A stretch of DNA of 64,000 nucleotides, taken from NCBI RefSeq assembly GCF_003030345.1, contig NZ_CP028158.1, forward strand, positions 7,068,001 through 7,132,000, read 5' to 3'. The notes beneath the pieces are model-generated. The model had not been told where the DNA came from. It saw only the letters and a program-made list of their open reading frames with translations, and searched no databases. Shown piece by piece: positions 1 to 64,000 of this stretch (positions are counted from its first letter, which is position 1; each line of letters begins with the position of its first letter). Made by a program: the position numbers and the translations under genes. This stretch comes from Plantactinospora sp. BC1 (GTDB lineage Bacteria > Actinomycetota > Actinomycetes > Mycobacteriales > Micromonosporaceae).

Positions 1-3000
1 ACCGACATCCAGGCCGAGCGGTTCACCGGGTACGCCCTGGACCGGGCGAGCCTCGCCGCCACTCTGGAGCGGGCACCCGAGGAGCGCGCCGGCACCTCCC
101 CGGCCCGGTCCCTGGTCGTGGCACTGCCCGCACCGGACGGTACGTTCCAGCGGTTCGCGCTGGTCGACTCGCCGGTGATGGCGCCCGGCCTGGCCGCCCG
201 GCACCCGGAGATCCGGACGTACGCCGGCCGGGGGGTCGACGATCCGACCGCGACCGTCCGGGCCGACCTCACCCCGCTGGGCTTCCACGCCTCCGTCCGG
301 TCCGAGCGCGGCGCCTGGTACGTCGACCCGTACAGCCGCGCCGACCAGGGCCGGTACGCCAGCTACTACGTGCAGGACGCCACGAACCCCGACGAGCCGT
401 TCGTCGAGCGGGAGGACGTGGCGCAGACCGCCGAGGCGCTCGCCGACGAGGTCGGGGCGGCCCCGGGCGCGGCCGGCGGCGACGTGACACTGCGGACGTA
501 CCGGCTCGCCCTGGTCACCGACCCGTCCTACGCCAGCTACTTCGGGGCGGCCAACGTCACCGCCGCCAAGGTGACGCTGGTGAACCGGGTGACCCAGATC
601 TACGAGGACGAGACGGCGATCCGGCTGGTGCTGGTCGACGAGACCGAGAAGACCAACCTGAACACCCCGGCCGAGGCGACCGGGGCGAACGGGCCGTGCG
701 GTGCGGCGCCCTGCTACACCGAGGCGCAGCTCGCCTCCTGTGCCGGCGGCACGCTGAACCGCAACAACATCGTGCTCGGCCAGCTCGTCGGGGCGTCCGA
801 CTACGACGTCGGGCACATCGGGCTCGGCGTCAACGGCGGCGGGATCGCCGGGCTGGGCGTGGTCGGCGGGGCCAACAAGGCGCGCGGCTGCACCGGCCTG
901 CCGACCCCGGTCGGGGACTTCTTCGCCGTCGACTACGTCGCGCACGAGATCGGCCACCAGTTCGCCGGCAACCACACCTTCAACGGCACCCAGTGGAACT
1001 GCTCCGGCGGCAACCGCAGCCCCGCGAACTCGTACGAGCCGGGCAGCGGTTCGTCGATCATGGCGTACGCCGGCATCTGCCAGCAGGACAACCTGCAACC
1101 GCACAGCGACCCGTACTGGTCGCAGCGCAGCTACACCGAGATCACCACGTACGTCGGCTCGGCCCGGCCGGCCGTCAACGAGGTCCAGAACGTCTCGCTG
1201 CGCGACTTCGACACCGACGGCGACTCGTTCACGCTGCGCTACGGCGATGCCGAGTCGGCGCCGATCGTCCGGGGCGCCAACTACAGCGCGGCCGGGATCA
1301 AGGCGGCGATCGAGGCGATCCCCGGCTGGCCGGCCGGCGCGCTCGTCGCCGTCGCGCCGTTCGGCGGCACCGGCGTGCTGGACGACACCGGATTCCAGGT
1401 CACCTTCGCCAGCGGCCCGGTGGCGGCGGTCAACGTCGGCACGCTCGCCGTCACCAACGCCAGCGGCGCGGACGGGTTCGTCGGCGAGACGGTCAAGGGC
1501 GGCCCGATCGACAACGGCGGCTGGCGGGTCGAGCAGACCGGCAACTCGGCACCGGTGGTCACCGCGCCGGCCGCGTACACCATTCCGGTCCGTACCCCGT
1601 TCGCGTTGACCGGCAGCGCCACCGACGCGGACGGCGACACCGTGACGTACCTCTGGGAGCAGAACGACCGCGGCGGCGTCAGCGGCGGCAGCACCGCCGG
1701 GACCGCGCTGGTCAGCAACACCAAGACCAACGGCCCGCTGTTCCGGCAGTTCGGCACGGCGGCGATCGTCAGCCCGACCGACACGCTGGAATACCACTCC
1801 CCCGGGCTGAACGCGGTCACCACCGACCCGACCCGGGTCTTCCCGGACCTGGCCCAGATCGCCGCCGACAACACCAACGCGAAGACCGGCACCTGCCCGG
1901 CAGCGCCGCCGCCACCGGTGAGCGGCGGGGCGAGCAACGTGCCGCCGGAAATCGTCGACTGCTACTCGGAGTTCCTGCCCACCGCCGACTGGGTCGGCTT
2001 CACCGGCGACCGGACCCTGCACTTCCGGCTCACCGCCCGGGACGGAAACCCGGGCGCGGGCGGGATCGGCAGCGCCGACACCGCGCTGACCCTGGCGCCG
2101 GCCGCCGGACCGTTCCTGGTCACCTCGCAGTCCGGCGCGCAGACCCTGACCGGCGGCGCCGCGCTGCCGGTGAGCTGGGACGTGGCCGGCACGGACGCCG
2201 CGCCGGTCGGGGTGAGCGAGGTGAAGATCTCGCTCTCCGTCGACGGCGGAAAGACCTTCGGGTACGTCCTCGCGGAGCGCACCGCCAACGACGGCGCCGA
2301 GACGGTGACCCTGCCGAACGTCGGCGCCAAGGCGGCCCGGATCAAGATCGAGGCGGTCGGCAACGTCTTCTTCGACCTCAACGACGCCGACCTCACGCTC
2401 CGGGCCACCCCGAAGGTGACCTTCGACGGTGGCGAGGTGGTGACGGTGCAGTACAGCGACCCGATCCTGCCCGAGGTGCGGGTCACCGCCACCGACCCGG
2501 ACGGCGGTCCGGGACAGCTCACCGCGACCGCGACCGGGCTCCCCGCCGGCCTGGCGCTCGGCGCCAAGACGCCGGAGGAACCCGACGAGGCCGGCGCACC
2601 GGCGGTCTGGGGCGTCGTCGGCAACAACCGGGCCGCTCCCGGCGACTACCCGGTGACTGTGACCGTCACCGACCAGCACGGACAGACCGGAACGGTCTCG
2701 TTCACCGTCCGGGTGCTGCCGGAGGCGGCCGAGCTGGCCTACACCGGGGACACCCTGGTCTCCGGGTCCGGGCGGAGCGCGGAGGTGCTGCTCCAGGCCA
2801 CCCTGCGGGAGATCCCGCCGGGTTCCGGCGCCGAACCGTGGCCGGGTGACGTCTCGACCGCGACGGTGACCTTCGCCGCCGGTGGCCGGACCCTCTGCAC
2901 CGACGTACCGGCACCGCTCGGCACCGACGACTTCGGGGCGGTGGCGAGCTGCACGGCGAGCCTGCCGACCGGCAGCTCGGAGGTGACCGTCACGCTCGGC

Positions 3001-3510
3001 GGCAACTACGCCGGCAGCACGAAGGCGCGGGTCGAGGTGACCAGGGCGGGCACCTCCGTGGTGCTCGGCGGCGGCTCGGTGACCCCGACCAGGTCCGCCG
3101 GGGCGTACCCGGTGGAGCCGAAGTCCCGGGTCGACCTCAGCGTGCTGGTCGCGCAGACCCGGCTCGGCGGTACCGGTACGACGACTCTCTCCTTCCGGTC
3201 GGAGGGTCGCAGGTACGAGATCCGGGGCGTCGGGCTCGACTCGTTCGGCGTACGGTCCGGTGCCGGTGTCGACCGCCTGGACCTGCGCACCCGGGCCGGT
3301 CTCTACGACGTCACCGACCCCCGCCGACCGGTCACGGTGGCCACCGGGCTGAGCCTGCGGATCACCGGTACCGACCGTGGCCCGCTCGGCGGTAGGGACA
3401 GTGTGGCGGTCACCCTGACCGAGGGCGACCGGCTGCTCCTCGCCACCGACTGGACCGGCCTGACCAGCAAGGAGATCAACCTGACCAGCGGTACGCTGCT
3501 GGTCCTGTGA
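1..3510 (+). CDS. Secreted M12B-type zinc metalloprotease with C-terminal beta-sandwich domains (5' partial)
   Basis: The frame is open from base 1 with no stop, so the start and any signal peptide lie outside the window; 1169 residues are visible. Bases 943-975 encode HEIGHQFAGNH, the zinc site of reprolysin-like (M12B, metzincin) proteases, and the Met-turn (SIMAY) follows near base 1060. In the classic HExxHxxGxxH motif Gly is the eighth residue; here it is Ala, with Gly next. The rest reads as extracellular modules: a spacer, a PKD/cadherin-like segment around bases 1550-1700, further Ig-like repeats, and a Thr/Val-rich tail. The likely role is an exported peptidase; its substrate is unknown. 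A hairpin terminator follows the stop. Confidence 0.85.
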   Translation, partial: TDIQAERFTGYALDRASLAATLERAPEERAGTSPARSLVVALPAPDGTFQRFALVDSPVMAPGLAARHPEIRTYAGRGVDDPTATVRADLTPLGFHASVRSERGAWYVDPYSRADQGRYASYYVQDATNPDEPFVEREDVAQTAEALADEVGAAPGAAGGDVTLRTYRLALVTDPSYASYFGAANVTAAKVTLVNRVTQIYEDETAIRLVLVDETEKTNLNTPAEATGANGPCGAAPCYTEAQLASCAGGTLNRNNIVLGQLVGASDYDVGHIGLGVNGGGIAGLGVVGGANKARGCTGLPTPVGDFFAVDYVAHEIGHQFAGNHTFNGTQWNCSGGNRSPANSYEPGSGSSIMAYAGICQQDNLQPHSDPYWSQRSYTEITTYVGSARPAVNEVQNVSLRDFDTDGDSFTLRYGDAESAPIVRGANYSAAGIKAAIEAIPGWPAGALVAVAPFGGTGVLDDTGFQVTFASGPVAAVNVGTLAVTNASGADGFVGETVKGGPIDNGGWRVEQTGNSAPVVTAPAAYTIPVRTPFALTGSATDADGDTVTYLWEQNDRGGVSGGSTAGTALVSNTKTNGPLFRQFGTAAIVSPTDTLEYHSPGLNAVTTDPTRVFPDLAQIAADNTNAKTGTCPAAPPPPVSGGASNVPPEIVDCYSEFLPTADWVGFTGDRTLHFRLTARDGNPGAGGIGSADTALTLAPAAGPFLVTSQSGAQTLTGGAALPVSWDVAGTDAAPVGVSEVKISLSVDGGKTFGYVLAERTANDGAETVTLPNVGAKAARIKIEAVGNVFFDLNDADLTLRATPKVTFDGGEVVTVQYSDPILPEVRVTATDPDGGPGQLTATATGLPAGLALGAKTPEEPDEAGAPAVWGVVGNNRAAPGDYPVTVTVTDQHGQTGTVSFTVRVLPEAAELAYTGDTLVSGSGRSAEVLLQATLREIPPGSGAEPWPGDVSTATVTFAAGGRTLCTDVPAPLGTDDFGAVASCTASLPTGSSEVTVTLGGNYAGSTKARVEVTRAGTSVVLGGGSVTPTRSAGAYPVEPKSRVDLSVLVAQTRLGGTGTTTLSFRSEGRRYEIRGVGLDSFGVRSGAGVDRLDLRTRAGLYDVTDPRRPVTVATGLSLRITGTDRGPLGGRDSVAVTLTEGDRLLLATDWTGLTSKEINLTSGTLLVL

Positions 3511-3517
3511 GTTGTGG

Positions 3518-3570
3518 GAAGGGCCTCTCCCCGTCGGATACGTACGGGAAGAGGCTCTTCTCCTTTTCCG
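3518..3570 (+). terminator. Rho-independent terminator after the metalloprotease
   Basis: Arms 3518-3532 and 3546-3560 are near-perfect inverted repeats (GAAGGGCCTCTCCCC against GGGAAGAGGCTCTTC) and are followed by a pyrimidine/T-rich stretch. It begins 8 bases after the stop codon. Confidence 0.75.
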
Positions 3571-3904
3571 TCCTCACGCCCTCCGGGAGTGATGGCCCTC
3601 GACCGGTGGCTCGACTGCTCTGGCAACCGCACGTACCAGCCGGACGACCCCGGCGACCCGCAACTCAGCTCGGCACCGGATGGGCCAGGACGCGAGTACC
3701 GATAGCCCTTCGATCCTGCCTTGGCGTCAGCCGACAGTTGACCGACCGTAGGGAGCCACGGCAACACCCAACGCTTTAGTGCTCGGCATGCTCAGCCACT
3801 GGTGCACCGTTCAGCGAGCGTGATACGGCCCGCCGGCCAGCGGCATGGGCGGATGCTCACTGTCGAGCCGGTGAGCAGCCCAGCCACCCTGGTACGAATG
3901 TCAG
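3571..3904. other. Intergenic stretch without a recognised gene
   Basis: Short frames here are Arg/Pro-rich and lack ribosome-binding sites. I see no tRNA, repeat or clear promoter. It probably carries the promoter of the gene starting at 3905. Confidence 0.5.
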
Positions 3905-4399
3905 GTGGCCTACTTCGAGGACCTGAGCGCCTACCGCTATAGCGACGTCGACATCATCGAGATGGACTGGGGATGGCTTGAGTTCCGGCCCGGATACGAG
4001 CGGATCAACGTCGGTTGGCTCGATGCCTCGCACAAGTTCGACGAGGGACCCACCCCGAACTGGTTCGTGAACACGCTGCTCGACATCATCGAGGCACCGC
4101 GTATCAACACGATGCGCGGATTTCATCGGTGCCCCTTCTGTCCGGATCGTTCAGAGGGTTCGATGCTCTCCGTGGACCATCCGAACGGCGGGCTCCTGCT
4201 GGGACACACCGAGATCAGGGTACCGTCAGGGCCGGGCGTGATGTTCGCTGCACCGTCGCTCATCTGGCACTACGTCACCGCCCATTCGTACCGGCCGCCG
4301 ACTGAATTCATCGAGGCCGTGCAGCAGTACGACCCGGGTTGGATTTCGGAAGCGAGCCCGTGGATACCCGACGATGCCACCCGCATCACGTTCGACTGA
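3905..4399 (+). CDS. Hypothetical protein with CPFC zinc-type motif (DUF7919-like)
   Basis: A 164-residue soluble protein that reads as a real gene: aromatic-rich N-terminus (AYFEDLSAYRY), then NVGWLD, RGFHRCPFC, and LGHTEIRVP before a final alpha/beta segment. The CPFC pair beside a His suggests a structural metal site. The family resembles small uncharacterised proteins seen in many actinomycetes (DUF7919, recalled from memory). A GTG start at 3905 is chosen because the nearby ATG at 3898 is in another frame. There is no signal peptide or membrane segment, and it stands alone, convergent with the GIY-YIG gene. Function unknown. Confidence 0.7.
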   Translation: MAYFEDLSAYRYSDVDIIEMDWGWLEFRPGYERINVGWLDASHKFDEGPTPNWFVNTLLDIIEAPRINTMRGFHRCPFCPDRSEGSMLSVDHPNGGLLLGHTEIRVPSGPGVMFAAPSLIWHYVTAHSYRPPTEFIEAVQQYDPGWISEASPWIPDDATRITFD

Positions 4400-4527
4400 T
4401 CCAAAGCGCCGACCGGCGTCGCGCCCATCGCGCCAGAAGCGCAATCAGCCGCCCCGACCACTCTCACCTCGGCTCGTGCGTGCACGGGGCCGGGCCATAT
4501 CGGTACCTGCTCGCGCAGGGCAATCGG

Positions 4528-5109
4528 TCACGGCGCAGGCTCGGCCGGGCGGCTGCTGGTGTTGTAGGCGTTCTTCGCGGCGACCACGGCCGCCTGGACG
4601 TGTTCGGGGTCGACGCCGTGCACGTTGAGTGGCGGGTGCAGGCGCCGGACGAGTTCGGCCTCGATGGCCGCCGGCTCCGCGTCCTCGGCCCAGGTGAGGC
4701 GCAGGTGCGCGTACATCCACGCGGTCAACCGTGCCTCGTCCTCGGGGACCAGGACAACGCGGTTGGTCCAGGTCGTCCGGTAGCCCTCGGACGCGAGGAG
4801 CCCGGCCAGTGTGCGGCGCAGCGTCGAACTGCCCGAGCGCCGGAGATGAGTGCGCAGGATCCGGCCCCGCAGACTGGTCGCCCGACCGAGGTAGAGCAGC
4901 CGTAGCGACGGGACGTGCCCGTTCGGCGGTCCGGGGAGTTCGGGAAAGGTCGAAGGAGCGGCCCACCAGGCGTAGACACCGCTGCCGCGGCTGAGTCCCT
5001 TGACGGCGACGTCGAGTCCGACCGGCGTGCCGGACAGCAGGCGCAGAGCCTCTGCGGTACGGGCCTCGTTGGTGCGGACGTCGTCGGGTCGCATCTCGGG
5101 AGTGTTCAT
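4528..5109 (-). CDS. GIY-YIG domain protein
   Basis: A 193-residue protein with the hallmarks of a GIY-YIG nuclease fold: GVY at 44-46, YLG at 73-75, conserved Arg residues at 81/83, and Glu150 followed by HPPLN (158-162), which matches the metal-binding Glu and Asn of the family. The fold cuts DNA in UvrC, homing endonucleases and some defence proteins. This is a stand-alone small version with no added DNA-binding domain visible, so the role (repair, defence or other) cannot be assigned. An ATG start is used. It is divergent from the gene at 5217. Confidence 0.75.
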   Translation of the reverse strand: MNTPEMRPDDVRTNEARTAEALRLLSGTPVGLDVAVKGLSRGSGVYAWWAAPSTFPELPGPPNGHVPSLRLLYLGRATSLRGRILRTHLRRSGSSTLRRTLAGLLASEGYRTTWTNRVVLVPEDEARLTAWMYAHLRLTWAEDAEPAAIEAELVRRLHPPLNVHGVDPEHVQAAVVAAKNAYNTSSRPAEPAP

Positions 5110-5216
5110 CGGGACGATGCTAAGCGTCCCGTCCGGTCCGGTCCTGTCGGTGCCGCTGGGACTGCCCCCGTTTCCTGCCGGGGCTGAGTGCTCGCGGGTA
5201 CGTAGACTGCCGCGCC

Positions 5217-6245
5217 ATGGGAGAGATCGTCGTGCTGGGCGAAATCAGCTGTCCGTCCGGGGAGGTTGTGATCCTTGACGGCGGCATCCTCGGCATGTGG
5301 TCCGGACAGCGCTCGCCGAACGAACTGGACCCGCGCGGTCTTGGTATCGACGATCCGCAGGTTTGCGCAGACGTGTCGGGAGCTGTCGACTATGCCGTTG
5401 TCGGACCCGATGCCGAAGGTGCCGCGGCGTCGTTCCCACGACGCCCGACGCGATACCACTACGACATTCCCGCCTCACGAACCGCCGACTGGACGGAGCT
5501 GTTCGCGCAGCACTGCCGCGAGCACCGGTGGGACGCCACCCTGCAACCCGCCGCAGCCCAGGTACCGCATCGTGAGCGGGCCCGCCGGTGCGCGGTCGAA
5601 CGCCTTGCCGGGTTCCTGGTCTTCGGCCTGCCCGCGGTGGCGGTCGACGGGCTGCCCACCCGCGCCCCGGTCAGGCTCGAGGCCCAACGCTCCGACGGGC
5701 CGTGGCACGGCTGGTCGCAGATGATCCTCCGGGTGAGTGACGCACCGGTCGCCACGACGACCGGCGTGGGGTTGGTCGGCGTGGACGCCGCCCGACTGGC
5801 ATTCGCCGACCCTGACGCGCTCGCCCAGTGGCGTCACGATGAACCACTGGACGGCCTGGCCGACGTCGCGTTCTGGGGAGTTGCCGCCGCCGAGGCGGCG
5901 GTGGAGTTCAGCGCCGACCCCCTGACCGCCGCCGGAGACGAGGGCAGCTACGGCTGGACAGACTTACCCATCCGATCCGCGCTGCGCCGCGCGACGACCA
6001 TCGAGGCATGGATGAACGCCGAGCCCAGCCGGCGAATGGTGGTCGACTTCCGTCCACACTCCCACCACTGGCAGGTGATGCGGCAGGTCCGAGCCAGCGA
6101 CAACGAGACCGGCCCCATCACCATCGGCGACGCCCAGATCCTGTTCGCCATGACCAGCTGGGGTGATGGGTTGTTCCCCGTACACGCGGACCGCGATGCC
6201 GCAGGGAATCTCGTCTCGCTCCGTATCACCCTGGCTGAACACTGA
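5217..6245 (+). CDS. DUF4241-like hypothetical protein
   Basis: A 342-residue soluble protein. The last ~32 residues contain SWGDGLFPVHAD followed by DAAGN, the signature of DUF4241 C-termini; the first ~140 residues are less conserved. No catalytic motif is recognised. A rare TTA Leu codon lies at 5964-5966 (residue 250), so translation could depend on the bldA-type tRNA that controls TTA codons in many actinomycetes. The stop codon lies inside a short run of (C)TGAACA-like repeats (6235-6268). The ATG start at 5217 is well placed. Function unknown. Confidence 0.7.
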   Translation: MGEIVVLGEISCPSGEVVILDGGILGMWSGQRSPNELDPRGLGIDDPQVCADVSGAVDYAVVGPDAEGAAASFPRRPTRYHYDIPASRTADWTELFAQHCREHRWDATLQPAAAQVPHRERARRCAVERLAGFLVFGLPAVAVDGLPTRAPVRLEAQRSDGPWHGWSQMILRVSDAPVATTTGVGLVGVDAARLAFADPDALAQWRHDEPLDGLADVAFWGVAAAEAAVEFSADPLTAAGDEGSYGWTDLPIRSALRRATTIEAWMNAEPSRRMVVDFRPHSHHWQVMRQVRASDNETGPITIGDAQILFAMTSWGDGLFPVHADRDAAGNLVSLRITLAEH

Positions 6246-6536
6246 ACAACTGAACACCGAACACCGAATTCGCGGCCGCTACGGCTCCGGATGGGGTGGT
6301 GCGCACGGATGGCCGCAGATGCCAGACGTCCATCGCGGGTGGGGTGCCGGGATGCGTCGCGCTCTCCGGAGCCGGAGCAGCGCGGCCTACGCGCGCAGGT
6401 TCACCGAACTCTGCGGTACCCGGGCATCGGATGCGCCCCGGCCCAGGGTCGTGACGTCGCCGCTCTATCGGGCGTCGACAACCGTCCAGCCGCAACGTTG
6501 CAGCTCGGCCAACACTGTCCCTTCCTCGTACGCGCT
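6246..6536. other. Convergent intergenic spacer with short repeats
   Basis: It begins with about five imperfect copies of CTGAACA/CCGAACA (6235-6268). On the minus strand a 16-codon frame (6515 to 6465, GTG start, preceded by GAGGAAGGG) begins 22 bases after the kinase stop. It has a good ribosome-binding site but could equally be a remnant of a truncated downstream gene. Confidence 0.35.
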
Positions 6537-7277
6537 TCAGACCGCCCGAACTTCGGCAAGCCGCTTGACCGCGTACTCGTCGTCCCAGCAGACGGCGGCT
6601 TCCCATGCGGCCGACGCTTGTGCGGCAACGTCGTACGCGTCGTCGTCGAGGCCGGCAGCATTGTCGGGCAACACGAGGTCGAGGTCGGGGACGTCGACGT
6701 GTGACTCGTCCCAATCGACCAGCGCGACCTGATCTGCGGTCATGCGGACATTGCCAGGGTTGGGGTCGCCGTGGACGACGCATGTCTGACGCCCGGCGAG
6801 CCGGGCCCACGCGGCTCGGCATCGGACAACGCCCTCAGCGGGCATCACGCCGAGATCGATCTTCGTCCCGGTCTCGGCGTGCAAGAGGTCGGTCGACGAT
6901 CGCCAGCCTGGGCGCTGCGGCCAGCCCTGCGTCAGCCGATGCAGCTCCCGCAGGGTACCGGCCACGCGACGCCAGTCGGCCTGCGTCTCGGGCGGTCCGC
7001 CCTCCAGGTAGGTCATCACCATCAGACCGTCGGCGAACAGCCGACCGTCCGTAGTCGGGATCGGCACCGGCACAGTCAGACCTGCGCGATCGAGGTACTG
7101 GAGGAGTTCGGTCTCCCACGCGAGGTCGGCGTCGCTCCTGGCACCGAGACGACCGACCGCGTGGCGCCCGTCGACGCGCACGATCCACACGTCGTTGGCG
7201 ACTCCGCCAGCAAGCCGTTCGATGCGAGCGGCGTCTTCACCCCACTGCTCGAGTGCCTCCCACCCCACCTGCCACAT
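6537..7277 (-). CDS. Aminoglycoside phosphotransferase (APH)-family kinase
   Basis: A 246-residue protein starting at MWQVGWEAL; the open frame continues upstream, but that extension is Arg/His-rich and non-homologous. Motifs are HGDPNPGN at 169-176 (catalytic loop, Brenner motif) and DWDES at 188-192 (metal-binding DxD-type). The N-terminal lobe has GGVANDVW at 24-31, as in APH/choline-kinase-like enzymes. Such kinases phosphorylate small hydroxylated compounds with ATP or GTP; the substrate cannot be told and antibiotic resistance should not be assumed. It is convergent with the DUF4241-like gene and divergent from the membrane protein gene at 7446. Confidence 0.85.
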   Translation of the reverse strand: MWQVGWEALEQWGEDAARIERLAGGVANDVWIVRVDGRHAVGRLGARSDADLAWETELLQYLDRAGLTVPVPIPTTDGRLFADGLMVMTYLEGGPPETQADWRRVAGTLRELHRLTQGWPQRPGWRSSTDLLHAETGTKIDLGVMPAEGVVRCRAAWARLAGRQTCVVHGDPNPGNVRMTADQVALVDWDESHVDVPDLDLVLPDNAAGLDDDAYDVAAQASAAWEAAVCWDDEYAVKRLAEVRAV

Positions 7278-7445
7278 TTTAGGGCGTTCCGAACATGACT
7301 GTTCTCGACATGATCGGACGCCGCAGCCGATGGGTCGGCCGAGACACCTGGATCGGGGTTGAAGGGTTGCCGGTCCAGGGTTGGACGCCCGCGCGTAGGT
7401 AGGAACGCTGATCCGTGTCCGATCAGGTTGCATCGTTCCGCTGCA

Positions 7446-8057
7446 ATGGTCAGGGTGACCGCCGCTGCCACGTTGCGCCCCCGTCCGGCCGCTCTGGGCT
7501 CGCTGGCCGAGCCGATCATGCTCGTGTTCAGCGTTCCGGCTGCGATTGTGGGCGGCCTCACGGTCGGACTTCCGGCCGCCGTGGGAGTGCTGATGATCAT
7601 GTGGCCGCCCGCCTTGGCCGGATGGATCTATGCCGCGCTGCGCCGACGCAACCTCCGGCTCGAGTTCGACGACGAGTGCCTGGTGCACGTGAACGTATGG
7701 CGGCAGCGCATCGTGATCCCGCGGACGGAGATCAGGGCGGCCCACGTCCTCTCGTTCGACGGTCCGGCCGGTGTGCCCGCCCAGGTCGTCATCGTCATGG
7801 GGCGGGACGGCGCGGTCGCACTGTCTCTATGGGAACCGCGATGGAATGTCGACCGTACGATCAAGTTCTTCGGAGGGCTGGTCCGGGTATTCGGGCAACC
7901 TCTGGGAGACAACCTCGACACCGTCCGCGCGGCGATCCCGGGCCTGCCCGTACCGTTCCGGGTGGCCCACCCGTTCCTCGCGGTGCTCGCGAAGTGGGCG
8001 GTCTTCACGGGCTACGTGGCACTGGCCCTGTGGCTCGTTGTCGCCGTGGCTACGTAA
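7446..8057 (+). CDS. PH-like membrane protein
   Basis: A 203-residue protein. A hydrophobic hairpin at about 15-60 is followed by a soluble segment (about 62-165) with the beta-rich pattern of bacterial PH-like domains (LEFDDECLVHVN, IVIPRTEIRAAHVLS), and a last hydrophobic helix sits at 180-203. The open frame extends to 7359, but the extra 29 residues are Arg-rich and precede ATG 7446, which starts a typical membrane-protein N-terminus. No enzymatic motif is seen. Function unknown. Confidence 0.65.
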   Translation: MVRVTAAATLRPRPAALGSLAEPIMLVFSVPAAIVGGLTVGLPAAVGVLMIMWPPALAGWIYAALRRRNLRLEFDDECLVHVNVWRQRIVIPRTEIRAAHVLSFDGPAGVPAQVVIVMGRDGAVALSLWEPRWNVDRTIKFFGGLVRVFGQPLGDNLDTVRAAIPGLPVPFRVAHPFLAVLAKWAVFTGYVALALWLVVAVAT

Positions 8058-8299
8058 CGCTGCACCGCATAGAGCCGTGGGACGGATCAGGTACCGCTCC
8101 GGCCAGCACCGGTCCTCGCCGATCGGGCATGCTTCCGTGCGACGGTAGCCACGGGAGCGGACCACGTCTACGAGATTCAGGCTGGCTGGCCTCGCCAAAT
8201 CGATGTCGATGAGAGCGGCGGTCGGCGCCGGCTCGATGCTGGCGGCAGCGCGGGCTGGACCATCCCGGCGCGCGATGCCGGCGGGGCGTCGGCGATGCT

Positions 8300-9145
8300 G
8301 TGCGTGTGGAGTACGTGTCCAGAGTGTCGCGACCGCCGCTGGACGGGCTGATCGACGACCTTTACTACCTGGAGGGTACGCCGCCGTACGCTCGGCTGAC
8401 GCTGCCGCCGATGCCGGCGGCGTTGCTCATCGTCAACCTCGGCGCGCCGTTCCGCATCCGCGCCGGTGCCGACATCGAGACGGCCGAGTACGCCGACGGC
8501 TGCGTGGTCACCACGCCCAGCCGCGCATTTGAATTCGGCTACCCACTCCCGACCCGGTCCGTCGGCGTGCACTTCAAGCCGTGGGGGCTGGCGCCGTTCC
8601 TGCCGATGCCCGCGGCCGAGCTGTGTGACCGGCCGGTGACGGTAGAGCAGGTCTGGGGCCGGCCCGCCATTGCCGAGCTGCGAGATCGGCTGGCCACGGC
8701 GGACGGACCGCACGAGATGCTGACGCTGCTCGAGGAGGAGCTGATGCGACGGCTCTGCGAGACCGCCGGCCTGGGGCTGGTCAGCCATGCGAGCAGCGTC
8801 ATCGCGGCGACCAACGGTGCGGTGGCGATCGGCGACCTGAGCGTGGCAGCCGGTGTCAGCAGCACTCATCTGGCACAGCGGTTCAAGGAGCTGATCGGCG
8901 TCACGCCGAAGCGACTGGCCCGCACCTACCGCTTCGCCGCCACCGTGTTCGCGATCAACCCCGCCGTTCCGATCGACTGGGGCGACCTCGCCGGTGGCGC
9001 GGGCTACTTCGACCAGGCCCACTTCGGGCACGAGTTCCGGGCGTTCACCGGGCTCACGCCGACCCGGTACGTCGAAATCCGCCGGCGGTTCCTGCGCGAA
9101 CATCCCGGTCACGCGCTGGACGGCTGGCCGCTGCCGGCGGATTGA
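8300..9145 (+). CDS. AraC-family transcriptional regulator
   Basis: 281 residues. The C-terminal ~100 residues carry the double helix-turn-helix of AraC proteins: IGDLSVAAGVSSTHLAQRFKE, then GDLAGGAGYFDQAHFGHEFRAFTG, ending in the typical TPTRY. The N-terminal domain (about 1-170) looks like the cupin-type sensing domain found with this class (phosphate of PMPAALLIVNLG, FGYPLPTRSVGVHFKPWGLAPF). The effector and regulon are unknown; the reductase gene 66 bases downstream on the same strand is a possible target. GTG 8300 is one of three possible close GTG starts (8300, 8306, 8315). Confidence 0.85.
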   Translation: MRVEYVSRVSRPPLDGLIDDLYYLEGTPPYARLTLPPMPAALLIVNLGAPFRIRAGADIETAEYADGCVVTTPSRAFEFGYPLPTRSVGVHFKPWGLAPFLPMPAAELCDRPVTVEQVWGRPAIAELRDRLATADGPHEMLTLLEEELMRRLCETAGLGLVSHASSVIAATNGAVAIGDLSVAAGVSSTHLAQRFKELIGVTPKRLARTYRFAATVFAINPAVPIDWGDLAGGAGYFDQAHFGHEFRAFTGLTPTRYVEIRRRFLREHPGHALDGWPLPAD

Positions 9146-9211
9146 TTTCTTACAAGAGCGAGAGCCTACGTCACGCTAATTTAGGGGCATTCCAGAGCAG
9201 AGGAGAGCCCC

Positions 9212-9793
9212 GTGGGCACAGTGGTCATGTACAGCTCGGTGTCGGTGGACGGTTTCGTCGCGGACGAAAATGACCAGCCCGGACCGCTGTTCGACTGGTT
9301 GTCCAACGGTGACGTCCCGTTGGACGAGAGCGGCGCGGTGAAGGTGTCGCAGACCTCCTACGACTACACCCGGCCGTACTGGGACCAGATCGGGGCGACA
9401 GTCGTCGGCCGCCACGTCTTCGACCTGACGGACGGCTGGGACGGGAAGCCTCCGGGCGGGATCGACCACGTGGTCGTCGTGACGCACCGGCCGGCGCCCG
9501 AGGGCTGGGACCCCGAGGCGCCGTTTCACTTCGTCGACGGCATCGAGGCAGCCGTGGCCAAGGCGCAGGAGCTTGCGGGTGACCGCATGGTCGAGGTCGC
9601 CGCTGGCGACGTCGGCGGCCAGGTGCTTGCCGCCGGCCTGATCGACGAGGTGCGCATGGACGTCGTACCCGTCGTGTTCGGGTCCGGCAAGCGCTACTTC
9701 GGGTCGGTCGACGCGCAGCACCTGTTGGAGGATCCTGACGTGGTGATTCAGGGCAACCGGGTGCTTCACCTGCGCTATCGGGTGCGCCGTTGA
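9212..9793 (+). CDS. Dihydrofolate reductase / RibD C-terminal-like reductase
   Basis: 193 residues with the DHFR-like fold of the RibD C-terminal family: SVDGFVADENDQPG near the start, GATVVGRHVFDLTDGW in the middle, and a Rossmann-type AAGDVGGQVLAAGLIDEV followed by VPVVFGSGKRYF. Family members reduce small heterocycles with NADPH, but many actinomycete paralogs have no assigned substrate and are not folate enzymes. A GTG start is preceded by GAGGAGAG. It follows the AraC regulator in the same direction. Confidence 0.85.
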   Translation: MGTVVMYSSVSVDGFVADENDQPGPLFDWLSNGDVPLDESGAVKVSQTSYDYTRPYWDQIGATVVGRHVFDLTDGWDGKPPGGIDHVVVVTHRPAPEGWDPEAPFHFVDGIEAAVAKAQELAGDRMVEVAAGDVGGQVLAAGLIDEVRMDVVPVVFGSGKRYFGSVDAQHLLEDPDVVIQGNRVLHLRYRVRR

Positions 9794-9928
9794 CCGATCT
9801 GAGCGGTACGCAAAGGACCCACCGACCGTGACAAAAGATCGGGTCAGCTGCGGCGAATTCAACTCAAGATCACTGGTTGCACCTTCTGTCGACCACCAGG
9901 ACCAGGCCGGTTGGGTACGTTCATCCCC

Positions 9929-10276
9929 GTGACCGACTTCGTGATGCGGCGATGGAACCTGGCCCACTACCCGGGAGATCAGGCCCCACCTCATCGACAC
10001 GACCGCTCCGACGAGGGATTCGTCGTGCTTCGAGGTCGTCTGGAGGTCCTGGTCGGTGCCGAACGGAGGATCCTTCAGCAAGGCGATCACGTGACCATTC
10101 CCGCCGGTACGACACACACGTTCGCCACCGTCGACAGTGAGGGTGCCGACGTCATTGCCGTCATGACTCCCGAGGTCGACCAGCTGGTAACGGCGCTGCA
10201 CGCCGCAGCCACAGACGAGGAGCGGGCCGCTGTCTGGGAACGCTACAACTCCGCATTAGCGCCGGCCGATCGCTGA
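9929..10276 (+). CDS. Small cupin-domain protein
   Basis: 115 residues from GTG 9929 (a TTG at 9911 would add six residues). The single-domain cupin shows PPHRHDRSDEG at 20-30 (metal ligands His22, His24, Glu29) and the second motif GDHVTIPAGTTHTF with its His ligand. Such proteins bind a metal and act as small isomerases, oxygenases or sensors. The C-terminal helical tail is lineage-specific. No operon partner is evident: 135 bases separate it from the reductase. Substrate unknown. Confidence 0.8.
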   Translation: MTDFVMRRWNLAHYPGDQAPPHRHDRSDEGFVVLRGRLEVLVGAERRILQQGDHVTIPAGTTHTFATVDSEGADVIAVMTPEVDQLVTALHAAATDEERAAVWERYNSALAPADR

Positions 10277-10370
10277 GTCGGTGCGCACGGACGGCGGCAG
10301 AAGCTGATGCCGTGACCCGGCCGTCTGGTGGTTGTCGCGGTGTTGCCGAGGCGCGGCAGAATCGTGAACC

Positions 10371-11090
10371 ATGTCCACGTACCCCGATCCTGATGTTCTC
10401 TATCCGGAGGTTGCTGCTCACGGGAGCCTTGCGGCGGCACTGCGAGCGGTCGCCGTCGAGCAAGGGTTGTCTGTTCCCGTATCGGGGACGGAGTCCCGCT
10501 CGATGTACAACGCCGTCGTTTCCACCGCTGTCCCACACCGCGAGGAACTGCGGGGGTCCGCATGGCACGCGGAGCGTCAGTGGGCCATCTGGGGTGGTGA
10601 GCGTGCCCAAGGTCTGCCCCTCATCCAAGGAGAGACGCTGGATCTCGCTCAGATCGTCCGTGCCGCGCAGGCGTGGCACGACGGGGTTCCCTTGACCGGC
10701 ATTGCCCGGGTCGCACCGTTCGTGAGGTTGACCGGACGGTTCGAGGTGCCCGACGGCGATCCGGCCCGGTTGATCGAATCGGAGTGGTTGTGCCTGCGTA
10801 AAGAGGCAGCGGAGGTGGACTGGCCCGAGCACCACGCGCTGATCGAGGCCGCGTACGCCGAGCCGGCGCTACGGCAGTACTACCCCTTCAAGAGCCATTG
10901 GACCTTGCGGTTCTCCACCAGCATCCGGCCCAAGCTCACCATCGTTCCCGTGTGCATACTTGCCGGGCTGGGCGAGGACTACACCGTCAGCGCGGGCTAC
11001 CGGCAGCAACACCTTGGCGAGACCGCAACGGCGGAGGACGCGGTGGCGTTGGCGGTGCGCAACCTACCCGCCGACTTCACTCTCGGCTGA
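10371..11090 (+). CDS. DUF6193-family protein
   Basis: 239 residues, soluble. It matches the pattern I know as DUF6193 (annotated in databases as 'natural product biosynthesis protein'): YPEVAAHGSLAAALRA at the N-terminus, TLDLAQIVRAAQAWHDG in the middle, then EAAYAEPALRQYYPFKSHWTLRFS and a C-terminal beta region ending AVALAVRNLPADF. No catalytic residues are established. It stands alone here with no biosynthetic genes beside it, so the family label should not be read as a pathway assignment. Confidence 0.7.
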   Translation: MSTYPDPDVLYPEVAAHGSLAAALRAVAVEQGLSVPVSGTESRSMYNAVVSTAVPHREELRGSAWHAERQWAIWGGERAQGLPLIQGETLDLAQIVRAAQAWHDGVPLTGIARVAPFVRLTGRFEVPDGDPARLIESEWLCLRKEAAEVDWPEHHALIEAAYAEPALRQYYPFKSHWTLRFSTSIRPKLTIVPVCILAGLGEDYTVSAGYRQQHLGETATAEDAVALAVRNLPADFTLG

Positions 11091-11152
11091 GGCGACCCGG
11101 CACGGTACACCGAACGACACCACGGTGCGGAGACGAACCGTACGATCCGGCG

Positions 11153-11932
11153 GTGATCGAGACGCCGCCACCCGTCGCGTACCTTGGCCTGCCGCTGTGG
11201 CTTGGCCCTCCGGTGCTGCTGATCATCATGCTGACTCGGGTACGGGTGGTACGCATCGTATTCGGAGTCGGGCTGTCCGCCGCTCTGACCCTCCTCTTCG
11301 CCGTCACCTTCGAGCTACTGCAGGGCCAGGGTCTGCCAAACTCTAACGAAGGGTTGGTGCTCTGGGGACCGACCACCCTCGCAGTGTGCGCCATAGCCCT
11401 CCTGGCCGATCGATGGCTTTCGCAGCGTCGAGGCGCTGGCCCCCGCCTGGAGTCAGGACAGAACCGGCGAGGATCGGTGGCGGGCCCGGGTGCGGCTAAG
11501 TTGCTGACGACAGCTTTCGTCGCCTGGTCAGCACTTTGCGGCTGTTGTACCTTCAGCCCTGCGGCCGTCGCCTTCGACCTGCGCCTCGACTCGCCTACAC
11601 CGGGTCTCGTGCTGCCATTAGCGAAAGACCTGACCCTGGTCTCCGCCGACCGAGACTGCGGCTCGCAGACGTGCTCCGATACCTACCTCATCGGCTCACC
11701 CGACCAGGCCAGGGTGCAGGAGCTTACGGACCGCCTCTGGACGCACCTGGTCGCCACCAAGGGTTGGGAGCGTTTGCGTGACGACGCCGGATGCCAGCGG
11801 CCCGGATGGTTCCTACGGAACGAATTCTGCCTTTTCGTCGATGTCGAACGGACCGAGCCTGTCGCCGTGCTCAGCGTCCGCGTGACAGGGGCTTTGACTG
11901 TGGCCTCACTACCGCGCGTGACAGGGTACTGA
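11153..11932 (+). CDS. Membrane protein with Cys-rich extracellular domain
   Basis: 259 residues. Hydrophobic segments lie at about 12-30, 36-58 and 72-90, then a basic loop, then a fourth segment (about 120-142) that places the last ~115 residues outside. That tail has Cys residues (DRDCGSQTCSDTY, DAGCQRPGWF, NEFCLF) likely to form disulfides. The frame is open further upstream, overlapping the preceding gene, but GTG 11153 begins the sensible sequence. A rare TTA codon is present at 11618-11620 (residue 156). Function unknown. Confidence 0.65.
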   Translation: MIETPPPVAYLGLPLWLGPPVLLIIMLTRVRVVRIVFGVGLSAALTLLFAVTFELLQGQGLPNSNEGLVLWGPTTLAVCAIALLADRWLSQRRGAGPRLESGQNRRGSVAGPGAAKLLTTAFVAWSALCGCCTFSPAAVAFDLRLDSPTPGLVLPLAKDLTLVSADRDCGSQTCSDTYLIGSPDQARVQELTDRLWTHLVATKGWERLRDDAGCQRPGWFLRNEFCLFVDVERTEPVAVLSVRVTGALTVASLPRVTGY

Positions 11933-12060
11933 TCGGCCCGGGGAACGACGCGCGTCCAGCTCGTCGGGGGGCGACCGCGTCCGCGAGCGCCTGCGTCCCG
12001 ATGGGCCCACCGCATCGTCATAGCCAGCGGAAAACTCGTCAGCCACCTGCCGTGGAGCGA

Positions 12061-12082
12061 GCGGCCCGCCGGTGAGGGCCGC
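12061..12082. terminator. Possible hairpin between convergent genes
   Basis: GCGGCCC (12061-12067) pairs with GGGCCGC (12076-12082) over an 8-base loop. There is no T-tract. It lies between the stops of the converging genes ending at 11932 and 12198. Confidence 0.35.
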
Positions 12083-12197
12083 ACAACCGTTGGGCGGGCA
12101 TGGGGTTCGGGGCGATACCGCAGGAACCTGCCCCGAGCTGCCAAGACCACGGCGAGATCGACAGCTCGGGGCGGGCACCGAGTGATGAGGGGGTCGG

Positions 12198-12446
12198 TCA
12201 GCGGCGGCGCGGTACCCAGTGGAGGAACCGGCCGGCGAGCAGTGCAGGGTGTACCTCGGGCAGGTCTTGCAGAGCGCGGGCAAGGTGGCTGCCGAGATAC
12301 ACCATCAGGCCCACCCGATCGCCCCGGAACCCGGTAAGCAGCGTCAGCCGCGCGTCCTGGCACGGCCAGTCAGCGCCGCAGTACCGGCACCGGTAGGAGG
12401 GATGCACCGGCACGTGCCGCCGCCAACGCTCCTCGCGGCCGATCAT
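12198..12446 (-). CDS. Small hypothetical protein, zinc-type CxxC motif
   Basis: 82 residues from an ATG that overlaps the stop of the upstream gene as ATGA, so translation is probably coupled. An N-terminal HPSYRCRYCGADWPCQDAR gives a three-Cys cluster suited to a small metal site, followed by a helical stretch (GLMVYLGSHLARALQDL) and HARFLxW-like end (LAGRFLHWVPRRR). Similar short proteins sit beside XRE/DUF397 genes in many Micromonosporaceae, sometimes labelled flavin reductase, a label I see no basis for. Function unknown. Confidence 0.65.
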   Translation of the reverse strand: MIGREERWRRHVPVHPSYRCRYCGADWPCQDARLTLLTGFRGDRVGLMVYLGSHLARALQDLPEVHPALLAGRFLHWVPRRR

Positions 12447-12841
12447 GGCAGCGCCGATCGGGCTTTCTCGGCTCGACGCGCCCGTGCGACCGGCCCGGGT
12501 GTCAACACATTGCCCCGGCCCGTCTGGGGTCGCCGCGATGGCACATTCCACAGTGGATCGCGGGCATTTCGCGCCCTGGGCCGAGCCGGCGGCACCGCAC
12601 TGTCCGCCGTGACGCGCGCGGGAGCCGAGGCGCGCACGGCCGCCCGGTACTCGGCAGGGGAGAGTGGCGGCACCTTCGGCGCGTACGACATCGGGACCGG
12701 TTCGACCGAGTCCGGGCACCGCCAGCGGAGGCCGCACCGGCAGTACCGCCAGAGGCGACGCCAGTCCCGCCGATGCCGCACTCCTGAGCCGACCAGGAAG
12801 TCGATCAGGAAGTCGATCAGCGACCGGTAGAGCGTCCTCAT
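12443..12841 (-). CDS. Hypothetical protein, Arg/Pro-rich, CRCG motif
   Basis: 132 residues. The start ATG at 12841 is set by a strong GGAGG seven bases upstream. The N-terminus contains LIDFLIDFL, written by a 12-bp tandem repeat, then a Trp/Arg/Cys-rich patch (RRLWRYCRCGLRWRCPDS) and a Pro/Arg/Ala-rich, probably disordered tail. It is the first gene of a two-gene unit with the 12198-12446 gene, divergent from the XRE regulator. No function is known. Confidence 0.6.
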   Translation of the reverse strand: MRTLYRSLIDFLIDFLVGSGVRHRRDWRRLWRYCRCGLRWRCPDSVEPVPMSYAPKVPPLSPAEYRAAVRASAPARVTADSAVPPARPRARNARDPLWNVPSRRPQTGRGNVLTPGPVARARRAEKARSALP

Positions 12842-13097
12842 CACATACCTCCTCGGGTGTTTTGGCGGGAGCCGGTCTCGGTGGGGAGAGCTGAGACCGG
12901 CTCCCGATGCGAGTTCCACCCGGGCGCTTGACGGTCACCGAGCGGTCCTGCTGCTGCCACTCTCGGTGCCCCCACAACAGACATGCAACGGTCTAAGCTG
13001 ATGCATCCCTCGCTAGTCGTTCCTTTTTCACAATCCACCGAAAACAGTCCCAGAATCGATCGACTGATTGCTTCAAATTGAGACAGGAGGTCCGGTG

Positions 13098-13964
13098 ATG
13101 ACGGACGCGGGGTCGTCCATACCGCGCAGGCAACTCGGCCGGATTCTGAGGCAGGCTCGCGAACAGGCCGGGCTCTCCCTGGAGGCCGCCGGCACCGACC
13201 TCGAATGGTCGCGCTCCACGATGTACCGGATCGAGGGCGGTCAGGCCGCCGTCAAGGCGCGGGACGTCGAGGCGATGTGCCGGCTCTACGGCACCTCGGG
13301 CGAGATGACCGAGGCGCTGAAGAAGCTCGCCGCCGAGACCAAGGCGAAGGGGTGGTGGCACGCCTACGGTGACACCCTGCCGGCCTGGTTCGAGCTGTAC
13401 GTCGGCCTGGAGGCGGCAGCCTCCCGCCTCCGCCACTGGGAACCCGCAGCACTGCCCGGCCTGCTTCAGACAAGGGAATACGCCGAATTTCTGCTCCGAT
13501 CGCACCCGGATCTACCACCCCGCGAGGTCGGACGCCTGGTTGAGGTCCGGATGGAGCGCCAGAAGATTCTGAAGCGTAGACACCCGTTCCCGCCCCGCCT
13601 TGAGGTGATCGTGGACGAGAGTGTGCTGCGCCGGCCCTTTCCCGGGATGGCGGAACAGCTCGTCCACCTGCACACGCAGGTCAGCGACGGCACCGCAGCC
13701 ATTCGTGTCGTACCACGATCCGCTCCACCCAACTACGCGCTGACGAACGGTGGGTTCGTCATCCTGGAGTTTCCGACCGCCGGTCTCCGGACCCCCGAGC
13801 CTGCCACCGTGTACAGCGAGTCCCTGACCGGTGCCCTGTACCTGGACAGGCCGAAGGAGGTAGCGACGTACGCTGTTGCTTGGAAGGTGCTCGAAGGGTT
13901 GTCACTCGACCCGGAACAGTCTGCGGACCTACTGATACAGATCGCCAAGGAGATGCAGCGATGA
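13098..13964 (+). CDS. XRE-type helix-turn-helix regulator with DUF5753
   Basis: 288 residues. The HTH_31-type domain (about 10-66: RRQLGRILRQAREQAGLSLEAAG, then SRSTMYRIEGG) is followed by the DUF5753 domain (about 80-285, with LRHWEPAALPGLLQTREYAEFLL and GALYLDRP), the standard ligand- or partner-sensing half of these actinomycete regulators. ATG 13098 is chosen because AGGAGG lies nine bases upstream. Its stop overlaps the start of the first DUF397 gene as ATGA. XRE/DUF397 pairs are thought to act as regulator plus small antagonist or partner in development and secondary metabolism. Confidence 0.9.
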   Translation: MTDAGSSIPRRQLGRILRQAREQAGLSLEAAGTDLEWSRSTMYRIEGGQAAVKARDVEAMCRLYGTSGEMTEALKKLAAETKAKGWWHAYGDTLPAWFELYVGLEAAASRLRHWEPAALPGLLQTREYAEFLLRSHPDLPPREVGRLVEVRMERQKILKRRHPFPPRLEVIVDESVLRRPFPGMAEQLVHLHTQVSDGTAAIRVVPRSAPPNYALTNGGFVILEFPTAGLRTPEPATVYSESLTGALYLDRPKEVATYAVAWKVLEGLSLDPEQSADLLIQIAKEMQR

Positions 13965-14161
13965 GCGAACTAAGCGGCGCAGTGTGGCGAAAGTCGAGCC
14001 GGAGCAACGGGGCTGGCGGGCAGTGCGTTGAAGTCGCCGACAACCTCTCCGGCGTCGTACTCGTCCGGGACACCAAGGACCGCGAAGGTGGCACGCTGTC
14101 GTTCGCTCCCGCACCGTGGCGAGCCTTCGTCAGCTTCGCAAAGCAGGCCCCGACCGGCTGA
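13961..14161 (+). CDS. DUF397 protein, copy 1
   Basis: 66 residues with the complete DUF397 signature: GAVWRKSSRSNGAGGQCVEVAD, VLVRDTKD, then LSFAPAPWRAFVSFAK. ATG overlaps the stop of the XRE gene (ATGA), indicating translational coupling. DUF397 proteins usually pair one-to-one with the XRE regulator beside them. The last two thirds of the gene are identical at DNA level to the next gene. Confidence 0.9.
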   Translation: MSELSGAVWRKSSRSNGAGGQCVEVADNLSGVVLVRDTKDREGGTLSFAPAPWRAFVSFAKQAPTG

Positions 14162-14429
14162 CCCGCCGACGTACTCGCCCGGCCCCCCTCGGGCCACACC
14201 GGCAGGAAGCATGATCGGCAAGGAGATGAGCGATGACTGACCAGTCCGGCGCAGTGTGGCGCAAGTCCAGCCGGAGTAACGGCTCGGGCGGCGCCTGCGT
14301 GGAAGTCGCCGACAACCTCTCCGGCGTCGTACTCGTCCGGGACACCAAGGACCGCGAAGGTGGCACGCTGTCGTTCGCTCCCGCACCGTGGCGAGCCTTC
14401 GTCAGCTTCGCAAAGCAGGCCCCGACCGG
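14030..14429 (+). repeat. 128-bp perfect direct repeat in two DUF397 genes
   Basis: Bases 14030-14157 and 14302-14429 are identical, 272 bases apart start to start. The 5' parts of the two genes differ at scattered positions, so this is either a recent duplication with divergence of one end or gene conversion of the 3' part. Confidence 0.9.
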
Positions 14430-14460
14430 GCGAACCCGAACCAGAGCGAGTACTGGATGA
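14233..14460 (+). CDS. DUF397 protein, copy 2
   Basis: 75 residues, starting 71 bases after copy 1, with an AAGGAGATGAGCG-type ribosome-binding region just before ATG. It shares VEVADNLSGVVLVRDTKD and the rest of the domain with copy 1, then runs past the copy-1 stop into a short RTRTRASTG tail, because a base change converts the stop. Its own stop overlaps another ATG (ATGA) that opens a 17-codon frame. It may compete with copy 1 for the same XRE partner. Confidence 0.85.
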   Translation: MTDQSGAVWRKSSRSNGSGGACVEVADNLSGVVLVRDTKDREGGTLSFAPAPWRAFVSFAKQAPTGRTRTRASTG

Positions 14461-14510
14461 GCACCATCACCCTCGCCAACTGGGCCGCCGAACGCGGATA
14501 CTCCGCATAA
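14457..14510 (+). CDS. Possible 17-residue coupled small ORF
   Basis: ATG at 14457 overlaps the DUF397 copy-2 stop (ATGA) and encodes MSTITLANWAAERGYSA, then TAA. The coupling is tidy, but the peptide is very short and could be the remnant of a third gene. A strong terminator follows directly. Confidence 0.3.
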   Translation: MSTITLANWAAERGYSA

Positions 14511-14518
14511 CGCACGAC

Positions 14519-14555
14519 CGAATGGGCCAGCCCCACCCCGGGGCTGGCCCATTCG
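14519..14555. terminator. Strong bidirectional terminator
   Basis: A perfect 16-bp stem (14519-14534 with 14540-14555) closes a 5-base loop. It lies between the converging DUF397 genes and the TPR-like gene and can serve both directions: the flank reads AAT on one side and ATT on the other. Confidence 0.8.
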
Positions 14556-14580
14556 CCGTCTCCGGATCCTCTCCGGCCCG

Positions 14581-15060
14581 TCAGGGACCGGCCGTCGGTT
14601 CGGCGGTGCCCAGCTCTGCCCCGAGCCGTTCGACGCCGTCCTTGATCATCTGGCCGTACGGGTCGTCGCCGAGCGCCGGCAGACTCTGCCGGGCCAGGGC
14701 CAGGTGTTCCCGGGCCCGGTCCGGCCGACCCAGCTTGCGGTAGTCCTCGGCGAGGTTGAGCTGCAACGACGGCCGGAACGCGGCGACCTGGAAACTGGCG
14801 TGGTGCTGCTGCACCCGATCGTCGGTCAGCGAGTCGGCGGCCTCCAACGCCCGCAGGTCCCAACGGAGTTCCTCGGCCGGGTCGGCCTGGAGGTCGGCCA
14901 GATAGTGCGCGAGAGTGCAGCGGTGGAACGGGTCCCCGGTCGGGCCGATCCGTCCCCACAGCTCGGTCAGCCGCTCGCGCGCCGCCTCGGTACGCCCGGC
15001 CCGCCCCCACTCGACCGCCTCGATGATGCTCGCCATCGTCTCGTCGGTACCCTGCTCCAT
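14581..15060 (-). CDS. TPR-like helical protein
   Basis: 159 residues, nearly all helix, with repeats of the tetratricopeptide kind (GRTEAARERLTELWGRIG, EDYRKLGRPDRAREHLALARQSLPALGDDPYG). The last repeat is a good TPR match. The family is common in actinomycetes as a small cytoplasmic protein of unknown function. ATG start. It is divergent from the two-component system, with about 150 bases between. Confidence 0.7.
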   Translation of the reverse strand: MEQGTDETMASIIEAVEWGRAGRTEAARERLTELWGRIGPTGDPFHRCTLAHYLADLQADPAEELRWDLRALEAADSLTDDRVQQHHASFQVAAFRPSLQLNLAEDYRKLGRPDRAREHLALARQSLPALGDDPYGQMIKDGVERLGAELGTAEPTAGP

Positions 15061-15212
15061 CGTTCGTCCACTCCCCTGGTCGGCCGTGTGCCGCCACCGA
15101 TGCTGCCGGCTCGACGAGGTCGAGGGTCAAGCCCGATACCCACCCGGCCCGGCCACCCCGGCTACCGCGTTCGTGGTACGTCTCCGGGTGCCCGGCTTCG
15201 TAGAGTGGCCGG

Positions 15213-16346
15213 GTGAGGGACGCAGCCGTGGCCGCGGTGGCGCTCGGCGGTGGCCGGTGGCGGCGCTGGGCGGTGGACGCCGGGATCGCGACGGCGGCCG
15301 GTGCCGTCACCGCGTACCGGATCGCGGTCGTGGCGGTGCAGCCGGGCGACCGGGCGCCGGACCTCTGGGCGTACGGCCTCGGCACGGCGATGGCCGCGGC
15401 CCTGCTCGCCCGGCGGCGCTGGCCCGCTGCGGTGCTGGCGGTGGTCGGCGGGCTGTTCCTGCTCTACCACGTCTCGCGCTATCCCGGCGGCGCACCGGCC
15501 GCGCCGGTCTGGGTCGCGCTCTACTCGGTGGCGGTCGCCCCGCGCCGCCGGCTCGGCCTGGCGCTGGCCGGACTCTTCGTCCTGCTGGACGCGCAGGGCC
15601 GGATCATGGTGGCCGGGGTGGGACCGCTGGACGCCACCCTGGACAGCTCGACCGTGGTCTTCGTGGCGGTACTGCTGCTCGGCGAGACGGTGCGGAGCCG
15701 GCGGATCCGGCTCGACCTGCTCACCGCCGAACGGGACCGCACGGCGCAGCGGCGGGTGGTCGAGGAGCGGATCCGGATCGCCCGCGAGCTGCACGACATC
15801 ACCGCACACACCCTGGCGGTGGTCGGCGTGCAGGCCGGGGTGGCCGCCGACGTGCTCGACGACGACCCGGTGCAGGCGCGGGCGGCGTTGGAGGCGGTCC
15901 GGCGGGCCGCCCGGGAGGCGCTGACCGAGCTGCGGGCGGCGGTCGGGGTACTCCGGGACGGCACCCGCGCCGCCGGGCCGGAACCGCCGGCACCCAACCT
16001 GGACCGGCTGCACACCCTGGCCGAGACGACCGGCGCGGTACTGCGGCAGGACGGTACGCCGCGTCCGCTGCCCCGGGCGGTGGAGGCGACCGCGTACCGG
16101 ATCGTGCAGGAGGCGGTGGCGAACGCGGTCCGGCACGCCGACGCCGACCGGATCGAGGTGCGGCTCGGCTACCGCCGCGACGGGCTCGACCTCACCGTCT
16201 CCGACGACGGCCGGGGGCCGACCGGACCGCCCGGCAACGGCCTGCGCGGGATGGCGGAACGGGCCGCCGGGCTGGGCGGTTGGCTGCGTACCGGTCCGGC
16301 CGACGACGGCGGCGGTTTCCAGGTACGGGGGTGGCTGCCGGGATGA
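15213..16346 (+). CDS. Two-component sensor histidine kinase (NarL/HisKA_3 class)
   Basis: 377 residues. The N-terminal 160 residues hold about five membrane helices with short loops and no large outside domain. The HisKA_3 dimerisation segment contains RELHDITAHTLAVVGVQAG with phospho-acceptor His194; the HATPase domain shows VQEAVANAVRHA (N-box) and DDGRGPTGPPGNGLRGM (G-boxes). Such kinases pair with LuxR-type regulators, and the partner gene overlaps this stop as ATGA. GTG start. The signal is unknown; the membrane-only sensor suggests membrane stress or a lipophilic cue. Confidence 0.9.
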   Translation: MRDAAVAAVALGGGRWRRWAVDAGIATAAGAVTAYRIAVVAVQPGDRAPDLWAYGLGTAMAAALLARRRWPAAVLAVVGGLFLLYHVSRYPGGAPAAPVWVALYSVAVAPRRRLGLALAGLFVLLDAQGRIMVAGVGPLDATLDSSTVVFVAVLLLGETVRSRRIRLDLLTAERDRTAQRRVVEERIRIARELHDITAHTLAVVGVQAGVAADVLDDDPVQARAALEAVRRAAREALTELRAAVGVLRDGTRAAGPEPPAPNLDRLHTLAETTGAVLRQDGTPRPLPRAVEATAYRIVQEAVANAVRHADADRIEVRLGYRRDGLDLTVSDDGRGPTGPPGNGLRGMAERAAGLGGWLRTGPADDGGGFQVRGWLPG

Positions 16347-17002
16347 CGACGATCCGGGTGTTGCTCGCCGACGACCAGACGCTGGTCCGGGCGGGCTTCC
16401 GGGTGCTGCTGGAGCGGGCACCGGAGATCGAGGTGGTCGCCGAGGCCACCGACGGCGACGAGGCGATCGCGCTGACCCGGGCACACCGGCCGGACGTCGT
16501 GCTGATGGACATCCGGATGCCGGGCACCGACGGGCTGACCGCGACCCGGCGGATCCTCGCCGACGACCGGCTGCCGGGGGTCAAGGTCGTCGTGCTGACC
16601 ACCTTCGAACTCGACGAGTACGTTTACGCGGCACTGCACGCCGGGGCGAGCGGCTTCCTGCTGAAGAACCTGGAACCCGACGAGCTGCGCCGGGCGGTCC
16701 GGGTGGTGGCGGCCGGCGACGCGCTGCTGGCCCCCGAGGTGACCCGCCGGCTGATCGCCGCCTACGCCGACGGTCCGGAGGTACCCGGCCTGCACACGCT
16801 GACCGCCCGGGAACGCGAGGTGGTGACGCTGGTCGCCGACGGACTCTCCAACGCGGAGGTGGGTGCCCGGCTCGGGATGAGTACGGCCACCGCCAAGACG
16901 CACGCGAACCGGGCGATGAGCAAGCTCGGCGCCCGGGACCGGGCCCAGCTCGTGGTCTTCGCCTACCGCGGCGGGCTCGCCGGGATACGACGACCGCGGT
17001 AG
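16343..17002 (+). CDS. NarL/LuxR-family response regulator
   Basis: 219 residues. The receiver domain has the acidic pair Asp10/Asp11, phospho-acceptor Asp56 in VLMDIRMPG, and the switch Thr/Lys region (VVVLTTFELDEYVYAALHAGASGFLLKN). The LuxR helix-turn-helix is at about 153-205 (LTAREREVVTLVADGLSNAEVGARLGMS). It is translated from an ATGA overlap with the sensor kinase gene, so the two are made together. The membrane protein at 17059 is a possible co-transcribed target. Confidence 0.93.
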   Translation: MTTIRVLLADDQTLVRAGFRVLLERAPEIEVVAEATDGDEAIALTRAHRPDVVLMDIRMPGTDGLTATRRILADDRLPGVKVVVLTTFELDEYVYAALHAGASGFLLKNLEPDELRRAVRVVAAGDALLAPEVTRRLIAAYADGPEVPGLHTLTAREREVVTLVADGLSNAEVGARLGMSTATAKTHANRAMSKLGARDRAQLVVFAYRGGLAGIRRPR

Positions 17003-17058
17003 TCGGCGGCGCCGTCGGGCGGATCCGGCGGCGGCCGGCCGTTCGTAGCGTTCCCGGC

Positions 17059-17688
17059 ATGTTTCTTCTTCTGGGACCGTTGCTGAACTTCGTCTCCGGC
17101 TTCTTCTGGGAGCCCGACTCGCAGGGCATCACCGGCGGTACGCTCGCCGCGCTCGCCTGCGCCTGCTGGCTCGTCGGCCTGATCGGCCTCTACGACCGGC
17201 TCCGCGCCGCCGCACCCCGCTACGTGGCGGTGGCGATGCCGTTGACCGTCTTCGCCGCCGTCGGCGGGGTGGCGTTCGGGGTGCAGAGCATCCACGAGGG
17301 ACTCTTCGACGCCTCGCACGCCAGCACGATCGAGCTGCTCGACCAGCATCCGCTGGCCGCCTGGTCGCTCTACTGGCTCGCCGGTCCGCTCTTCCCGCTC
17401 GCCCTCTTCGCCCTCGGCGTGGCGTTGCTGAAGCTGCGCGCGGCACCGGTGCCGGTCGGCGTACTGCTCTGCCTGGGCGCGCTGGCGTTCCCGCTCAGCC
17501 GGATCACCCGGGAGCCGATGATCGCGCACGTGGCCGACCTGCTCCTGCTGCTGCCCTTCCTCTATCTCGGAGTACGCGCGCTGACCGGGGCCGACCGCCC
17601 GGAGCGGTCGTCCCCGGCCAGCCGGGCCGGGCTGGACTACCCGGTGACCACGTCGGCCGGCGGCTCGACCGTCACCGGTGCCCCGTAG
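17059..17688 (+). CDS. Integral membrane protein, unknown function
   Basis: 209 residues with about six hydrophobic segments (around 2-16, 26-44, 53-75, 97-125, 131-150 and 155-172) and few charged residues between them. It starts 56 bases after the response regulator in the same direction, so it may belong to that operon. The final ~18 codons overlap the 3' end of the convergent gene at 17637, an antisense overlap of 52 bases; the tail there is low-complexity. No family recognised. Confidence 0.65.
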   Translation: MFLLLGPLLNFVSGFFWEPDSQGITGGTLAALACACWLVGLIGLYDRLRAAAPRYVAVAMPLTVFAAVGGVAFGVQSIHEGLFDASHASTIELLDQHPLAAWSLYWLAGPLFPLALFALGVALLKLRAAPVPVGVLLCLGALAFPLSRITREPMIAHVADLLLLLPFLYLGVRALTGADRPERSSPASRAGLDYPVTTSAGGSTVTGAP

Positions 17689-18500
17689 CCGGAGAACTCC
17701 ATGTTCACCCGCACCTCGCGGGTGAACTCGGTCGGCGGCTCCGCCGTGGTCCGCCCGGTCATCCGCCACTCGTAGCGCAGCGTCCGGACCCGGCCGTCGG
17801 CGTCGACCGTGACGTCGCCGACGAGCCGGACGGTCGCCGGGCCGGTGCCGGGGTCCGACTTCGTGGTCGCCTCGAAGTGGTACGCCCGGTCGCCCTTCTT
17901 GGTGACCTTCGCGTCGCTCTGGCGCAGCACCTCGAAGAGCCGTTCCCGGTCCGCCGAGCCGCTCAGCGCGCCGTCCAGCACGTGCGGGTCGAACGCCAGC
18001 CGCTCGGTCCTGCCCGACTCCCGGACGAACTGCCCGCCCATGGTGTGCGTGTAGAGCACCCCGTCGACCAGCCGCTGCTGCTCGACCCCGTCGAACCGCG
18101 AGTATCCGGTGGTCGTCGCCGGGTCGAACGCCCCCTCCGAGGTGTACGACGAGTCCGGCGCGCGGGTGTCGCCGTGCGACTTGTTGAAGGTGACCGTCGC
18201 CTTCACCCGGTAACTCACGTTCTCGCTCGCGGTGATCGCCGCCACCAGTTCCAGCCGGGGCGTCGGTGCCTCCGCGACGAGGGCCGGCCGGTCCGGTGCC
18301 GCCGGCTCAGTGGTGAGCGCGGTCCCCGCGACCACCCCGACCGCCAGTACCGCACAGGAGGCACCGACGATCGCGGCCGTCCGGCGCCGCCGGGCCCGCA
18401 CCCCGCGCCGGAGGATCTGCTCGGTCGGGGCGGCCGACAGCGGCTCGCCGTCGACCAGGTCACGTAGTCCGCTCGCCAGCCGCGAGTCGAGAGAGTTCAT
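17637..18500 (-). CDS. Single-pass membrane protein, probable anti-sigma-type partner
   Basis: 287 residues. A cytoplasmic N-terminus (about 1-40, RRGVRARRRR before the helix) precedes one membrane helix at about 41-64, and the remaining ~220 residues lie outside as a beta-rich domain (SYRVKATVTF, SRFDGVEQQRLVDGVLYTHTMGGQFV, RLVGDVTVDADGRV) resembling LppX/LolA-like lipid-binding proteins. It starts six bases after the SigE-type sigma factor gene, the usual place for a membrane regulator. No zinc-binding anti-sigma motif (HxxxCxxC) is present, so the control role is inferred from position only. Confidence 0.65.
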   Translation of the reverse strand: MNSLDSRLASGLRDLVDGEPLSAAPTEQILRRGVRARRRRTAAIVGASCAVLAVGVVAGTALTTEPAAPDRPALVAEAPTPRLELVAAITASENVSYRVKATVTFNKSHGDTRAPDSSYTSEGAFDPATTTGYSRFDGVEQQRLVDGVLYTHTMGGQFVRESGRTERLAFDPHVLDGALSGSADRERLFEVLRQSDAKVTKKGDRAYHFEATTKSDPGTGPATVRLVGDVTVDADGRVRTLRYEWRMTGRTTAEPPTEFTREVRVNMEFSGYGAPVTVEPPADVVTG

Positions 18501-18506
18501 CCCAGA

Positions 18507-19022
18507 TCACCTGTTCCGTTCGAGAACCGGCTCGCGTACCAGGCTCCGCAGTTTGGCCATGGCCCGCGAGTACTGACTCTTGACCGTGCCGACCGAGCAG
18601 CCGAGCACCTGGGCGACCTGCCGTTCGGACAGGTCCTCGTAGTGCCGCAGCACCACCACCGCCCGCTGTCTCGGCGGCAACGCCCGCAGCGCCCGGCGGA
18701 GTTCGTCGGCGTCGGCCTCCGGACCGGCCGGCGCCGGCCGGTCGGGTACGTCCGCGACGAGGTTCTCCCGCCGGCGCCGCCGCCACAGCGAGGTGTGGTT
18801 GTTCGTCAGCACCCGTCTCAGGTACGCGTGCAGGTCGTCGTGCCGGGACAGCTTGCGCCAGCGTTCGTACATCTTGACCAGGCTGTCCTGCAACAGCTCC
18901 TCGGCCTGCCAGCGGTCGCCGGTCAACAGCAGCGCCAGCCGTAGGTGGCGTTGCCAGGCCGACTCCACGAAGGCCACGAATGAGGTGTCGGCCGCCGACG
19001 GCGGCCCTGCTCGGTCCGTCAC
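18507..19022 (-). CDS. SigE-family RNA polymerase sigma factor (ECF type)
   Basis: 171 residues. Region 2 is at about 13-80 (FVESAWQRHLRLALLLTG, AEELLQDSLVKMYERW) and region 4 at about 112-165 (ALPPRQRAVVVLRHYEDLSERQVAQVLGCSVGTVKSQYSRAMAKL). This matches the actinobacterial 'SigE family' ECF sigma factors, which direct polymerase to envelope- or stress-related promoters. It is first in a two-gene unit with the membrane protein 17637-18500. Confidence 0.92.
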   Translation of the reverse strand: MTDRAGPPSAADTSFVAFVESAWQRHLRLALLLTGDRWQAEELLQDSLVKMYERWRKLSRHDDLHAYLRRVLTNNHTSLWRRRRRENLVADVPDRPAPAGPEADADELRRALRALPPRQRAVVVLRHYEDLSERQVAQVLGCSVGTVKSQYSRAMAKLRSLVREPVLERNR

Positions 19023-19088
19023 GGTCCTACCACGTGACAGGGTCGGGGAAGGTTGCCTGGCGATCCGGAATCCGCGGCGGGCCGGCGT

Positions 19089-19856
19089 TCAGCCCGAGAC
19101 GAGTTGCCGGGCCTCGGCCAGGGTGGTCGGCTCGCCGTGGCTGTCGAGGTACCACTCGTAGTCGTCGTCGAGCAGGTCGCGCAGCATCGCCAGGTCGGTG
19201 CCGTCGTCGGGGCCGCGCAGGTGCGCCGGTGGCGGATAGAAGCAGTCGCCGAGCAGCGCGACCCGGGCGTCCGGGACGTACACCACCGTCGAGTCGGGGG
19301 CGTGCGCGCCGCCGACGTGGCGCAGTCGTACCCCGGTCGGCAGGGTCAGCTCGGCGTCGAAGGTGCGGGTCGGCGGCAGGACCGTGAAGTCGACCCAGTC
19401 GTCCATGGCCAGCGCCCGGGCCCGGAAGCTGGGGCCGAGTCGCGGGTTGGCGCGTACCTGCTCGCGCAGGTAGCGGTGGCTCCACGGCCGGGCCGCCTCC
19501 TGCCGGAGCAGTTCCTCCCCGGCGACCTGCCCGACGATCTCGACGCCGGGCCAGGCGCAGGCACCCCAGACGTGGTCCCAGTGGTGGTGGGTGTAGACCA
19601 GCCACCTGGCCGGGGGCAGCCCGGCGGCCCGCATCGCCGCCTGGACCTCCCGGGCCTGCCCAGGGCTGTGCCCGGCGTCGACGACGACGCTGCCCCGCTC
19701 GTCGGCGACGACCGCCACCGCCGCCTGGACGTTCTCCGGGTCCGGGTCGCCGGGCGAGATCCAGACCCGGCCGGCGAGCTGCCGGAGAGTGCTGCCGTCG
19801 ATGATCGCGCGACCTCCGGGGCGAGGTCCGGGAGCGGACCGGGTGGCTTGGCCCAC
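19089..19856 (-). CDS. Metallo-beta-lactamase-fold hydrolase
   Basis: 255 residues. The di-zinc signature HHHWDH is at 90-95, preceded by SVVVDAGHSPGQA, with later ligands in HVGGAHAPDS and ALLGDCFYPP. These features place it in the MBL-fold hydrolases (glyoxalase II-like and others); many act on thioesters, lactones or phosphoesters. The substrate cannot be told from motifs. GTG start. It is divergent from the PLP enzyme at 19923 with a shared 66-base promoter region. Confidence 0.88.
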   Translation of the reverse strand: MGQATRSAPGPRPGGRAIIDGSTLRQLAGRVWISPGDPDPENVQAAVAVVADERGSVVVDAGHSPGQAREVQAAMRAAGLPPARWLVYTHHHWDHVWGACAWPGVEIVGQVAGEELLRQEAARPWSHRYLREQVRANPRLGPSFRARALAMDDWVDFTVLPPTRTFDAELTLPTGVRLRHVGGAHAPDSTVVYVPDARVALLGDCFYPPPAHLRGPDDGTDLAMLRDLLDDDYEWYLDSHGEPTTLAEARQLVSG

Positions 19857-19922
19857 ACCCTATCCGTCTCCTCCGGCGGCCGGGGATACGGTACGGCGTA
19901 CCAGGTGGAAGGGGCGACGACC

Positions 19923-20864
19923 GTGATCACCCGTACCGATGTGCAGGACGCGGCGGCCCGGATCGCCGGACACGTCCGGAGGACGCCGCTGGCCCGGGTG
20001 GAACCCGACCTCGCCGGACCGGCCGGAGCGTTCTGGCTGAAGCTGGAGTTCCTGCAACACTCGGGGTCGTTCAAGGCGCGGGGCGCGTTCAACCGGATGC
20101 TGGCCGCCGCCGAGCGCGGCGAACTGCCGCCCGCCGGGGTGGTCACCGCCTCCGGCGGCAACGCGGGCGCCGCCGTCGGGTACGCGGCGAGGTCCCTCGG
20201 CGTGCCGGCCGAGGTGTACGTGCCGACCACCGCCCCCGCCGTCAAGGTCGGCAAGCTGCGCCAGCTCGGCGCCACCGTGGTGCAGCACGGCACCGAGTAC
20301 GCCGAGGCGTACGACGCCGCAATCAAGCGGGCCGCCGACACCGGGGCGCTGTTTTGTCACGCCTACGACCAGCCGGAGATCTGTGCCGGTCAGGGCACCC
20401 TGGCGCTGGAACTGTGGGAGCAGGCGGGCGAGCTGGACACCGTGCTGGTGGCGGTCGGCGGCGGCGGGCTGATGGCCGGGGTGGCCGCCGCACTGGACGG
20501 TCGGGCCGAGGTGGTGGCGGTCGAGCCGGAGGGCACCTCGGCGCTGCACGCCGCGCTGGCGGCGGGCGGGCCGGTCGACGTACCGGTCGCCGGGGTGGCC
20601 GCCGACGCCCTCGGCGCCCGCCGGGTCGGCGCGATCGCCTACGAGGTGGCGGTCCGGGCCGGGGTGCGCAGCCTGCTGGTCAGCGACGAGCGGATCGTGC
20701 AGGCGCGAAGGCTGCTCTGGAGCAACTACCGGATCGCCGTCGAGCACGGCACCGCCGCCGCGATGGCCGCGCTCCTCTCCGGGGCGTACCGGCCGGTCGC
20801 CGGGGAGCGGTTGGCCGTACTGCTCTGCGGGGCGAACACCGACCCCGCCGACCTGGCCGGCTGA
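19923..20864 (+). CDS. PLP-dependent serine/threonine dehydratase-like enzyme
   Basis: 313 residues, fold-type II PLP enzyme. Lys51 in SGSFKARGAFNR forms the Schiff base; SGGNAGAAVGYAARSLG binds substrate, and the glycine loop VAVGGGGLMAG holds the cofactor phosphate. Length and layout match catabolic serine/threonine dehydratases without a regulatory ACT domain. The reaction would be deamination of L-serine or L-threonine to a 2-oxo acid, though some relatives are racemases. The start is GTG 19923 after GGAAGGGG; the frame is open far upstream but reads as non-protein there. Confidence 0.9.
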   Translation: MITRTDVQDAAARIAGHVRRTPLARVEPDLAGPAGAFWLKLEFLQHSGSFKARGAFNRMLAAAERGELPPAGVVTASGGNAGAAVGYAARSLGVPAEVYVPTTAPAVKVGKLRQLGATVVQHGTEYAEAYDAAIKRAADTGALFCHAYDQPEICAGQGTLALELWEQAGELDTVLVAVGGGGLMAGVAAALDGRAEVVAVEPEGTSALHAALAAGGPVDVPVAGVAADALGARRVGAIAYEVAVRAGVRSLLVSDERIVQARRLLWSNYRIAVEHGTAAAMAALLSGAYRPVAGERLAVLLCGANTDPADLAG

Positions 20865-20910
20865 CGGCTGACGGCTGACTCCGGCCCGGCCCGGCCCGGC
20901 CCGCCGCCCG

Positions 20911-21840
20911 CTATCGCACCACCCGCAGGGCGGCGCGGCGCCGCTCGTACCGGCCGGGCCAGTCCGCCTCCGGGCCGAGCAGCGCGGCGAGCGTGGCCGC
21001 GTCCCGCTGCGCCTGCCCCGCGCAGCAGTTGTTCAGCAGGACGTGCAGTTCGTCGGTCTCGGCGGCGAGGTCGCGCAGCCGTTCCGCCCAGGCGGCGAGT
21101 TCGTCGTCGCCGTAGGCGTACCGGAACCGGTCCTCCTTGCCCCCGATGCTCCACTCCGGACTGTGCCCGTGGAAGCGCATCACCGCCGGCTCGGCGGTGG
21201 CGAGCAGCAGCGGCGGGACCGAGGACTCGTGACCCTGCGGCATGTCGACGCTGACCATGCTGATGTCGTGCCGGGCCAGGAAGCCGACGGTGTCCGGGGC
21301 GTTGTCGCCGTCGAACCAGGACGCGTTGCGCAGCTCGACCGCGACCCGCCAGGGCCGGCAGCGCTCGACGGCGTCCAGGATCCGCCGCTTCGCGTTCTCG
21401 CCGTGCGCCAGCCAGGGCGGGAACTGGAAGAGGAGTACCCCGAGCTTGCCGGCTCCGGCGATCGGCGCGACGGCCTGCCGGAACCGCTGCCACAGCTCGT
21501 CGTAGGTCGACGACGGCAGGTCGCGGCGACGCACCCGACCGGTGTCCCGGCCGTCCGGGCGCAGGTCCCGGGGCAGCGCCGCCAGCTCCGCCCCGTGCCC
21601 GGTGAAGAGGCCGAACGCCTTCACGTTGAAGGTGAAGTCCGGCGGCGTACGGTCCGCCCAGGCCGAGGTCGTCTCCGGCGCCGGTACGGCGTAGTAGGTG
21701 GTGTCCACTTCGACCAGGCCGAACCGCTCGGCGTAGTAGGCCAGTCGCCCGGCCGGGGTGTTGGCCGAGCGGGGGTACCAGCCGGATGCGAGCAGCGACC
21801 GGTCGGCCCAGGAGGAGGTACCCACCTTTATCTCGCCCAT
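20911..21840 (-). CDS. DUF72 family protein
   Basis: 309 residues with the DUF72 pattern: IKVGTSSWADRSLLASGWYP, RLAYYAERFGLVEVDTTYYAVP, FTFNVKAFGLFTGHG, KLGVLLFQFPPW, VAVELRNASW and RFHGH near the end. It is a TIM-barrel protein of unknown activity, widespread and sometimes near DNA-repair genes. ATG 21840 is the start; the frame continues upstream without homology. It is divergent from the alpha/beta hydrolase at 21950. Confidence 0.88.
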   Translation of the reverse strand: MGEIKVGTSSWADRSLLASGWYPRSANTPAGRLAYYAERFGLVEVDTTYYAVPAPETTSAWADRTPPDFTFNVKAFGLFTGHGAELAALPRDLRPDGRDTGRVRRRDLPSSTYDELWQRFRQAVAPIAGAGKLGVLLFQFPPWLAHGENAKRRILDAVERCRPWRVAVELRNASWFDGDNAPDTVGFLARHDISMVSVDMPQGHESSVPPLLLATAEPAVMRFHGHSPEWSIGGKEDRFRYAYGDDELAAWAERLRDLAAETDELHVLLNNCCAGQAQRDAATLAALLGPEADWPGRYERRRAALRVVR

Positions 21841-21949
21841 GTCCACAGTCTCTCCCCACCGGCCACGGTGGTCGAAACCTACCGAGGCGGCACAGATCGG
21901 AGAAGTACTCGATCGTGGACGGCCGGGTCGCCCTGCTACCGTCCGGCGA

Positions 21950-22738
21950 ATGCCCGAGCTGTACGCCCCGGACGGCACCCGGCTGGCGCTGCACAATCTG
22001 GGCGGCACCGGTACGCCGGTGCTGCTCGTGCCCGGTCTCTGCGGTCACGCCGGGGAGTGGTCCGGCACCGCCGCCTGGCTCGGCGCGACGCACCACGTGC
22101 ACGCGCTCGACCCGCGCGGTCACGGCGACAGCGAGCGGCGCCCCGCCGACGTCTCCCGGGACGCCCACGTCGCGGACGTCGCGGCGGCGCTGGCCGTCAC
22201 CGGTCCGGCCGTGCTGATCGGTCAGTCGCTGGGTGGGCACACCGCGCTTCTCGTCGCCGCGCGCCACCCCGACCTGGTGACCCGGCTGGTGCTGGTCGAG
22301 GCGGGTCCGCAGGGACCGGATGCCGGCACCCCGGAGCGGATCGGGCGCTGGCTCGCCGGCTGGCCGACGCCGTTCCCGGACCGGGAGACCGCCGCCCGGT
22401 ACCTCGGCGGTGGCCTGGTCGGGGACGCCTGGGCCGCCGGTCTGCGGCACCGGGGCGACGGGTGGTACCCGGCCTTCGACCGGGACGTCATGGTCGGGAC
22501 GGTCGCCGCCGCCGTCGGGCCGCGCTGGGAGGAGTTCGCCCGGCTCGACCGCCCGACGCTGGTGGTACGCGGCGGTCGCGGCTGGCTGGACCCGCACGAG
22601 TACGCCCGGATGGCCCGGCATCCGGCGGTCAGCGCGGTGGAGATCCCCGAGGCCGGGCACGACCTGCACCTGGCGAGCCCGGACCGGTGGCGGGAGGTGC
22701 TCGTCGACTTCCTGCGCCCCGGGCCCCGGCGGAGCTGA
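21950..22738 (+). CDS. Alpha/beta-hydrolase
   Basis: 262 residues. The oxyanion region is VLLVPGLCGHAGEW, the nucleophile elbow GQSLGG with Ser93, Asp in LVVRGGRGWLDPHEYARM, and His in PEAGHDLHLAS. Closest in look to the haloperoxidase/epoxide-hydrolase branch, but the substrate is not predictable. The ATG at 21950 begins the conserved sequence. The TetR gene follows on the same strand after 115 bases. Confidence 0.9.
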   Translation: MPELYAPDGTRLALHNLGGTGTPVLLVPGLCGHAGEWSGTAAWLGATHHVHALDPRGHGDSERRPADVSRDAHVADVAAALAVTGPAVLIGQSLGGHTALLVAARHPDLVTRLVLVEAGPQGPDAGTPERIGRWLAGWPTPFPDRETAARYLGGGLVGDAWAAGLRHRGDGWYPAFDRDVMVGTVAAAVGPRWEEFARLDRPTLVVRGGRGWLDPHEYARMARHPAVSAVEIPEAGHDLHLASPDRWREVLVDFLRPGPRRS

Positions 22739-22853
22739 CGCCGCTCGGCCGGCCACCCCGGACGGCCGCACCGGCACCCGGAACGGCACTGCCGGGACCG
22801 CGCCGAACCGCATTACCGAGACCGACAGTTCCGACAAATCATATGCTGGTGCG

Positions 22854-23447
22854 GTGACGACCAGCGGCTCCCCGGACGGCCACCGCCGGGCACACACCGG
22901 TCGGCGCCGCAACGAGGAGGCCCGGCAGGCGATCCTCGACGCGGCGCTCCGGCTGCTCACCACCCCGCGCGACGGCGGGCTGACCGTCGACCTCATCGCC
23001 CACGAGGCCGGCGTCGGCAAGCAGACGATCTACCGATGGTGGCAGTCGAAGGGCGCGGTCCTGCTGGAGGCGCTGACCGACTGGAGCGACTCGCTGGTGC
23101 CGGTCCCGGACACCGGATCGCTCCGCGAGGACCTCTGCACCTACCTGGCGCACACGTTCCGCCGTACGGGCGAGCCGGCGACGGCGGCGGTGCTGCGTAC
23201 CCTGGCCGCCGAGGCGGCCCGCGACCCGGGCACCGCCGAACTGTTCCGGCAGTTCACCCAGACCCGCCGGGACGCGCTGCACGCCATCGTCCGGCGGGGC
23301 CGGGAACGCGACGAACTCGGCCCGGAGCTGGACCTCGAACTCCTGGTCGACCAGGCGTACGGGCTCTTCTGGTATCGCTTCCTGCTCGGGCACGGTCCGC
23401 TGAACCAGGAGACCGCCGAGCGGCTGACCGACGTCCTGATCCGCTGA
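22854..23447 (+). CDS. TetR/AcrR-family transcriptional regulator
   Basis: 197 residues. The N-terminal helix-turn-helix lies at about 15-62 (RRNEEARQAILDAALRLL, GLTVDLIAHEAGVGKQTIYRWWQSKGAVLLEAL), followed by a helical C-terminal ligand domain (TetR_C_11-like; LRTLAAEAARDPGTAELFRQF). GTG 22854 is the start, since upstream sequence in this frame has no homology. It could control the hydrolase before it or the membrane protein after it; a few bases upstream is an AT-rich patch (AAATCATATG) suited to a promoter or operator. Confidence 0.9.
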   Translation: MTTSGSPDGHRRAHTGRRRNEEARQAILDAALRLLTTPRDGGLTVDLIAHEAGVGKQTIYRWWQSKGAVLLEALTDWSDSLVPVPDTGSLREDLCTYLAHTFRRTGEPATAAVLRTLAAEAARDPGTAELFRQFTQTRRDALHAIVRRGRERDELGPELDLELLVDQAYGLFWYRFLLGHGPLNQETAERLTDVLIR

Positions 23448-23572
23448 CCCCGCCGGTACCTCGTCCGGCCGGTCGGCGGCGTGTCATGCTGGCCCGTCGG
23501 GTGCCTCCGGCTGCGATGCTCGGGCGGAGCCCCCGCCGACCGTCCCGACGAGGAAGGCCAGCAGTCGAGCCG

Positions 23573-25015
23573 ATGAGTTCCGAACACGCCCACAGCCACC
23601 TGCCCGGCGCCGGCCGGCCGACCAGCCGGGCCGCGCGCCGGCTGAGTCTGGCCCTGCTGATCCCGGTGGCGGTGCTCACCCTGGTGTCGATGGCGCTGCT
23701 CTGGCCCCGGGACACTCCGCCGCCCGGTCCGACCGACGGACCGATCCGGGTACTCGGCACGGTCGTCGCCGTCGAGTCGGCCCCGTGTCCCGGGCCGCCC
23801 CCCGGGGAGGAGCTGCCGACCGGCGCACCGACCGACTGCGGCACGGTCACGGTCGACCTGACCGAGGGCGTCGGCGCCGGACAGCGGGTCAGCACCGACG
23901 TACCGTCCGGGCCGGGCGCGGTCCGGGTGGCCGCCGGGGACGAGGTGGTGCTGCTCTACCTGGAGGAGAGCCCGGAGCGGCAGTACTCGATCATCGACCA
24001 CCAGCGCTCCACCCAGCTGTGGCTGCTCGGCGCGGTCTTCGCGCTCGCCGTCCTCGCCTTCGGCCGGTGGCGCGGCCTGAGCGCCCTGGCCGGGCTCGGC
24101 GTCACCTTCGCGGTGCTGCTGATGTTCATCGTGCCGGCCATCCTCGACGGGCGCTCACCGCTGCTGGTCGCCATCGTCGGCGCCGCCGCGATCATGCTCA
24201 CCGTGCTGTACCTGACGCACGGCTTCAGCATGACCACCACGGTCGCGGTGGCCGGCACCCTGGTCAGCCTGACCATCACCGCGGCGCTCTCCGCGATCGC
24301 CACCGCCGCCGCCCACCTCTCCGGGATCGCCGACGAGACCTCCAACTACCTCTCCATCACCCAGGGCGAGGTGAACATGCGCGGCCTGCTGCTGGCCGGC
24401 ATCGTGATCGGCTCTCTCGGGGTACTCGACGACGTCACCGTCACCCAGTCGGCCACGGTCAGCGAACTCGCGCTGGCCAACCCCGGCTACGGGTTCCGGC
24501 GGCTCTACTCGGCGGCCACCCGGATCGGCCGGGCACACATCGCATCCGTGATCAACACGATCGTGCTGGCGTACGCCGGCGCCTCCCTGCCGCTGATGCT
24601 GCTCTTCGCCGCCGACACCGCCACCCCGGTCAGCGAGCTGCTCACCAGTCAACTGATCGCCCAGGAGCTGGTACGCAGCGCGGTCGGCACCATCGGCCTG
24701 ATCGCCGCCGTACCGATCACCACCGCCCTGGCGGCGCTGCTCGCCGCCCGGCGCGGCGCCGAGGCGGGGGCGGTGCCGGCGGCACCCACCCCGACCACCC
24801 CCGCTCCGGGCGCCGCCCCGGCACCGGCCGCTCCGGGCACGGCTCCGGCACCGGCCGCACGGCGCGGTGTGGGTGGAGAGCCGCCGGCGGCACCGGCATC
24901 GACTCCGGCAGCGGCACCGGGCGGAGCCGGACCGGGGACCGGGGCCGGCGGTGACACGCCGGAGGCCGATCCCTGGATGGCCTTCGTCGACCGTCATCCG
25001 GACCGGAAGCGGTAA
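23573..25015 (+). CDS. YibE/F-like multi-pass membrane protein
   Basis: 480 residues. One N-terminal helix (about 25-45) is followed by an outside domain (about 48-135) and then six or seven membrane helices (about 143-385). The conserved YibE/F region includes GVLDDVTVTQSATVSEL, the motif of this family, in which Asp residues sit near the membrane. The last ~95 residues are Ala/Pro/Gly/Thr-rich and probably disordered. The family is of unknown function, often annotated as possible transporters. Start ATG 23573 is a moderate choice; ribosome-binding signals are weak. Confidence 0.8.
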   Translation: MSSEHAHSHLPGAGRPTSRAARRLSLALLIPVAVLTLVSMALLWPRDTPPPGPTDGPIRVLGTVVAVESAPCPGPPPGEELPTGAPTDCGTVTVDLTEGVGAGQRVSTDVPSGPGAVRVAAGDEVVLLYLEESPERQYSIIDHQRSTQLWLLGAVFALAVLAFGRWRGLSALAGLGVTFAVLLMFIVPAILDGRSPLLVAIVGAAAIMLTVLYLTHGFSMTTTVAVAGTLVSLTITAALSAIATAAAHLSGIADETSNYLSITQGEVNMRGLLLAGIVIGSLGVLDDVTVTQSATVSELALANPGYGFRRLYSAATRIGRAHIASVINTIVLAYAGASLPLMLLFAADTATPVSELLTSQLIAQELVRSAVGTIGLIAAVPITTALAALLAARRGAEAGAVPAAPTPTTPAPGAAPAPAAPGTAPAPAARRGVGGEPPAAPASTPAAAPGGAGPGTGAGGDTPEADPWMAFVDRHPDRKR

Positions 25016-25180
25016 CCGGGGCGGCACCGCACAGGACCGGCGCCGCTCCCGCCGGCTCCCCGCAGCCGCGCGGCGCGGTTATGGACGCCAGGACGATGGT
25101 GTCGGGACAGGCCGTCGTGCCACCGTCGTGCTCAGCCGACTCCGTCCACTGCGGACGACGGTCTGGCGGAGGGAGCGGCC

Positions 25181-27105
25181 ATGCTTCGCGCGATCACGGC
25201 ACGGCACCGGCCCGGACCGGCTCGCGGGCACCGGCCCGGACCGGCTCGCGGCCGGCAGGGCGGCTCCGGACGGCTGGCCCGTACGGCGGTGGTCGGGCTG
25301 GTCGCCGCGCTCGCCGTACCACTCGGCGGCGCGCCCGCGCAGGCCGGCGCCGTACGACCGGACGCACCGGCTCCGGCACCCGCCCCGGTCGGCCGGATCG
25401 CGGCCGACCCGATCGCGCACGACCCGACCGTGATCAAGCAGGGCCGGTACTACTACACCGTCATCACCGGCGACGCCGCCACCCGCAGCTACCTGCCGAT
25501 CAAGCGCTCGGCCGACCTGCTGCACTGGACCGAACTCGGCACCGTCTTCGACACCCCGCCGGCCTGGGTCGTCGCCGAGCTGGGCGTGACCCCGGCCGAC
25601 TTCTGGGCCCCCGACCTCAGCTACTTCGACGGCGCCTACCACCTCTACTACGCCGCCTCGTCGTTCGGCACCAACAACTCGGTCATCGGGCTGGCCACCA
25701 GCCGGACGCTCGACCCGGCCAGCCCGGCGTACGGCTGGGTCGACCACGGCATGGTGATGCGCTCGTCCGGCACCGACACCTTCAACGCCATCGATCCGGA
25801 CGTGGTCTTCGACGCCGACGGCCAGCCCTGGCTGTCGTTCGGCTCGTTCTGGGACGGCCTGCGGATCCGCCGGCTCGACCGGAGCACCGGGATGCCGGCC
25901 GACGGGACACTGCACCACATCGCCTCCCGGGGGGCGCCTCGATCGAGGGTCCGGCGATCGTCCGCCGGGGCGGCTACTACTACCTCTTCGCCAGCCTCGA
26001 CTTCTGCTGCCGGGGCGTCAACGCCGACTACCGCACGGTGGTCGGCCGCTCCGCCCAGCTCACCGGCCCCTACCTGGACCGGGACGGGGTGCCGCTGCTC
26101 GCCGGTGGCGGCACCGACCTGCTGCGCGGCTACAACGAGTTCCGGGGCACCGGCGGCGGGGACGTCTTCGCCGGCCCGGGCGGCGACTGGTTCGCCCACC
26201 ACTACTACGACACCACGGACGCCGGGGCGCCGAAGCTCTCGGTACGCCCGGTGACCTGGGCCGACGGCTGGCCCCGGCTCGGCGACCCGCGGTCCGGCAG
26301 CATCCGGGTCGGTCGCGGCAGCGCCTGGTTCCAGCTGGTCAACCGGGCCGGCGGCGCGGCGGTCGGGGTACCGGACTGTGGGTACGAGGGCGCCGACGTC
26401 CGGATCGTCGAGCCGTCGGCCGGTACCTGCCAGCAGTGGCGGCCGGAATACCGCGGCGACGGGTACGTCAGCCTGCTGCACCGGTCGAGCAACAAGGTCG
26501 CCGAGATCGCCGGCTGCGTCGACGCCGACGGTGCCCGGGTCGCGCTCTGGGGCTGGCTCGACAACGACTGCCAGAAGTTCCGGCTGCTGCCGACCACCGA
26601 CGGCTGGTCGCGGATCGAGAACCGGCTGGCCGGACGGGTGCTGGAGGCGGCCGGCTGCGACGGCGTGGGCACCCCGGTGCAGGTCTGGAGCTGGCTGGAG
26701 AACGCCTGCCAGCAGTTCCGCCTCGAACCGGTCGGCGAGGTGCTGATCGCGGACGTGGCCGGGCAGCGGGTCTGGGGCGTACCCGGATGTGCCTGGCGGC
26801 CCGGCTCGGCCGGCCGGGTGGTCGCGGACCGGCCCCGGGCCGGCGACTGCCAGCTCTGGCGCTTCCTGCCCGTCGGGGAGGGCTACTTCCGGATCGTCAA
26901 CCGGGGCGCGGACCGGCCGCTGACCGCGACCGCCGGCCGGGACGGCCGGGTACGCCTCGGGCTCGGTCCCCGCGACGGCGCCGGCCCGGCGGTGCGGTGG
27001 CGGATCGAGGCGGTCGACGGCGAGGGCTACCGCCTGGTCAACGCCGCCGGGGTCTTCGCCGCCCTGCCCGGTACGCCGGACCGGGTCCTGCTGCTGACCC
27101 CGTGA
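25181..27105 (+). CDS. GH43 arabinan endo-1,5-alpha-L-arabinosidase with ricin-type lectin domain (frameshifted)
   Basis: The N-terminal part (25181 to about 25934) has a signal peptide, then GH43 motifs: Asp81 in AHDPTVIKQG, ADFWAPDLSYFDG, and Asp205 in AIDPDVVFDADG. The reading frame must shift by -1 (one missing base) at the G6 run 25929-25934 for the protein to continue as SIEGPAIVRRGGYYYLFAS, which carries the catalytic Glu (25945-25947). Past that the frame stays open to 27105 and adds a ricin B-type beta-trefoil (CQQW, CQKF, CQQF repeats, about 26330-27100) for binding polysaccharide. The protein is exported and would cut arabinan. Without the shift the product stops at 26254 and lacks the acid catalyst. 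Confidence 0.8.
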
Positions 27106-27114
27106 GCGGCACCG

Positions 27115-28023
27115 TCAGCCGGGCGGGGTCGGTCGGTTGGCGTCGACGGCGGCCCGGACGAACTCCCGGACCCGGGCGGTGGTGTTGGTGGCCAGCCAGA
27201 TCGGGCCGCGTTCGATGGGTGGCGCGTCGGAGATCGGCACGTACGCGAGGTCGGGGCGCGGATAGTAGCGCCGGCTGTGCTCGCCGACCGGCAGGACGCC
27301 CCGGCCGAGCGCGACCAGCGAGAGCATCTCGGAGAAGCTCTTCCCGACCGGCCCCTTCGGCACCGGCCGGCCCGACGGGGTCTGCTCGGGGGTACGGTCG
27401 CGCTTGAACTGGGCGGAGGTGACCGCCGGATACTGCACCACCGGATGATCCGCGAGGACCTCCAGGGAGACCGACGGCGCGCCGGCCAGCGGATGGTCGG
27501 CGGCGACCGCGAGGACCCGCCCCTCGCGCAGCAGCGCCGGGCCGTTCATCATGCCGTCGAACGGGTACGAGGCGATCAGCACGTCGACCGAGCCGTCCAG
27601 CAGGCTCGACCGGGTGTTCGCGAGCTGCGCCTCGTGCACCTCGACCTCGCACCCGGGGTGGCGCTCGGTGAAGAGGTTGACCGCCCTGAGCAGCAGCGGT
27701 GCCGTCCCCTCACCCAGGAACGCCACCCGGAGCCGCCCGCTGACGTTGCGGCCGGCATCGACGGCCCGGCGTACGGCGTCGTCGATCCCGGCCACCAGCG
27801 GGGTCAGGTCGGCGGCCAACTGCCGCCCGATCGGGGTCAGCCGGACGACCCGACTGGTGCGCTCGAACAGCGGCGCGCCGATCCGCCGTTCCAGCTTCTT
27901 CACCACGTGGCTGATCCGCCCGGTGGTGACCCGGAGCCGCTCGGCGGTACGCCCGAAGTGCAGCTCCTCGGCGAGGGTCAGGAAGGTCTCGATCTCGTGT
28001 CGTTCCAGCACGTCGGCGCCCAT
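27115..28023 (-). CDS. LysR-family transcriptional regulator
   Basis: 302 residues. The winged helix-turn-helix (about 8-66: EIETFLTLAEELHFGRTAERLRVTTGRISHVVKKLE, GAPLFERTSRVVRLTPIG) is followed by a LysR substrate-binding domain (about 95-295). It starts with ATG at 28023. An inverted repeat covers its start (28022-28044), a likely operator for itself and for genes read the other way. The gene lies 9 bases from the end of the GH43 gene but on the other strand; its target genes may be the DUF1801/VOC pair. Confidence 0.9.
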   Translation of the reverse strand: MGADVLERHEIETFLTLAEELHFGRTAERLRVTTGRISHVVKKLERRIGAPLFERTSRVVRLTPIGRQLAADLTPLVAGIDDAVRRAVDAGRNVSGRLRVAFLGEGTAPLLLRAVNLFTERHPGCEVEVHEAQLANTRSSLLDGSVDVLIASYPFDGMMNGPALLREGRVLAVAADHPLAGAPSVSLEVLADHPVVQYPAVTSAQFKRDRTPEQTPSGRPVPKGPVGKSFSEMLSLVALGRGVLPVGEHSRRYYPRPDLAYVPISDAPPIERGPIWLATNTTARVREFVRAAVDANRPTPPG

Positions 28024-28044
28024 CGTTGAATCTGGTTCAACGAT
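28022..28044. promoter_or_regulatory. LysR-type operator (perfect 9-bp inverted repeat)
   Basis: ATCGTTGAA (28022-28030) and TTCAACGAT (28036-28044) are perfect complements around a 5-base centre, containing the T-N11-A form of LysR boxes (TTGAA-N5-TTCAA). It overlaps the start codon of the LysR gene, so binding could repress that gene directly. Confidence 0.6.
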
Positions 28045-28167
28045 CGTAGCCCGATCGCGGCTTGGTCCCGGTCAGCGCGGGGCGGATCGTAAGAGGCGTC
28101 ACCAACGGGGCCGGATTTCGGCCAGCACGCCGGGGCGGAGCGGACCGGCGTGGTCGACAGGAGGAAC

Positions 28168-28530
28168 ATGGGCACCACCGAGATAACCGACTACCTGCGC
28201 GGTCTCGACGCACCGCTGCGGGAGACCGGCGAGAAGCTCCGGCCGATCGTCGACGCAGGCTTGCCGGAGGCGACCGCCGGGATGTGGCACGGCCACCCGA
28301 CCTGGAGCCTGGGCGACCGACCCGGGCAGCGGCCGGTCTGCCTGGTCAAGGCGTACCGGTCGTACCTGACCTTCGGGTTCTGGCGGGGGCAGGAGCTGGC
28401 CGACCCGTCCGGGCGACTCGTCCCGGGCGCCCGCCGGATGGCGGCGGTGAAACTGCACTCGGTCGACGAGATCGACCCGGCGCTCTTCACCGGCTGGCTG
28501 CGCCGGGCCGGCGAACTGGAGACGAGGTGA
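28168..28530 (+). CDS. DUF1801 (YdhG-like) protein
   Basis: 120 residues. The DUF1801 pattern is visible: LRETGEKLRPIVDAGLPEATAGMWHGHPTWSLGDR, CLVKAYRSYLTFGFWRGQEL, and KLHSVDEIDPALFTGWLRRA. It is a small SRPBCC-like or iron-chaperone-like fold without a proven function. ATG 28168 follows AGGAGG, which lies inside the longer open frame from GTG 28150, so the later start is preferred. It is coupled to the VOC gene by a GTGA overlap. Confidence 0.8.
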   Translation: MGTTEITDYLRGLDAPLRETGEKLRPIVDAGLPEATAGMWHGHPTWSLGDRPGQRPVCLVKAYRSYLTFGFWRGQELADPSGRLVPGARRMAAVKLHSVDEIDPALFTGWLRRAGELETR

Positions 28531-28922
28531 CGACGGTGCGGGTGAAGGCGTTCGACCATCTGGTACTCACCGTGCAGGACGTGGAACGCGCCCTGAACTT
28601 CTACTGCGGCACCCTCGGCCTGGCACCGGTCCGGGTCGACGAGTGGCGGGCCGGCAAGGTGCCGTTCCCCTCCGCCCGGGTCACCCCGGAGACGATCATC
28701 GACCTGGTGCAGGGCCGGCGGGGCGAGTCGAACGTCGACCACATCTGCCTGGTGGTGGAGCCGCTGGACTGGGCCGAGGTGATCGCGTCGGGGGTCTTCA
28801 CCGTCCTGGAGGGGCCGGTCGGCCGGTTCGGCGCGCGCGGGGAGGCAATGTCGATCTACGTCTCCGACCCCGACGGCAACACCGTCGAGCTGCGCTGGTA
28901 CCCCCAGGACCGCGCGGAATAG
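28527..28922 (+). CDS. VOC-family (glyoxalase/bleomycin-resistance fold) protein
   Basis: 131 residues. Two beta-alpha-beta-beta-beta modules: VKAFDHLVLTVQDVERALNFYCGTLGLAP with a metal-ligand His near residue 10, VDHICLVVE, and the C-terminal SIYVSDPDGNTVELRWYP with a ligand Glu. This fits metal-dependent VOC enzymes (glyoxalase, dioxygenase, resistance proteins). Its GTG start overlaps the DUF1801 stop, so they are made together. Substrate unknown. Confidence 0.88.
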   Translation: MTTVRVKAFDHLVLTVQDVERALNFYCGTLGLAPVRVDEWRAGKVPFPSARVTPETIIDLVQGRRGESNVDHICLVVEPLDWAEVIASGVFTVLEGPVGRFGARGEAMSIYVSDPDGNTVELRWYPQDRAE

Positions 28923-29154
28923 CGCGCCGGCAGCCGGCTCGGCCGGCCGGAGGTGCGGGGGCGGGCCGGGCGGCCGGAGGTTCGGGGCCGGGCCGGGCGG
29001 TTGGCCGGGTTGGCCGGTTGACCGGGTCGGTCGGGTCGGCCGGGGGTTGTCGGAACGATCGCGTGGGTCCGCTGCGATAGCGATATTCTTGGATGTGTTG
29101 AGTCTGCGACCGGCGGTAGCCGAGCGCGTACACCCGCACCGAGGCGGCGATCTC

Positions 29155-30072
29155 ATGGCCAACCTGCTCGACCGGATCGACCGGGCCATGTCCGGTCTCT
29201 GCCCCTGCGGCGCCGCACCCGCCGACGGCTCGGCGTACTGCTCGGACGACTGCCGACCCAGCCATGTCGGCGACGACACCGACACCCGGGAAAGCGGCCA
29301 CCTGGCGACACCGATGCGGTGGCGCCCCGACCTGGTCACCGCCGGTGACGACGACGACCTGGTCGGCCCCCGCACCGAGACCTGGTACGAGGGCCCGTAC
29401 CGGGCGCAGATCTTCGAGCGGGCCAGCCGGCCCGGCAGTTGGCACCTGCGGCTGGACGACGGGCACCGGTACGTCGACCGGGACCTCGACGACCCGGTCG
29501 AGATCCGCTCGGGGCCGGTGCCCGAGCAGGTGGTCGGACGGATCCGGGAGATCTGGCGACGGCTGGAACGGGAACTGGGCGATCCCCGCCGCGCCACGCC
29601 GTACGCCGGGCCGTGGCAGGCCGCCTTCCCCGGCCGAGCCGGAGCGTCCCCGGTGCCCCGGGCCATCGGGCCGGCCCGGCTCGGCGGCACCCCGAGCCAG
29701 CCGTGGCAGCGACTGTGCCGGCGCTGCGACCGGCACGGCGTACCGCTGGACGGGCGGCGGGACGGCGCTCCCTGCCACCTCTGCCCGCACTGCCGGACGC
29801 CGTTCCCGGGACCGGTGCTGATCCCGACGCTCCAGTCCCACGGTCGGCACACCGTACTCAAGCTGAGCTACGTCGCCAACGGCGAGTACTTCACCCGCAG
29901 CGCCTTCGTCTCCGGGCGCGACATGATGACCGCCGAGGATCCGGCGGAGTTGTTGCAGTCCGCCTGGGACCGGCTCGAAACGTTCCTGCTGGACCAGATT
30001 CCTCGGTCCCGGACGGGCCACGGTCGCCTCGACGAGGTGCCGGCGGCGCCTGGCGACCCGGCCGCCGGATAG
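29155..30072 (+). CDS. Hypothetical protein with two zinc-finger-like Cys clusters
   Basis: 305 residues, soluble. The N-terminus has CPCG at 16-19 and CSDDC at 29-33, as in small zinc ribbons. A second set follows near bases 29719-29790 (LCRRCDRHG ... CHLCPHCRTPFPG). Between them is a domain with repeated Trp/Arg-rich and acidic segments (SWHLRLDDGHRYVDRD). I do not recognise the family; similar proteins seem confined to actinomycetes. ATG 29155 is preferred over the ATG-like upstream frame. The role might be nucleic acid or protein binding, but that is a guess. Confidence 0.6.
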   Translation: MANLLDRIDRAMSGLCPCGAAPADGSAYCSDDCRPSHVGDDTDTRESGHLATPMRWRPDLVTAGDDDDLVGPRTETWYEGPYRAQIFERASRPGSWHLRLDDGHRYVDRDLDDPVEIRSGPVPEQVVGRIREIWRRLERELGDPRRATPYAGPWQAAFPGRAGASPVPRAIGPARLGGTPSQPWQRLCRRCDRHGVPLDGRRDGAPCHLCPHCRTPFPGPVLIPTLQSHGRHTVLKLSYVANGEYFTRSAFVSGRDMMTAEDPAELLQSAWDRLETFLLDQIPRSRTGHGRLDEVPAAPGDPAAG

Positions 30073-30369
30073 CGGTACGGCCCGATCCCCGGCGGCCGGC
30101 CGTCCACTGGGGACGGCGCGGTGGCGGGATCGGGACGGCACGGTGGCGAGGTCGGGACGGGGACGGTGGCGAGGTCGGGACGGTCGATCGGCGGTTCGGC
30201 TCGACCGGGTCGGCCGGTCGGCCCTGGTTGTCGACGGTTTTCGCGTCCCGCGCGAATATTTCCATGATCTTTTTGGGGCCAAACGCGGTACGGTCCTTAC
30301 TACCGCGGCGTGCACGCGCCCCGACGCACGTCGCCACCACCTGGGGCATCGTGCACGGAGGACATACGC
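30073..30369. other. Promoter-bearing spacer with tandem repeat
   Basis: A 21-23-base unit (CGGTGGCGAGGTCGGGACGG-like) occurs three times in tandem at about 30117-30183. An AT-rich patch follows (30255-30275), then an inverted repeat CGCGGTA...TACCGCG (30284-30290 with 30301-30307), which could be an operator or leader hairpin for the gene starting at 30370. Confidence 0.5.
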
Positions 30370-32388
30370 ATGACCTATCGGTCGGAACGCACACCAGGCA
30401 GGAGACGCCGGATAGTCGGCGTGACGGCGGCAGCCGTACTCCTCGTCTCCCTGCTGCCGGGAACGGCGTCGGGCCAGGAACCCGCGCCGGACCCACGGAT
30501 CGGCCTCGGCGCCGGATGGCTGGACGCGCAGAGCGCGAGCAGCAACCTCGAACTGCTGGCCCACCTCGACAAGCCGGCGGGCTTCGTCAACCCGGCCAAC
30601 CCGGGTGACTTCGGCTACGCCGGATCGGATCTCGCCTTCGGCGGCGACCACGCCTTCATCGGCAACTTCAACGGCTTCAACATCTACGACATCTCCCGGC
30701 CGGCCAACCCGGCACTGGTCACCAGTGTGGTGTGCCCGGGTGGACAGGGCGACCTCAGCGTCCACGGCGATCTGCTCTTCATGTCGGTCGAGGAGACCCG
30801 GGGCCGGCTCGACTGCGGTACGAACCCGGCGGCCGGCACCCGTTTCCAGGGCGTACGCGTCTTCGACATCAGCGACGTGGCGAACCCGGTGCAGGTCGCG
30901 GCGGTGCAGACCTGTCGCGGCTCGCACACGCACACCCTGGTGACCGACCCGGACGACAGCGCGAACGTCTACGTGTACGTCTCCGGCACCGCCGGTGTCC
31001 GCCCGGCGAGCACGATGGCCGGCTGCAACAACACCCCGGCGGCCGGCGACGACCCGGCTCGCTGGCGGATCGACGTCATCAAGGTCCCGGTGGCCGCCCC
31101 CGAGCAGGCCGCGATCGTCAGCGGTCCCCGGCTCTTCGCGAACCCGCAGACCGGTGCGGTCGACGGGTTGCAGAACACCCCGCCGGCCCCGACCCACCCG
31201 TCGGGCAGCGGCTGGAGCCCGTCGCCGGTCACCGACGCCTGCCACGACATCACCGCCTATCCGGAACTCGGCCTGGCGGCGGGCGCCTGTGAGGGCAACG
31301 GAATCCTGATCGACATCTCCGACCCGGTCAACCCGGTACGGATCGACGAGGTCTCCGACCCGAACTTCGCGTACTGGCACTCCGCGACGCTCAGCAACGA
31401 CGGCAAGAAGGTCATCTTCACCGACGAGTGGGGCGGCGGTACCGGTGCCCGGTGCCGGACGACGGACCAGCCGCAGTGGGGCGCCAACGCGATCTTCGAC
31501 ATCGTGGACCGGAAGATGCGGTTCGCCAGCTACTACAAGCTGCCGGTACCGCAGACGCTCCAGGAGAACTGCGTCGCGCACAACGGCTCGCTGATTCCGG
31601 TGCCGGGGCGGGACATCCTGGCCCAGGCGTGGTACCAGGGCGGCATCTCGCTGCTCGACTTCACCGACTCGGCCAACCCGCGCGAGATCGGGTACTTCGA
31701 CCGGGGACCGATCAGCCCCACCAGCATCATGCTCGGCGGCTTCTGGTCGGCGTACTGGTACAACGGTCAGGTCTACGGCAGTGAGATCGCCCGCGGCTTC
31801 GACGTCTTCGGCCTCAAGCCCAGCAAGGACCTGAGCGCGGCCGAGATCGCCGCCGCCCGCGAGGTGCGGCTGCCGGAGTTCAACGCGCAGCACCAGACCA
31901 GGACCACCTGGACGCCGAGCTTCGCGACGGCCCGGGCCCGCTTCGACCAGTTGGCCCGGACCTGCACCTCGACCGTCAGCAAGCGACACAACGGACCGCT
32001 GACGGTCACCGGCGTCACCTGCCTGACCGGGGCGACCGTCTCCGGCCCGGTCACGGTCCGCCCGGGTGCCTCGCTGCTCGCGCTCGACTCGTCGATCTCC
32101 GGGCCGGTGTCGGCGTCGAACGCGGCCGCCGTGCATCTCTACCGGAGCACGGTGCGCGGGCCGGTGAGCATCACCGGTACGAAGGGCAGTACCGCCATCG
32201 TGGAGACGGAGATCTCCGGGCCGGCGGTACTCACCTCGAACCGGACCGGGACGGTCGAGCCGATCGTCGCGGACAGCACCGTACGTGGCCCGCTGAGCTG
32301 CACCGGCAACTCACCGGCGCCGATCAACCTCGGTGCGGCCAACACGGTCCGGGGACCGGTCGCCGGCCAGTGCGCCAGTCTTGACTGA
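30370..32388 (+). CDS. Exported LVIVD-repeat protein with repetitive C-terminus
   Basis: 672 residues. A signal peptide (about 1-37, RRRRIVGVTAAAVLLVSLLPGTASG) precedes a large domain (about 40-500) built of LVIVD-type blades: FNIYDISRPANPALVTSV, VRVFDISDVANPVQVAAV, GILIDISDPVNPVRIDEV, ISLLDFTDSANPREIGYF. These form a beta-propeller. The last ~130 residues repeat a short pattern (SGPVTV, SGPVSAS, RGPVSIT, SGPAVLT, RGPLSCT, RGPVAGQ), suggesting a right-handed beta-helix-like stalk. GGAGG lies upstream of ATG 30370. The role is unknown; the protein is probably at the cell surface or secreted. Confidence 0.75.
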   Translation: MTYRSERTPGRRRRIVGVTAAAVLLVSLLPGTASGQEPAPDPRIGLGAGWLDAQSASSNLELLAHLDKPAGFVNPANPGDFGYAGSDLAFGGDHAFIGNFNGFNIYDISRPANPALVTSVVCPGGQGDLSVHGDLLFMSVEETRGRLDCGTNPAAGTRFQGVRVFDISDVANPVQVAAVQTCRGSHTHTLVTDPDDSANVYVYVSGTAGVRPASTMAGCNNTPAAGDDPARWRIDVIKVPVAAPEQAAIVSGPRLFANPQTGAVDGLQNTPPAPTHPSGSGWSPSPVTDACHDITAYPELGLAAGACEGNGILIDISDPVNPVRIDEVSDPNFAYWHSATLSNDGKKVIFTDEWGGGTGARCRTTDQPQWGANAIFDIVDRKMRFASYYKLPVPQTLQENCVAHNGSLIPVPGRDILAQAWYQGGISLLDFTDSANPREIGYFDRGPISPTSIMLGGFWSAYWYNGQVYGSEIARGFDVFGLKPSKDLSAAEIAAAREVRLPEFNAQHQTRTTWTPSFATARARFDQLARTCTSTVSKRHNGPLTVTGVTCLTGATVSGPVTVRPGASLLALDSSISGPVSASNAAAVHLYRSTVRGPVSITGTKGSTAIVETEISGPAVLTSNRTGTVEPIVADSTVRGPLSCTGNSPAPINLGAANTVRGPVAGQCASLD

Positions 32389-32411
32389 CCCACGGTAGGC
32401 ACCGCCGCCAG

Positions 32412-32447
32412 GGGCGTGTCCGGTCGGAGTTCCGGCCGGGCACGCCC
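32412..32447 (+). terminator. Terminator after the LVIVD protein gene
   Basis: A 12-bp stem (32412-32423 with 32436-32447) with one G:T pair and a 12-base loop lies about 25 bases after the stop. Confidence 0.6.
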
Positions 32448-32598
32448 TCGGCGCGTTTCGGGGGCAGTGCCGGTTCTGCGGCTCTCCCCCGTACCCGGAT
32501 CCTCCGGCCCGTGGCCCGGACCCGCCGGCCCGGCGTCGGGCCGGCGCCGGTCCGGCCGGCCGGTCCGTCGTCGCCGGTGGTCTCCGTCGCCGGTGGTC

Positions 32599-33282
32599 TC
32601 AGCCGGAGAGCTTGGCCAGCAGCTCCCGCAGGCTCCTGATCTCGATCGCCTGGTCGGCGTTGACCTCGCGGGCGAAGCGGTCGGTCGCCGGCTCCAGCCC
32701 ACCGCCGGCCGCGTAGAGCTGCTGCACCATCGTCAACGCCCCGTTGTGGTGCCGAATCATGAAGTCGAGGAAGAGCCGGTCGAACTCCCGGCCCCGGGCC
32801 TGCCGCAACTGGCCGAGCTGCTCCGGGGTGAGCATGCCCGGCATCAGCGCCTCATGCCCGGCGTGATGGGTGTGCGGGCCGGGCACCTCGGCGCCGCGTT
32901 CGGTCAGCCAGCGCTCCATCTGCGCGGTCTCGTCCCGCTGCGAGGTCTGGATCCGGCCGGCGAGCAGCGACACCTCGGGGTTCTCGGCGCGGTCGGCGAC
33001 CAGTGCGGTCATCTCCAGGGCCTGCGCGTGGTGCGCGATCATCCGTTGCATGAACTGGACGTCGGCCTCGGTGTGTGCCGGCGGCGGCGGCAACTTGGAC
33101 TGCTCGGCCGGCGAGAGGGCACGACCGGCCTGACCCGGCGCTCCGGGTTGGACCACCCGGGTGGTGGCGGCCGGCTCGGTGGGCCGGTCCTCGGTGAACC
33201 GGAGCACGGCGAACAGTCCCGCGCCGAGGGCGAGCAGGGCGGCCGGCACGGCGATCAGGATTCGGCGACGGGTCGAGAACAC
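32599..33282 (-). CDS. DUF305 membrane-anchored metal-binding protein
   Basis: 227 residues. An N-terminal anchor or signal (about 8-28) precedes a DUF305 helical domain with two HH motifs, MIAHHAQALEM (His84/85) and FMIRHHNGALTM (His178/179), the ferritin-like duplicate typical of the family. Between them lies a His-rich patch (PHTHHAGH, 136-143). Family members are linked to copper handling in some bacteria; that is not shown here. GTG start. Upstream is a spacer shared with the rightward surface-protein gene at 33627. Confidence 0.85.
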   Translation of the reverse strand: MFSTRRRILIAVPAALLALGAGLFAVLRFTEDRPTEPAATTRVVQPGAPGQAGRALSPAEQSKLPPPPAHTEADVQFMQRMIAHHAQALEMTALVADRAENPEVSLLAGRIQTSQRDETAQMERWLTERGAEVPGPHTHHAGHEALMPGMLTPEQLGQLRQARGREFDRLFLDFMIRHHNGALTMVQQLYAAGGGLEPATDRFAREVNADQAIEIRSLRELLAKLSG

Positions 33283-33626
33283 TATTTGATCACCGTAGCC
33301 GAACTCGCGCCCGGCGGCGAGACCAGGCCGGACGGGTCCGGCCGACCGAACGGCGGCGGCTGACCGGTCGACCCGGTCGAGGCGGCTGGACCATAAGTTT
33401 CCATTATCTCTGGTTCAAGAAACCCGCATTTCCGCCCGCCGCGTTTGGCCAGGCGACGGCGCGGTCCCTACGGTGTGCGTGCGGCGTAAGGACGGCCCAC
33501 GCGGCACCGACCTCGACCTACGGACGTTGTCGGGTCGCCAGCGATCGGAAGACGGTCGTCCTGCACGGCAGCCGGAACCCCCACCGGTCCGAGCCGCAGC
33601 GCATGATTTCGGGAGGTTTCATACAC
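33283..33626. other. Divergent promoter region with AT-rich patch
   Basis: An AT-rich stretch (33391-33431) interrupts very GC-rich DNA. It includes TTTCCATTATCT (33398-33409), which resembles TTTCCATGATCT (30259-30270) upstream of the LVIVD gene. GGGAGG at 33611-33616 is the ribosome-binding site of the gene at 33627. Confidence 0.45.
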
Positions 33627-35126
33627 ATGCGACGGTCGCACCGCGGTCGCGCCTCCACCGGTTCGGGCCAGCGCCGCCGCCTCCTCGCCGTGGCCGCCGC
33701 TCTCGCCGTGTTCGGTGGCCTGGTCGGTGTCACACAGATCTCCAACGCGGAGACCCGGCAAGCGGCCCCCGGCTGCGAGCCCGGTTCGCCGCCGCCGGCT
33801 GCCGGCGGATCCGAGAGTCCCGGCGCCGGCGCGTCCGAGACTCCCGGCGCCGGCGAGGCGTCGCCACCGGCGTCCGCCGAGAAGTGTCCGGCGTCGACCG
33901 CCCCGGCCACGCCGTCGGGTACCCCCGGCGGGGCCGCTCCGGGCGGCGGCCTGAACGCCCTCGGCGACGACTGCGAGGCGAGCGACCTTCCCGCGCACAC
34001 CGGATTCCAGGACGGCGGCCGCTGCGTGGCGACCGCCTTCGGCGAGGTGGGCAGCGCGGAGCAGAACCCGACCCTGCTGATCACCCAGGCGCCCCGGACG
34101 GTACGCGCGGGACAGCCGTTCCGGCTCGTGGTGAGCACCCGCAACCTCGTCCGGGACCGGTTCCTGCCGGCCGGGCGGGGTGGCTACTACCTGGAATCCT
34201 CGCTGCTCACCGAGGAGGGTCTGGTCCGGGGGCACTTCCACACCGCCTGCCGGATGCTCACCAGCACGAGCGAGGCGGTCGACCCGGCCCCGGTGCCGGC
34301 GTTCTTCGTCGCGACGGAGGACGGCAAGGGCGGCGACGAACCGGACTCGGTGATCATCGAGGTGCCGGGCCTGCCCACCGCCGGCCTGGCCCAGTGCTCG
34401 TCGTGGGCCGGTGACGGTTCGCACCGGATTCCGATGATGGTGCGCGCCAACCAGATCCCCGCGCTCGACTCGGTCCGCATCCTGGTGCGACCGCCCGCCG
34501 AAGAGCCGCCCGCCGAGGAACCGCCGGCTGAGGAACCGCCCGCCGAGGAACCGCCCGCCGAGGAACCCGGTAACGAGGAGCCACCGGCGGAGGAGCCCGG
34601 CGGGGAGCAGCCACCGGCCGACGACCCCGGCAACGAGGGACCGGCCGGCGGCAACCCGGGCGGGGAGCAGCCGCCGGCCGACAACCCCGGCAACGAGCAG
34701 CCGCCCGCCGAACAGCCCGGCAACGAGCAGCCGCCCGCCGACAACCCCGGTGGTCAGCAGCCACCGGCCGGACAGCCCGGCGGCGACGCCCCCGAGCAGG
34801 AGCCGGACCGGCCGGAGCAGCCGGACAACGGGCAGGAACCGGCCGGACAGAAGCCGGCCCCGCAGAAGCCGGCAGCCGGCGCGGCCCGGCCGACCACTCC
34901 GGCCACCGAGTCGGCGGCCGAGGAGTCGCCGGCCGGCGGGGCGAACGCCGCCCAGGCCCCACCGCCCGCCCAGGACAACGCCGAGAAGGCGGCGTCCGGC
35001 GGTGGCGGCGGTCTGGCACTCACCGGTACGAACACGATCGCCTTCATCGGGGTCGGCGTCGCGTTGCTGATCGCCGGTATGGCGTTCCTCTACCTGAGCC
35101 GCCGACGTCGGACGGTACGACGCTGA
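33627..35126 (+). CDS. Sortase-E-type (LALTG) cell-wall surface protein with proline-rich stalk
   Basis: 499 residues. The signal peptide (about 1-40) is followed by a Pro/Ser/Ala-rich link, then a globular Cys-containing domain (about 110-285, with GGRCVATAF, RTVRAGQPFRLVVSTRNLV, GHFHTACRML, SVIIEVPGL). A long Pro/Glu/Gln/Gly-rich spacer begins with five PPAEE-type 15-bp repeats (34491-34565) and ends with LALTG (463-467), a hydrophobic helix and an RRRRTVRR tail. This is the layout of LAxTG substrates of class E sortases of actinobacteria. ATG 33627 is chosen because GGGAGG precedes it. Function of the head domain unknown. Confidence 0.8.
   Translation: MRRSHRGRASTGSGQRRRLLAVAAALAVFGGLVGVTQISNAETRQAAPGCEPGSPPPAAGGSESPGAGASETPGAGEASPPASAEKCPASTAPATPSGTPGGAAPGGGLNALGDDCEASDLPAHTGFQDGGRCVATAFGEVGSAEQNPTLLITQAPRTVRAGQPFRLVVSTRNLVRDRFLPAGRGGYYLESSLLTEEGLVRGHFHTACRMLTSTSEAVDPAPVPAFFVATEDGKGGDEPDSVIIEVPGLPTAGLAQCSSWAGDGSHRIPMMVRANQIPALDSVRILVRPPAEEPPAEEPPAEEPPAEEPPAEEPGNEEPPAEEPGGEQPPADDPGNEGPAGGNPGGEQPPADNPGNEQPPAEQPGNEQPPADNPGGQQPPAGQPGGDAPEQEPDRPEQPDNGQEPAGQKPAPQKPAAGAARPTTPATESAAEESPAGGANAAQAPPPAQDNAEKAASGGGGGLALTGTNTIAFIGVGVALLIAGMAFLYLSRRRRTVRR
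34491..34565 (+). repeat. Five tandem 15-bp repeats encoding PPAEE
   Basis: Five consecutive units, CCGCCCGCCGAGGAA with few changes, encode PPAEE. Degenerate related units (PGNEQPPADNPG-like) follow to about 34790. They lengthen the wall-spanning spacer. Confidence 0.85.
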
Positions 35127-35155
35127 CCCTGGTCAGCAGCACGGTACGAGTCGAC

Positions 35156-35192
35156 AGGGCAGGTGCGGTCCCGACGGGGCCGCACCTGCCCT
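35156..35192 (+). terminator. Terminator after the LALTG protein gene
   Basis: A 13-bp perfect stem (35156-35168 with 35180-35192) surrounds a short GC loop. It lies 30 bases after the stop. Confidence 0.65.
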
Positions 35193-35229
35193 CGTCCGTA
35201 CAGGGTTGTGGCTGGTGGCCTGCGGGTAG

Positions 35230-35799
35230 GTGTCGAGCGTGGACGTACCGGGATGGTGGAGTGTCTGCTCCGGTGCCGGCGGCCTGATCCTCGCCGGCTA
35301 CGGACTCTGGATACTGCGCACCGGTCGTCCGCCCGCGCCGGCGCGGATGTCGTGGAGGCGGCCGCGCGACGCCGGGATGTGGTACCTCTGCGTCGGCCTC
35401 TTCCTCGTGTTGCTGGCGGTCGGACACCTCGGTCGACTCACCGGGACGTTCGGTCCCGCGCCGGGCTGGGCGCTGATGGCCCTGGCGTTCGGGCTCTTCG
35501 CGGTCGGCCTGCTCAGGTACGCCCCGCAGGACGTCAGGAGTGGCGGCGCGGCTTCAGCGGGTGACGACGGTAACGAGGAGGCAGGCATGCCGGTTGGTCG
35601 AACCGCCATGCAGGTCCGCGGGGTGCTGCTGGTCGTCGTCTCGGCGCTGGTGGCCGTGGGGTCGATCCTGCTGATCCTGAGCGCCGACGGGAACATCGCC
35701 GCCTATGTCGTCGGCGGTGCGCTTCTGCTGCTGACGTTGTTCATCATCGTCAGCGCGCTGCTGCGTTGGAAGCAGGCGACGAACCCACAGGGTCGATAG
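35230..35799 (+). CDS. Small integral membrane protein
   Basis: 189 residues with four hydrophobic helices (about 9-29, 49-66, 76-94 and 128-175 as a pair). The middle soluble patch (about 98-120) is acidic and Gly/Ala-rich. The start is ambiguous between GTG 35230 and GTG 35239. It runs in the same direction as the following gene. No known family is recognised. Confidence 0.5.
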   Translation: MSSVDVPGWWSVCSGAGGLILAGYGLWILRTGRPPAPARMSWRRPRDAGMWYLCVGLFLVLLAVGHLGRLTGTFGPAPGWALMALAFGLFAVGLLRYAPQDVRSGGAASAGDDGNEEAGMPVGRTAMQVRGVLLVVVSALVAVGSILLILSADGNIAAYVVGGALLLLTLFIIVSALLRWKQATNPQGR

Positions 35800-35883
35800 G
35801 CAGCCGTGCGTGGGAGGGGTGCCCGGGCTGGCGGTCCACGGCGCTCCACTCGCCCGCTTGCGTCGATACGCGACCATCCGGCT

Positions 35884-36573
35884 GTGGCTGACGGAGACGC
35901 GACACCACCAACGGAGCCGACGCCGGACGAGTCGGCTGCCCCCGAACGGCAGAGGTCGAGCGAGGCCGGGGGCTTCTTCGCCAGGCACCAAGGGATGATC
36001 AACCTGGTGATGGTCGTCGTCACGACCATCGTCACGAGCTGGGGTTTCTACTATGCCCGCAAGGCTTACCTGACGGCGGAGAGGCAGGAGCAGTACCGGG
36101 ATCCCTCCAGCGTCGCGATCTGGACCGTGCCGAAGGGAAGCGCCCTCAACCCGTACGACGGAGACGCGATCCAGATCCAGAACATGTCGACCGCCGTGGC
36201 GGACTCGGTGTATCTCCTGAACTGGACGAATCAACGCCAGCTGAAGTGGGTGGTGAAGGACGGCCGGGCCACCGTCGACTCGTACGGCGGGTGGAACCTC
36301 GCCGACATCGGCCCCTGTACCAGCATCATGATGCGGCACCCTGACCCGGAGAACGACGCGATCGGGCTGCTCTTCGTCCAGCAGGGCCGCACCTGGCTGG
36401 TCGTCGTCGGCCAGCCGCCGCAGCCCCTCGGCGACCGGGGATACGTGGTGAACAACAAGATGACGTCCGTGAGCTTTCCGGTCACCATCACCTTCTGGAA
36501 CGGAAGCGGCGTTGCCCCCACCCCCTCGCCTACCCCGCCCATCGAGGGCCACTGGCGCGATTCCGCCTGCTGA
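35884..36573 (+). CDS. Hypothetical membrane-anchored protein
   Basis: 229 residues from GTG 35884; the open frame reaches 35806, but those extra codons are Arg-rich. After a Pro/Glu N-terminus, one membrane helix (about 37-58, INLVMVVVTTIVTSWGFYYAR) leads to a beta-rich domain (SSVAIWTVPKG, IQIQNMSTAVADSVYLLNWTN, WVVKDGRATVDS, SFPVTITFWNG). The last 15 residues are Pro-rich. I do not recognise the family. It may be a sensor or part of a small envelope unit with the preceding membrane gene. Confidence 0.55.
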   Translation: MADGDATPPTEPTPDESAAPERQRSSEAGGFFARHQGMINLVMVVVTTIVTSWGFYYARKAYLTAERQEQYRDPSSVAIWTVPKGSALNPYDGDAIQIQNMSTAVADSVYLLNWTNQRQLKWVVKDGRATVDSYGGWNLADIGPCTSIMMRHPDPENDAIGLLFVQQGRTWLVVVGQPPQPLGDRGYVVNNKMTSVSFPVTITFWNGSGVAPTPSPTPPIEGHWRDSAC

Positions 36574-36639
36574 AGCAGCCCCGATGGCGGGATCCGGCCC
36601 GGAACATCATCCAGATAGACGGATCTTGCCTCGTCGGTG

Positions 36640-37353
36640 CTAGATCGCCAGGCAGATCTCCGTGCGCAGGGCCGGGGCGCCGTCGACCGGGGCCGGGTCC
36701 TCGGCCGTCGGCGCCACGCCGCCCGCGGCGACCCGGTCGAGGGTACGCAGCCCGAGCGGCCGGACACTGCCGAAGATCGTGTAGTTCGGTCGCAGCGCCG
36801 AGTCGGCAAAGACCAGGAAGAACTGGCTGCCGTTGGTGTCCGGACCGGCGTTGGCCATCGCCAGCACCCCACGGGCGTAGACCTTCCGCTCGCCGGTCGG
36901 GTCGGTGGGCGCGGGCGGCAGGTCCGTCGGCAGTTCGTCCCTGTACCGGTATCCGGGGCCACCCGAGCCCGTGCCCGACGGGTCGCCGCACTGCAACACC
37001 TTCAGCGTCGGGTAGGTGGTGAGCCGGTGGCAGATGGTCCGGTTGTAGAACCTGTGCCGTACCAGGTGCAGGAAGCTCTGCACGGTGCACGGCGCCTGCG
37101 CGCGGTCGAGGGTCAGCGGGATGAGGCCGTGGTTGGTGATCAGGGTGGTCGTCACCGTGCCCCGGTCGGGCGTGTGCCGGGGATCGCGCGGCAGCGGCAC
37201 CGGTCGTGCCGCCGGTTCGTCCGGAGTCTCGGTGTACTGGCAGGGCCCCTTCGTCACCTCCGGCGAAGCGGCGGCGGCATGTGCCGGAGCGGCGCCAGCG
37301 CCGAGCAGCAGGCCGGCAGTGAGCACCGTGACAGCGATCCGGTGTGGCACCAC
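36640..37353 (-). CDS. Secreted cyclophilin-type peptidyl-prolyl isomerase
   Basis: 237 residues. A signal peptide (about 1-26, HRIAVTVLTAGLLLGAGAAPAHA) is followed by a cyclophilin domain: TTTLITNHGLIPLTLDRAQAPCTVQSFLHLVRHRFYN, TICHRLT, and GVLAMANAGPDTNGSQFFLVF. It should catalyse cis-trans isomerisation of prolyl bonds outside the membrane, probably aiding exported-protein folding. GTG 37353 is preferred: GGAGG lies five bases upstream, whereas ATG 37365 puts that GGAGG inside the gene. It ends in a leftward run and has no partner gene. Confidence 0.88.
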   Translation of the reverse strand: MVPHRIAVTVLTAGLLLGAGAAPAHAAAASPEVTKGPCQYTETPDEPAARPVPLPRDPRHTPDRGTVTTTLITNHGLIPLTLDRAQAPCTVQSFLHLVRHRFYNRTICHRLTTYPTLKVLQCGDPSGTGSGGPGYRYRDELPTDLPPAPTDPTGERKVYARGVLAMANAGPDTNGSQFFLVFADSALRPNYTIFGSVRPLGLRTLDRVAAGGVAPTAEDPAPVDGAPALRTEICLAI

Positions 37354-37365
37354 GTTGTCCTCCAT

Positions 37366-37885
37366 CGACCGGTAGGAGTCTTCCCCACACGGTCTAACGA
37401 ACATCGATGTACTCGTCAAGCGCGCAGAAAGTCACGTGATGCTCCAGGCTTGCTCACACCGCTCCTCGGCGACCACTTGAGAGATCTCGCAACAAGTGAT
37501 GACTCTCTAACTGTACGTAAAGATGATCTTCCGAGACGTTGCCCCGGCTGCTGCTACAGATCTCGAAGTCGCGCGAGCGGCCCTTGTCGTGTCAACAGGT
37601 CGACAGTAGGTCAGCCTCGCCACGTCTCCGACGCTAAGGTGTAGCGCTCGCTGCTGCACAGAGCGACAGCCACCTGCCCGACACCTAGAGCAAACCACAG
37701 CACCCAGAACTGCATATCCGCCACCATCGGTGCCCGGTTCTCCGGTGCGGGCCGGACGCGGAGCGCACCTCGGAGGCCAGAACCTCTCCGGGACGCACGC
37801 CGCAGCATCCCTCCCATGGAAACAACGCTACCGACAGCAGATGTCGCCCAGAACGGGCGCTGACGGATGAGGTGACAGCCTACCG
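37366..37885. other. Spacer between cyclophilin and GmrSD-like genes, less GC-rich
   Basis: The spacer is visibly richer in A/T than its surroundings. It contains one possible small membrane-protein frame (37611-37727, minus strand) and no tRNA or repeat of the tRNA end at 40500 that I can find by eye. Confidence 0.4.
37611..37727 (-). CDS. Possible 38-residue membrane peptide
   Basis: From ATG 37727 the frame encodes MVADMQFWVLWFALGVGQ and then VAVALCSSERYTLASE, one clear hydrophobic helix with a short polar tail. The open frame extends upstream to 37817 with an Arg-rich stretch. Ribosome-binding signals are weak. It lies beside a restriction gene, but there is no evidence of partnership. 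Confidence 0.25.
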   Translation of the reverse strand: MVADMQFWVLWFALGVGQVAVALCSSERYTLASETWRG

Positions 37886-40411
37886 ATGGTCGCTGCGGCC
37901 GAAACTACCCTGCAAGGCTTGCTGGAAGGCGCAAAGCAGTATCAGGTACCGCTGTATCAGCGCACTTATTCATGGATGGAGCACCAACTGGAGCGGCTCT
38001 GGCACGACCTTGTCCGGCTTTCCGACGACCGGCTTGAGAACCCTAAAGCGACCCACTTCATCGGATCCCTGGTGCTGGCGCCGAGTCCTGACAACGGTCC
38101 GGCTGGCGTACAGAACTTCCTGGTGGTGGACGGTCAGCAACGGTTGACCACCCTTTCACTACTGCTCTGCGCGATCCGCGACCATCGGATGGCCGTCGAC
38201 GGTGCCGAACACCGCGACCGGCTCAATGATCAGTATCTGATCAACCGGTACAACCCGAACCGACGGTTGAAGCTCGTACCGACCCAGGCCGACCTGGACG
38301 CCTACGTAGCCTGCCTCGACTCCTCGGCACAGGCGGGCCAGGGCCCGGTCGGAGCAGCGTACGAGTTCTTCCGCGACAGGCTGGCCGAGCCGGAGAACGC
38401 AGCGCAAATCGAGCGCCTCGAGGAGGCGGTGATCTTCGGACTTGGGTTGGTCTCCGTAACCGCACAGGCCGGCGACAATGTTTATCGGATCTTCGAGTCA
38501 TTGAACAATACTGGGCTCAAACTGACCCAGGCGGACCTGCTACGCAACTACCTGTTCATGCGACTGCCGACCCGTAGCCAAACCGTCTACAATGCACACT
38601 GGCTGCCGCTACAGGAACAGCTCAGCTCTGCCGAACTAGAGACCTTGTTCTGGTTAGACCTGGTCCACCGGGAGCCACGGGTCACTCAGGGCGACACGTA
38701 CGTACGCCAGCAAGCCTGGCTCGATCGGTTTGCTACCGAAGACGAGATCGAGGCCGAGGTGCGCCGCTTTGCTCGACTCGGTGCTCTGTTGCGGCTCATC
38801 CTGCAGCCGGATGAGGAGAAGGACCCGGACGTACGTTACCGGCTCGCGCGCTTGAACTCCTGGGGAACCACCACGGTTTACCCAGTGCTGCTACACCTAC
38901 TCGATCGCCGCAGCCTCGGCACCGCGACCGATGGACAGGTCGCCAGAGCACTCCACTACCTGGAAAGCTTCCTCGTCCGACGTCTGCTGATCGGCCGGGC
39001 TACCGCCAACATCAACCGCAACCTGATGTCGATCGTCACGGAGATGGACAAGCATCTGCCGGTCGACCAGGCGGTGCACGCCTACCTGTCGGCTGGGCGC
39101 AAGTACTACGCCACCGACAACGACGTCCGACATGCCGTCCGATCGCTGCCCTTCTACACCAATGGGCGGGCAGCCCAGCGATCCCTGGTGCTGCGCTGGC
39201 TCGAAGAGTCGTACGGCAGCAAGGAACCGGTCTCGGCTGGCAAACTGACCATCGAGCACGTTCTTCCGCAAAGCCTCAATCCCGAATGGCGGCAGATGCT
39301 CGCCACCGACCTCGAACCATCCGAGGATGTCGCCGAGGTCCACGCCTCACTGGTGCACACTCTAGGAAATCTGACTCTGACCGGTTACAACACCGAACTG
39401 GGCAACAGCCCATTCGCAGTCAAGAAGGTGCAGTTAACCAAGAGCGGCGTGCAGCTCACGCAGGATATCGTGGCGTGTGAACGCTGGGGTCGGCCGCAGA
39501 TTCACGCCCGCGCGGACGCGCTCGCCGAACGCATCATCAAGTACTGGCCAGGGCCGACCTCCGTGGCAACCGATCAGAACGAGGTGCGCTGGGATCTGAT
39601 GACACAGGCACTCGCCGCGCTGCCGGCCGGCTCCTGGACGACATACGGCGATCTGGCCGCCCTGATCGGCACGGCTCCGCAGCCTGTCGGCAATCGCCTG
39701 CGGGCCGTGCCGCTTCCCAACGCTCACCGGGTGTTGCAGGCCGAGGGCACCGTCTCAGAAGGTTTTCAATGGCCCGACGGCCGCACCGACGACCCGATCG
39801 CGGTACTGACCGCCGAAGGCGTCAAGTTCGACGAACGTGAGAAGGCCGACCCGTCTCAGCGGATCGACCTCGAGGAGCTGGCACAGCTGACCGGTGTGGC
39901 GCCGGACGAGCTTCCGAAACGGACTCCCAGGCAGCGGCCGGGCGAGGGACAGTCCCTGGCTGAACAGTTCGTCGAGCAGCTCAACGTGTTGCAGAACAGT
40001 CGGGCTGCCGCGGCTACGCTGGTGTTGCTGGATCGGTGGACCGAGTTGGGCGGCACTCTCTTGTATGGGGGCGGCGCGGAGACTTCCTGTTTCCTCATGG
40101 CCCGAGAGCGGGGTCATCGCGACGGTGACATCTGGCCCGCGACCATCTACCCGAGTGGCAGGTTTGAGGTCGTCTTCCAACATCTGAGCATCCGTACCCC
40201 TTTCGATGACACCGCGCTGCGGGAACAATTGCGACAGCGGCTCAACCAGCTGCCAGGAGTCGCCATCGCAACCGCGAAGCTGACCCTGCGACCAGCCTTT
40301 CCGTTGACCGTTCTCACCGACCGCGAGGCCCTCGAAGCATTGGTCGAGCACCTGGGTTGGTTCTACGAGCAGGCACATCGAGCCGACGAGAACGAGGTCA
40401 TCACGGTCTAG
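37886..40411 (+). CDS. Single-polypeptide GmrSD-type restriction protein fused to an alkyltransferase-like domain
   Basis: 841 residues. N-terminal DUF262 (GmrS-like): YQRTYSW (24-30), DGQQRLTTL (82-90) and SLNNTGLKLTQADLLRNY, the nucleotide-dependent part. DUF1524 (GmrD-like) nuclease: IEHVLPQSLNPEW with His458, then LGNLTLTGYN near 493-502. A further domain (about 574-655: ALPAGSWTTYGDLAALIG ... NAHRVLQAEG) matches the O6-alkylguanine transferase helix-turn-helix region, with the active Cys replaced by Ala, as in alkyltransferase-like proteins. A C-terminal alpha/beta domain (about 685-835) is unrecognised. It should be a type IV, modification-dependent enzyme used against phage. TTA codons at 38654 and 39434 and lower GC suggest transfer. 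Confidence 0.85.
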   Translation: MVAAAETTLQGLLEGAKQYQVPLYQRTYSWMEHQLERLWHDLVRLSDDRLENPKATHFIGSLVLAPSPDNGPAGVQNFLVVDGQQRLTTLSLLLCAIRDHRMAVDGAEHRDRLNDQYLINRYNPNRRLKLVPTQADLDAYVACLDSSAQAGQGPVGAAYEFFRDRLAEPENAAQIERLEEAVIFGLGLVSVTAQAGDNVYRIFESLNNTGLKLTQADLLRNYLFMRLPTRSQTVYNAHWLPLQEQLSSAELETLFWLDLVHREPRVTQGDTYVRQQAWLDRFATEDEIEAEVRRFARLGALLRLILQPDEEKDPDVRYRLARLNSWGTTTVYPVLLHLLDRRSLGTATDGQVARALHYLESFLVRRLLIGRATANINRNLMSIVTEMDKHLPVDQAVHAYLSAGRKYYATDNDVRHAVRSLPFYTNGRAAQRSLVLRWLEESYGSKEPVSAGKLTIEHVLPQSLNPEWRQMLATDLEPSEDVAEVHASLVHTLGNLTLTGYNTELGNSPFAVKKVQLTKSGVQLTQDIVACERWGRPQIHARADALAERIIKYWPGPTSVATDQNEVRWDLMTQALAALPAGSWTTYGDLAALIGTAPQPVGNRLRAVPLPNAHRVLQAEGTVSEGFQWPDGRTDDPIAVLTAEGVKFDEREKADPSQRIDLEELAQLTGVAPDELPKRTPRQRPGEGQSLAEQFVEQLNVLQNSRAAAATLVLLDRWTELGGTLLYGGGAETSCFLMARERGHRDGDIWPATIYPSGRFEVVFQHLSIRTPFDDTALREQLRQRLNQLPGVAIATAKLTLRPAFPLTVLTDREALEALVEHLGWFYEQAHRADENEVITV

Positions 40412-40437
40412 TCCTCGCAGGCACAACCCGGTCCATT

Positions 40438-40480
40438 CGCCGGGCGTGCAGACGCGGCGCTCGCGGCTACACGCCCGGCG
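40438..40480 (+). terminator. Terminator after the restriction gene
   Basis: CGCCGGGCGTG (40438-40448) and CACGCCCGGCG (40470-40480) form an 11-bp perfect stem with a 21-base loop, ending 20 bases before the tRNA 3' end. Confidence 0.55.
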
Positions 40481-40499
40481 GCTGGCCATAGGGTGTGAG

Positions 40500-40573
40500 T
40501 GGGGCGGGCGGGACTCGAACCCGCGACCGAGGGATTATGAGTCCCCTGCTCTAACCTGCTGAGCTACCGCCCC
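40500..40573 (-). tRNA. tRNA, anticodon CAT (Met or lysidine-type Ile2)
   Basis: The reverse strand gives a full cloverleaf: acceptor GGGGCGG paired with CCGCCCC, D-arm AGCTCAGCAGGTTAGAGC, anticodon loop CTCATAA, and T-arm GCGGGTTCGAGTCCCGC. The discriminator is A and no CCA is encoded. The anticodon-stem and flanking sequence resemble the E. coli tRNA-Ile2 more than elongator Met, but I cannot settle it. The 3' end faces the restriction gene. Confidence 0.9.
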
Positions 40574-40787
40574 GCAACGGGCGCCGGGATAGTAACCCGG
40601 CACGGCGTCGACCGGCCACCGACATGCGGCGCCCACCAGTGAAGATCGAGTCAGCCCTCTCCGGCCCACCGGATCGCTCGCCGGTTCGGCACCGCCCCGA
40701 CGGTTCCGGCACGGCGAGGATACCAATCGGGATCGACATCGCGGCGACGCCGAGCGGGCGGCCGGGTCCGCGCCCGGCAGGGGGAGG

Positions 40788-42146
40788 TCAACCGCGCAGG
40801 TACCCGTTGATAGCGCCGGCCGCCCGCCAGCCGCTGGCCAGGGCACCCTGCACGGAGGGGCTCGCCCGGTGGTCCCCGGCCACGAAGATCCCCTCCCCCA
40901 GCGCCACCGGCTTGCGCAGCCGCCCCTGCGGTGCCGGCGCGGCGGGCAGCGCCTCCGGCACCGGGACCGTGGTCAGGTGCTCCCAGTCGTCGACCGGGCG
41001 GCCGTAGAGCCGGGCCAGCTCGGCCCGGACCACCGGCTCGGGCGGCACCATCGGCCCGGCCACCGAGGTCGCCACCAGGTGCCGCCCGGCCGGGGCGTAC
41101 GTCGGCGCGGCGTGGCTGACCACCACCGTGTTGGCGATCAGTTCCCGCCGGTCCCCGTCGAGCAGCAGGATCGGCTCGGCCAGCGGCGGCTCGGCCGTGG
41201 AGTGGTAGTAGGTGGTCAGGCTCTGCATGCGGATCCGGCGCAGCGGCGGCAGCAGGGCGGTCGCGGTGCCCGGGTCGGTGGCGACGAGTACGGCCCGGCA
41301 GCGGACCGCCCCGGCCGAGGTGCGGACCAGTCCGGGCCGCAGCGACGTGGCGGAGACGCCGAGCGCGATCAGCGACTCCGGCAGCGGGGTGGCGACCGCC
41401 TCGGGCAGTGCCGCGATCCCGCCGGCCGGCAGCCCGATCCGGCCCCGGGCGAACGACCGGACGATCATCGCGAAGACGTGGCTGGAGGTGTGCAGCTCCC
41501 GCTCGCCGAAGACTCCGGAGAGGAACGGCCGGAGGAGTTCCTCGACGATCCGGTCGGAGAGCCCGGCCCGGCGCAGCGCCGTCTCGGTGCTGGTCTCCGG
41601 GGCCGCGAGCAGCCGGTCCACCGGAAGGCTCGCACAGCGGGCCGCCAGCGCCGCCAGCCGGAGCCGGTCCGTGGCCCGTCCGACGCTACTGATCCGGCGT
41701 ACGTCCGCGAGCCGCCCGCCGACGACCCGGTCGACATCGTCGCCCGCCGGTACGTTTCCGAGCCGCCCGAGCCCGGCCGCGTCGGCGAGGCCGGTCAGCA
41801 CCGTACGGGCCGCGCCGAACGGGTCCCGCAGCGGGTGGACCATCCGGTGCAGGGTCTCGCCCCGGCGCACCAGTACGCCCTGGGTGAAGTAGCCGAGTCC
41901 CAGCGAGGTCAGGTCCACCAGCGCCGAGAGCCGCGGGTACCCGGTGTTCACCACCTGGAAGCCGCGATCGATCAGGTAGCCGTCCACCGCCTCCGTGCCG
42001 ACCCGGCCGCCGAGCCGCTCGGCGGCCTCGACCAGCAGCCACGGCGTACCGGCCCGGTGCAGTCGACGGGCGGCGGCGAGCCCGGCCAATCCGCCACCGA
42101 CGATCACCACGTCGGTCTGTGCCGGCAGTTCGGTCACGCCGCTCAC
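40788..42146 (-). CDS. FAD-dependent oxidoreductase (phytoene-desaturase/amine-oxidase type)
   Basis: 452 residues. The FAD-binding Rossmann motif VVIVGGGLAGLAAARRL is at the N-terminus (GGGLAG 17-22), then LVEAAERLGGRVGTE; the C-terminal FAD segment is GEGIFVAGDHRASPSVQGALASGWRAAGAI. The middle resembles carotenoid-desaturase-like and protoporphyrinogen-oxidase-like enzymes. GTG 42146 is chosen: GGAGG precedes it and the GTGA overlap with the MMPL stop implies coupling. The substrate is unknown; a lipid or isoprenoid is plausible from the partner gene. Confidence 0.88.
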   Translation of the reverse strand: MSGVTELPAQTDVVIVGGGLAGLAAARRLHRAGTPWLLVEAAERLGGRVGTEAVDGYLIDRGFQVVNTGYPRLSALVDLTSLGLGYFTQGVLVRRGETLHRMVHPLRDPFGAARTVLTGLADAAGLGRLGNVPAGDDVDRVVGGRLADVRRISSVGRATDRLRLAALAARCASLPVDRLLAAPETSTETALRRAGLSDRIVEELLRPFLSGVFGERELHTSSHVFAMIVRSFARGRIGLPAGGIAALPEAVATPLPESLIALGVSATSLRPGLVRTSAGAVRCRAVLVATDPGTATALLPPLRRIRMQSLTTYYHSTAEPPLAEPILLLDGDRRELIANTVVVSHAAPTYAPAGRHLVATSVAGPMVPPEPVVRAELARLYGRPVDDWEHLTTVPVPEALPAAPAPQGRLRKPVALGEGIFVAGDHRASPSVQGALASGWRAAGAINGYLRG

Positions 42147-44374
42147 CGCGCCTCCGGCTGGGTATCCGGCTGGGTATCCGGATGGCCGCGGATCCGGGAC
42201 AGCTTGGACGGCCACCAGACCGCCGGCCCGATGTCGTAGGTGAGCGCCGGCACCAGCAGCGAGCGTACGACGATGGTGTCCAGCAGGACGCCGAGCGCGA
42301 CCGCCAACCCCAGCTCGATCAGGATCACCAGTGGCAGTACCGCCAGTGCCGAGAAGGTCGCCGCCAGCACGAACCCGGCCGAGGTGATCACCCCGCCGGT
42401 CACCACCAGCCCGCGCAGCACCCCGGACCGGGTGCCCCGGTGCACCGACTCCTCCCGGACCCGGCTCATCAGGAAGATGTTGTAGTCGATGCCGAGCGCG
42501 ACCAGGAAGACGAACGCGAAGAGCGGAAACGACGCGTCGACGCCGGGGAAGCCGAAGGCGTACCGGAAGAGGAACGCGCAGAGCCCGAGGGTGGCCAGGA
42601 ACGACAGCACCACGGTGAGGATCAGCAGGATCGGCGCGAGCAGGGCCCGGAGCAGCAGGGCCAGGATCACCGCGATCACCCCGAGTACCGAGGGGATGAT
42701 CACGTTCCGGTCCCGGGTGTTGGCGTCGGCGGTGTCCACGCCGATCGCGGCGGAGCCGCCGACCACCGCATCCGCGTCCGGCACCCCGTGTACGGCGACG
42801 CGCAGCTCGCGTACCGTCTGCTCCGCCTCGGCGCTGTCGGCCGGCGCCGTCAGGGTGGCCTGGAGCTGGACGCGGCCGTCCACCACCTTCGGCGGCCCAC
42901 CGGAGGCACCCGGCCCATCGGAGGGACCCGGCCCGGCGGGGGGACCCGGCCCGGCGGGGGTCCCCGGGGCACCGGAGGCACCCGGGGCACCCGGGGCGGC
43001 TTCCGAACCGGTCGCGTTCGGGTCGCCGGCCGGGACGGCTCGGATCTCGGCCACCCCCGGTACGGTGCGGGCCGCCGCGGCCACCCGGTCGGCCGCGCCG
43101 ACCAGCGGGAAGATGGTCACCGGACTGCCCAGCCCACCCGGGTAGTGCCGGTCGATCACCTCCTGGGCGAGGACCGAGTCGGTCTTGTTGGTGAACAGTT
43201 CGGACTGGCTGAGCCGGGTGGCACCGAGCTGGGTCAGGCCGAAGCCGAGCGCGATCAGGGCCAGGGTGGTCACCACCCAGACGAGCCGGGACCGGCGGGC
43301 GACGAAGTGCGCGACCGGTTTCCACAGCCGGCCGACGGTCGCGGCGTGCGCGACGTACGGCGACCGGGGCCAGAACGCCCACCGCCCGCCGAGCAGCAGC
43401 AGCGCGGGCAGGAAGGTCAGCATCACCACCAGGGTGGCGCCGATGCCGACCGCCGCGACCGGCCCCATGGCCTGGTTGGAGCTGAGGCTGGAGAGCAGCA
43501 GGCAGAGCAGCCCGGCGATGACGGTGCCGCCGGAGGCGAAGATGGCCGGTGCGGCGCCCCGCCAGGCGGCGAGGATCGCGGTGGCGGTGTCGTGGTGCCG
43601 GCACAACTCCTCGCGGTAGCGGGCGATCAGCAGCAGGGCGTAGTCGGTGCCGGCCCCGAAGACCAGCACGGTGAGGATGCCCTGGGCCTGCCCGTTCAGC
43701 GTGATCACGTCGTTCTTGGCCAGGAAGTAGACCGCCAGGGCGGCGAGCGCGTACGACAGGCCGGCGGCGATCAGCGGGACGATCCAGAGCACCGGGCTGC
43801 GGTAGACCACCAGCAGGATGACGAACACCACCCCGAGGGTGACCAGCAGCAGCGGCCCGTCGATCGAGGAGAAGACCTCGATCAGGTCGCCGAGCATTCC
43901 GGCCGGGCCACCGACCACGACGACCTGGCCGGGCTCGGCGCCGTGCCCGGCGATCCGGCGCAGTTCGCCGACCACCTCGCGGGTCCGGTCGTCCTCGGCG
44001 TTGTCGATCGGCACGATCACCTGGAGCGCCTTGCCGTCGGCGCTCGGTATCGGCGGCGGCAGTGGCGCCACCACCCCCGGTACGGTGGCGAACCTGGCCA
44101 GGTCGGCGCCGACCCGCTGCCGGTCGGCCTCGGTGACACCACTGTCCCGGGCGTAGACCACCAGCGCCGGAATGGTCGGCCGCTCGACGAATCCGGCGGC
44201 GAGCCGTTCGCCCCGGGTCGCCTCGGCGTCCTCGGGCAGGAACGCGGCGTTGTCGTTGGTGGCGACCTCGCTGAGCCTGCCCGGGTACGGCGTCGACAGC
44301 GCACCCACCGCCAGCCAGCCGACCGCGAGCAGGGCGGCGAGCAGCAGGGCGGCCCGGCGCCGCGATCCAGCCAT
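42143..44374 (-). CDS. MMPL-family (RND-type) lipid transporter
   Basis: 743 residues, two repeats of six membrane helices with large outside loops. Signature elements are GAGTDYALLLIARYREEL in the first half and LGIDYNIFLMSRVREE in the second, as in MMPL/RND proteins driven by proton flow. The second outside loop has a Gly/Pro/Ser insert (about 450-490). MMPL proteins of actinobacteria move lipids across the membrane. ATG 44374 starts the protein; the frame continues upstream through the tRNA-Asn gene and is not coding there. It precedes the FAD oxidoreductase in one transcript. Confidence 0.9.
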   Translation of the reverse strand: MAGSRRRAALLLAALLAVGWLAVGALSTPYPGRLSEVATNDNAAFLPEDAEATRGERLAAGFVERPTIPALVVYARDSGVTEADRQRVGADLARFATVPGVVAPLPPPIPSADGKALQVIVPIDNAEDDRTREVVGELRRIAGHGAEPGQVVVVGGPAGMLGDLIEVFSSIDGPLLLVTLGVVFVILLVVYRSPVLWIVPLIAAGLSYALAALAVYFLAKNDVITLNGQAQGILTVLVFGAGTDYALLLIARYREELCRHHDTATAILAAWRGAAPAIFASGGTVIAGLLCLLLSSLSSNQAMGPVAAVGIGATLVVMLTFLPALLLLGGRWAFWPRSPYVAHAATVGRLWKPVAHFVARRSRLVWVVTTLALIALGFGLTQLGATRLSQSELFTNKTDSVLAQEVIDRHYPGGLGSPVTIFPLVGAADRVAAAARTVPGVAEIRAVPAGDPNATGSEAAPGAPGASGAPGTPAGPGPPAGPGPSDGPGASGGPPKVVDGRVQLQATLTAPADSAEAEQTVRELRVAVHGVPDADAVVGGSAAIGVDTADANTRDRNVIIPSVLGVIAVILALLLRALLAPILLILTVVLSFLATLGLCAFLFRYAFGFPGVDASFPLFAFVFLVALGIDYNIFLMSRVREESVHRGTRSGVLRGLVVTGGVITSAGFVLAATFSALAVLPLVILIELGLAVALGVLLDTIVVRSLLVPALTYDIGPAVWWPSKLSRIRGHPDTQPDTQPEAR

Positions 44375-44550
44375 TTCCCACCCATCCGTCCCGTGCCACG
44401 TCCGCGCCGCCCGGCCGCCGCACCGCCGGTCCGGGCGCGGTGCGTCACGAGGAGCGACCGCCACCGTGGGCCGGCGGGTGCCGGAGGCCGGACGGACCCC
44501 AGATATGACGATGCCCGTCGGCGGGGCCGACGGGCGGGATGTTGGGAAAG

Positions 44551-44623
44551 CTCCCCCGTTTGGACTCGAACCAAAAACCTGCCGGTTAACAGCCGGCTGC
44601 TCTGCCAATTGAGCTACGGGGGA
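44551..44623 (-). tRNA. tRNA-Asn (anticodon GTT)
   Basis: The reverse strand gives acceptor TCCCCCG paired with CGGGGGA, D-arm AGCTCAATTGGCAGAGC, anticodon loop CTGTTAA with GTT, and T-arm TTTGGTTCGAGTCCAAA. The discriminator is G; CCA is not encoded. Confidence 0.95.
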
Positions 44624-44882
44624 TCGCATTGGCCGGCACTGGATCTCTCCGGTGCCGTGCGACGGGACAAGAGTACAGGACGGGCGGGGGTGTCGGGCTA
44701 CCGGGTTATCGCCGGAGGTGCGCTGGGCCAGTTATCTGGACAAAACGGCACGGGGGCCACAACCAGGCATGACATCGGTGGAGGATGGGTAGGGACCTGG
44801 GGACAGACGACGCAGGCGCGACACGGTCGCCCAACGGGAAGCCGGGGGCGCTGACCGCGTCAGAACACGGAGAGGAGCCGTC

Positions 44883-45389
44883 ATGCGCGGAAAGCTGTGG
44901 TTCGTCGGCGGGCTGGCTGTGGGCTTCGTCCTGGGCGCCCGCGCGGGCCGGGAGAGGTACGAGGAGCTGGTTCTCAAGGGCCGGCAGGTTCTCGACCACC
45001 CGACGGTGCAGGAGGCGGCCGGGGTTGCTCAGGCCCAGGCTTCCCGGCTGTACACCGAGGGCAAGGACCGGCTCAGCAACACCAGGCTGGGCGAGAAGAT
45101 CGCCCTGGGCAACGGCAGCTCGTCCGAGTCGGACACCGACGACAGCGGTCGCACGAACGCGACCGCCGGGTCGGGGAGCACGTCCGGGTCGGGCAGCACG
45201 TCGGGATCGGGCAGCACGTCGGGGTCGGGCAAGGCGACCGGATCGAGCACGGCAGCAACCGGATCGGGTACGGCCTCCGGGTCGAGCACGACGTCCGGGT
45301 CGAGCACGAAGGCGGGAACGGGTACGAAGTCCTCGACGACCGCCCCCGCCTCCCGGGCGGCGACGGGAGCGAACGGCACCACCTTCTGA
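44883..45389 (+). CDS. YtxH-like protein with Ser/Gly/Thr repeats
   Basis: 168 residues. The short N-terminal hydrophobic helix (LWFVGGLAVGFVLGARAGRERYEEL) is the YtxH signature, then a helical stretch to about residue 75. From there the sequence is almost only Gly, Ser, Thr and Ala, with 18-bp repeats (SGSGSTS). It is likely a membrane-anchored, disordered-tail protein of unknown role, possibly stress-related as for some YtxH proteins. GGAGAGGAG precedes the ATG start. Confidence 0.8.
   Translation: MRGKLWFVGGLAVGFVLGARAGRERYEELVLKGRQVLDHPTVQEAAGVAQAQASRLYTEGKDRLSNTRLGEKIALGNGSSSESDTDDSGRTNATAGSGSTSGSGSTSGSGSTSGSGKATGSSTAATGSGTASGSSTTSGSSTKAGTGTKSSTTAPASRAATGANGTTF
45171..45242 (+). repeat. 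Four tandem 18-bp units in the YtxH-like gene
   Basis: Units at 45171-45188, 45189-45206, 45207-45224 and 45225-45242 share TCGGGCAGCACGTCGGGG with few changes and write the SGSGSTSG pattern. The fourth is the most diverged. Such repeats can change in number between strains. Confidence 0.85.
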
Positions 45390-45412
45390 GCAGTGCACCA
45401 CACCGCGTGACC

Positions 45413-45450
45413 GGCGCGGGGCCGACCCGGAATCGGGTCGGCCCCGCGCC
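45413..45450. terminator. Strong bidirectional terminator
   Basis: A perfect 16-bp stem (45413-45428 with 45435-45450) closes a 6-base loop. It separates the converging YtxH-like gene and the TIM-barrel gene. Confidence 0.8.
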
Positions 45451-45510
45451 GTTCGCCGTGCACGGAGCCTGGCTAGCCGCCGGCCGGTGCGGGCCGGCGA
45501 CGCCGACGGG

Positions 45511-46518
45511 TCACTCCTTGCTGCTGAAGGCGGCGTCGAAGGCCGCGCTCGGGGCGTCGAAGGCGAGCCGGCGGACGAACTGCAACGCCTCGGGCGCCCC
45601 GACCAGCCGGTCCATCCCGGCGTCCTCCCACTCGATCGAGATCGGGCCGTCGTAGCCGATCGCGTTCAGCGCCCGGAACGAGTCCTCCCACGGCACGTCG
45701 CCGTGCCCGGTCGAGACGAAGTCCCAGCCCCGGCGCAGGTCCGCCCAGGGCAGGTGGGACGAGAGCCGGCCCCGCCGCCCGTCCCCGGTACGCACCTTCG
45801 CGTCCTTGCAGTCGACGTGGTAGATCCGGTCGGCGAAGTCGAAGATGAAGTTCACCGGGTCGAGTTCCTGCCAGACGAAGTGCGACGGGTCCCAGTTCAG
45901 CCCGAACGCCGGCCGGTGCCCGATCGCCTCCAGGGTCCGCCGGGTCGTCCAGTAGTCGTACGCGATCTCGCTCGGGTGCACCTCGTGCGCGAACCGCACC
46001 CCCACCTCGTCGAAGACGTCGAGGATCGGGTTCCACCGGTCGGCGAAGTCCTGGTAGCCCTTCTCGATCATCGACGGCGGGACCGGCGGGAACATCGCCA
46101 GGGTGTGCCAGATCGACGAGCCGGTGAACCCGACGACGGTCTTGACGCCGAGCTTCGCCGCCGCCCGCGCGGTGTCCTTGATCTCCTCGGCGGCCCGCTG
46201 CCGGACCCCTTCCGGCTCCCCGTCGCCCCAGATCCGGGCCGGCAGGATGTCCTGGTGGCGCTCGTCGATCGGGTGGTCGCAGACCGCCTGCCCGACCAGG
46301 TGGTTGGAGATCGTCCAGACCTTGAGGTTGTACTTGGCCAGCGTCTGGCGCTTGCGGTCGACGTACGAGTCGTCGGCGAGCGCCTTGTCGACCTCGAAGT
46401 GATCACCCCAGCAGGCGATCTCCAGCCCGTCGTAGCCCCACTCCGAGGCGAGCCGGCACACCTCCTCGAACGGTAGGTCGGCCCACTGGCCGGTGAAGAG
46501 CGTGATGGGTCGCGCCAT
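45511..46518 (-). CDS. Sugar phosphate isomerase/epimerase-like TIM barrel
   Basis: 335 residues, AP-endonuclease-2/xylose-isomerase-like fold: [47 protein letters not shown] (metal ligand Glu), [23 protein letters not shown], and [25 protein letters not shown]. The metal-binding Glu, Asp, His and Glu positions look intact. Such enzymes sit in 3-keto-sugar and inositol catabolism. The neighbours (ThuA/DUF1080, dehydrogenase, Gfo/Idh, sugar-binding protein) fit that theme. ATG start, with GGGAG-type site upstream. Confidence 0.88.
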
Positions 46519-46898
46519 GGTCTTTCTCCCTGTTGGTCACGCGGGATTCGCGACTGCGCCGCAGGCGGCGCCGGTGGACCGGGGCGAGGGTGGCCGTCCG
46601 GAACGGTGGCGGAAACCTCCCCGGCGGTGTGGTCGGCACGTGCGCAGCCGCACCCGAGCCGGGCGGGTTGCGCCTCCCGCCTGGTCGCCGGCCATCACCG
46701 AGGATCGCCACGACCACTCTAGGCCGTGCCGCCCGGCGCAAGGAAGCCCCGCCTTCCGGATCCGCGGACCCGGAAGGCGGGGCGGAGACGTTCCGACCCT
46801 GTGCACTGTTCGCGGCCGATCCGTCTCCCTTGCCGGCGGGTGGCGGGGTCGCGCTGGGCGGGTGGTGGGGATGGCGCGCCGCCCGCCCCCCGCTCAGC
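46519..46898. other. Spacer holding the TIM-barrel promoter and a terminator
   Basis: The part nearest the TIM-barrel start (46519-46740) should carry its promoter; I see no clear -10/-35. A hairpin terminator lies at 46746-46783. No gene was recognised. Confidence 0.5.
46746..46783 (-). terminator. Terminator after the ThuA/DUF1080 gene
   Basis: A 14-bp perfect stem (46746-46759 with 46770-46783) has a 10-base loop. It lies about 115 bases past the stop of the leftward ThuA gene. Confidence 0.7.
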
Positions 46899-49049
46899 TC
46901 AGGGCAACGTCCACTTCTGGTTGGCGGCGCCGGCGACGCAGTCCCACAGGTGTACGTCCTGGCCGTCCGCCGAGCTGTTGTTCGACACGTCCAGGCACTT
47001 GCCCGAGCCGGGGTTGCGGAGCGTGCCGTCGGCCTGGGCGGCCCAGTTCTGCGCCCCGGTGGAGTTGCAGGTCCAGAGCTGGATCCTGGTGCCGTTCGCC
47101 GTACCCGAGCCGGAGATGTCGAGGCACTTGCCGAGCGCCCGCAGGGTCTGGCCGGTACGGGTCCAGGTCTGCCGGGCCGAGTTGGCGACGCAGGTGTTGA
47201 TCTGTGCCTGCGTACCGTCGGCGGTGCCGCCACCGTCGATCTCCAGGCACTTGCCGGCCAGCCCGACCACCGGCCCGGTCCCGGAACCGCCGCCGCCGCT
47301 CGTCGAGCGCACCAGGGTGAACTCGTCGACGTCGTACAGTCCGGTGCCGGAACCGGCGACGGTGAGGTAGAGGTTCCCGGTGCCGGACGGCAGCCCGGTC
47401 AGCGCCGTACTCACCTCGGCGTAGCTCTCCCAGCCGCCGGTGTTGGAGATCGTCGCGGTGCCGTGCACCGGGCCGGTCTGCGAACCGGTCCGGACCTGGA
47501 GGGTGCCGCCGGCACCGCCGGAGACGACCCGGGCCCGCAGCGAGGTGACCCCGGTCAGGTTCTGCCCGTTGTAGGCCGCCCAGTCGCCCGGGTCCAGGTA
47601 CCCGATCGTCGAACCGCCGTTGGCGCCGGCCTTGCCGACCACCTGGACCCCGCTCTGCGCGGTGAACGCCTCGGCCTGGACCGTGGTGTTCTGGCCCGGG
47701 TCCGGGCCGGGGCCGCCGCCGAGTTCCTTGATCCGGATGTTCCGGAACGAGACGTCGTCGCCGGTGCCGTGGTTCTGGATGCCGATGTGCCCGGCCAGCG
47801 ACCGCACCGGGTTGGTGTTGGTGAAGTCGTTGATCAGCACACCGTTGAGGTAGATGCGCAGCCGCTCCCCCTCGACCAGCAGCTCGTAGCTGTTCCACTC
47901 GCCGGGCGGGTTGAGCGCGGCGTCCCGGGCCGCGATGTCGGCGGACTTGAAGGTGTAGACCGCGCCGGTGGTCCGGTCGGCCGCGTCGGTGGCGTCGATC
48001 TGGATCTCGTAGCCGTTGTCCACCGCCGACCACGGGTCGGACGACGGCGGAAAGCCGATGAAGATCCCGGAGTTGTCGTCGCCGGCCATCCGCCAGTCCA
48101 GCTTCAGGGAGTACGAGCTGAACTGCTTGGCGCTGTACCAGTAGAGGCCCATGCCGCCGACCGAGGTGAGCGTGGCGTCGGCGTTGGTGAAGCTGCCCGG
48201 CCCGGCCTGGGACCAGCCGGTGGTGGAACCGTTGTAGAGGGTGCTGTAGCCGGACTCGGGCCGGCAGTCGGCCTTGCTGCGGCCGGCGGCGTACCGGATG
48301 CCGCCGAGCAGGTGTGCCCGGAACGCCGGCTCGGCGTACGACGCCTGGGTGTGCCCGCCGCCGGTGTAGAAGGAGCGGCCACCCTCGTACGACTTGCACC
48401 AGGCGTGCGGGTGGTCCGCCCCCATCCCGCCACCGGAGTACGACGACTCGTCCAGGGTCGCCAGCACCCGGGCGGTGGACCGGGCGTTGGTGCGGTAGTT
48501 GTACCACTCGTCGGTGCGGGTCCAGGTCTGCGGCAGGTGGGCCGTTGCCGCGTGGCCCCGGTCCACCGCCTTGACGTTGGCCTGCTGGATGGCCGGGTGC
48601 GAGGCGAAGTACGCCCCGACCAGGTTGCCGTAGAACGGCCAGTCGTACTCGGTGTCGGCGGCGGCGTGCACCCCGACGTACCCCCTGCCGCTGCGGATGT
48701 ACGACTCGAAGGCGCTCTGCTGGCTGGCGTTGAGGGCGTCGCCGGTGGTGTTCAGGAAGACCACCACCTCGTACTGGCCGAGGTTGGCGGTGGTGAACTG
48801 GGCGGCGTCCTCGGTGGCGGTCACGGTGAAGTTGTTCGCCGCGCCGAGTTCGCGGATCGCCTGGGTGCCGGCGGCGATCGAGTCGTGCCGGAACCCGGCG
48901 GTCTTGGAGAAGACCAGTACGTCGTAGGGGGCGTCGGCGGCGCTGGCCGGGCCGGCCGGCACTGTGCAGGCCAGCACCGCGAGCGCGGTGGTGGCGATGG
49001 CGAGGCTGGGACGGATCGTCTTCCGGGTGCTGCTGCGGAACAGTCGCAT
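46899..49049 (-). CDS. Secreted ThuA / DUF1080 / CBM6 / ricin-domain protein
   Basis: 716 residues. After a signal peptide (about 1-38), a ThuA domain (about 42-255: VLVFSKTAGFRHDSI, GVHAAADTEYDWPFY, GRSFYTGGGHT) is followed by a DUF1080 domain (about 265-440), called 3-keto-disaccharide hydrolase in its family. Then comes a CBM6 module (about 455-580) and a ricin B trefoil (about 595-716) with RQTW, AQNW and NQKW. It should act outside on sugars or polysaccharides. Its last ~380 bases closely resemble the end of the next gene. ATG start; GSDH gene lies upstream. Confidence 0.88.
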   Translation of the reverse strand: MRLFRSSTRKTIRPSLAIATTALAVLACTVPAGPASAADAPYDVLVFSKTAGFRHDSIAAGTQAIRELGAANNFTVTATEDAAQFTTANLGQYEVVVFLNTTGDALNASQQSAFESYIRSGRGYVGVHAAADTEYDWPFYGNLVGAYFASHPAIQQANVKAVDRGHAATAHLPQTWTRTDEWYNYRTNARSTARVLATLDESSYSGGGMGADHPHAWCKSYEGGRSFYTGGGHTQASYAEPAFRAHLLGGIRYAAGRSKADCRPESGYSTLYNGSTTGWSQAGPGSFTNADATLTSVGGMGLYWYSAKQFSSYSLKLDWRMAGDDNSGIFIGFPPSSDPWSAVDNGYEIQIDATDAADRTTGAVYTFKSADIAARDAALNPPGEWNSYELLVEGERLRIYLNGVLINDFTNTNPVRSLAGHIGIQNHGTGDDVSFRNIRIKELGGGPGPDPGQNTTVQAEAFTAQSGVQVVGKAGANGGSTIGYLDPGDWAAYNGQNLTGVTSLRARVVSGGAGGTLQVRTGSQTGPVHGTATISNTGGWESYAEVSTALTGLPSGTGNLYLTVAGSGTGLYDVDEFTLVRSTSGGGGSGTGPVVGLAGKCLEIDGGGTADGTQAQINTCVANSARQTWTRTGQTLRALGKCLDISGSGTANGTRIQLWTCNSTGAQNWAAQADGTLRNPGSGKCLDVSNNSSADGQDVHLWDCVAGAANQKWTLP

Positions 49050-49079
49050 CGTCGCTCTCCTGTCGAGGGCGGTGGGGAG

Positions 49080-49108
49080 GGGCGCCCGCCGGTGCCGGAC
49101 GGGCGCCC
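49080..49108 (-). terminator. Hairpin between the two secreted lectin-domain genes
   Basis: GGGCGCCCG (49080-49088) pairs with CGGGCGCCC (49100-49108). It lies just downstream of the leftward dehydrogenase gene. Confidence 0.5.
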
Positions 49109-49120
49109 GTCCGGGCTACG

Positions 49121-52012
49121 TCAGGGCAGGGTCCACTTCTGGTTGGCGGCGCCGGCTATGCAGTCCCAGAGGTGCACGTTCTGGCCGTCGGCGGAGCTGT
49201 TGTCGGAGACGTCCAGGCACTTGGCCGAGCCGGCGTTGCGCAGCGAGCCGTCGGCCTGCGGGGCCCAGTTCTGGGCGGCGGTGGAGTTGCAGGTCCAGAG
49301 CTGGATCTTGGTGCCGTTGGCGGTGCCGGCGCCGGAGACGTCCAGACACTTGCCGAGGGTACGCAGGGTCTGGCCGTTCCGGGTCCAGGTCTGGTGAGCC
49401 GATCCGGTGCAGCTCCAGATCTGCGCCTGGCTGCCGTCGGCGGTGCCGCCGCCCTCGATCTCCAGGCACTTTCCGGCCAGCCCGACGATCGGGCCGGTGC
49501 CGCCGCCCCCACCGGAGCTGCCGGTGTTGACGGTGAAGGCGTCCACGTCGTAGAGGGCGCCGGTGCCGGAGCCGGCGAAGGTCAGGTACATCGTGGTGGT
49601 GCCGGCCGGCGGGTTGCTTATCGTGCCGGTGACGGTGGTGAAGGTGTCCCAGCCGCCGGTGACCGGGACGGTGGCGCTGCCCAGTACGGTGCCGGTGGCC
49701 GAGCCGGCCCGGAGCTGGATGGTGCCGCCGGCCCCGGCCGACGAGACCCGGGCGCTGAACGAGGTCGCGTTCGCCAGCCGGTACGGCGTGAAGGCGATCC
49801 AGTCCCCGTTGTTGATGTCACCGACGGTCTGGCCGCCCTCGGCGGCGGTCTTGGCGAACTTGTTCACCCCGGACGAGGTCTCGTAGTGCTCGGCCTGCCG
49901 GCGCTTCGGGGTCAGCTCGTGCTGGCTGTGCGTGGTCAGCCCGCCCCGGTCGGTGTACTCCGCGTCGAAGATCGGGAAGATGTTCGCCGCGTCGTCGTGC
50001 TCGCCGTCGACCGGGATGGTGATGGTGCCGGAGCAGCCGGTGGCCGTGGTGATCAGGTGGCCGTGGCTGTCGTGCCCGAGGACGTAGTTCATCTTGACCC
50101 GGGAGCAGTCGATCGTGCCGTCCTCGGGGTCGCTGACGGTGATCGAGAACGGTACCGCGTCCCCGAAGGCGACGAGCTGCCCGGCGGCCGGGGCGGTGAT
50201 GGTCACCGTCGGCGCGGTGTTGCCGACCCCGATGGTGACGCTGGCGGTGCCGGTGGCGCCGGCCGGATCGCGTACGGTCAGCGTCGCCGTGTACGTGCCG
50301 TTCGCGCTGTACGTCTTCGTCGGGTTCGCCGCCGTCGAGGTGCTGCCGTCGCCGAACGCCCAGGAGTAGCTCAGCGCCCCGCCCTCCGGGTCGGACGAGC
50401 CGGCCGAGGAGAAGTTGACGGTCAGCGGGGCGACCCCGGAGGTCGGGTTGCCGCTGGCCACCGCGATCGGGGCCCGGTTGCCGCCGCCGACGTAGTCGAA
50501 GCGGTAGAGCGCCGAGTTGGCGTCCCCGTTGAAGTAGCCGGTGCCGTAGTCGAGCACGTAGTACGAGCCGTCCGGCCCGAACGCCGAGTCCATCACCTGC
50601 TTGCCGACCCACGGGAAGGTGTCGATGGTGCCGGGCGAGCCGTCGGTGTTCAGGTGGATCGGCTTGATCCAGCCCCGGCCGAACTCGGTGGCGAAGAACT
50701 GGCCGTCGAAGGACTGCGGGAACTTGGTGGCCGACGGGTTCGACGCGTTGTACCGGTAGACCGGGCCGGCCATCGGCGACTCCGAGCCGCCGCCGAAGGC
50801 TGGCGGGGTGCCGGCGTCACCGGCGTACCGGATCCAGGCCGGGCGGGCGGCCGGCAGGGTGGACTGGCCGGTGTTCCGGAACGAGTTGTTGGTCGGCCCG
50901 CCGGTGCAGTTGTACTTCGCCCCGCTCGGCCCGTCCGGGAAGGTCCACTCGTTGTACGTCTCGGTGCTGGTGTTCGTGCCGGTGCAGTACGGCCAGCCGT
51001 AGTTGCCGGGCGAGGTGACCCGGTTGAACTCGACCTGCCCGCTCGGGCCCCGGTTGGCGTTGGTGGAGCCGGCGTCCGGGCCGTAGTCGCCGACGTAGAC
51101 GTGCCCGGTTGCCTTGTCGACGCTCATCCGGAACGGGTTGCGGAAGCCCATCGCGTAGATCTCGGGCCGGGTGTTCGCGGTGCCGGGCGCGAAGAGGTTC
51201 CCGCTCGGGATCGAGTACGTCCCGTTGGCGTTCACCCTGATCCGCAGGATCTTGCCCCGCAGGTCGTTGGTGTTGCCGGCCGAGCGCTGTGCGTCGTACG
51301 CCGGATAGCGGTTGGTCCGCTCGTCGATCGGCGCGTAGCCGGCGGACTCGAACGGGTTGGAGTCGTCCCCGGTGGAGAGATAGAGGTTGCCGGCGGCGTC
51401 GAAGTCGATGTCGCCGCCGACGTGGCAGCACATCCCCCGGTCCGCCGGCACGTCCAGCACCGTCACCTGGCTGCCCATGTTGAGGGTGAAGTCGGCGTTC
51501 AGGGTGAACCGGGAGAGCCGGTTGACCCCGGCGAAGGGCGCGAACTGCGCCGCCGTGCCGGTGGCCGGCGCGTCACCGGCCGGGGTGGAGAGCGGCGGGG
51601 CGTAATAGAGGTAGATCTGCCGGTTGGTGGCGAAGCCGGGGTCGACGCCGACGCCCTGCAACCCCTCCTCGTCGTGGGTGTAGACCGGCAGCGTGCCGAG
51701 CACCGCCGTGTTGCCGGCCGCGTCGGTGCGGCGCAGCGTGCCGTTGCGGGCGGTGTGCAGCACGGAGCGGTCCGGCAGCACCGCGATGGTCATCGGCTCG
51801 CCCACCTCGGCGACGCCCCGGGCCAGGGTCACCTGCTGGAAGTCGGCGGCGTTGATCGGGTGTGCCGCGGCGGGGGTGGCCGGGGCGATCACCGCCGGGA
51901 GCGTGGTGGCGGCCAGCAGCAGCGCCGCACCGGAGGCCCACCGCCGTCGTCTCGAAGGGGCTCGACCGGCCAGCGGCCGGCGGGGCGGATGTGGATGGTC
52001 GGTGGAAGACAT
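49121..52012 (-). CDS. Secreted glucose/sorbosone dehydrogenase with PKD, CBM6 and ricin domains
   Basis: 963 residues. The signal region (about 1-50, with RRRRWASG before the hydrophobic core) is followed by a PQQ-type beta-propeller (about 55-500; THDEEGLQGVGVDPGF, MCCHVGGDIDFDAAGNLYLSTGDD, IYAMGFRNPFRMSVD). A PKD domain (about 515-600), a linker with GHDSHGHL, a CBM6 (about 705-835) and a ricin trefoil (about 845-963) follow. The domain set is often seen beside ThuA proteins. It probably oxidises sugar ends or surface polysaccharide. ATG 52012 with GGGAG upstream is chosen. Confidence 0.9.
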   Translation of the reverse strand: MSSTDHPHPPRRPLAGRAPSRRRRWASGAALLLAATTLPAVIAPATPAAAHPINAADFQQVTLARGVAEVGEPMTIAVLPDRSVLHTARNGTLRRTDAAGNTAVLGTLPVYTHDEEGLQGVGVDPGFATNRQIYLYYAPPLSTPAGDAPATGTAAQFAPFAGVNRLSRFTLNADFTLNMGSQVTVLDVPADRGMCCHVGGDIDFDAAGNLYLSTGDDSNPFESAGYAPIDERTNRYPAYDAQRSAGNTNDLRGKILRIRVNANGTYSIPSGNLFAPGTANTRPEIYAMGFRNPFRMSVDKATGHVYVGDYGPDAGSTNANRGPSGQVEFNRVTSPGNYGWPYCTGTNTSTETYNEWTFPDGPSGAKYNCTGGPTNNSFRNTGQSTLPAARPAWIRYAGDAGTPPAFGGGSESPMAGPVYRYNASNPSATKFPQSFDGQFFATEFGRGWIKPIHLNTDGSPGTIDTFPWVGKQVMDSAFGPDGSYYVLDYGTGYFNGDANSALYRFDYVGGGNRAPIAVASGNPTSGVAPLTVNFSSAGSSDPEGGALSYSWAFGDGSTSTAANPTKTYSANGTYTATLTVRDPAGATGTASVTIGVGNTAPTVTITAPAAGQLVAFGDAVPFSITVSDPEDGTIDCSRVKMNYVLGHDSHGHLITTATGCSGTITIPVDGEHDDAANIFPIFDAEYTDRGGLTTHSQHELTPKRRQAEHYETSSGVNKFAKTAAEGGQTVGDINNGDWIAFTPYRLANATSFSARVSSAGAGGTIQLRAGSATGTVLGSATVPVTGGWDTFTTVTGTISNPPAGTTTMYLTFAGSGTGALYDVDAFTVNTGSSGGGGGTGPIVGLAGKCLEIEGGGTADGSQAQIWSCTGSAHQTWTRNGQTLRTLGKCLDVSGAGTANGTKIQLWTCNSTAAQNWAPQADGSLRNAGSAKCLDVSDNSSADGQNVHLWDCIAGAANQKWTLP

Positions 52013-52368
52013 GGTCGTGCACTCCCGTCCTGAACAGTTGCGTACAGGCAGGGCGCTCGCCGTCGCGCCAGATGCCGTCGGGGTGGATCTCCGCCCGGGG
52101 GCCGCCGTTCCCGCCAAGCCGCGACCGTGGACCGGCATGGGCACACCGGTACGTCGATCGCTGTCGTGGGCAAACCGCGCCGTCGGTTACCTCGACGTAA
52201 CAACTCTGAGCTGTGCTCGACACAGTAATTTCCATGTGTTGATGTGTCCATACCTTCTGCCACGTCAACATGAACTTTTGTCGACACGGCGAAAAGTTGC
52301 GCCGTCGGTGATCAACCGGCCGCGCTGGGTACCACTGTGGAGCCCGGCCGCTCCCCCGTCGTCGGCGG
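52013..52368. other. Region between the dehydrogenase start and the Ebo-operon end
   Basis: The dehydrogenase promoter should lie here; 52190-52300 is richer in A/T (TAATTTCCATGTGTTGATG). A weak GC hairpin near 52320-52365 may end the Ebo transcript. No gene was recognised. Confidence 0.4.
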
Positions 52369-53436
52369 CTACAACTGCCGGTCGACGGTCTCGGCGGCCA
52401 GCGCGGCGAGCACGCCCGCGGTCTCCTCGCCGAGTGGCGTGTCGGCGAGCGCGGCCAGCGCCGCGTCGACACGTACCTTGATCATCTGCTCGATCCGGTC
52501 CAGCGCGCCGGTGTCGACGATGATCGCCCGCAGCTCGGCCGCACCCTCCGGATCCAGCTCCGGATTGCCGAAGAGCGCCTTCAACCGCTGCGCCTGGGCC
52601 CGGTCCGCACTCCCCCGGGCCAGCGCCATCATCACCGTCGGCTTCCCCTCCCGCAGATCCTCCAGAATGGACTTGCCGGTCAACGCCGGGTCGCCGAAGA
52701 CCCCGAGCACGTCGTCCCGGAGCTGGAACGCGTCGCCGAGCGGGTCACCGAAGGCGGCCAGCGCCGCCAGCAGCTCCGGCGAGCCCGCCGCCAGCGCGGC
52801 GCCGATCTGCAACGGTCGGGTCACCGTGTAACGGGCGGCCTTCATCCGAATCACCGTCAGGGCGCTCGCCACCGAGCCGTCCCCCACCCCGGAGACCAGA
52901 TCCAGGTACTGCCCGGCGATCACCTCGGTACGCATCGTCGCGAAGACGCCGTACCCCCGGTGCACCTCCTCGGGGGTGAGCCCGCACTCGTGGAAGAGCT
53001 GGTCCGCCCAGGCGGCGCAGAGATCACCGCAGAGCAGCGCGGTACTGCGCCCGTAGGAGGCCGGGTCGCCGCGCCAGGCCGACCGGGCGTGCAGGTCGGC
53101 GAAGAGCCGGTGCACCGAGGGCTCGCCCCGGCGCCGGTCACTGCCGTCCATGATGTCGTCGTGGATCAGCGCGAAGGCGTGGAACAGCTCCAGCGCGGCG
53201 GCGGCGGCCACGATCGGGGTACCGTCCACGCCACCGGCGGCCCGCCAGCCCCAGTAGCAGAAGAGCGGGCGCAGCCGCTTGCCGCCGGCCAGCACGAACC
53301 GGTGCAGGGTGGTGAAGACCCCCCGGGGTGCGCCGTCCGGCCAGTCCGGGTCCTGCCGGTCGAGGAAGGCGACGAGCTGGGCGTCGAAGCGCTTCCGTAG
53401 TTCCCCGAGATCCACCTCCGGCACGGTCGCCGTCAT
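52369..53436 (-). CDS. Polyprenyl (probably geranylgeranyl-type) diphosphate synthase
   Basis: 355 residues. GGKRLRP (51-57), first Asp-rich motif DDIMD (93-97), and a second in QLRDDVLGVFGD. Phe88 is five residues before the first motif, a feature linked to C20 product length in type-I GGPP synthases; chain length is thus inferred. It would make the prenyl diphosphate used by the UbiA enzyme in the same operon. The ATG overlaps the preceding phosphatase stop as ATGA. It is the last gene of the operon. Confidence 0.88.
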   Translation of the reverse strand: MTATVPEVDLGELRKRFDAQLVAFLDRQDPDWPDGAPRGVFTTLHRFVLAGGKRLRPLFCYWGWRAAGGVDGTPIVAAAAALELFHAFALIHDDIMDGSDRRRGEPSVHRLFADLHARSAWRGDPASYGRSTALLCGDLCAAWADQLFHECGLTPEEVHRGYGVFATMRTEVIAGQYLDLVSGVGDGSVASALTVIRMKAARYTVTRPLQIGAALAAGSPELLAALAAFGDPLGDAFQLRDDVLGVFGDPALTGKSILEDLREGKPTVMMALARGSADRAQAQRLKALFGNPELDPEGAAELRAIIVDTGALDRIEQMIKVRVDAALAALADTPLGEETAGVLAALAAETVDRQL

Positions 53437-54902
53437 GACCGCCCTCCCCCGGCCGAGGCGGGATCGACACCGGCCGGACCGGCGGCGGCGGGGACGGCAC
53501 CGGCCGGACCGGCGGCGGCGGAATCGACACCGGCGAGGCGGAGCAGCAGGCTCTTGACCTCGGTGGCCTGGTAGCGGTCCCGGGCCGCCGACCGGTCCGA
53601 ACAGATCAGCACCGGACCGTCCGCCGGGTCGGCCGGCAGCCGGCCGTGCGAGCCGCGTACCGCCCGGGCGCCGGCATCCAGCCCCACCACGCTCATCAGG
53701 TAGCGCATCCCGAGCTTCTTCCGGGCCAGCGCCACCGCCGCCCGGCGCTTCGCCGCACCCGGCGCGGCCGGGTCGAAGAAGAGCTCCGCCGGGTCGTACC
53801 CGGGTTTGCGGTGGATCTCCACCAGCCGGGCGAAGTCCGGGGCCCGGGCGTCGTCGAGCCAGTAGTAGTAGCTGAACCAGGCGTCCGGCTCGGCGACCAG
53901 CACCAGCTCGCCGGCCCGCTCGTGGTCCAGCCCGTGCGCGGCCTTGCCGGCGGCGTCCAGCACCTCGGCGACCCCGGACAGCCCCGCGCAGAGCTTCGCC
54001 ACCGCCGGCACGTCGGCCGGATCCTTCACGTAGACGTGCGCGATCTGGTGGTCGGCGACCGCGAACGCCCGGGACGTCCACGGGTCGAGATACTCCATCC
54101 CGTCCTGGGTGTAGACCCGGAGCAGCCCCTCGGCCCGGAGCAGCCGGTTCACGTCCACCGGCCGGCTCGCCTCGGTGATGCCGTACTCCGACAGCACCAC
54201 CACGGTCGCGTTCCGGGCGGCCGCCGCGTCCAGCAGCGGGCCGAGTACCCCGTCCAGTTCGCTCGCGGCGGCCGCCGCCTGCGGAGACGACGGGCCGAAG
54301 CGTTGCAGGTCGTAGTCGAGGTGCGGGACGTAGACCAGGGTCAGGTCCGGGTTCTTCTCCGCCATGATCTGCTCGGCGGCCCGGCAGATCCACCGCGACG
54401 ACGGCAGCCCCGCCCCCGGCCCCCAGTACGTGAAGAGCGGGAACCCGCCCAGCTTCCCGGTCAGCTCGTCGTGCAGCTCCGGCGGGTCGGTGTAGCAGTC
54501 GGGCTCCTTGCGCCCGTCGGCGTAGTAGATCGGCCGGGGCGTCACCGTCCAGTTCACGTCGGCGCCCATCGCGTACCACCAGCAGACGTTCGCCACGGTG
54601 TAGTCCGGGCGCTCCCGGCGGGCCGCCTGCCAGACCTTCTCCCCACCCATCAGCGCGTGGTGCTGCCGCCAGAGGAAGACCTCGCCCAGCTCCCGGAAGT
54701 ACCAGCCGTTGCCGACGATGCCGTGCTCGGCCGGGAGCGCCCCGGTGAGCAGGGTCGCCTGCGCCGAGCAGGTCACTGCCGGCAGCACGGTGCCGAGTTC
54801 GGCCCGGCAGCCGGCGTCGGCCACGGCGCGCAGCCGGGGCATGTGGGCGAGCAGTCGGGGGGTCAGCCCGACCACGTCGATCACGACCAGTGGGTCAGCC
54901 AT
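53433..54902 (-). CDS. Alkaline-phosphatase-superfamily phosphodiesterase/pyrophosphatase
   Basis: 489 residues of the nucleotide-pyrophosphatase/phosphodiesterase type. Asp9 (VVIDVVG) and nucleophile Thr44 (LPAVTCSAQATLL) are at the start; YVPHLDYDLQRFG and VVLSEYGITE, then DHQIAHVYV supply other metal ligands. It lacks a signal peptide, so it should act inside the cell. In Ebo clusters such an enzyme occurs near EboE and may remove a phosphate or pyrophosphate group from the pathway compound. It overlaps EboE by eight bases. The C-terminus is Ala/Gly/Pro-rich repeats. Confidence 0.85.
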   Translation of the reverse strand: MADPLVVIDVVGLTPRLLAHMPRLRAVADAGCRAELGTVLPAVTCSAQATLLTGALPAEHGIVGNGWYFRELGEVFLWRQHHALMGGEKVWQAARRERPDYTVANVCWWYAMGADVNWTVTPRPIYYADGRKEPDCYTDPPELHDELTGKLGGFPLFTYWGPGAGLPSSRWICRAAEQIMAEKNPDLTLVYVPHLDYDLQRFGPSSPQAAAAASELDGVLGPLLDAAAARNATVVVLSEYGITEASRPVDVNRLLRAEGLLRVYTQDGMEYLDPWTSRAFAVADHQIAHVYVKDPADVPAVAKLCAGLSGVAEVLDAAGKAAHGLDHERAGELVLVAEPDAWFSYYYWLDDARAPDFARLVEIHRKPGYDPAELFFDPAAPGAAKRRAAVALARKKLGMRYLMSVVGLDAGARAVRGSHGRLPADPADGPVLICSDRSAARDRYQATEVKSLLLRLAGVDSAAAGPAGAVPAAAGPAGVDPASAGGGRS

Positions 54903-56127
54903 CGTGCCTCCTCGGCGCGGAAACGGGGGCGGCGGCCGGGCCGGCGGGCGAGGCGGAGTCCTCGGTCAGTCCGAGCGCGACCAGTTCGTCGCGGGCGAAG
55001 GCCAGTTCGGCGGCGATCCCGCCGGCCAGCTCCGCGTCCGATCCCGGGCGCTGCCCGGCCGGCAGCACCCCCCAGGTGTACGTCTCGACGTCCAGGTGGT
55101 CGCAGCCGGCGACCGGCCCGGCGAACAGCTCCCGCAGCGCGTCCCGGAGCACCGGCACGGTGGACTCCAGCGGCGCGGCGGGTACGGCGTGCAGCGGTAC
55201 GTGGTAGTGCACCCGCCAGGCGCCGGGCAGGTTGGCGTCCAGCGCCGCGTCCAGGTCGTCGGCGGCGTGTGCCGGGTCGGCCGGGTCGGCGGCCCCTCCG
55301 CAGGCGTCGGTGCGGGTCTGGTGCAGGAAGCGCGGTTCGACGTACCCGCGCAGCACGTCGGCGGCGGCGACCGGGTCGGCGGCGGCCAGCGCGGCCGAGA
55401 CCTGCACCTTCACCACCGGCAGCCCGGCGGCGCGGAGCCGGCCGAGCGCCTGGGCCGGATCCTCCCAGGCGCAGGCGAGGTGGGCCAGGTCGAGGCAGAT
55501 GCCGAGCCGGTCGGTGTCCACCCGGGACAGTGTGGCGACCGCCTGGCCGGTCGACTCGACCACGCAGCCCGGTTCCGGCTCGAAGCCGACCCGGACCGCC
55601 CGGCCGGTACGCCAGGCGATCTGGGTCAGCCCGGCGGCCAGCTCGTCCAGCACCCGGGCCGCCCGGTCGGCCTGGCGCCGCTCCCAGGGCTGGCGCCAGG
55701 CCAGCGGCAGGGTGGAGACCGAGCCCCGGACGGCGTCGTCGGGAAGCAGGTCGACCAGTACGGTGGCCAGGTTCAGGGTGTAGACCAGCCGCTCCCGGGT
55801 GGTCCAGTCCGGGTGGTAGACGGCCTGCTTCACCACCGGCGCGTGGAAGGACTGGTAGGGGAACCCGTTCAGGGTGACCACCTCCAGCCCGCGCGCGGCC
55901 AGCTCGGCGCGCAGCCGCCGCCGGGTCTGCGGGTCGGCGGCGAGCCCGGCCGCCACCGGCGCGGCCAGCCACAGCCCCAGTCCGAGTACGTCGGCGCCGA
56001 GCCGTTCCCGGATCGGCACCGCGTACGTGTCGAGCTGTCCCAGCACCCCGGCCAGGTCCTCGGCCGGATGCACGTTGGTGCAGTAGCTCAGGTGCACCAG
56101 TTGCCCGTCGGCGTGCCGCAGCCGCAT
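54895..56127 (-). CDS. eboE: EboE, metabolite traffic TIM-barrel protein
   Basis: 410 residues. The N-terminus HLSYCTNVHPAEDLAGVLGQL and GLWLAAPVAAGL are EboE hallmarks; the TIM barrel continues with LNGFPYQSFHAPVVKQAVYHPDW, VGFEPEPGCVVES, LGICLDLAHLACAWEDP, and DVETYTWGVLP. The family was named from cyanobacterial and proteobacterial ebo clusters, where the set is needed to get a metabolite such as the scytonemin monomer to the periplasm. Its own reaction is not known. It shares TGATG with TatD before it and overlaps the phosphatase after it. Confidence 0.88.
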   Translation of the reverse strand: MRLRHADGQLVHLSYCTNVHPAEDLAGVLGQLDTYAVPIRERLGADVLGLGLWLAAPVAAGLAADPQTRRRLRAELAARGLEVVTLNGFPYQSFHAPVVKQAVYHPDWTTRERLVYTLNLATVLVDLLPDDAVRGSVSTLPLAWRQPWERRQADRAARVLDELAAGLTQIAWRTGRAVRVGFEPEPGCVVESTGQAVATLSRVDTDRLGICLDLAHLACAWEDPAQALGRLRAAGLPVVKVQVSAALAAADPVAAADVLRGYVEPRFLHQTRTDACGGAADPADPAHAADDLDAALDANLPGAWRVHYHVPLHAVPAAPLESTVPVLRDALRELFAGPVAGCDHLDVETYTWGVLPAGQRPGSDAELAGGIAAELAFARDELVALGLTEDSASPAGPAAAPVSAPRRHDG

Positions 56128-56993
56128 CAGCTACCGCCCCGCAGGATCGAGTTCCCCTCGAAGGTGCCGGGCGGCGCCGCGCCGGAGGACTCGTCCGCGT
56201 CTTCGAGGTCCAGCCGGCCGGACTGGCCGTAGAACTCCACCGGGTTGCGCCAGAGCACCCGGTCGACGTCGTCGTCGTCGAATCCGGCGGCCAGCATCGC
56301 CTCACCGGTGGCCCGGGTCAGCAGCGGATCCGACCGGCCCCAGTCGGCGGCCGAGTTGACCAGCATCCGCTCGGTGCCGTACTTCCGGAGCAGCTCGACC
56401 ATCCTCGGCGGCGACATCTTCGTCTCCGGATAGATGGAGAAGCCGAGCCAGCAGCCGGTGTCCCGGACCAGCGGCACCGTCACCTCGTTGAGGTGGTCGA
56501 TCACCACCCGGCCGGGGTCGAGCCCGGACTCGGCGACCACCGCGAGGCTGCGCTCGGTGCCCCGGGCCTTGTCCCGGTGCGGGGTGTGCACCAGCGCCGG
56601 CAGCTCGTGCTCGACCGCCAGGGCGAGCTGGGCGGCGAAGACCTCGTCCTCCTCCGGCGTCATCGAGTCGTAGCCGACCTCGCCGACCGCCACCACGCCG
56701 TCCTTGTCCAGATAGCGGGGCAGCAGGTCGAGCACCTCGCGGCAGCGCGGATCGTTGGCCTCCTTCGGGTTCAGCGCGATCGTGGCGTGGTGCCGGATGC
56801 CGAACTGGCCGGCCCGGAACGGCTCCCAGCCGACCAGCGAGTCGAAGTAGTCGACGAAGGAGGCGGCGCTGGTCCGGGGTTGGCCGAGCCAGAACGCCGG
56901 CTCCACCAGGGCGCGTACCCCGGCGGCGGCCATCCGTTCGTAGTCGTCGGTGGTCCGCGAGGTCATGTGGATGTGCGGGTCGAAGATCCTCAT
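56127..56993 (-). CDS. TatD-type metal-dependent hydrolase of the Ebo cluster (EboB-like)
   Basis: 288 residues. DPHIHM gives His7 and His9 of the amidohydrolase/TatD fold; VGEVGYDS, VHTPHR, VIDHLNE and NSAADWGRSD supply the other metal ligands (Glu, His, His, Asp). TatD proteins are phosphoesterases or nucleases; in ebo clusters one of this type is the EboB member. It starts with ATG overlapping the EboA stop (TGATG), and its stop overlaps the EboE start in the same way. The natural substrate is unknown. Confidence 0.85.
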   Translation of the reverse strand: MRIFDPHIHMTSRTTDDYERMAAAGVRALVEPAFWLGQPRTSAASFVDYFDSLVGWEPFRAGQFGIRHHATIALNPKEANDPRCREVLDLLPRYLDKDGVVAVGEVGYDSMTPEEDEVFAAQLALAVEHELPALVHTPHRDKARGTERSLAVVAESGLDPGRVVIDHLNEVTVPLVRDTGCWLGFSIYPETKMSPPRMVELLRKYGTERMLVNSAADWGRSDPLLTRATGEAMLAAGFDDDDVDRVLWRNPVEFYGQSGRLDLEDADESSGAAPPGTFEGNSILRGGS

Positions 56994-57655
56994 CACGCCT
57001 CCTCCGCGCCCGGCCCGGTCGGGGTCCCCGACCGGTCGAGCGTGCTCAGTCGATCCAGCAACGCGGTCGCGTCGGCCGGCATCTCCCGGCCGGCCGCCCG
57101 GCGCTCGTCGGCGAAGCCGGCCAGCATGCCGGCCAGCTCGGCGTCGGCCCGCTCGTCGAGCCTGTGCACGGCGGCCAGCGGGATGCCGGTGAAGACGCAC
57201 TTGAGCACCGCCTGCCGCCAGGCGGCCTGGTCGAGCCGGTCGGCGTACGGGCCGAGGGCGGCGGCGACCAGCCGGGTGTCGTTGGTCCGGATCGCGTCGT
57301 GCAGCAGCGGCACCCCGGCGTCGCCGACCGGCAGCAGCGGCAGGGCCCGGAGTACCGCCCGCTTCTCGGCCGCGTCGCCCTCGCGGTAGCGGGCCTCGAC
57401 CTGGCCGGGCAGCTCGGCCGGGGGCAGCGCACCGAGCAGCAGTACCCGGGCGGCGTCGTCGGCGGACCAGTGCGGCAGGTCGGGCAGGGGTGCCCGGCCA
57501 CACCTGCGGCCGGCCGCGGCGAAGAGCCGGCCGATCGCGGACGGTTCGGCCCCGACCCGACGTAACGCCTCGGCCAGCCACGGGTCGGGCGGCCGCCCGT
57601 CGGGTACGGCCAGCAGTGCCGCCCGCAGTCGTTCCAGTTCCGGTTCCGGTTCCAT
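56993..57655 (-). CDS. eboA: EboA-domain protein
   Basis: 220 residues, helical. Characteristic parts are WSADDAARVLLLGALPPAELPGQVEARYREGDAAEKRAVLRALPLLPVGDAGVPLLHDAIRTND and CVFTGIPLAAVHRLDERADAELAGMLAGFADERRAAGR, which match EboA. EboA is the signature of the operon; its molecular role is not established. It begins 80 bases after the TIM-barrel gene, the only real gap within the operon, and is coupled to TatD by TGATG. Confidence 0.88.
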   Translation of the reverse strand: MEPEPELERLRAALLAVPDGRPPDPWLAEALRRVGAEPSAIGRLFAAAGRRCGRAPLPDLPHWSADDAARVLLLGALPPAELPGQVEARYREGDAAEKRAVLRALPLLPVGDAGVPLLHDAIRTNDTRLVAAALGPYADRLDQAAWRQAVLKCVFTGIPLAAVHRLDERADAELAGMLAGFADERRAAGREMPADATALLDRLSTLDRSGTPTGPGAEEA

Positions 57656-57735
57656 CCGGTCCTCCCCAGTCTTTCCGGTGTGGATGGTGGTCGCGGTCCC
57701 CCCGGTGGTGGTGCTTCGTCAGTCGGGTGTGCCGG

Positions 57736-58707
57736 TCACCGCCCCCGGTCCGGCACGGCGCTGCCCCGCGCCTCGGTGAGCCCGGCCTCGGCGGCGGCGC
57801 CCCGGAGAAAGTCGATCGACCGCGCCGCCACGGTGGGGGCGGCGTGCGAGTGCCGGGGCAGCTCGACGGCGACCAGCCCGGCGTAACCGGCCTCGGCCAG
57901 CGCCCGCAGTACGGGCGGGAAGTCGATCTCTCCGGTGCCGAACTCCAGGTGCTCGTGCACGCCCCGGCGCATGTCGTCGATCTGCACGTTGACCAGGTGC
58001 GGGGCCACCTGCGCGACGCAGTCCGGCACCGGGTGGGGCTCCAGGCACCGGCAGTGCCCGATGTCGAGGGTGATGCCGAAGCCGGGCGGGGCGCCCAGGG
58101 CCTCCCGCAGCCGCCACCAGTCGGCGATTTCCGCCACCAGCATGCCCGGCTCCGGCTCGAAGCCGAGCGGCATCCCGGCGGCGTCCGCGACCTCGACCAG
58201 TTCGGCGCAGCCGGCGACGAGCCGGTCCCAGGCGGCCGCCGGTTCGACGTCGGCCGGTCGTACCCCGGACCAGAAGGAGACCGCCTCGGCGCCGAGGTCG
58301 GCGCCGATCGCGACGGCCCGGCGGAGGAACTCGACCCGCAGCGCGTTGTCGTCGTGCAGCAGCGTCGGGGCGTGCTTGTGCCAGGGGTCGAGCAGGTAGC
58401 GGGCCCCGGTCTCGATCACCACGCCGAGGCCGTGCGCGGCGAGGCTCCGGCCGACCGCCGCCACCCGGGCCGCCAGGTGCGGGCCGAACGGGTCCAGGTG
58501 GTCGTGGTCCAGGGTCAGCGCCACGCCCCGGTAGCCGAGGTCGGCGATGACCCGCAGCGCGTCGTCGAGGCGGTGGTTGGCGAAGCCGTTGGTCCCGTAC
58601 CCGAACCGCAGCCCGGGCAGCGCGGCGGCGCTCATGTCGGGGACACCAGTCGGGCGAGCCGTCGCCCGCTGACCCGGTGCGGCGGCGGACCCGGCACCGG
58701 CGCTCAT
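57736..58707 (-). CDS. Sugar phosphate isomerase/epimerase-like TIM barrel of the Ebo operon
   Basis: 323 residues from ATG 58707, which overlaps the UbiA stop (ATGA); the alternative ATG 58635 gives 299 residues. Barrel motifs: ADLGYRGVALTLDHDHLDPFG, GARYLLDPWHKHAPTLL, VSFWSGV, LGFEPEPGMLVAE, FGITLDIGHCRC, NVQIDDM, and GEIDFPPVLRALAEAGYAGLVAVELPRHSH. Metal ligands Glu, Asp, His and Glu are visible. The extra 24 residues of the long form come from a duplicated junction (58631-58741). It resembles EboE, so the operon has two related barrels. Reaction unknown. Confidence 0.85.
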   Translation of the reverse strand: MSAGAGSAAAPGQRATARPTGVPDMSAAALPGLRFGYGTNGFANHRLDDALRVIADLGYRGVALTLDHDHLDPFGPHLAARVAAVGRSLAAHGLGVVIETGARYLLDPWHKHAPTLLHDDNALRVEFLRRAVAIGADLGAEAVSFWSGVRPADVEPAAAWDRLVAGCAELVEVADAAGMPLGFEPEPGMLVAEIADWWRLREALGAPPGFGITLDIGHCRCLEPHPVPDCVAQVAPHLVNVQIDDMRRGVHEHLEFGTGEIDFPPVLRALAEAGYAGLVAVELPRHSHAAPTVAARSIDFLRGAAAEAGLTEARGSAVPDRGR

Positions 58708-58741
58708 GTCGGCGACACCAGTCGGGCGAGCCGTCGCCCGA
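58631..58741. repeat. Duplicated UbiA-end / isomerase-start junction
   Basis: Bases 58631-58669 and 58703-58741 match at 38 of 39 positions, 72 bases (24 codons) apart. Each copy includes the last codons of UbiA and the ATG of the next gene. The duplication keeps the isomerase in frame and adds 24 residues to its N-terminus. Confidence 0.9.
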
Positions 58742-59582
58742 TCGGGGCGGCGGCGGCCACCGCGACGCCGAGCAGCGCGGCGCCGGTCCGGGCGACCAGC
58801 GCGCCCTGTAGCGCAGGCAGGCCGGTGATGCCGGCGCCGACCGCGGCCCGGACCCGGGACGCCTGCGGGTCGGCCGCCACCCGGGCCTGCGCGCTGCCGT
58901 AGTGCAGGCCGTACCAGCCGGCGAGGGCGGCCGGGACCAGGGCGCCCCAGCCGGCCCGGTGGGCCGGGTCGGCGGGGCCGGGCCGGGTTACCGCGGCGGC
59001 GGCCACCGCGGCGGTACCGGCCAGGGTCGCCGCCGGCAGCGCCCGGGTCGCCCCGGAGACCTCTCGCCGGGAGAGTTCGGTGACCGTGTACGTGTGCGCG
59101 GCCACCGTCAGCGCCGCCGGTACCGCCCGGGCCACCCGGCCCCCGCTCGCGCCGAGCAGCACGTCCAGCCCCCGACAGGCGGCCATCACCGCCGGCCCGG
59201 CCGGGGTGTTCTTGGCCCACAGGTCGTACGCCCAGACCGCGCCGGCCAGCGGCACCGCCACGGCCAGCGCCCGGCGACCGCCGGCCAGCCCGGCGAGCCC
59301 GATCCCGGCGGCGGTGAGCCCGGCCGAGACGCCGAGGGCGAACCCCGGCGAGACCCGGCCGCTCGGGATCGGCCGCTCGGGCCGCTCCCGCGCGTCGAGT
59401 TCGCGGTCCGCGAGGTCGTTGGCGGCCATCCCGGCCCAGTAGAGCAGCACCGATGCCCCGGCCAGCCCCGGCACCCGACGGTCCAGCGCGTCGGCGGCGG
59501 CGGCCCCGGCCAGCACGTCCCCGGGGACGGAGAGCGCGGCCGGCGCCCGGACCAGCTCGGTCAGGTCACGCAGCGACGGCAT
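58704..59582 (-). CDS. UbiA-family prenyltransferase (EboC-like)
   Basis: 292 residues, about eight membrane helices. The Mg-diphosphate motif is NDLADRELD (55-63) with RPERPIPSG after it; a second conserved patch is YDLWAKNTPAG (119-129). UbiA enzymes attach a prenyl chain to a ring or sugar acceptor in the membrane; in ebo clusters the member is EboC, and related actinobacterial proteins are called SCO3242 family. It overlaps the cyclase gene before it by 17 bases and the isomerase ATG by four. The donor may come from the polyprenyl synthase at the operon end. Confidence 0.88.
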   Translation of the reverse strand: MPSLRDLTELVRAPAALSVPGDVLAGAAAADALDRRVPGLAGASVLLYWAGMAANDLADRELDARERPERPIPSGRVSPGFALGVSAGLTAAGIGLAGLAGGRRALAVAVPLAGAVWAYDLWAKNTPAGPAVMAACRGLDVLLGASGGRVARAVPAALTVAAHTYTVTELSRREVSGATRALPAATLAGTAAVAAAAVTRPGPADPAHRAGWGALVPAALAGWYGLHYGSAQARVAADPQASRVRAAVGAGITGLPALQGALVARTGAALLGVAVAAAAPIGRRLARLVSPT

Positions 59583-60735
59583 CCGGGTCCCCCGAAGTCG
59601 GCTCGGCGTCGAGTTCCCGGACGAAGGCGCGCAGCGTGGCCCACTGTTCGGCGAGGGCGTGCGGCACCTCGCCGAGCGGATCCTTGAAGAAGAACGCCAG
59701 TTCGGTCAGCGGGCCGGCCCGGCCGGCCCGGTGCGCGGCGGCGGTCAGCCGGGCCAGGTCGAGCACCAGGGGTGCGGCGAGCGAGGAGTCGCAGCCGTGC
59801 CAGGTGAACTCCATCCGCATCGGGGTGCCGAGGAAGCCGGCGAAGGTGACCAGGTCCCAGGCGGTCTTGAAGTCGCCGATGTCGTCGACGTACTCGATCC
59901 GGGTGTTGCCCTGCGGGACGTAGCCGAGGGTCTCGCCGAGTACCCGCTGCTTGCTGGCGGACTTGGCCGCGTTCGCCGCCGGTTCGGCCAGGTTGGCGCC
60001 GTCGCCGCCGCCGAGCAGGTTGGTGCCGGACCAGCTCCGTACCCGCAGGTTCCGCATCGCGAACATCGGGGCGAGAACCGACTTCACCAGCGTCTCGCCG
60101 GTCTTGCCGTCGTGCCCGGCGTACGGGAGGCCGGCCCGGCGGGCCAGTTCGGCGAGGGCGGGGAGCCGGGCGCCGGTGGACGGGGTGAAGTCCACATAGG
60201 AGCAACCGGCGGTGAAGGCGGCGTAGGCGTAGGTGGAGCTGACCGGCAGTGGGCTGCCGTGGGCGAGCGCGGCGTCCAGTTCGGCGAGGCTGGCGTGTGC
60301 CGGGTGCGCCTGCGGGGCCGGCTCGGTCGAGGAGACGTTCACCACCACCACCCGGTCGAGCCGGTGCCGTTCGCGGAATCCGGTCAGGTCGGCGACGATC
60401 GTCTCGACGGCGGCCGCCTGTGGGCCACCGGTCGGCGCCGGCCGCAGCTCGGCCTCGACCGCACCGAACTCCTCGGCCAGCGCCGCGACCAGCCGGGCCG
60501 GCAGTACGCCCGCCTCGGCCAGCGCCTCGGCCTTCTTCACCAGCGGGGTGGTGGCGATGTCGTGCCCGCCGAAGACCAGGTCGGCCAGGGCCGGCAGGGC
60601 GGCGCTACGCAGGGCCGGAAGCTCGGTCACGCAGCCTGTCGGCTCGGCCAGCCCGGCCCGCAGGGCCAGCGCCCCGACCGTACTGGTCACGGCGACCGAA
60701 CCACGCCCGCCAACCAGCCAGACACCCGTACGCAT
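59566..60735 (-). CDS. Inositol-3-phosphate synthase family protein (sugar-phosphate cyclase)
   Basis: 389 residues from ATG 60735, which has GGAGGGAGGAG upstream. NAD site VWLVGGRGSVAV (GGRGS 9-13), core GHDGKTGETLVKS (207-219), SWSGTNLLGGGDGANLAEP (234-252) and VDDIGDFK. These match MIPS, which converts glucose 6-phosphate to myo-inositol 3-phosphate with NAD; the core Lys residues look present. The family often has a separate housekeeping copy, so this one may supply a pathway cyclitol. It leads the eight-gene operon and overlaps UbiA by 17 bases. Confidence 0.88.
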   Translation of the reverse strand: MRTGVWLVGGRGSVAVTSTVGALALRAGLAEPTGCVTELPALRSAALPALADLVFGGHDIATTPLVKKAEALAEAGVLPARLVAALAEEFGAVEAELRPAPTGGPQAAAVETIVADLTGFRERHRLDRVVVVNVSSTEPAPQAHPAHASLAELDAALAHGSPLPVSSTYAYAAFTAGCSYVDFTPSTGARLPALAELARRAGLPYAGHDGKTGETLVKSVLAPMFAMRNLRVRSWSGTNLLGGGDGANLAEPAANAAKSASKQRVLGETLGYVPQGNTRIEYVDDIGDFKTAWDLVTFAGFLGTPMRMEFTWHGCDSSLAAPLVLDLARLTAAAHRAGRAGPLTELAFFFKDPLGEVPHALAEQWATLRAFVRELDAEPTSGDPDAVAA

Positions 60736-61512
60736 CAGTGCTCCTCCCTCCGGTGCCGGCACGGCCCTGGGCCGACCGGGGGTGTACTACGACGAACCGT
60801 GCCATGTGTCGGATCGGCCCATCGGGTCCACCTATCGGGACATCTTGCCTCGCAACTGTGAAAAGCGCCCCGCCCGCCCGACCGTCGCGGTGGAACATCC
60901 CGTGCGGCAGCGCCGGAGTCGGCGGCAACGACACTGCTCGGGTCCGTGACCGTGCGGGCGGACGGGGCTTGGTAGGCAGGGCCGGTCGGCGTCGCGGTCC
61001 TGCCTCCCCCGGTCCGGGGCGACCGGGCGGCGGGGGTTGCCGGCTCCGGTCGCGGGTCTCGCTGTGGAGTTGTGCCCCTCACCGGCCACTGTGGACGGCG
61101 GGGCGAAAGTCGTCGGGCGGCCCGGCCGGGTGGCCGGGACGGGTCGTGCTGCGGGGCCGCTGCGGGGGTCGCCTGCGGCGGTGGTACCACCGGCCGGGGG
61201 TTGGCCGGTGCGGTTCCGGCGTCCGGTGCGACCGGGGAATCCCGGTCCGGCCGCACCGGACGGCCGTGTCACCTGTCGCCCGGCACGACCGGAGCGGGCT
61301 CCGTCGTGCGCGTGCGCACTCCTTCCGGGTCGACCTCCCTCCGGTCGCGGGGCGCAACCGCGACCGGACCCTCGCCGGCCGTTCCGGAAAGCTTCTCGGG
61401 TCGGGTTCCGGCCCGAGCCCGGGCCGGGCCACCCGACGGGTGGACAACTGTCTCCGGCGGTGCCGGCTCCGCGCCCGAGGGCTGGCGAAGCCGGCGTACG
61501 CCGGTCCTGCGG
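60736..61512. other. Long gene-free region upstream of the Ebo operon
   Basis: 777 bases without a convincing gene: frames here are Arg/Pro/Gly-rich with no homology. The part next to 60735 should hold the operon promoter, though no clear consensus is seen. A hairpin lies at 61283-61309 about 205 bases after the Gfo/Idh stop. I see no tRNA, riboswitch or repeat. Confidence 0.45.
61283..61309 (-). terminator. Possible terminator after the Gfo/Idh gene
   Basis: GCACGA(C)CGGAG pairs with CTCCGTCGTGC around CGGG, with one bulged base. No T-tract follows. Confidence 0.4.
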
Positions 61513-62721
61513 TTACGCGCTGACCGGAGCGGGCACCTGCTCCACCGCGGTGAAGGACGAGCCCAGCTCTCCCGAGCGCGCCACGGCGTCCAGTACGAGC
61601 TGGACCTGGAGCGCGTCGGTGAACGACGGGGACGGGTCCGACCCGGTGGCGATCGCCGCGAGGAAGTCCCGCAGCTCGTGCGTGAACGAGTGCTCGTACC
61701 CGATGATGTGTCCCGGCGGCCACCACGCCGCCATGTACGGGTGGTCGCCCTCGGTCACCAGGATCCGCCGGAAGCCCTGCTCGGCGCCGGGTTCCGTGGC
61801 GTCGTAGAACTCCAGCTCGTTGAGGCGTTCCAGGTCGAACGCCACCGAGCCGAGCGAACCGTTGATCTCGACCCGCAGCGCGTTGCGCCGCCCGGTGGCG
61901 AACCGGGTCGCCTCGTAGGTGGCGAGCGCACCGCCGTCGAGCCGGGCCACGAAGACCGCCGCGTCGTCGACGGTGACCTGGCCCATGGCGGCCCCGGCGC
62001 CGTCGGCCGAGGCGGCCAGTCCGCTCGACGAGGCCGGCAGCGGACGCTCCTTGACGAAGGTCTCGGTGATCGCGCTGACCCCGGTGATCCGCTGGCCGGT
62101 CACGAACTGGGTCAGGTCGATGATGTGCGCCCCGATGTCGCCGAGCGCACCGGACCCCGCCTTGTCCTTCTGCAGCCGCCACACCAGCGGAAACTGCGGG
62201 TCGGTGATCCAGTCCTGCAGGTAGACCGCGCGGACGTGCCGGATCGCGCCGAGCCGGCCGGAGGCGACCAGCTCCCGCATCAGGCTGACCGCGGGAACCC
62301 GGCGGTAGTTGAACCCGCACATGGCCCGTACGCCCACCGTCTGGGCCTTGGCCGCCGCGGCGACCATGGCCCGAGCCTCCTCGACCGTGTTGGCCAGCGG
62401 CTTCTCGCACAGTACGTGCTTGCCCGCCTCCAGGGCCGCGATGGTGATCTCGGCGTGGCTGTCGCCGGGCGTACAGACGTCGACGATGTCGATGTCGTCC
62501 CGGGCGATCAGCTCGCGCCAGTCGGTGGTGTGGCCCTCCCAGCCGAGCCGGCCGGCCGCGTCGGCGACCTTCGACTCGTCCCGGCCGCAGATCAGGGCCA
62601 TCCGGGCACGTACCGGCAGGTCGAAGACGCGGTTCACGGTCCGCCACGCCTGCGAGTGCGCGGCGCCCATGAACGCGTAGCCGACCATGCCGACCCGCAG
62701 TTCTTTCTCATTCGTGGACAA
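61513..62721 (-). CDS. Gfo/Idh/MocA-family NAD(P)-dependent oxidoreductase
   Basis: 402 residues. The Rossmann start LRVGMVGYAFMGAAHSQAW is followed by CEKPLANTVEEA (Lys of the EKP motif), GFNYRRVPAVSLMRELVASGRLGAI, and GALGDIGAHIIDLTQFVTG with the catalytic-region Asp and His. Members oxidise or reduce sugar and inositol ring hydroxyls. Position beside a sugar-binding lipoprotein suggests it handles the imported sugar. It starts 22 bases from the lipoprotein stop, so they are probably one transcript. ATG start. Confidence 0.9.
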   Translation of the reverse strand: MSTNEKELRVGMVGYAFMGAAHSQAWRTVNRVFDLPVRARMALICGRDESKVADAAGRLGWEGHTTDWRELIARDDIDIVDVCTPGDSHAEITIAALEAGKHVLCEKPLANTVEEARAMVAAAAKAQTVGVRAMCGFNYRRVPAVSLMRELVASGRLGAIRHVRAVYLQDWITDPQFPLVWRLQKDKAGSGALGDIGAHIIDLTQFVTGQRITGVSAITETFVKERPLPASSSGLAASADGAGAAMGQVTVDDAAVFVARLDGGALATYEATRFATGRRNALRVEINGSLGSVAFDLERLNELEFYDATEPGAEQGFRRILVTEGDHPYMAAWWPPGHIIGYEHSFTHELRDFLAAIATGSDPSPSFTDALQVQLVLDAVARSGELGSSFTAVEQVPAPVSA

Positions 62722-62742
62722 GGTGGGTCTCCCCCCGGTGTG

Positions 62743-63825
62743 TCAGAACCCGAGCTTGGCGTACTGGCTCGCGTTCTCCTTCGTGATCGTCTCGGAGGCC
62801 AGAGTGATCTCCTTCGGCACCTGCAGCTCGACCAGGTCGGACATGCCCTTGCCCTGGCCGATGAGCCGGGCCAGCGAGATCGCCGACGAGGCCATCGAGG
62901 GGCTGTAGGTGACGGTTGCCTTCAGGACGCTGTTGTCGGCCGCGATCGCGTCGATGGCGGCCTTGGAGCCGGCGCCGCCGACCATGATGAACTCGGAGCG
63001 GTTGGCCTGCTTGATCGCCGCGAGTACCCCGATGCCCTGGTCGTCGTCGTGGTTCCACAGCGCGTCCATCTTGGGCAGCGCCTGGAGCAGCTGCGACGCC
63101 TCGCTCTGGCCGGTGTCGGCGGTGAACCGGGCGGCGCGGCGGTTCTGCACCTTGAAGCCGTAGACGGCCAGTTCGGCGGCGAAGCCGGCGGACCGCTCCT
63201 TGGTCAGCTCCAGCTCGTCCATGCCGGCGATCTCGCCGATGATCGGGTTGGCGATGCCCTTGGCCTTCATCTGCTCGCCGATGTAGCGGCCGGCCGCGAC
63301 GCCCATGCCGTAGTTGTCGCCCTTGATCTGGAGCCGGTACGCCAGCGCGTCCGGGAACGCCCGGTCCAGGTTGACCACCGGGATGCCGGCCTTCATCGCC
63401 TCCAGCCCGGAGGCGTTCAGCTCCTTGCCGTCGTGCGGCAGCATGACGATCACGTTCGGCTTCTGCGAGATCAGCGTGGAGAGCGCGGCCCGCTGGGCGG
63501 CGGCGTCCGCGCCGGCGGCCACCGTCTTGAACTCCACGTCCGAGTAGACCTTCGCCTGCGCCTCGGCGTTCTTGGTGATGGCGGCGAGCCAGCCGTGGTC
63601 GGCGGCCGGGGCGGAGAAGCCGATGACCACCCGCTGGCCCGGCACGCTGTTCGGGTTGGCGGCGTTGTCCGCCTCCTTGACCTGCTCGTTCCCGCCGCCA
63701 CCGGAGCCGGTCTCGTTGCTGGTGCAGGCGGTGAGCAGGGCACCGGCGCCCACCGCCGCCCCGCCGAGCAGCAGCCGGCGGCGGGACAGGTCACGCACCG
63801 GCCGGAGCGGATCGTGCTGGGTCAT
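62743..63825 (-). CDS. Sugar ABC-transporter substrate-binding lipoprotein (Peripla_BP_4 type)
   Basis: 360 residues. A twin-arginine-like signal (SRRRLLLGGAAVGAGAL) and lipobox LTAC with Cys34 anchor it outside. The type-I periplasmic-binding fold shows VVIGFSAPAADHGWLAAITKNAEAQAK, IVMLPHDGKELN, GIPVVNLDR, GDNYGMGVAAGRYIGEQM, and LWNHDDDQGIGVLAAIKQA, as in ribose/inositol/rhamnose-type binding proteins. The exact sugar is not predictable. It precedes Gfo/Idh and follows a permease-like end in the same direction. Confidence 0.9.
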   Translation of the reverse strand: MTQHDPLRPVRDLSRRRLLLGGAAVGAGALLTACTSNETGSGGGGNEQVKEADNAANPNSVPGQRVVIGFSAPAADHGWLAAITKNAEAQAKVYSDVEFKTVAAGADAAAQRAALSTLISQKPNVIVMLPHDGKELNASGLEAMKAGIPVVNLDRAFPDALAYRLQIKGDNYGMGVAAGRYIGEQMKAKGIANPIIGEIAGMDELELTKERSAGFAAELAVYGFKVQNRRAARFTADTGQSEASQLLQALPKMDALWNHDDDQGIGVLAAIKQANRSEFIMVGGAGSKAAIDAIAADNSVLKATVTYSPSMASSAISLARLIGQGKGMSDLVELQVPKEITLASETITKENASQYAKLGF

Positions 63826-63934
63826 GACGACCTCCTGGTTATTTCGACTTCGGGTGGGGTGAGGTGGGTGGGGTCCACCGGCCGGCGGCCGGGGTGGCCA
63901 CCGGCGGCGGGCGCCACCGGATTGCTGCGGTGCG

Positions 63935-64000
63935 TCAGTTCGTCGAGGTGAGCTTGTTTCGGGCGAGGAGCTGGGTGACCGACTTGAACCGGAACTGCTG
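63935..64000 (-). CDS. C-terminal fragment of a probable sugar ABC-transporter permease (partial)
   Basis: Only the last 21 codons and stop are in the window; they read QQFRFKSVTQLLARNKLTST and a final N, the type of end seen in RbsC-like permeases. The assignment rests on this tail and on the substrate-binding gene next to it; the rest lies beyond base 64000. Confidence 0.55.
   Translation of the reverse strand, partial: QQFRFKSVTQLLARNKLTSTN

What the first reader, a model, noticed from the sequence alone, without database searches (positions are those of the whole stretch)
52369..60735. Eight-gene Ebo-like operon with a MIPS-type cyclase, UbiA prenyltransferase and polyprenyl synthase
Eight leftward genes are joined by overlaps (17 bases, ATGA, TGATG, TGATG, 8 bases, ATGA) with one 80-base gap. 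EboA, EboE, a TatD hydrolase and UbiA mark it as an ebo-type cluster, known in cyanobacteria (scytonemin export to the periplasm) and pseudomonads. Here no EboD (dehydroquinate-synthase-like) is present; an inositol-phosphate-synthase homolog leads the operon instead, and a prenyl-diphosphate synthase ends it. Both EboD-like and MIPS-like enzymes are sugar-phosphate cyclases, so the cyclase may have been swapped. I infer a prenylated cyclitol-type product made at the membrane.
Basis: partly seen in the sequence, partly recalled or inferred. Interest (0 to 1): 0.88.

Follow-up and report, generated by a model that had tools for sequence, protein, structure and literature searches.

The report
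Ebo-like operon with swapped cyclase
Eight overlapping bacterial genes form a variant of the widespread but poorly understood "ebo" pathway in which one ring-forming enzyme has been replaced by an unrelated one, and such operons lie next to a secreted sugar-oxidising type of enzyme more often than chance allows, which gives a new lead on what the pathway is for.

Summary
The cyclase swap is supported: of 217 genomes of the phylum, EboE is in 11 and ebo-type MIPS in the same 11, with EboD matches at background level there; of 80 EboE loci, 78 from other phyla, 64 have EboD, 0 MIPS, 16 neither. Catalytic residues are kept in 16 of 16. MIPS types also occur on a Gemmatirosa and three haloarchaeal plasmids. 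Unexpectedly, ebo operons of both kinds often lie beside secreted-looking GSDH-family beta-propeller dehydrogenases: 8 of 11 genomes (0.24 expected) and 13 of 61 loci (about 1.3 expected). Nostoc ebo works with the periplasmic beta-propeller ScyE (PMC6282210, PMC4870267). The operon is common in the window's family (EboE in 99 of 150). New variant of a known kind; product unknown, a prenylated cyclitol plausible but untested.

The parts
59566..60735 (-). MIPS-type cyclase (inositol-phosphate synthase homologue), first gene of the operon
   Evidence: PF07994/PF01658; closest solved relative Archaeoglobus MIPS 1u1i, E 6e-68; K258, K262, K290, K351, D316 kept
58704..59582 (-). UbiA-superfamily prenyltransferase, SCO3242 family / EboC-like
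   Evidence: NF045897 376 bits over cut-off 260; NF035940 EboC 126 bits under cut-off 250; NDxxDxxxD motif kept
57736..58707 (-). TIM3: xylose-isomerase-like TIM barrel that accompanies ebo-type MIPS
   Evidence: PF01261; orthologues beside MIPS
56993..57655 (-). EboA domain protein, all-helical model
   Evidence: NF035938 164 bits; AlphaFold2 mean pLDDT 93; no PDB match at E<=0.001
56127..56993 (-). EboB, TatD-like metal-dependent hydrolase
   Evidence: PF01026; H7, H9, E105, H136, H167, D217 identical in 82 of 82 homologues aligned
54895..56127 (-). EboE, TIM-barrel metabolite traffic protein
   Evidence: NF035939 411 bits over cut-off 250
53433..54902 (-). EboF, type I phosphodiesterase/nucleotide pyrophosphatase family
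   Evidence: PF01663 219 bits; conserved with EboF of the other variants
52369..53436 (-). short-chain polyprenyl diphosphate synthase, family-specific addition to the operon
   Evidence: PF00348; present in window, L028 and 15 of 20 family loci
49124..52144 (-). neighbour: secreted-looking GSDH-family beta-propeller dehydrogenase with PKD, CBM6 and ricin domains
   Evidence: PF07995 114 bits; adjacency to ebo. Signal sequence judged by eye, no predictor run
46902..49049 (-). neighbour: ThuA + 3-keto-disaccharide hydrolase + CBM6 + ricin protein
   Evidence: PF06283 271 bits, PF06439 131 bits
45514..46518 (-). neighbour: second sugar-isomerase-like TIM barrel
   Evidence: PF01261 154 bits; homologue in L028
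61516..62688 (-). neighbour: Gfo/Idh/MocA oxidoreductase directly upstream
   Evidence: PF01408; 15 of 20 family loci
62746..63825 (-). neighbour: ABC sugar-binding lipoprotein
   Evidence: PF13407; 10 of 20 family loci

Best explanation
This is a MIPS-type variant of the ebo operon. SHOWN by sequence: EboD (sugar-phosphate cyclase) is absent and an intact, archaeal-type MIPS plus a partner TIM barrel (TIM3) stands in its place, while EboB, EboC and EboF keep their most conserved residues. INFERRED: MIPS closes glucose 6-phosphate to an inositol phosphate; TIM3 (with the upstream Gfo/Idh dehydrogenase where present) turns it into a cyclitol equivalent to the one EboD makes; EboC joins this polar head to an isoprenoid supplied by the co-encoded synthase; EboB, EboE and EboF trim or convert the phosphate/sugar part; EboA scaffolds. 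The resulting membrane-anchored prenyl-cyclitol serves an extracytoplasmic process carried out with a secreted beta-propeller protein (GSDH here, ScyE in scytonemin producers), rather than being an antibiotic of its own. My odds for the parts: cyclase substitution 0.85, extracytoplasmic beta-propeller partner 0.65, prenylated cyclitol 0.5.
For: Swap: EboE in 11 of 217 genomes of the phylum; MIPS at 306 bits or more to the window's MIPS in exactly the same 11, next best 216 bits; best EboD match in those 11 genomes 145 bits/40%, against 198-538 bits, median 404, in the 64 of 80 EboE loci that match the same EboD query; 64 of 80 loci with EboD, 0 with MIPS, 16 with neither. NAD and Lys/Asp residues kept in 16 of 16. 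TIM3 lies beside MIPS in the bacterial ebo loci with MIPS and in three further MIPS plasmid loci without ebo genes. Conserved core residues across both cyclase types and haloarchaea. Partner: PF07995 within 6 kb of ebo in 8 of 11 genomes (expected 0.24, P 2e-12); a strong GSDH hit within 1.6 kb of an ebo gene in 13 of 61 loci of other lineages with at least four ebo families (expected about 1.3, P 1e-9, scaled from 34 genomes). GSDH is the commonest Pfam family among sampled neighbours in both sets (7 of 66; 15 of 115). ScyE is a periplasmic beta-propeller-clan protein, and the ebo mutants tested and the scyE mutant of Nostoc punctiforme all accumulate scytonemin monomer (PMC4870267; PMC6282210; passages).
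Against: No metabolite or enzyme activity is known for this variant. The only EboC relatives assayed in papers that I saw farnesylate quinoline acids such as 8-HQA; no cyclitol was tried as far as the parts read show (PMC9235831, parts 1-2 of 4). 3 of 11 genomes show no GSDH near ebo (in one the contig ends), 48 of 61 other-lineage loci have no strong GSDH hit, and of 84 loci of all kinds with at least four ebo families 54 have neither a GSDH nor a ScyD/E-like neighbour. Three Streptomyces plasmid copies sit in antibiotic-type clusters instead. Haloarchaeal MIPS loci keep the EboD-type EboC residues, against a simple pocket-cyclase match. L023 has TIM3 but no MIPS, and two haloarchaeal MIPS of the same clade (L145, L153) have no TIM3 or ebo genes beside them. 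In Nostoc the scyE mutant lets the monomer reach the periplasm and the ebo mutants do not, so the two phenotypes differ in that respect.
Confidence: 0.5

Rival explanations
1. Redox-carrier reading: the ebo product is a lipid-soluble electron carrier or cofactor (the cyclitol dehydrated to a hydroquinone-like ring and prenylated) that takes electrons from secreted beta-propeller dehydrogenases.
For: GSDH adjacency with both cyclase types; cytochrome c families are the next commonest neighbour families after GSDH in the EboD set (6 and 6 of 115, perhaps the same proteins); PqqC found in only 1 of 11 ebo-bearing genomes although all 11 have GSDH-family genes; the prenyltransferase is of the superfamily that also makes quinones (the latter recalled).
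Against: No dehydratase activity shown; PF07995 proteins may not need such a carrier or may use PQQ from outside; Nostoc ebo mutants retain monomer in the cytoplasm, which reads as an export defect; of the PQQ genes only PqqC was searched.
Confidence: 0.2
2. Dedicated secondary metabolite: the operon makes a prenylated cyclitol natural product, a part of or partner to antibiotic clusters.
For: Streptomyces plasmid copies beside an aromatic prenyltransferase (L015), phosphopantetheinyl transferases and a SARP regulator (L016), and FAD monooxygenase, glutamine synthetase and amidase genes (L018); a lone EboE inside a type II polyketide cluster (L017); SCO3242/SCO3243 counted in the CDA cluster (PMC3610822, passages).
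Against: The same block sits beside chemically unrelated clusters and, in the window's family, mostly beside sugar-oxidation genes, so one dedicated product is unlikely.
Confidence: 0.15
3. Sugar or 3-keto-sugar catabolic locus: MIPS, TIM3 and EboE handle imported or oxidised sugars and the prenyltransferase is incidental.
For: Sugar-binding protein, Gfo/Idh, ThuA, 3-keto-disaccharide hydrolase and GSDH all on the same strand.
Against: The UbiA gene is retained in 11 of 11 loci fetched from other genomes of the phylum and in 20 of 20 family loci; in four of those 20 (L162, L165, L172, L173) none of the seven neighbour profiles hits within the 20 kb fetched.
Confidence: 0.1
4. Ordinary second inositol synthase for phosphatidylinositol or mycothiol, next to ebo by chance.
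For: MIPS homology is clear.
Against: The genome has another MIPS (G000:C1:4102258); linkage in 11 of 11 genomes; the actinobacterial ebo MIPS form their own clade (100/98).
Confidence: 0.03

Closest known systems
ebo operon, ABCDEF type (Yurchenko et al. 2016, PMC5133447, passages; Klicki et al. 2018, PMC6282210, passages)
   Same: EboA, EboB, EboE, EboF and a UbiA-family EboC homologue in one operon
   Different: No EboD; MIPS and TIM3 instead; extra polyprenyl synthase; the word 'inositol' does not occur in either paper's main text
SCO3242 family prenyltransferase / SCO3243 MIPS of Streptomyces coelicolor (NF045897; PMC3610822, passages)
   Same: The UbiA protein belongs to this NCBI family; a MIPS gene bears the next locus number
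   Different: There counted as part of the CDA antibiotic cluster, with no function shown in the passages seen; here in a sugar-oxidation neighbourhood. I did not fetch the S. coelicolor locus itself
Actinobacterial EboA fused to a xylose-isomerase-like domain (noted in PMC5133447, passage)
   Same: A xylose-isomerase-like TIM barrel just before EboA
   Different: Here separate genes, 80 bases apart; the passage does not link it to MIPS
Haloarchaeal plasmid clusters L144, L146, L152 (this work)
   Same: MIPS, UbiA, TatD, EboF-like phosphodiesterase, TIM barrels
   Different: No EboA hit and no EboE over cut-off (EboE model tested on L152 only); two TIM barrels distantly related to TIM3
Archaeoglobus fulgidus MIPS (1u1i)
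   Same: All catalytic residues checked; best solved match
   Different: Archaeal enzyme with a long branch in the tree; context here is ebo

Membership tests
ebo operon (EboA-EboF) | EboE | tested here: met
   NF035939 411 bits, cut-off 250
ebo operon (EboA-EboF) | EboA | tested here: met
   NF035938 domain 164 bits, cut-off 50; the stricter NF035937 EboA_family is not met, 80 bits, cut-off 320
ebo operon (EboA-EboF) | EboB (TatD-like) | tested here: met
   PF01026 47 bits, cut-off 27; metal-site residues identical in 82 of 82
ebo operon (EboA-EboF) | EboC by NCBI's model | tested here: not met
   NF035940 126 bits, cut-off 250; the sister family NF045897 is met at 376 bits
ebo operon (EboA-EboF) | EboD | tested here: not met
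   No EboD hit in the window; best hit in the genome 141 bits, 35%
ebo operon (EboA-EboF) | EboF | tested here: met
   PF01663 219 bits, cut-off 23; tree with other EboF
MIPS (inositol-phosphate synthase) | Both Pfam domains | tested here: met
   PF07994 172 bits (cut-off 25), PF01658 107 bits (cut-off 27)
MIPS (inositol-phosphate synthase) | Catalytic Lys/Asp and NAD-site Gly | tested here: met
   Aligned to 1u1i; that these residues are catalytic is recalled
MIPS (inositol-phosphate synthase) | Actinobacterial housekeeping Ino1 model | tested here: not met
   TIGR03450 42 bits, cut-off 638
MIPS (inositol-phosphate synthase) | Makes inositol phosphate from glucose 6-phosphate | not testable with these tools
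   Needs an enzyme assay; a relative in the PDB is named five-membered-cyclitol-phosphate synthase (6k96), so the product cannot be taken for granted
SCO3242 family prenyltransferase | NF045897 over cut-off | tested here: met
   376 bits, cut-off 260

The most novel reading that the evidence does not exclude
Ebo operons make a previously unknown membrane electron carrier or cofactor, a prenylated ring derived from a cyclitol, that serves secreted beta-propeller dehydrogenases across bacteria and halophilic archaea. Two unrelated cyclases (EboD, posited to use a heptulose phosphate, and MIPS+TIM3 from glucose 6-phosphate) supply the ring. The 'metabolite traffic' phenotype in cyanobacteria would then reflect a failure of extracytoplasmic oxidation.
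Probability: 0.17. Interest if true: 0.88.

Novelty: new variant of a known kind. Interest (0 to 1): 0.62.

Why it matters
In the ebo papers that I saw, the product of the operon is unknown although it is found from cyanobacteria to algal plastids. Two natural solutions to one step, with otherwise conserved enzymes, narrow the chemistry: the shared intermediate must be reachable from EboD and from MIPS+TIM3. Actinobacteria such as Streptomyces coelicolor make this genetically accessible. The recurrent neighbourhood with GSDH-family dehydrogenases offers a concrete, testable partner outside scytonemin synthesis.

Tried and rejected
Rejected: second housekeeping MIPS by chance (linkage in 11 of 11 genomes). 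Rejected: MIPS as a dead homologue (residues kept). Rejected: the swap being confined to Actinomycetota (Gemmatirosa L022 and haloarchaea). Considered and softened: two independent swaps in bacteria. In trees Gemmatirosa EboE, EboF and EboC group with a Gemmatimonadota contig that carries EboD (L035, 4.6 kb), but the AU test rejects a single MIPS clade only for EboF (p 0.019), not for EboE (p 0.35) or EboC (p 0.10). An EboD elsewhere in Gemmatirosa is not excluded: its chromosome is in no collection that I searched, and one search listed 30 of 115 plasmid records, none of them Gemmatirosa. Considered and dropped: that the EboC pocket follows the cyclase, since haloarchaeal MIPS loci keep the EboD-type residues and L035 (EboD) pairs with Gemmatirosa.

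Corrected on checking: a first chance test used 34 genomes that I had picked after the GSDH hits were known and that held all 13 hits (0.71 expected, P 3e-14). The fair base is all 61 other-lineage loci with at least four ebo families; 27 of their genomes were not searched, so the expectation (about 1.3) is scaled. My odds did not need changing.

Led nowhere: PDB comparison of EboA (no match at E<=0.001); PDB sequence search with TIM3 (generic xylose-isomerase-like family); megablast of a stretch of L034 near its EboD against plasmids (no match); search for papers joining UbiA, MIPS, TatD and haloarchaea (none). Papers: ten literature searches, of which I saw the listings. The EDB-cluster paper of Zhou, Vergis and Mahmud 2022 is not held and was seen only through a review's passages (PMC9655573), which says that the cluster gives indoles in E. 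coli.


Full report
1. The observation. No EboD is present. The window's phylum is taken to be Actinomycetota because its nearest EboE relatives on plasmids are Streptomyces and Nonomuraea, 64-67% identical; no name was given and I did not test the family name.

2. Is the block real and conserved? In 217 genomes drawn from the phylum, 11 have EboE. Besides the window I fetched 11 loci from the other ten (two from G128). Hits to MIPS-UbiA-TIM3-EboA-EboB-EboE-EboF are present in 10 of these 11; L023, the second copy in G128, lacks MIPS. In the window's own family EboE is over cut-off in 99 of 150 genomes; of 20 loci that I picked from different genomes there, 19 carry all seven genes and 15 the polyprenyl synthase. 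L164 lacks hits to MIPS, EboA, EboB and EboF; I did not examine why. So the operon is common in its family.

3. Is the cyclase swapped? A whole-genome search with the window's MIPS gave 306 bits or more in exactly the 11 genomes with EboE, and at most 216 bits elsewhere in the 217. In those 11 genomes the best match to an EboD is 145 bits and 40% identity; in the 64 of 80 EboE loci that match the same query it gives 198-538 bits, median 404. Of these 80, 78 lie outside Actinomycetota; 64 have EboD within the DNA fetched, 0 have MIPS, and 16 have neither, among them short contigs and lone EboE genes, including the two Actinomycetota. In no fetched locus do MIPS and EboD occur together. Outside the phylum MIPS-type clusters occur on a Gemmatirosa plasmid (L022: TIM3, MIPS, EboC, EboF, EboB and a divergent EboE, no EboA hit) and, without EboA or EboE hits to my profiles, on plasmids of Halobaculum, Natronococcus and Halocatena; Haladaptatus has the same genes except MIPS in the stretch seen.

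4. Is the MIPS intact? Aligned to Archaeoglobus MIPS, two NAD-site glycines and the residues matching D225, N255, D261, K274, K278, K306, D332 and K367 are identical in 16 of 16 actinobacterial ebo MIPS; in the window protein K258, K262, K290, D316 and K351. That these are the catalytic residues is recalled. One position next to the site (Archaeoglobus D259) is Gly in 16 of 16 actinobacterial ebo enzymes and Asn in the 28 of 28 other homologues aligned. The tree puts actinobacterial ebo MIPS in one clade (100/98) joined with haloarchaeal and Gemmatirosa enzymes (100/98) and, when added, with Archaeoglobus (100/100), apart from the other bacterial MIPS included. The genome has another MIPS at 4.10 Mb.

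5. How often was the cyclase exchanged? In the EboE tree (101 rows) the actinobacterial operon loci form one clade (99) and Gemmatirosa lies among EboD types. Careful trees of EboC and EboF pair Gemmatirosa with L035, a 4.6-kb Gemmatimonadota contig that has EboC, EboD, EboE and EboF, that is, a closely related backbone with a different cyclase. AU tests of a single MIPS clade: EboF p 0.019, EboE p 0.35, EboC p 0.10. A second exchange is therefore likely, not proven.

6. TIM3 as partner. TIM3 orthologues stand beside MIPS in the bacterial ebo loci with MIPS. They also lie about 5 kb from a MIPS gene on plasmids of Methylobacterium, Roseomonas and Hymenobacter without ebo hits; in the two annotated ones the genes between include YcaO and Gfo/Idh, the Methylobacterium record is not annotated. 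Against a fixed pair: L023 has TIM3 without MIPS, and haloarchaeal loci L145 and L153 have MIPS of the same clade with no TIM3 hit. I infer that TIM3 acts on the MIPS product. A chemical reason can be offered: EboD is posited to yield an unphosphorylated cyclitol from sedoheptulose 7-phosphate (PMC5133447, passages), whereas MIPS yields an inositol phosphate, so extra steps are needed to reach an equivalent compound.

7. The conserved remainder. EboB keeps its metal-site residues in 82 of 82 homologues, EboC keeps N, D, D, D of the Asp-rich motif in 80 of 80 rows with a letter there, and EboF has dozens of nearly invariant columns across all types, haloarchaea included (for EboC the numbering there starts at the profile match). 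The EboA model is all-helical, mean pLDDT 93, without a PDB match at E<=0.001; the weak matches include artificial HEAT-like repeat proteins.

8. The neighbourhood. On the same strand lie an ABC sugar-binding protein, a Gfo/Idh oxidoreductase, then the eight genes, then a secreted-looking GSDH/PKD/CBM6/ricin protein (signal judged by eye), a ThuA + 3-keto-disaccharide hydrolase protein and another TIM barrel. L028, another genus of the family, has the same set. Among 20 family loci GSDH is found in 14, ThuA in 15, Gfo/Idh in 15, the sugar-binding protein in 10, in at least two gene orders; in four none of these hits. In the 11 genomes of paragraph 2, 8 have a PF07995 match within 6 kb of ebo (G097 and G150 have none; in G161 the contig ends), against 0.24 expected from 75 matched pieces in those genomes, P 2e-12. 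Of 61 other-lineage loci with at least four ebo families (58 of them with EboD), 13 have a strong GSDH-like hit, all within 1.6 kb of an ebo gene. PF07995 was counted in 34 of those genomes, 160 pieces, chosen by me after the hits were known and including all 13; scaled to 61, about 1.3 loci are expected, P 1e-9. These P values treat genomes as independent, which they are not. Family tallies agree: GSDH is first among 66 sampled neighbours of actinobacterial loci (7) and among 115 sampled neighbours of the other set (15), followed there by two cytochrome c families (6 each). A profile started from a Streptomyces ScyD/ScyE-family protein beside MIPS (L015) finds strong relatives near ebo in three cyanobacterial loci and one more Streptomyces plasmid, and reaches some of the GSDH proteins, mostly weakly. 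Of 84 loci of all kinds with at least four ebo families, 24 have a GSDH hit of 60 bits or more and 30 have that or a ScyD/E-like hit; 54 have neither.

9. Reading. In Nostoc punctiforme every ebo mutant made (eboD was not tested) and the scyE mutant lose scytonemin and accumulate its monomer; in the ebo mutants it stays in the cytoplasm, in the scyE mutant it also reaches the periplasm. ScyE is periplasmic and belongs to the beta-propeller clan (PMC6282210, PMC4870267, passages). The GSDH neighbours suggest that pairing ebo with a secreted beta-propeller protein is general. The best reading is a prenyl-cyclitol, made with either cyclase, that serves an extracytoplasmic step. A bolder reading makes it a redox carrier: only 1 of 11 ebo-bearing genomes has PqqC although all have GSDH-family genes. 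Against it, the Nostoc data read as an export defect, and the EboC relatives assayed farnesylate quinoline acids (PMC9235831). Three Streptomyces plasmid copies lie in antibiotic-type clusters, and S. coelicolor SCO3242/SCO3243 are counted in the CDA cluster (PMC3610822).

10. Novelty. The word 'inositol' is absent from the main text of four papers on ebo (PMC5133447, PMC6282210, PMC6092422, PMC9235831). 'PQQ' and 'propeller' are absent from PMC5133447, PMC6282210 and PMC9235831; PMC6282210 names an L-sorbosone dehydrogenase only as a periplasm marker. PMC9235831 draws Saccharomonospora loci in a figure that is not held, so MIPS may be drawn there. In the listings of ten searches I saw no description of the MIPS variant or of the GSDH link; subscription journals are mostly not held. 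NCBI already names the prenyltransferase family. I therefore rate it a new variant of a known kind.

Noticed in passing
window 58610-58730: A stretch of about 40 bases around the UbiA stop is duplicated in tandem (seen by eye), giving TIM3 two possible ATG starts (58707 and about 58635).
   Followed up: no
L147, L148, L149: MIPS and a TIM3 orthologue occur near each other on plasmids of Methylobacterium, Roseomonas and Hymenobacter without ebo genes, in the two annotated records with YcaO and Gfo/Idh genes between them; perhaps another MIPS-based pathway.
   Followed up: partly
L144, L146, L152, L154: Haloarchaeal plasmids carry a reduced ebo-like cluster (TatD, two TIM barrels, UbiA, EboF-like phosphodiesterase; MIPS in three of four).
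   Followed up: partly
L017; L058, L079, L082, L100, L110: EboE genes without other ebo hits: one inside a type II polyketide cluster, and a separate clade in Proteobacteria and Actinomycetota.
   Followed up: no
L018: The operon lies beside glutamine synthetase, amidase and adenylosuccinate lyase genes; this resembles the diazo genes of kinamycin-type clusters (recalled).
   Followed up: no
L023: Second ebo copy of G128 without MIPS; nearby ORFs look like a FAD-dependent desaturase and an inositol monophosphatase (read by eye).
   Followed up: no
L043, L062: Alphaproteobacterial ebo clusters (EboE, C, A, B, F) with neither EboD nor MIPS hits in the DNA fetched; their cyclase was not located.
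   Followed up: partly
L022 969-1826 and window 45514-46518: A second TIM barrel, 64% identical between Gemmatirosa and the window, flanks both ebo loci.
   Followed up: no
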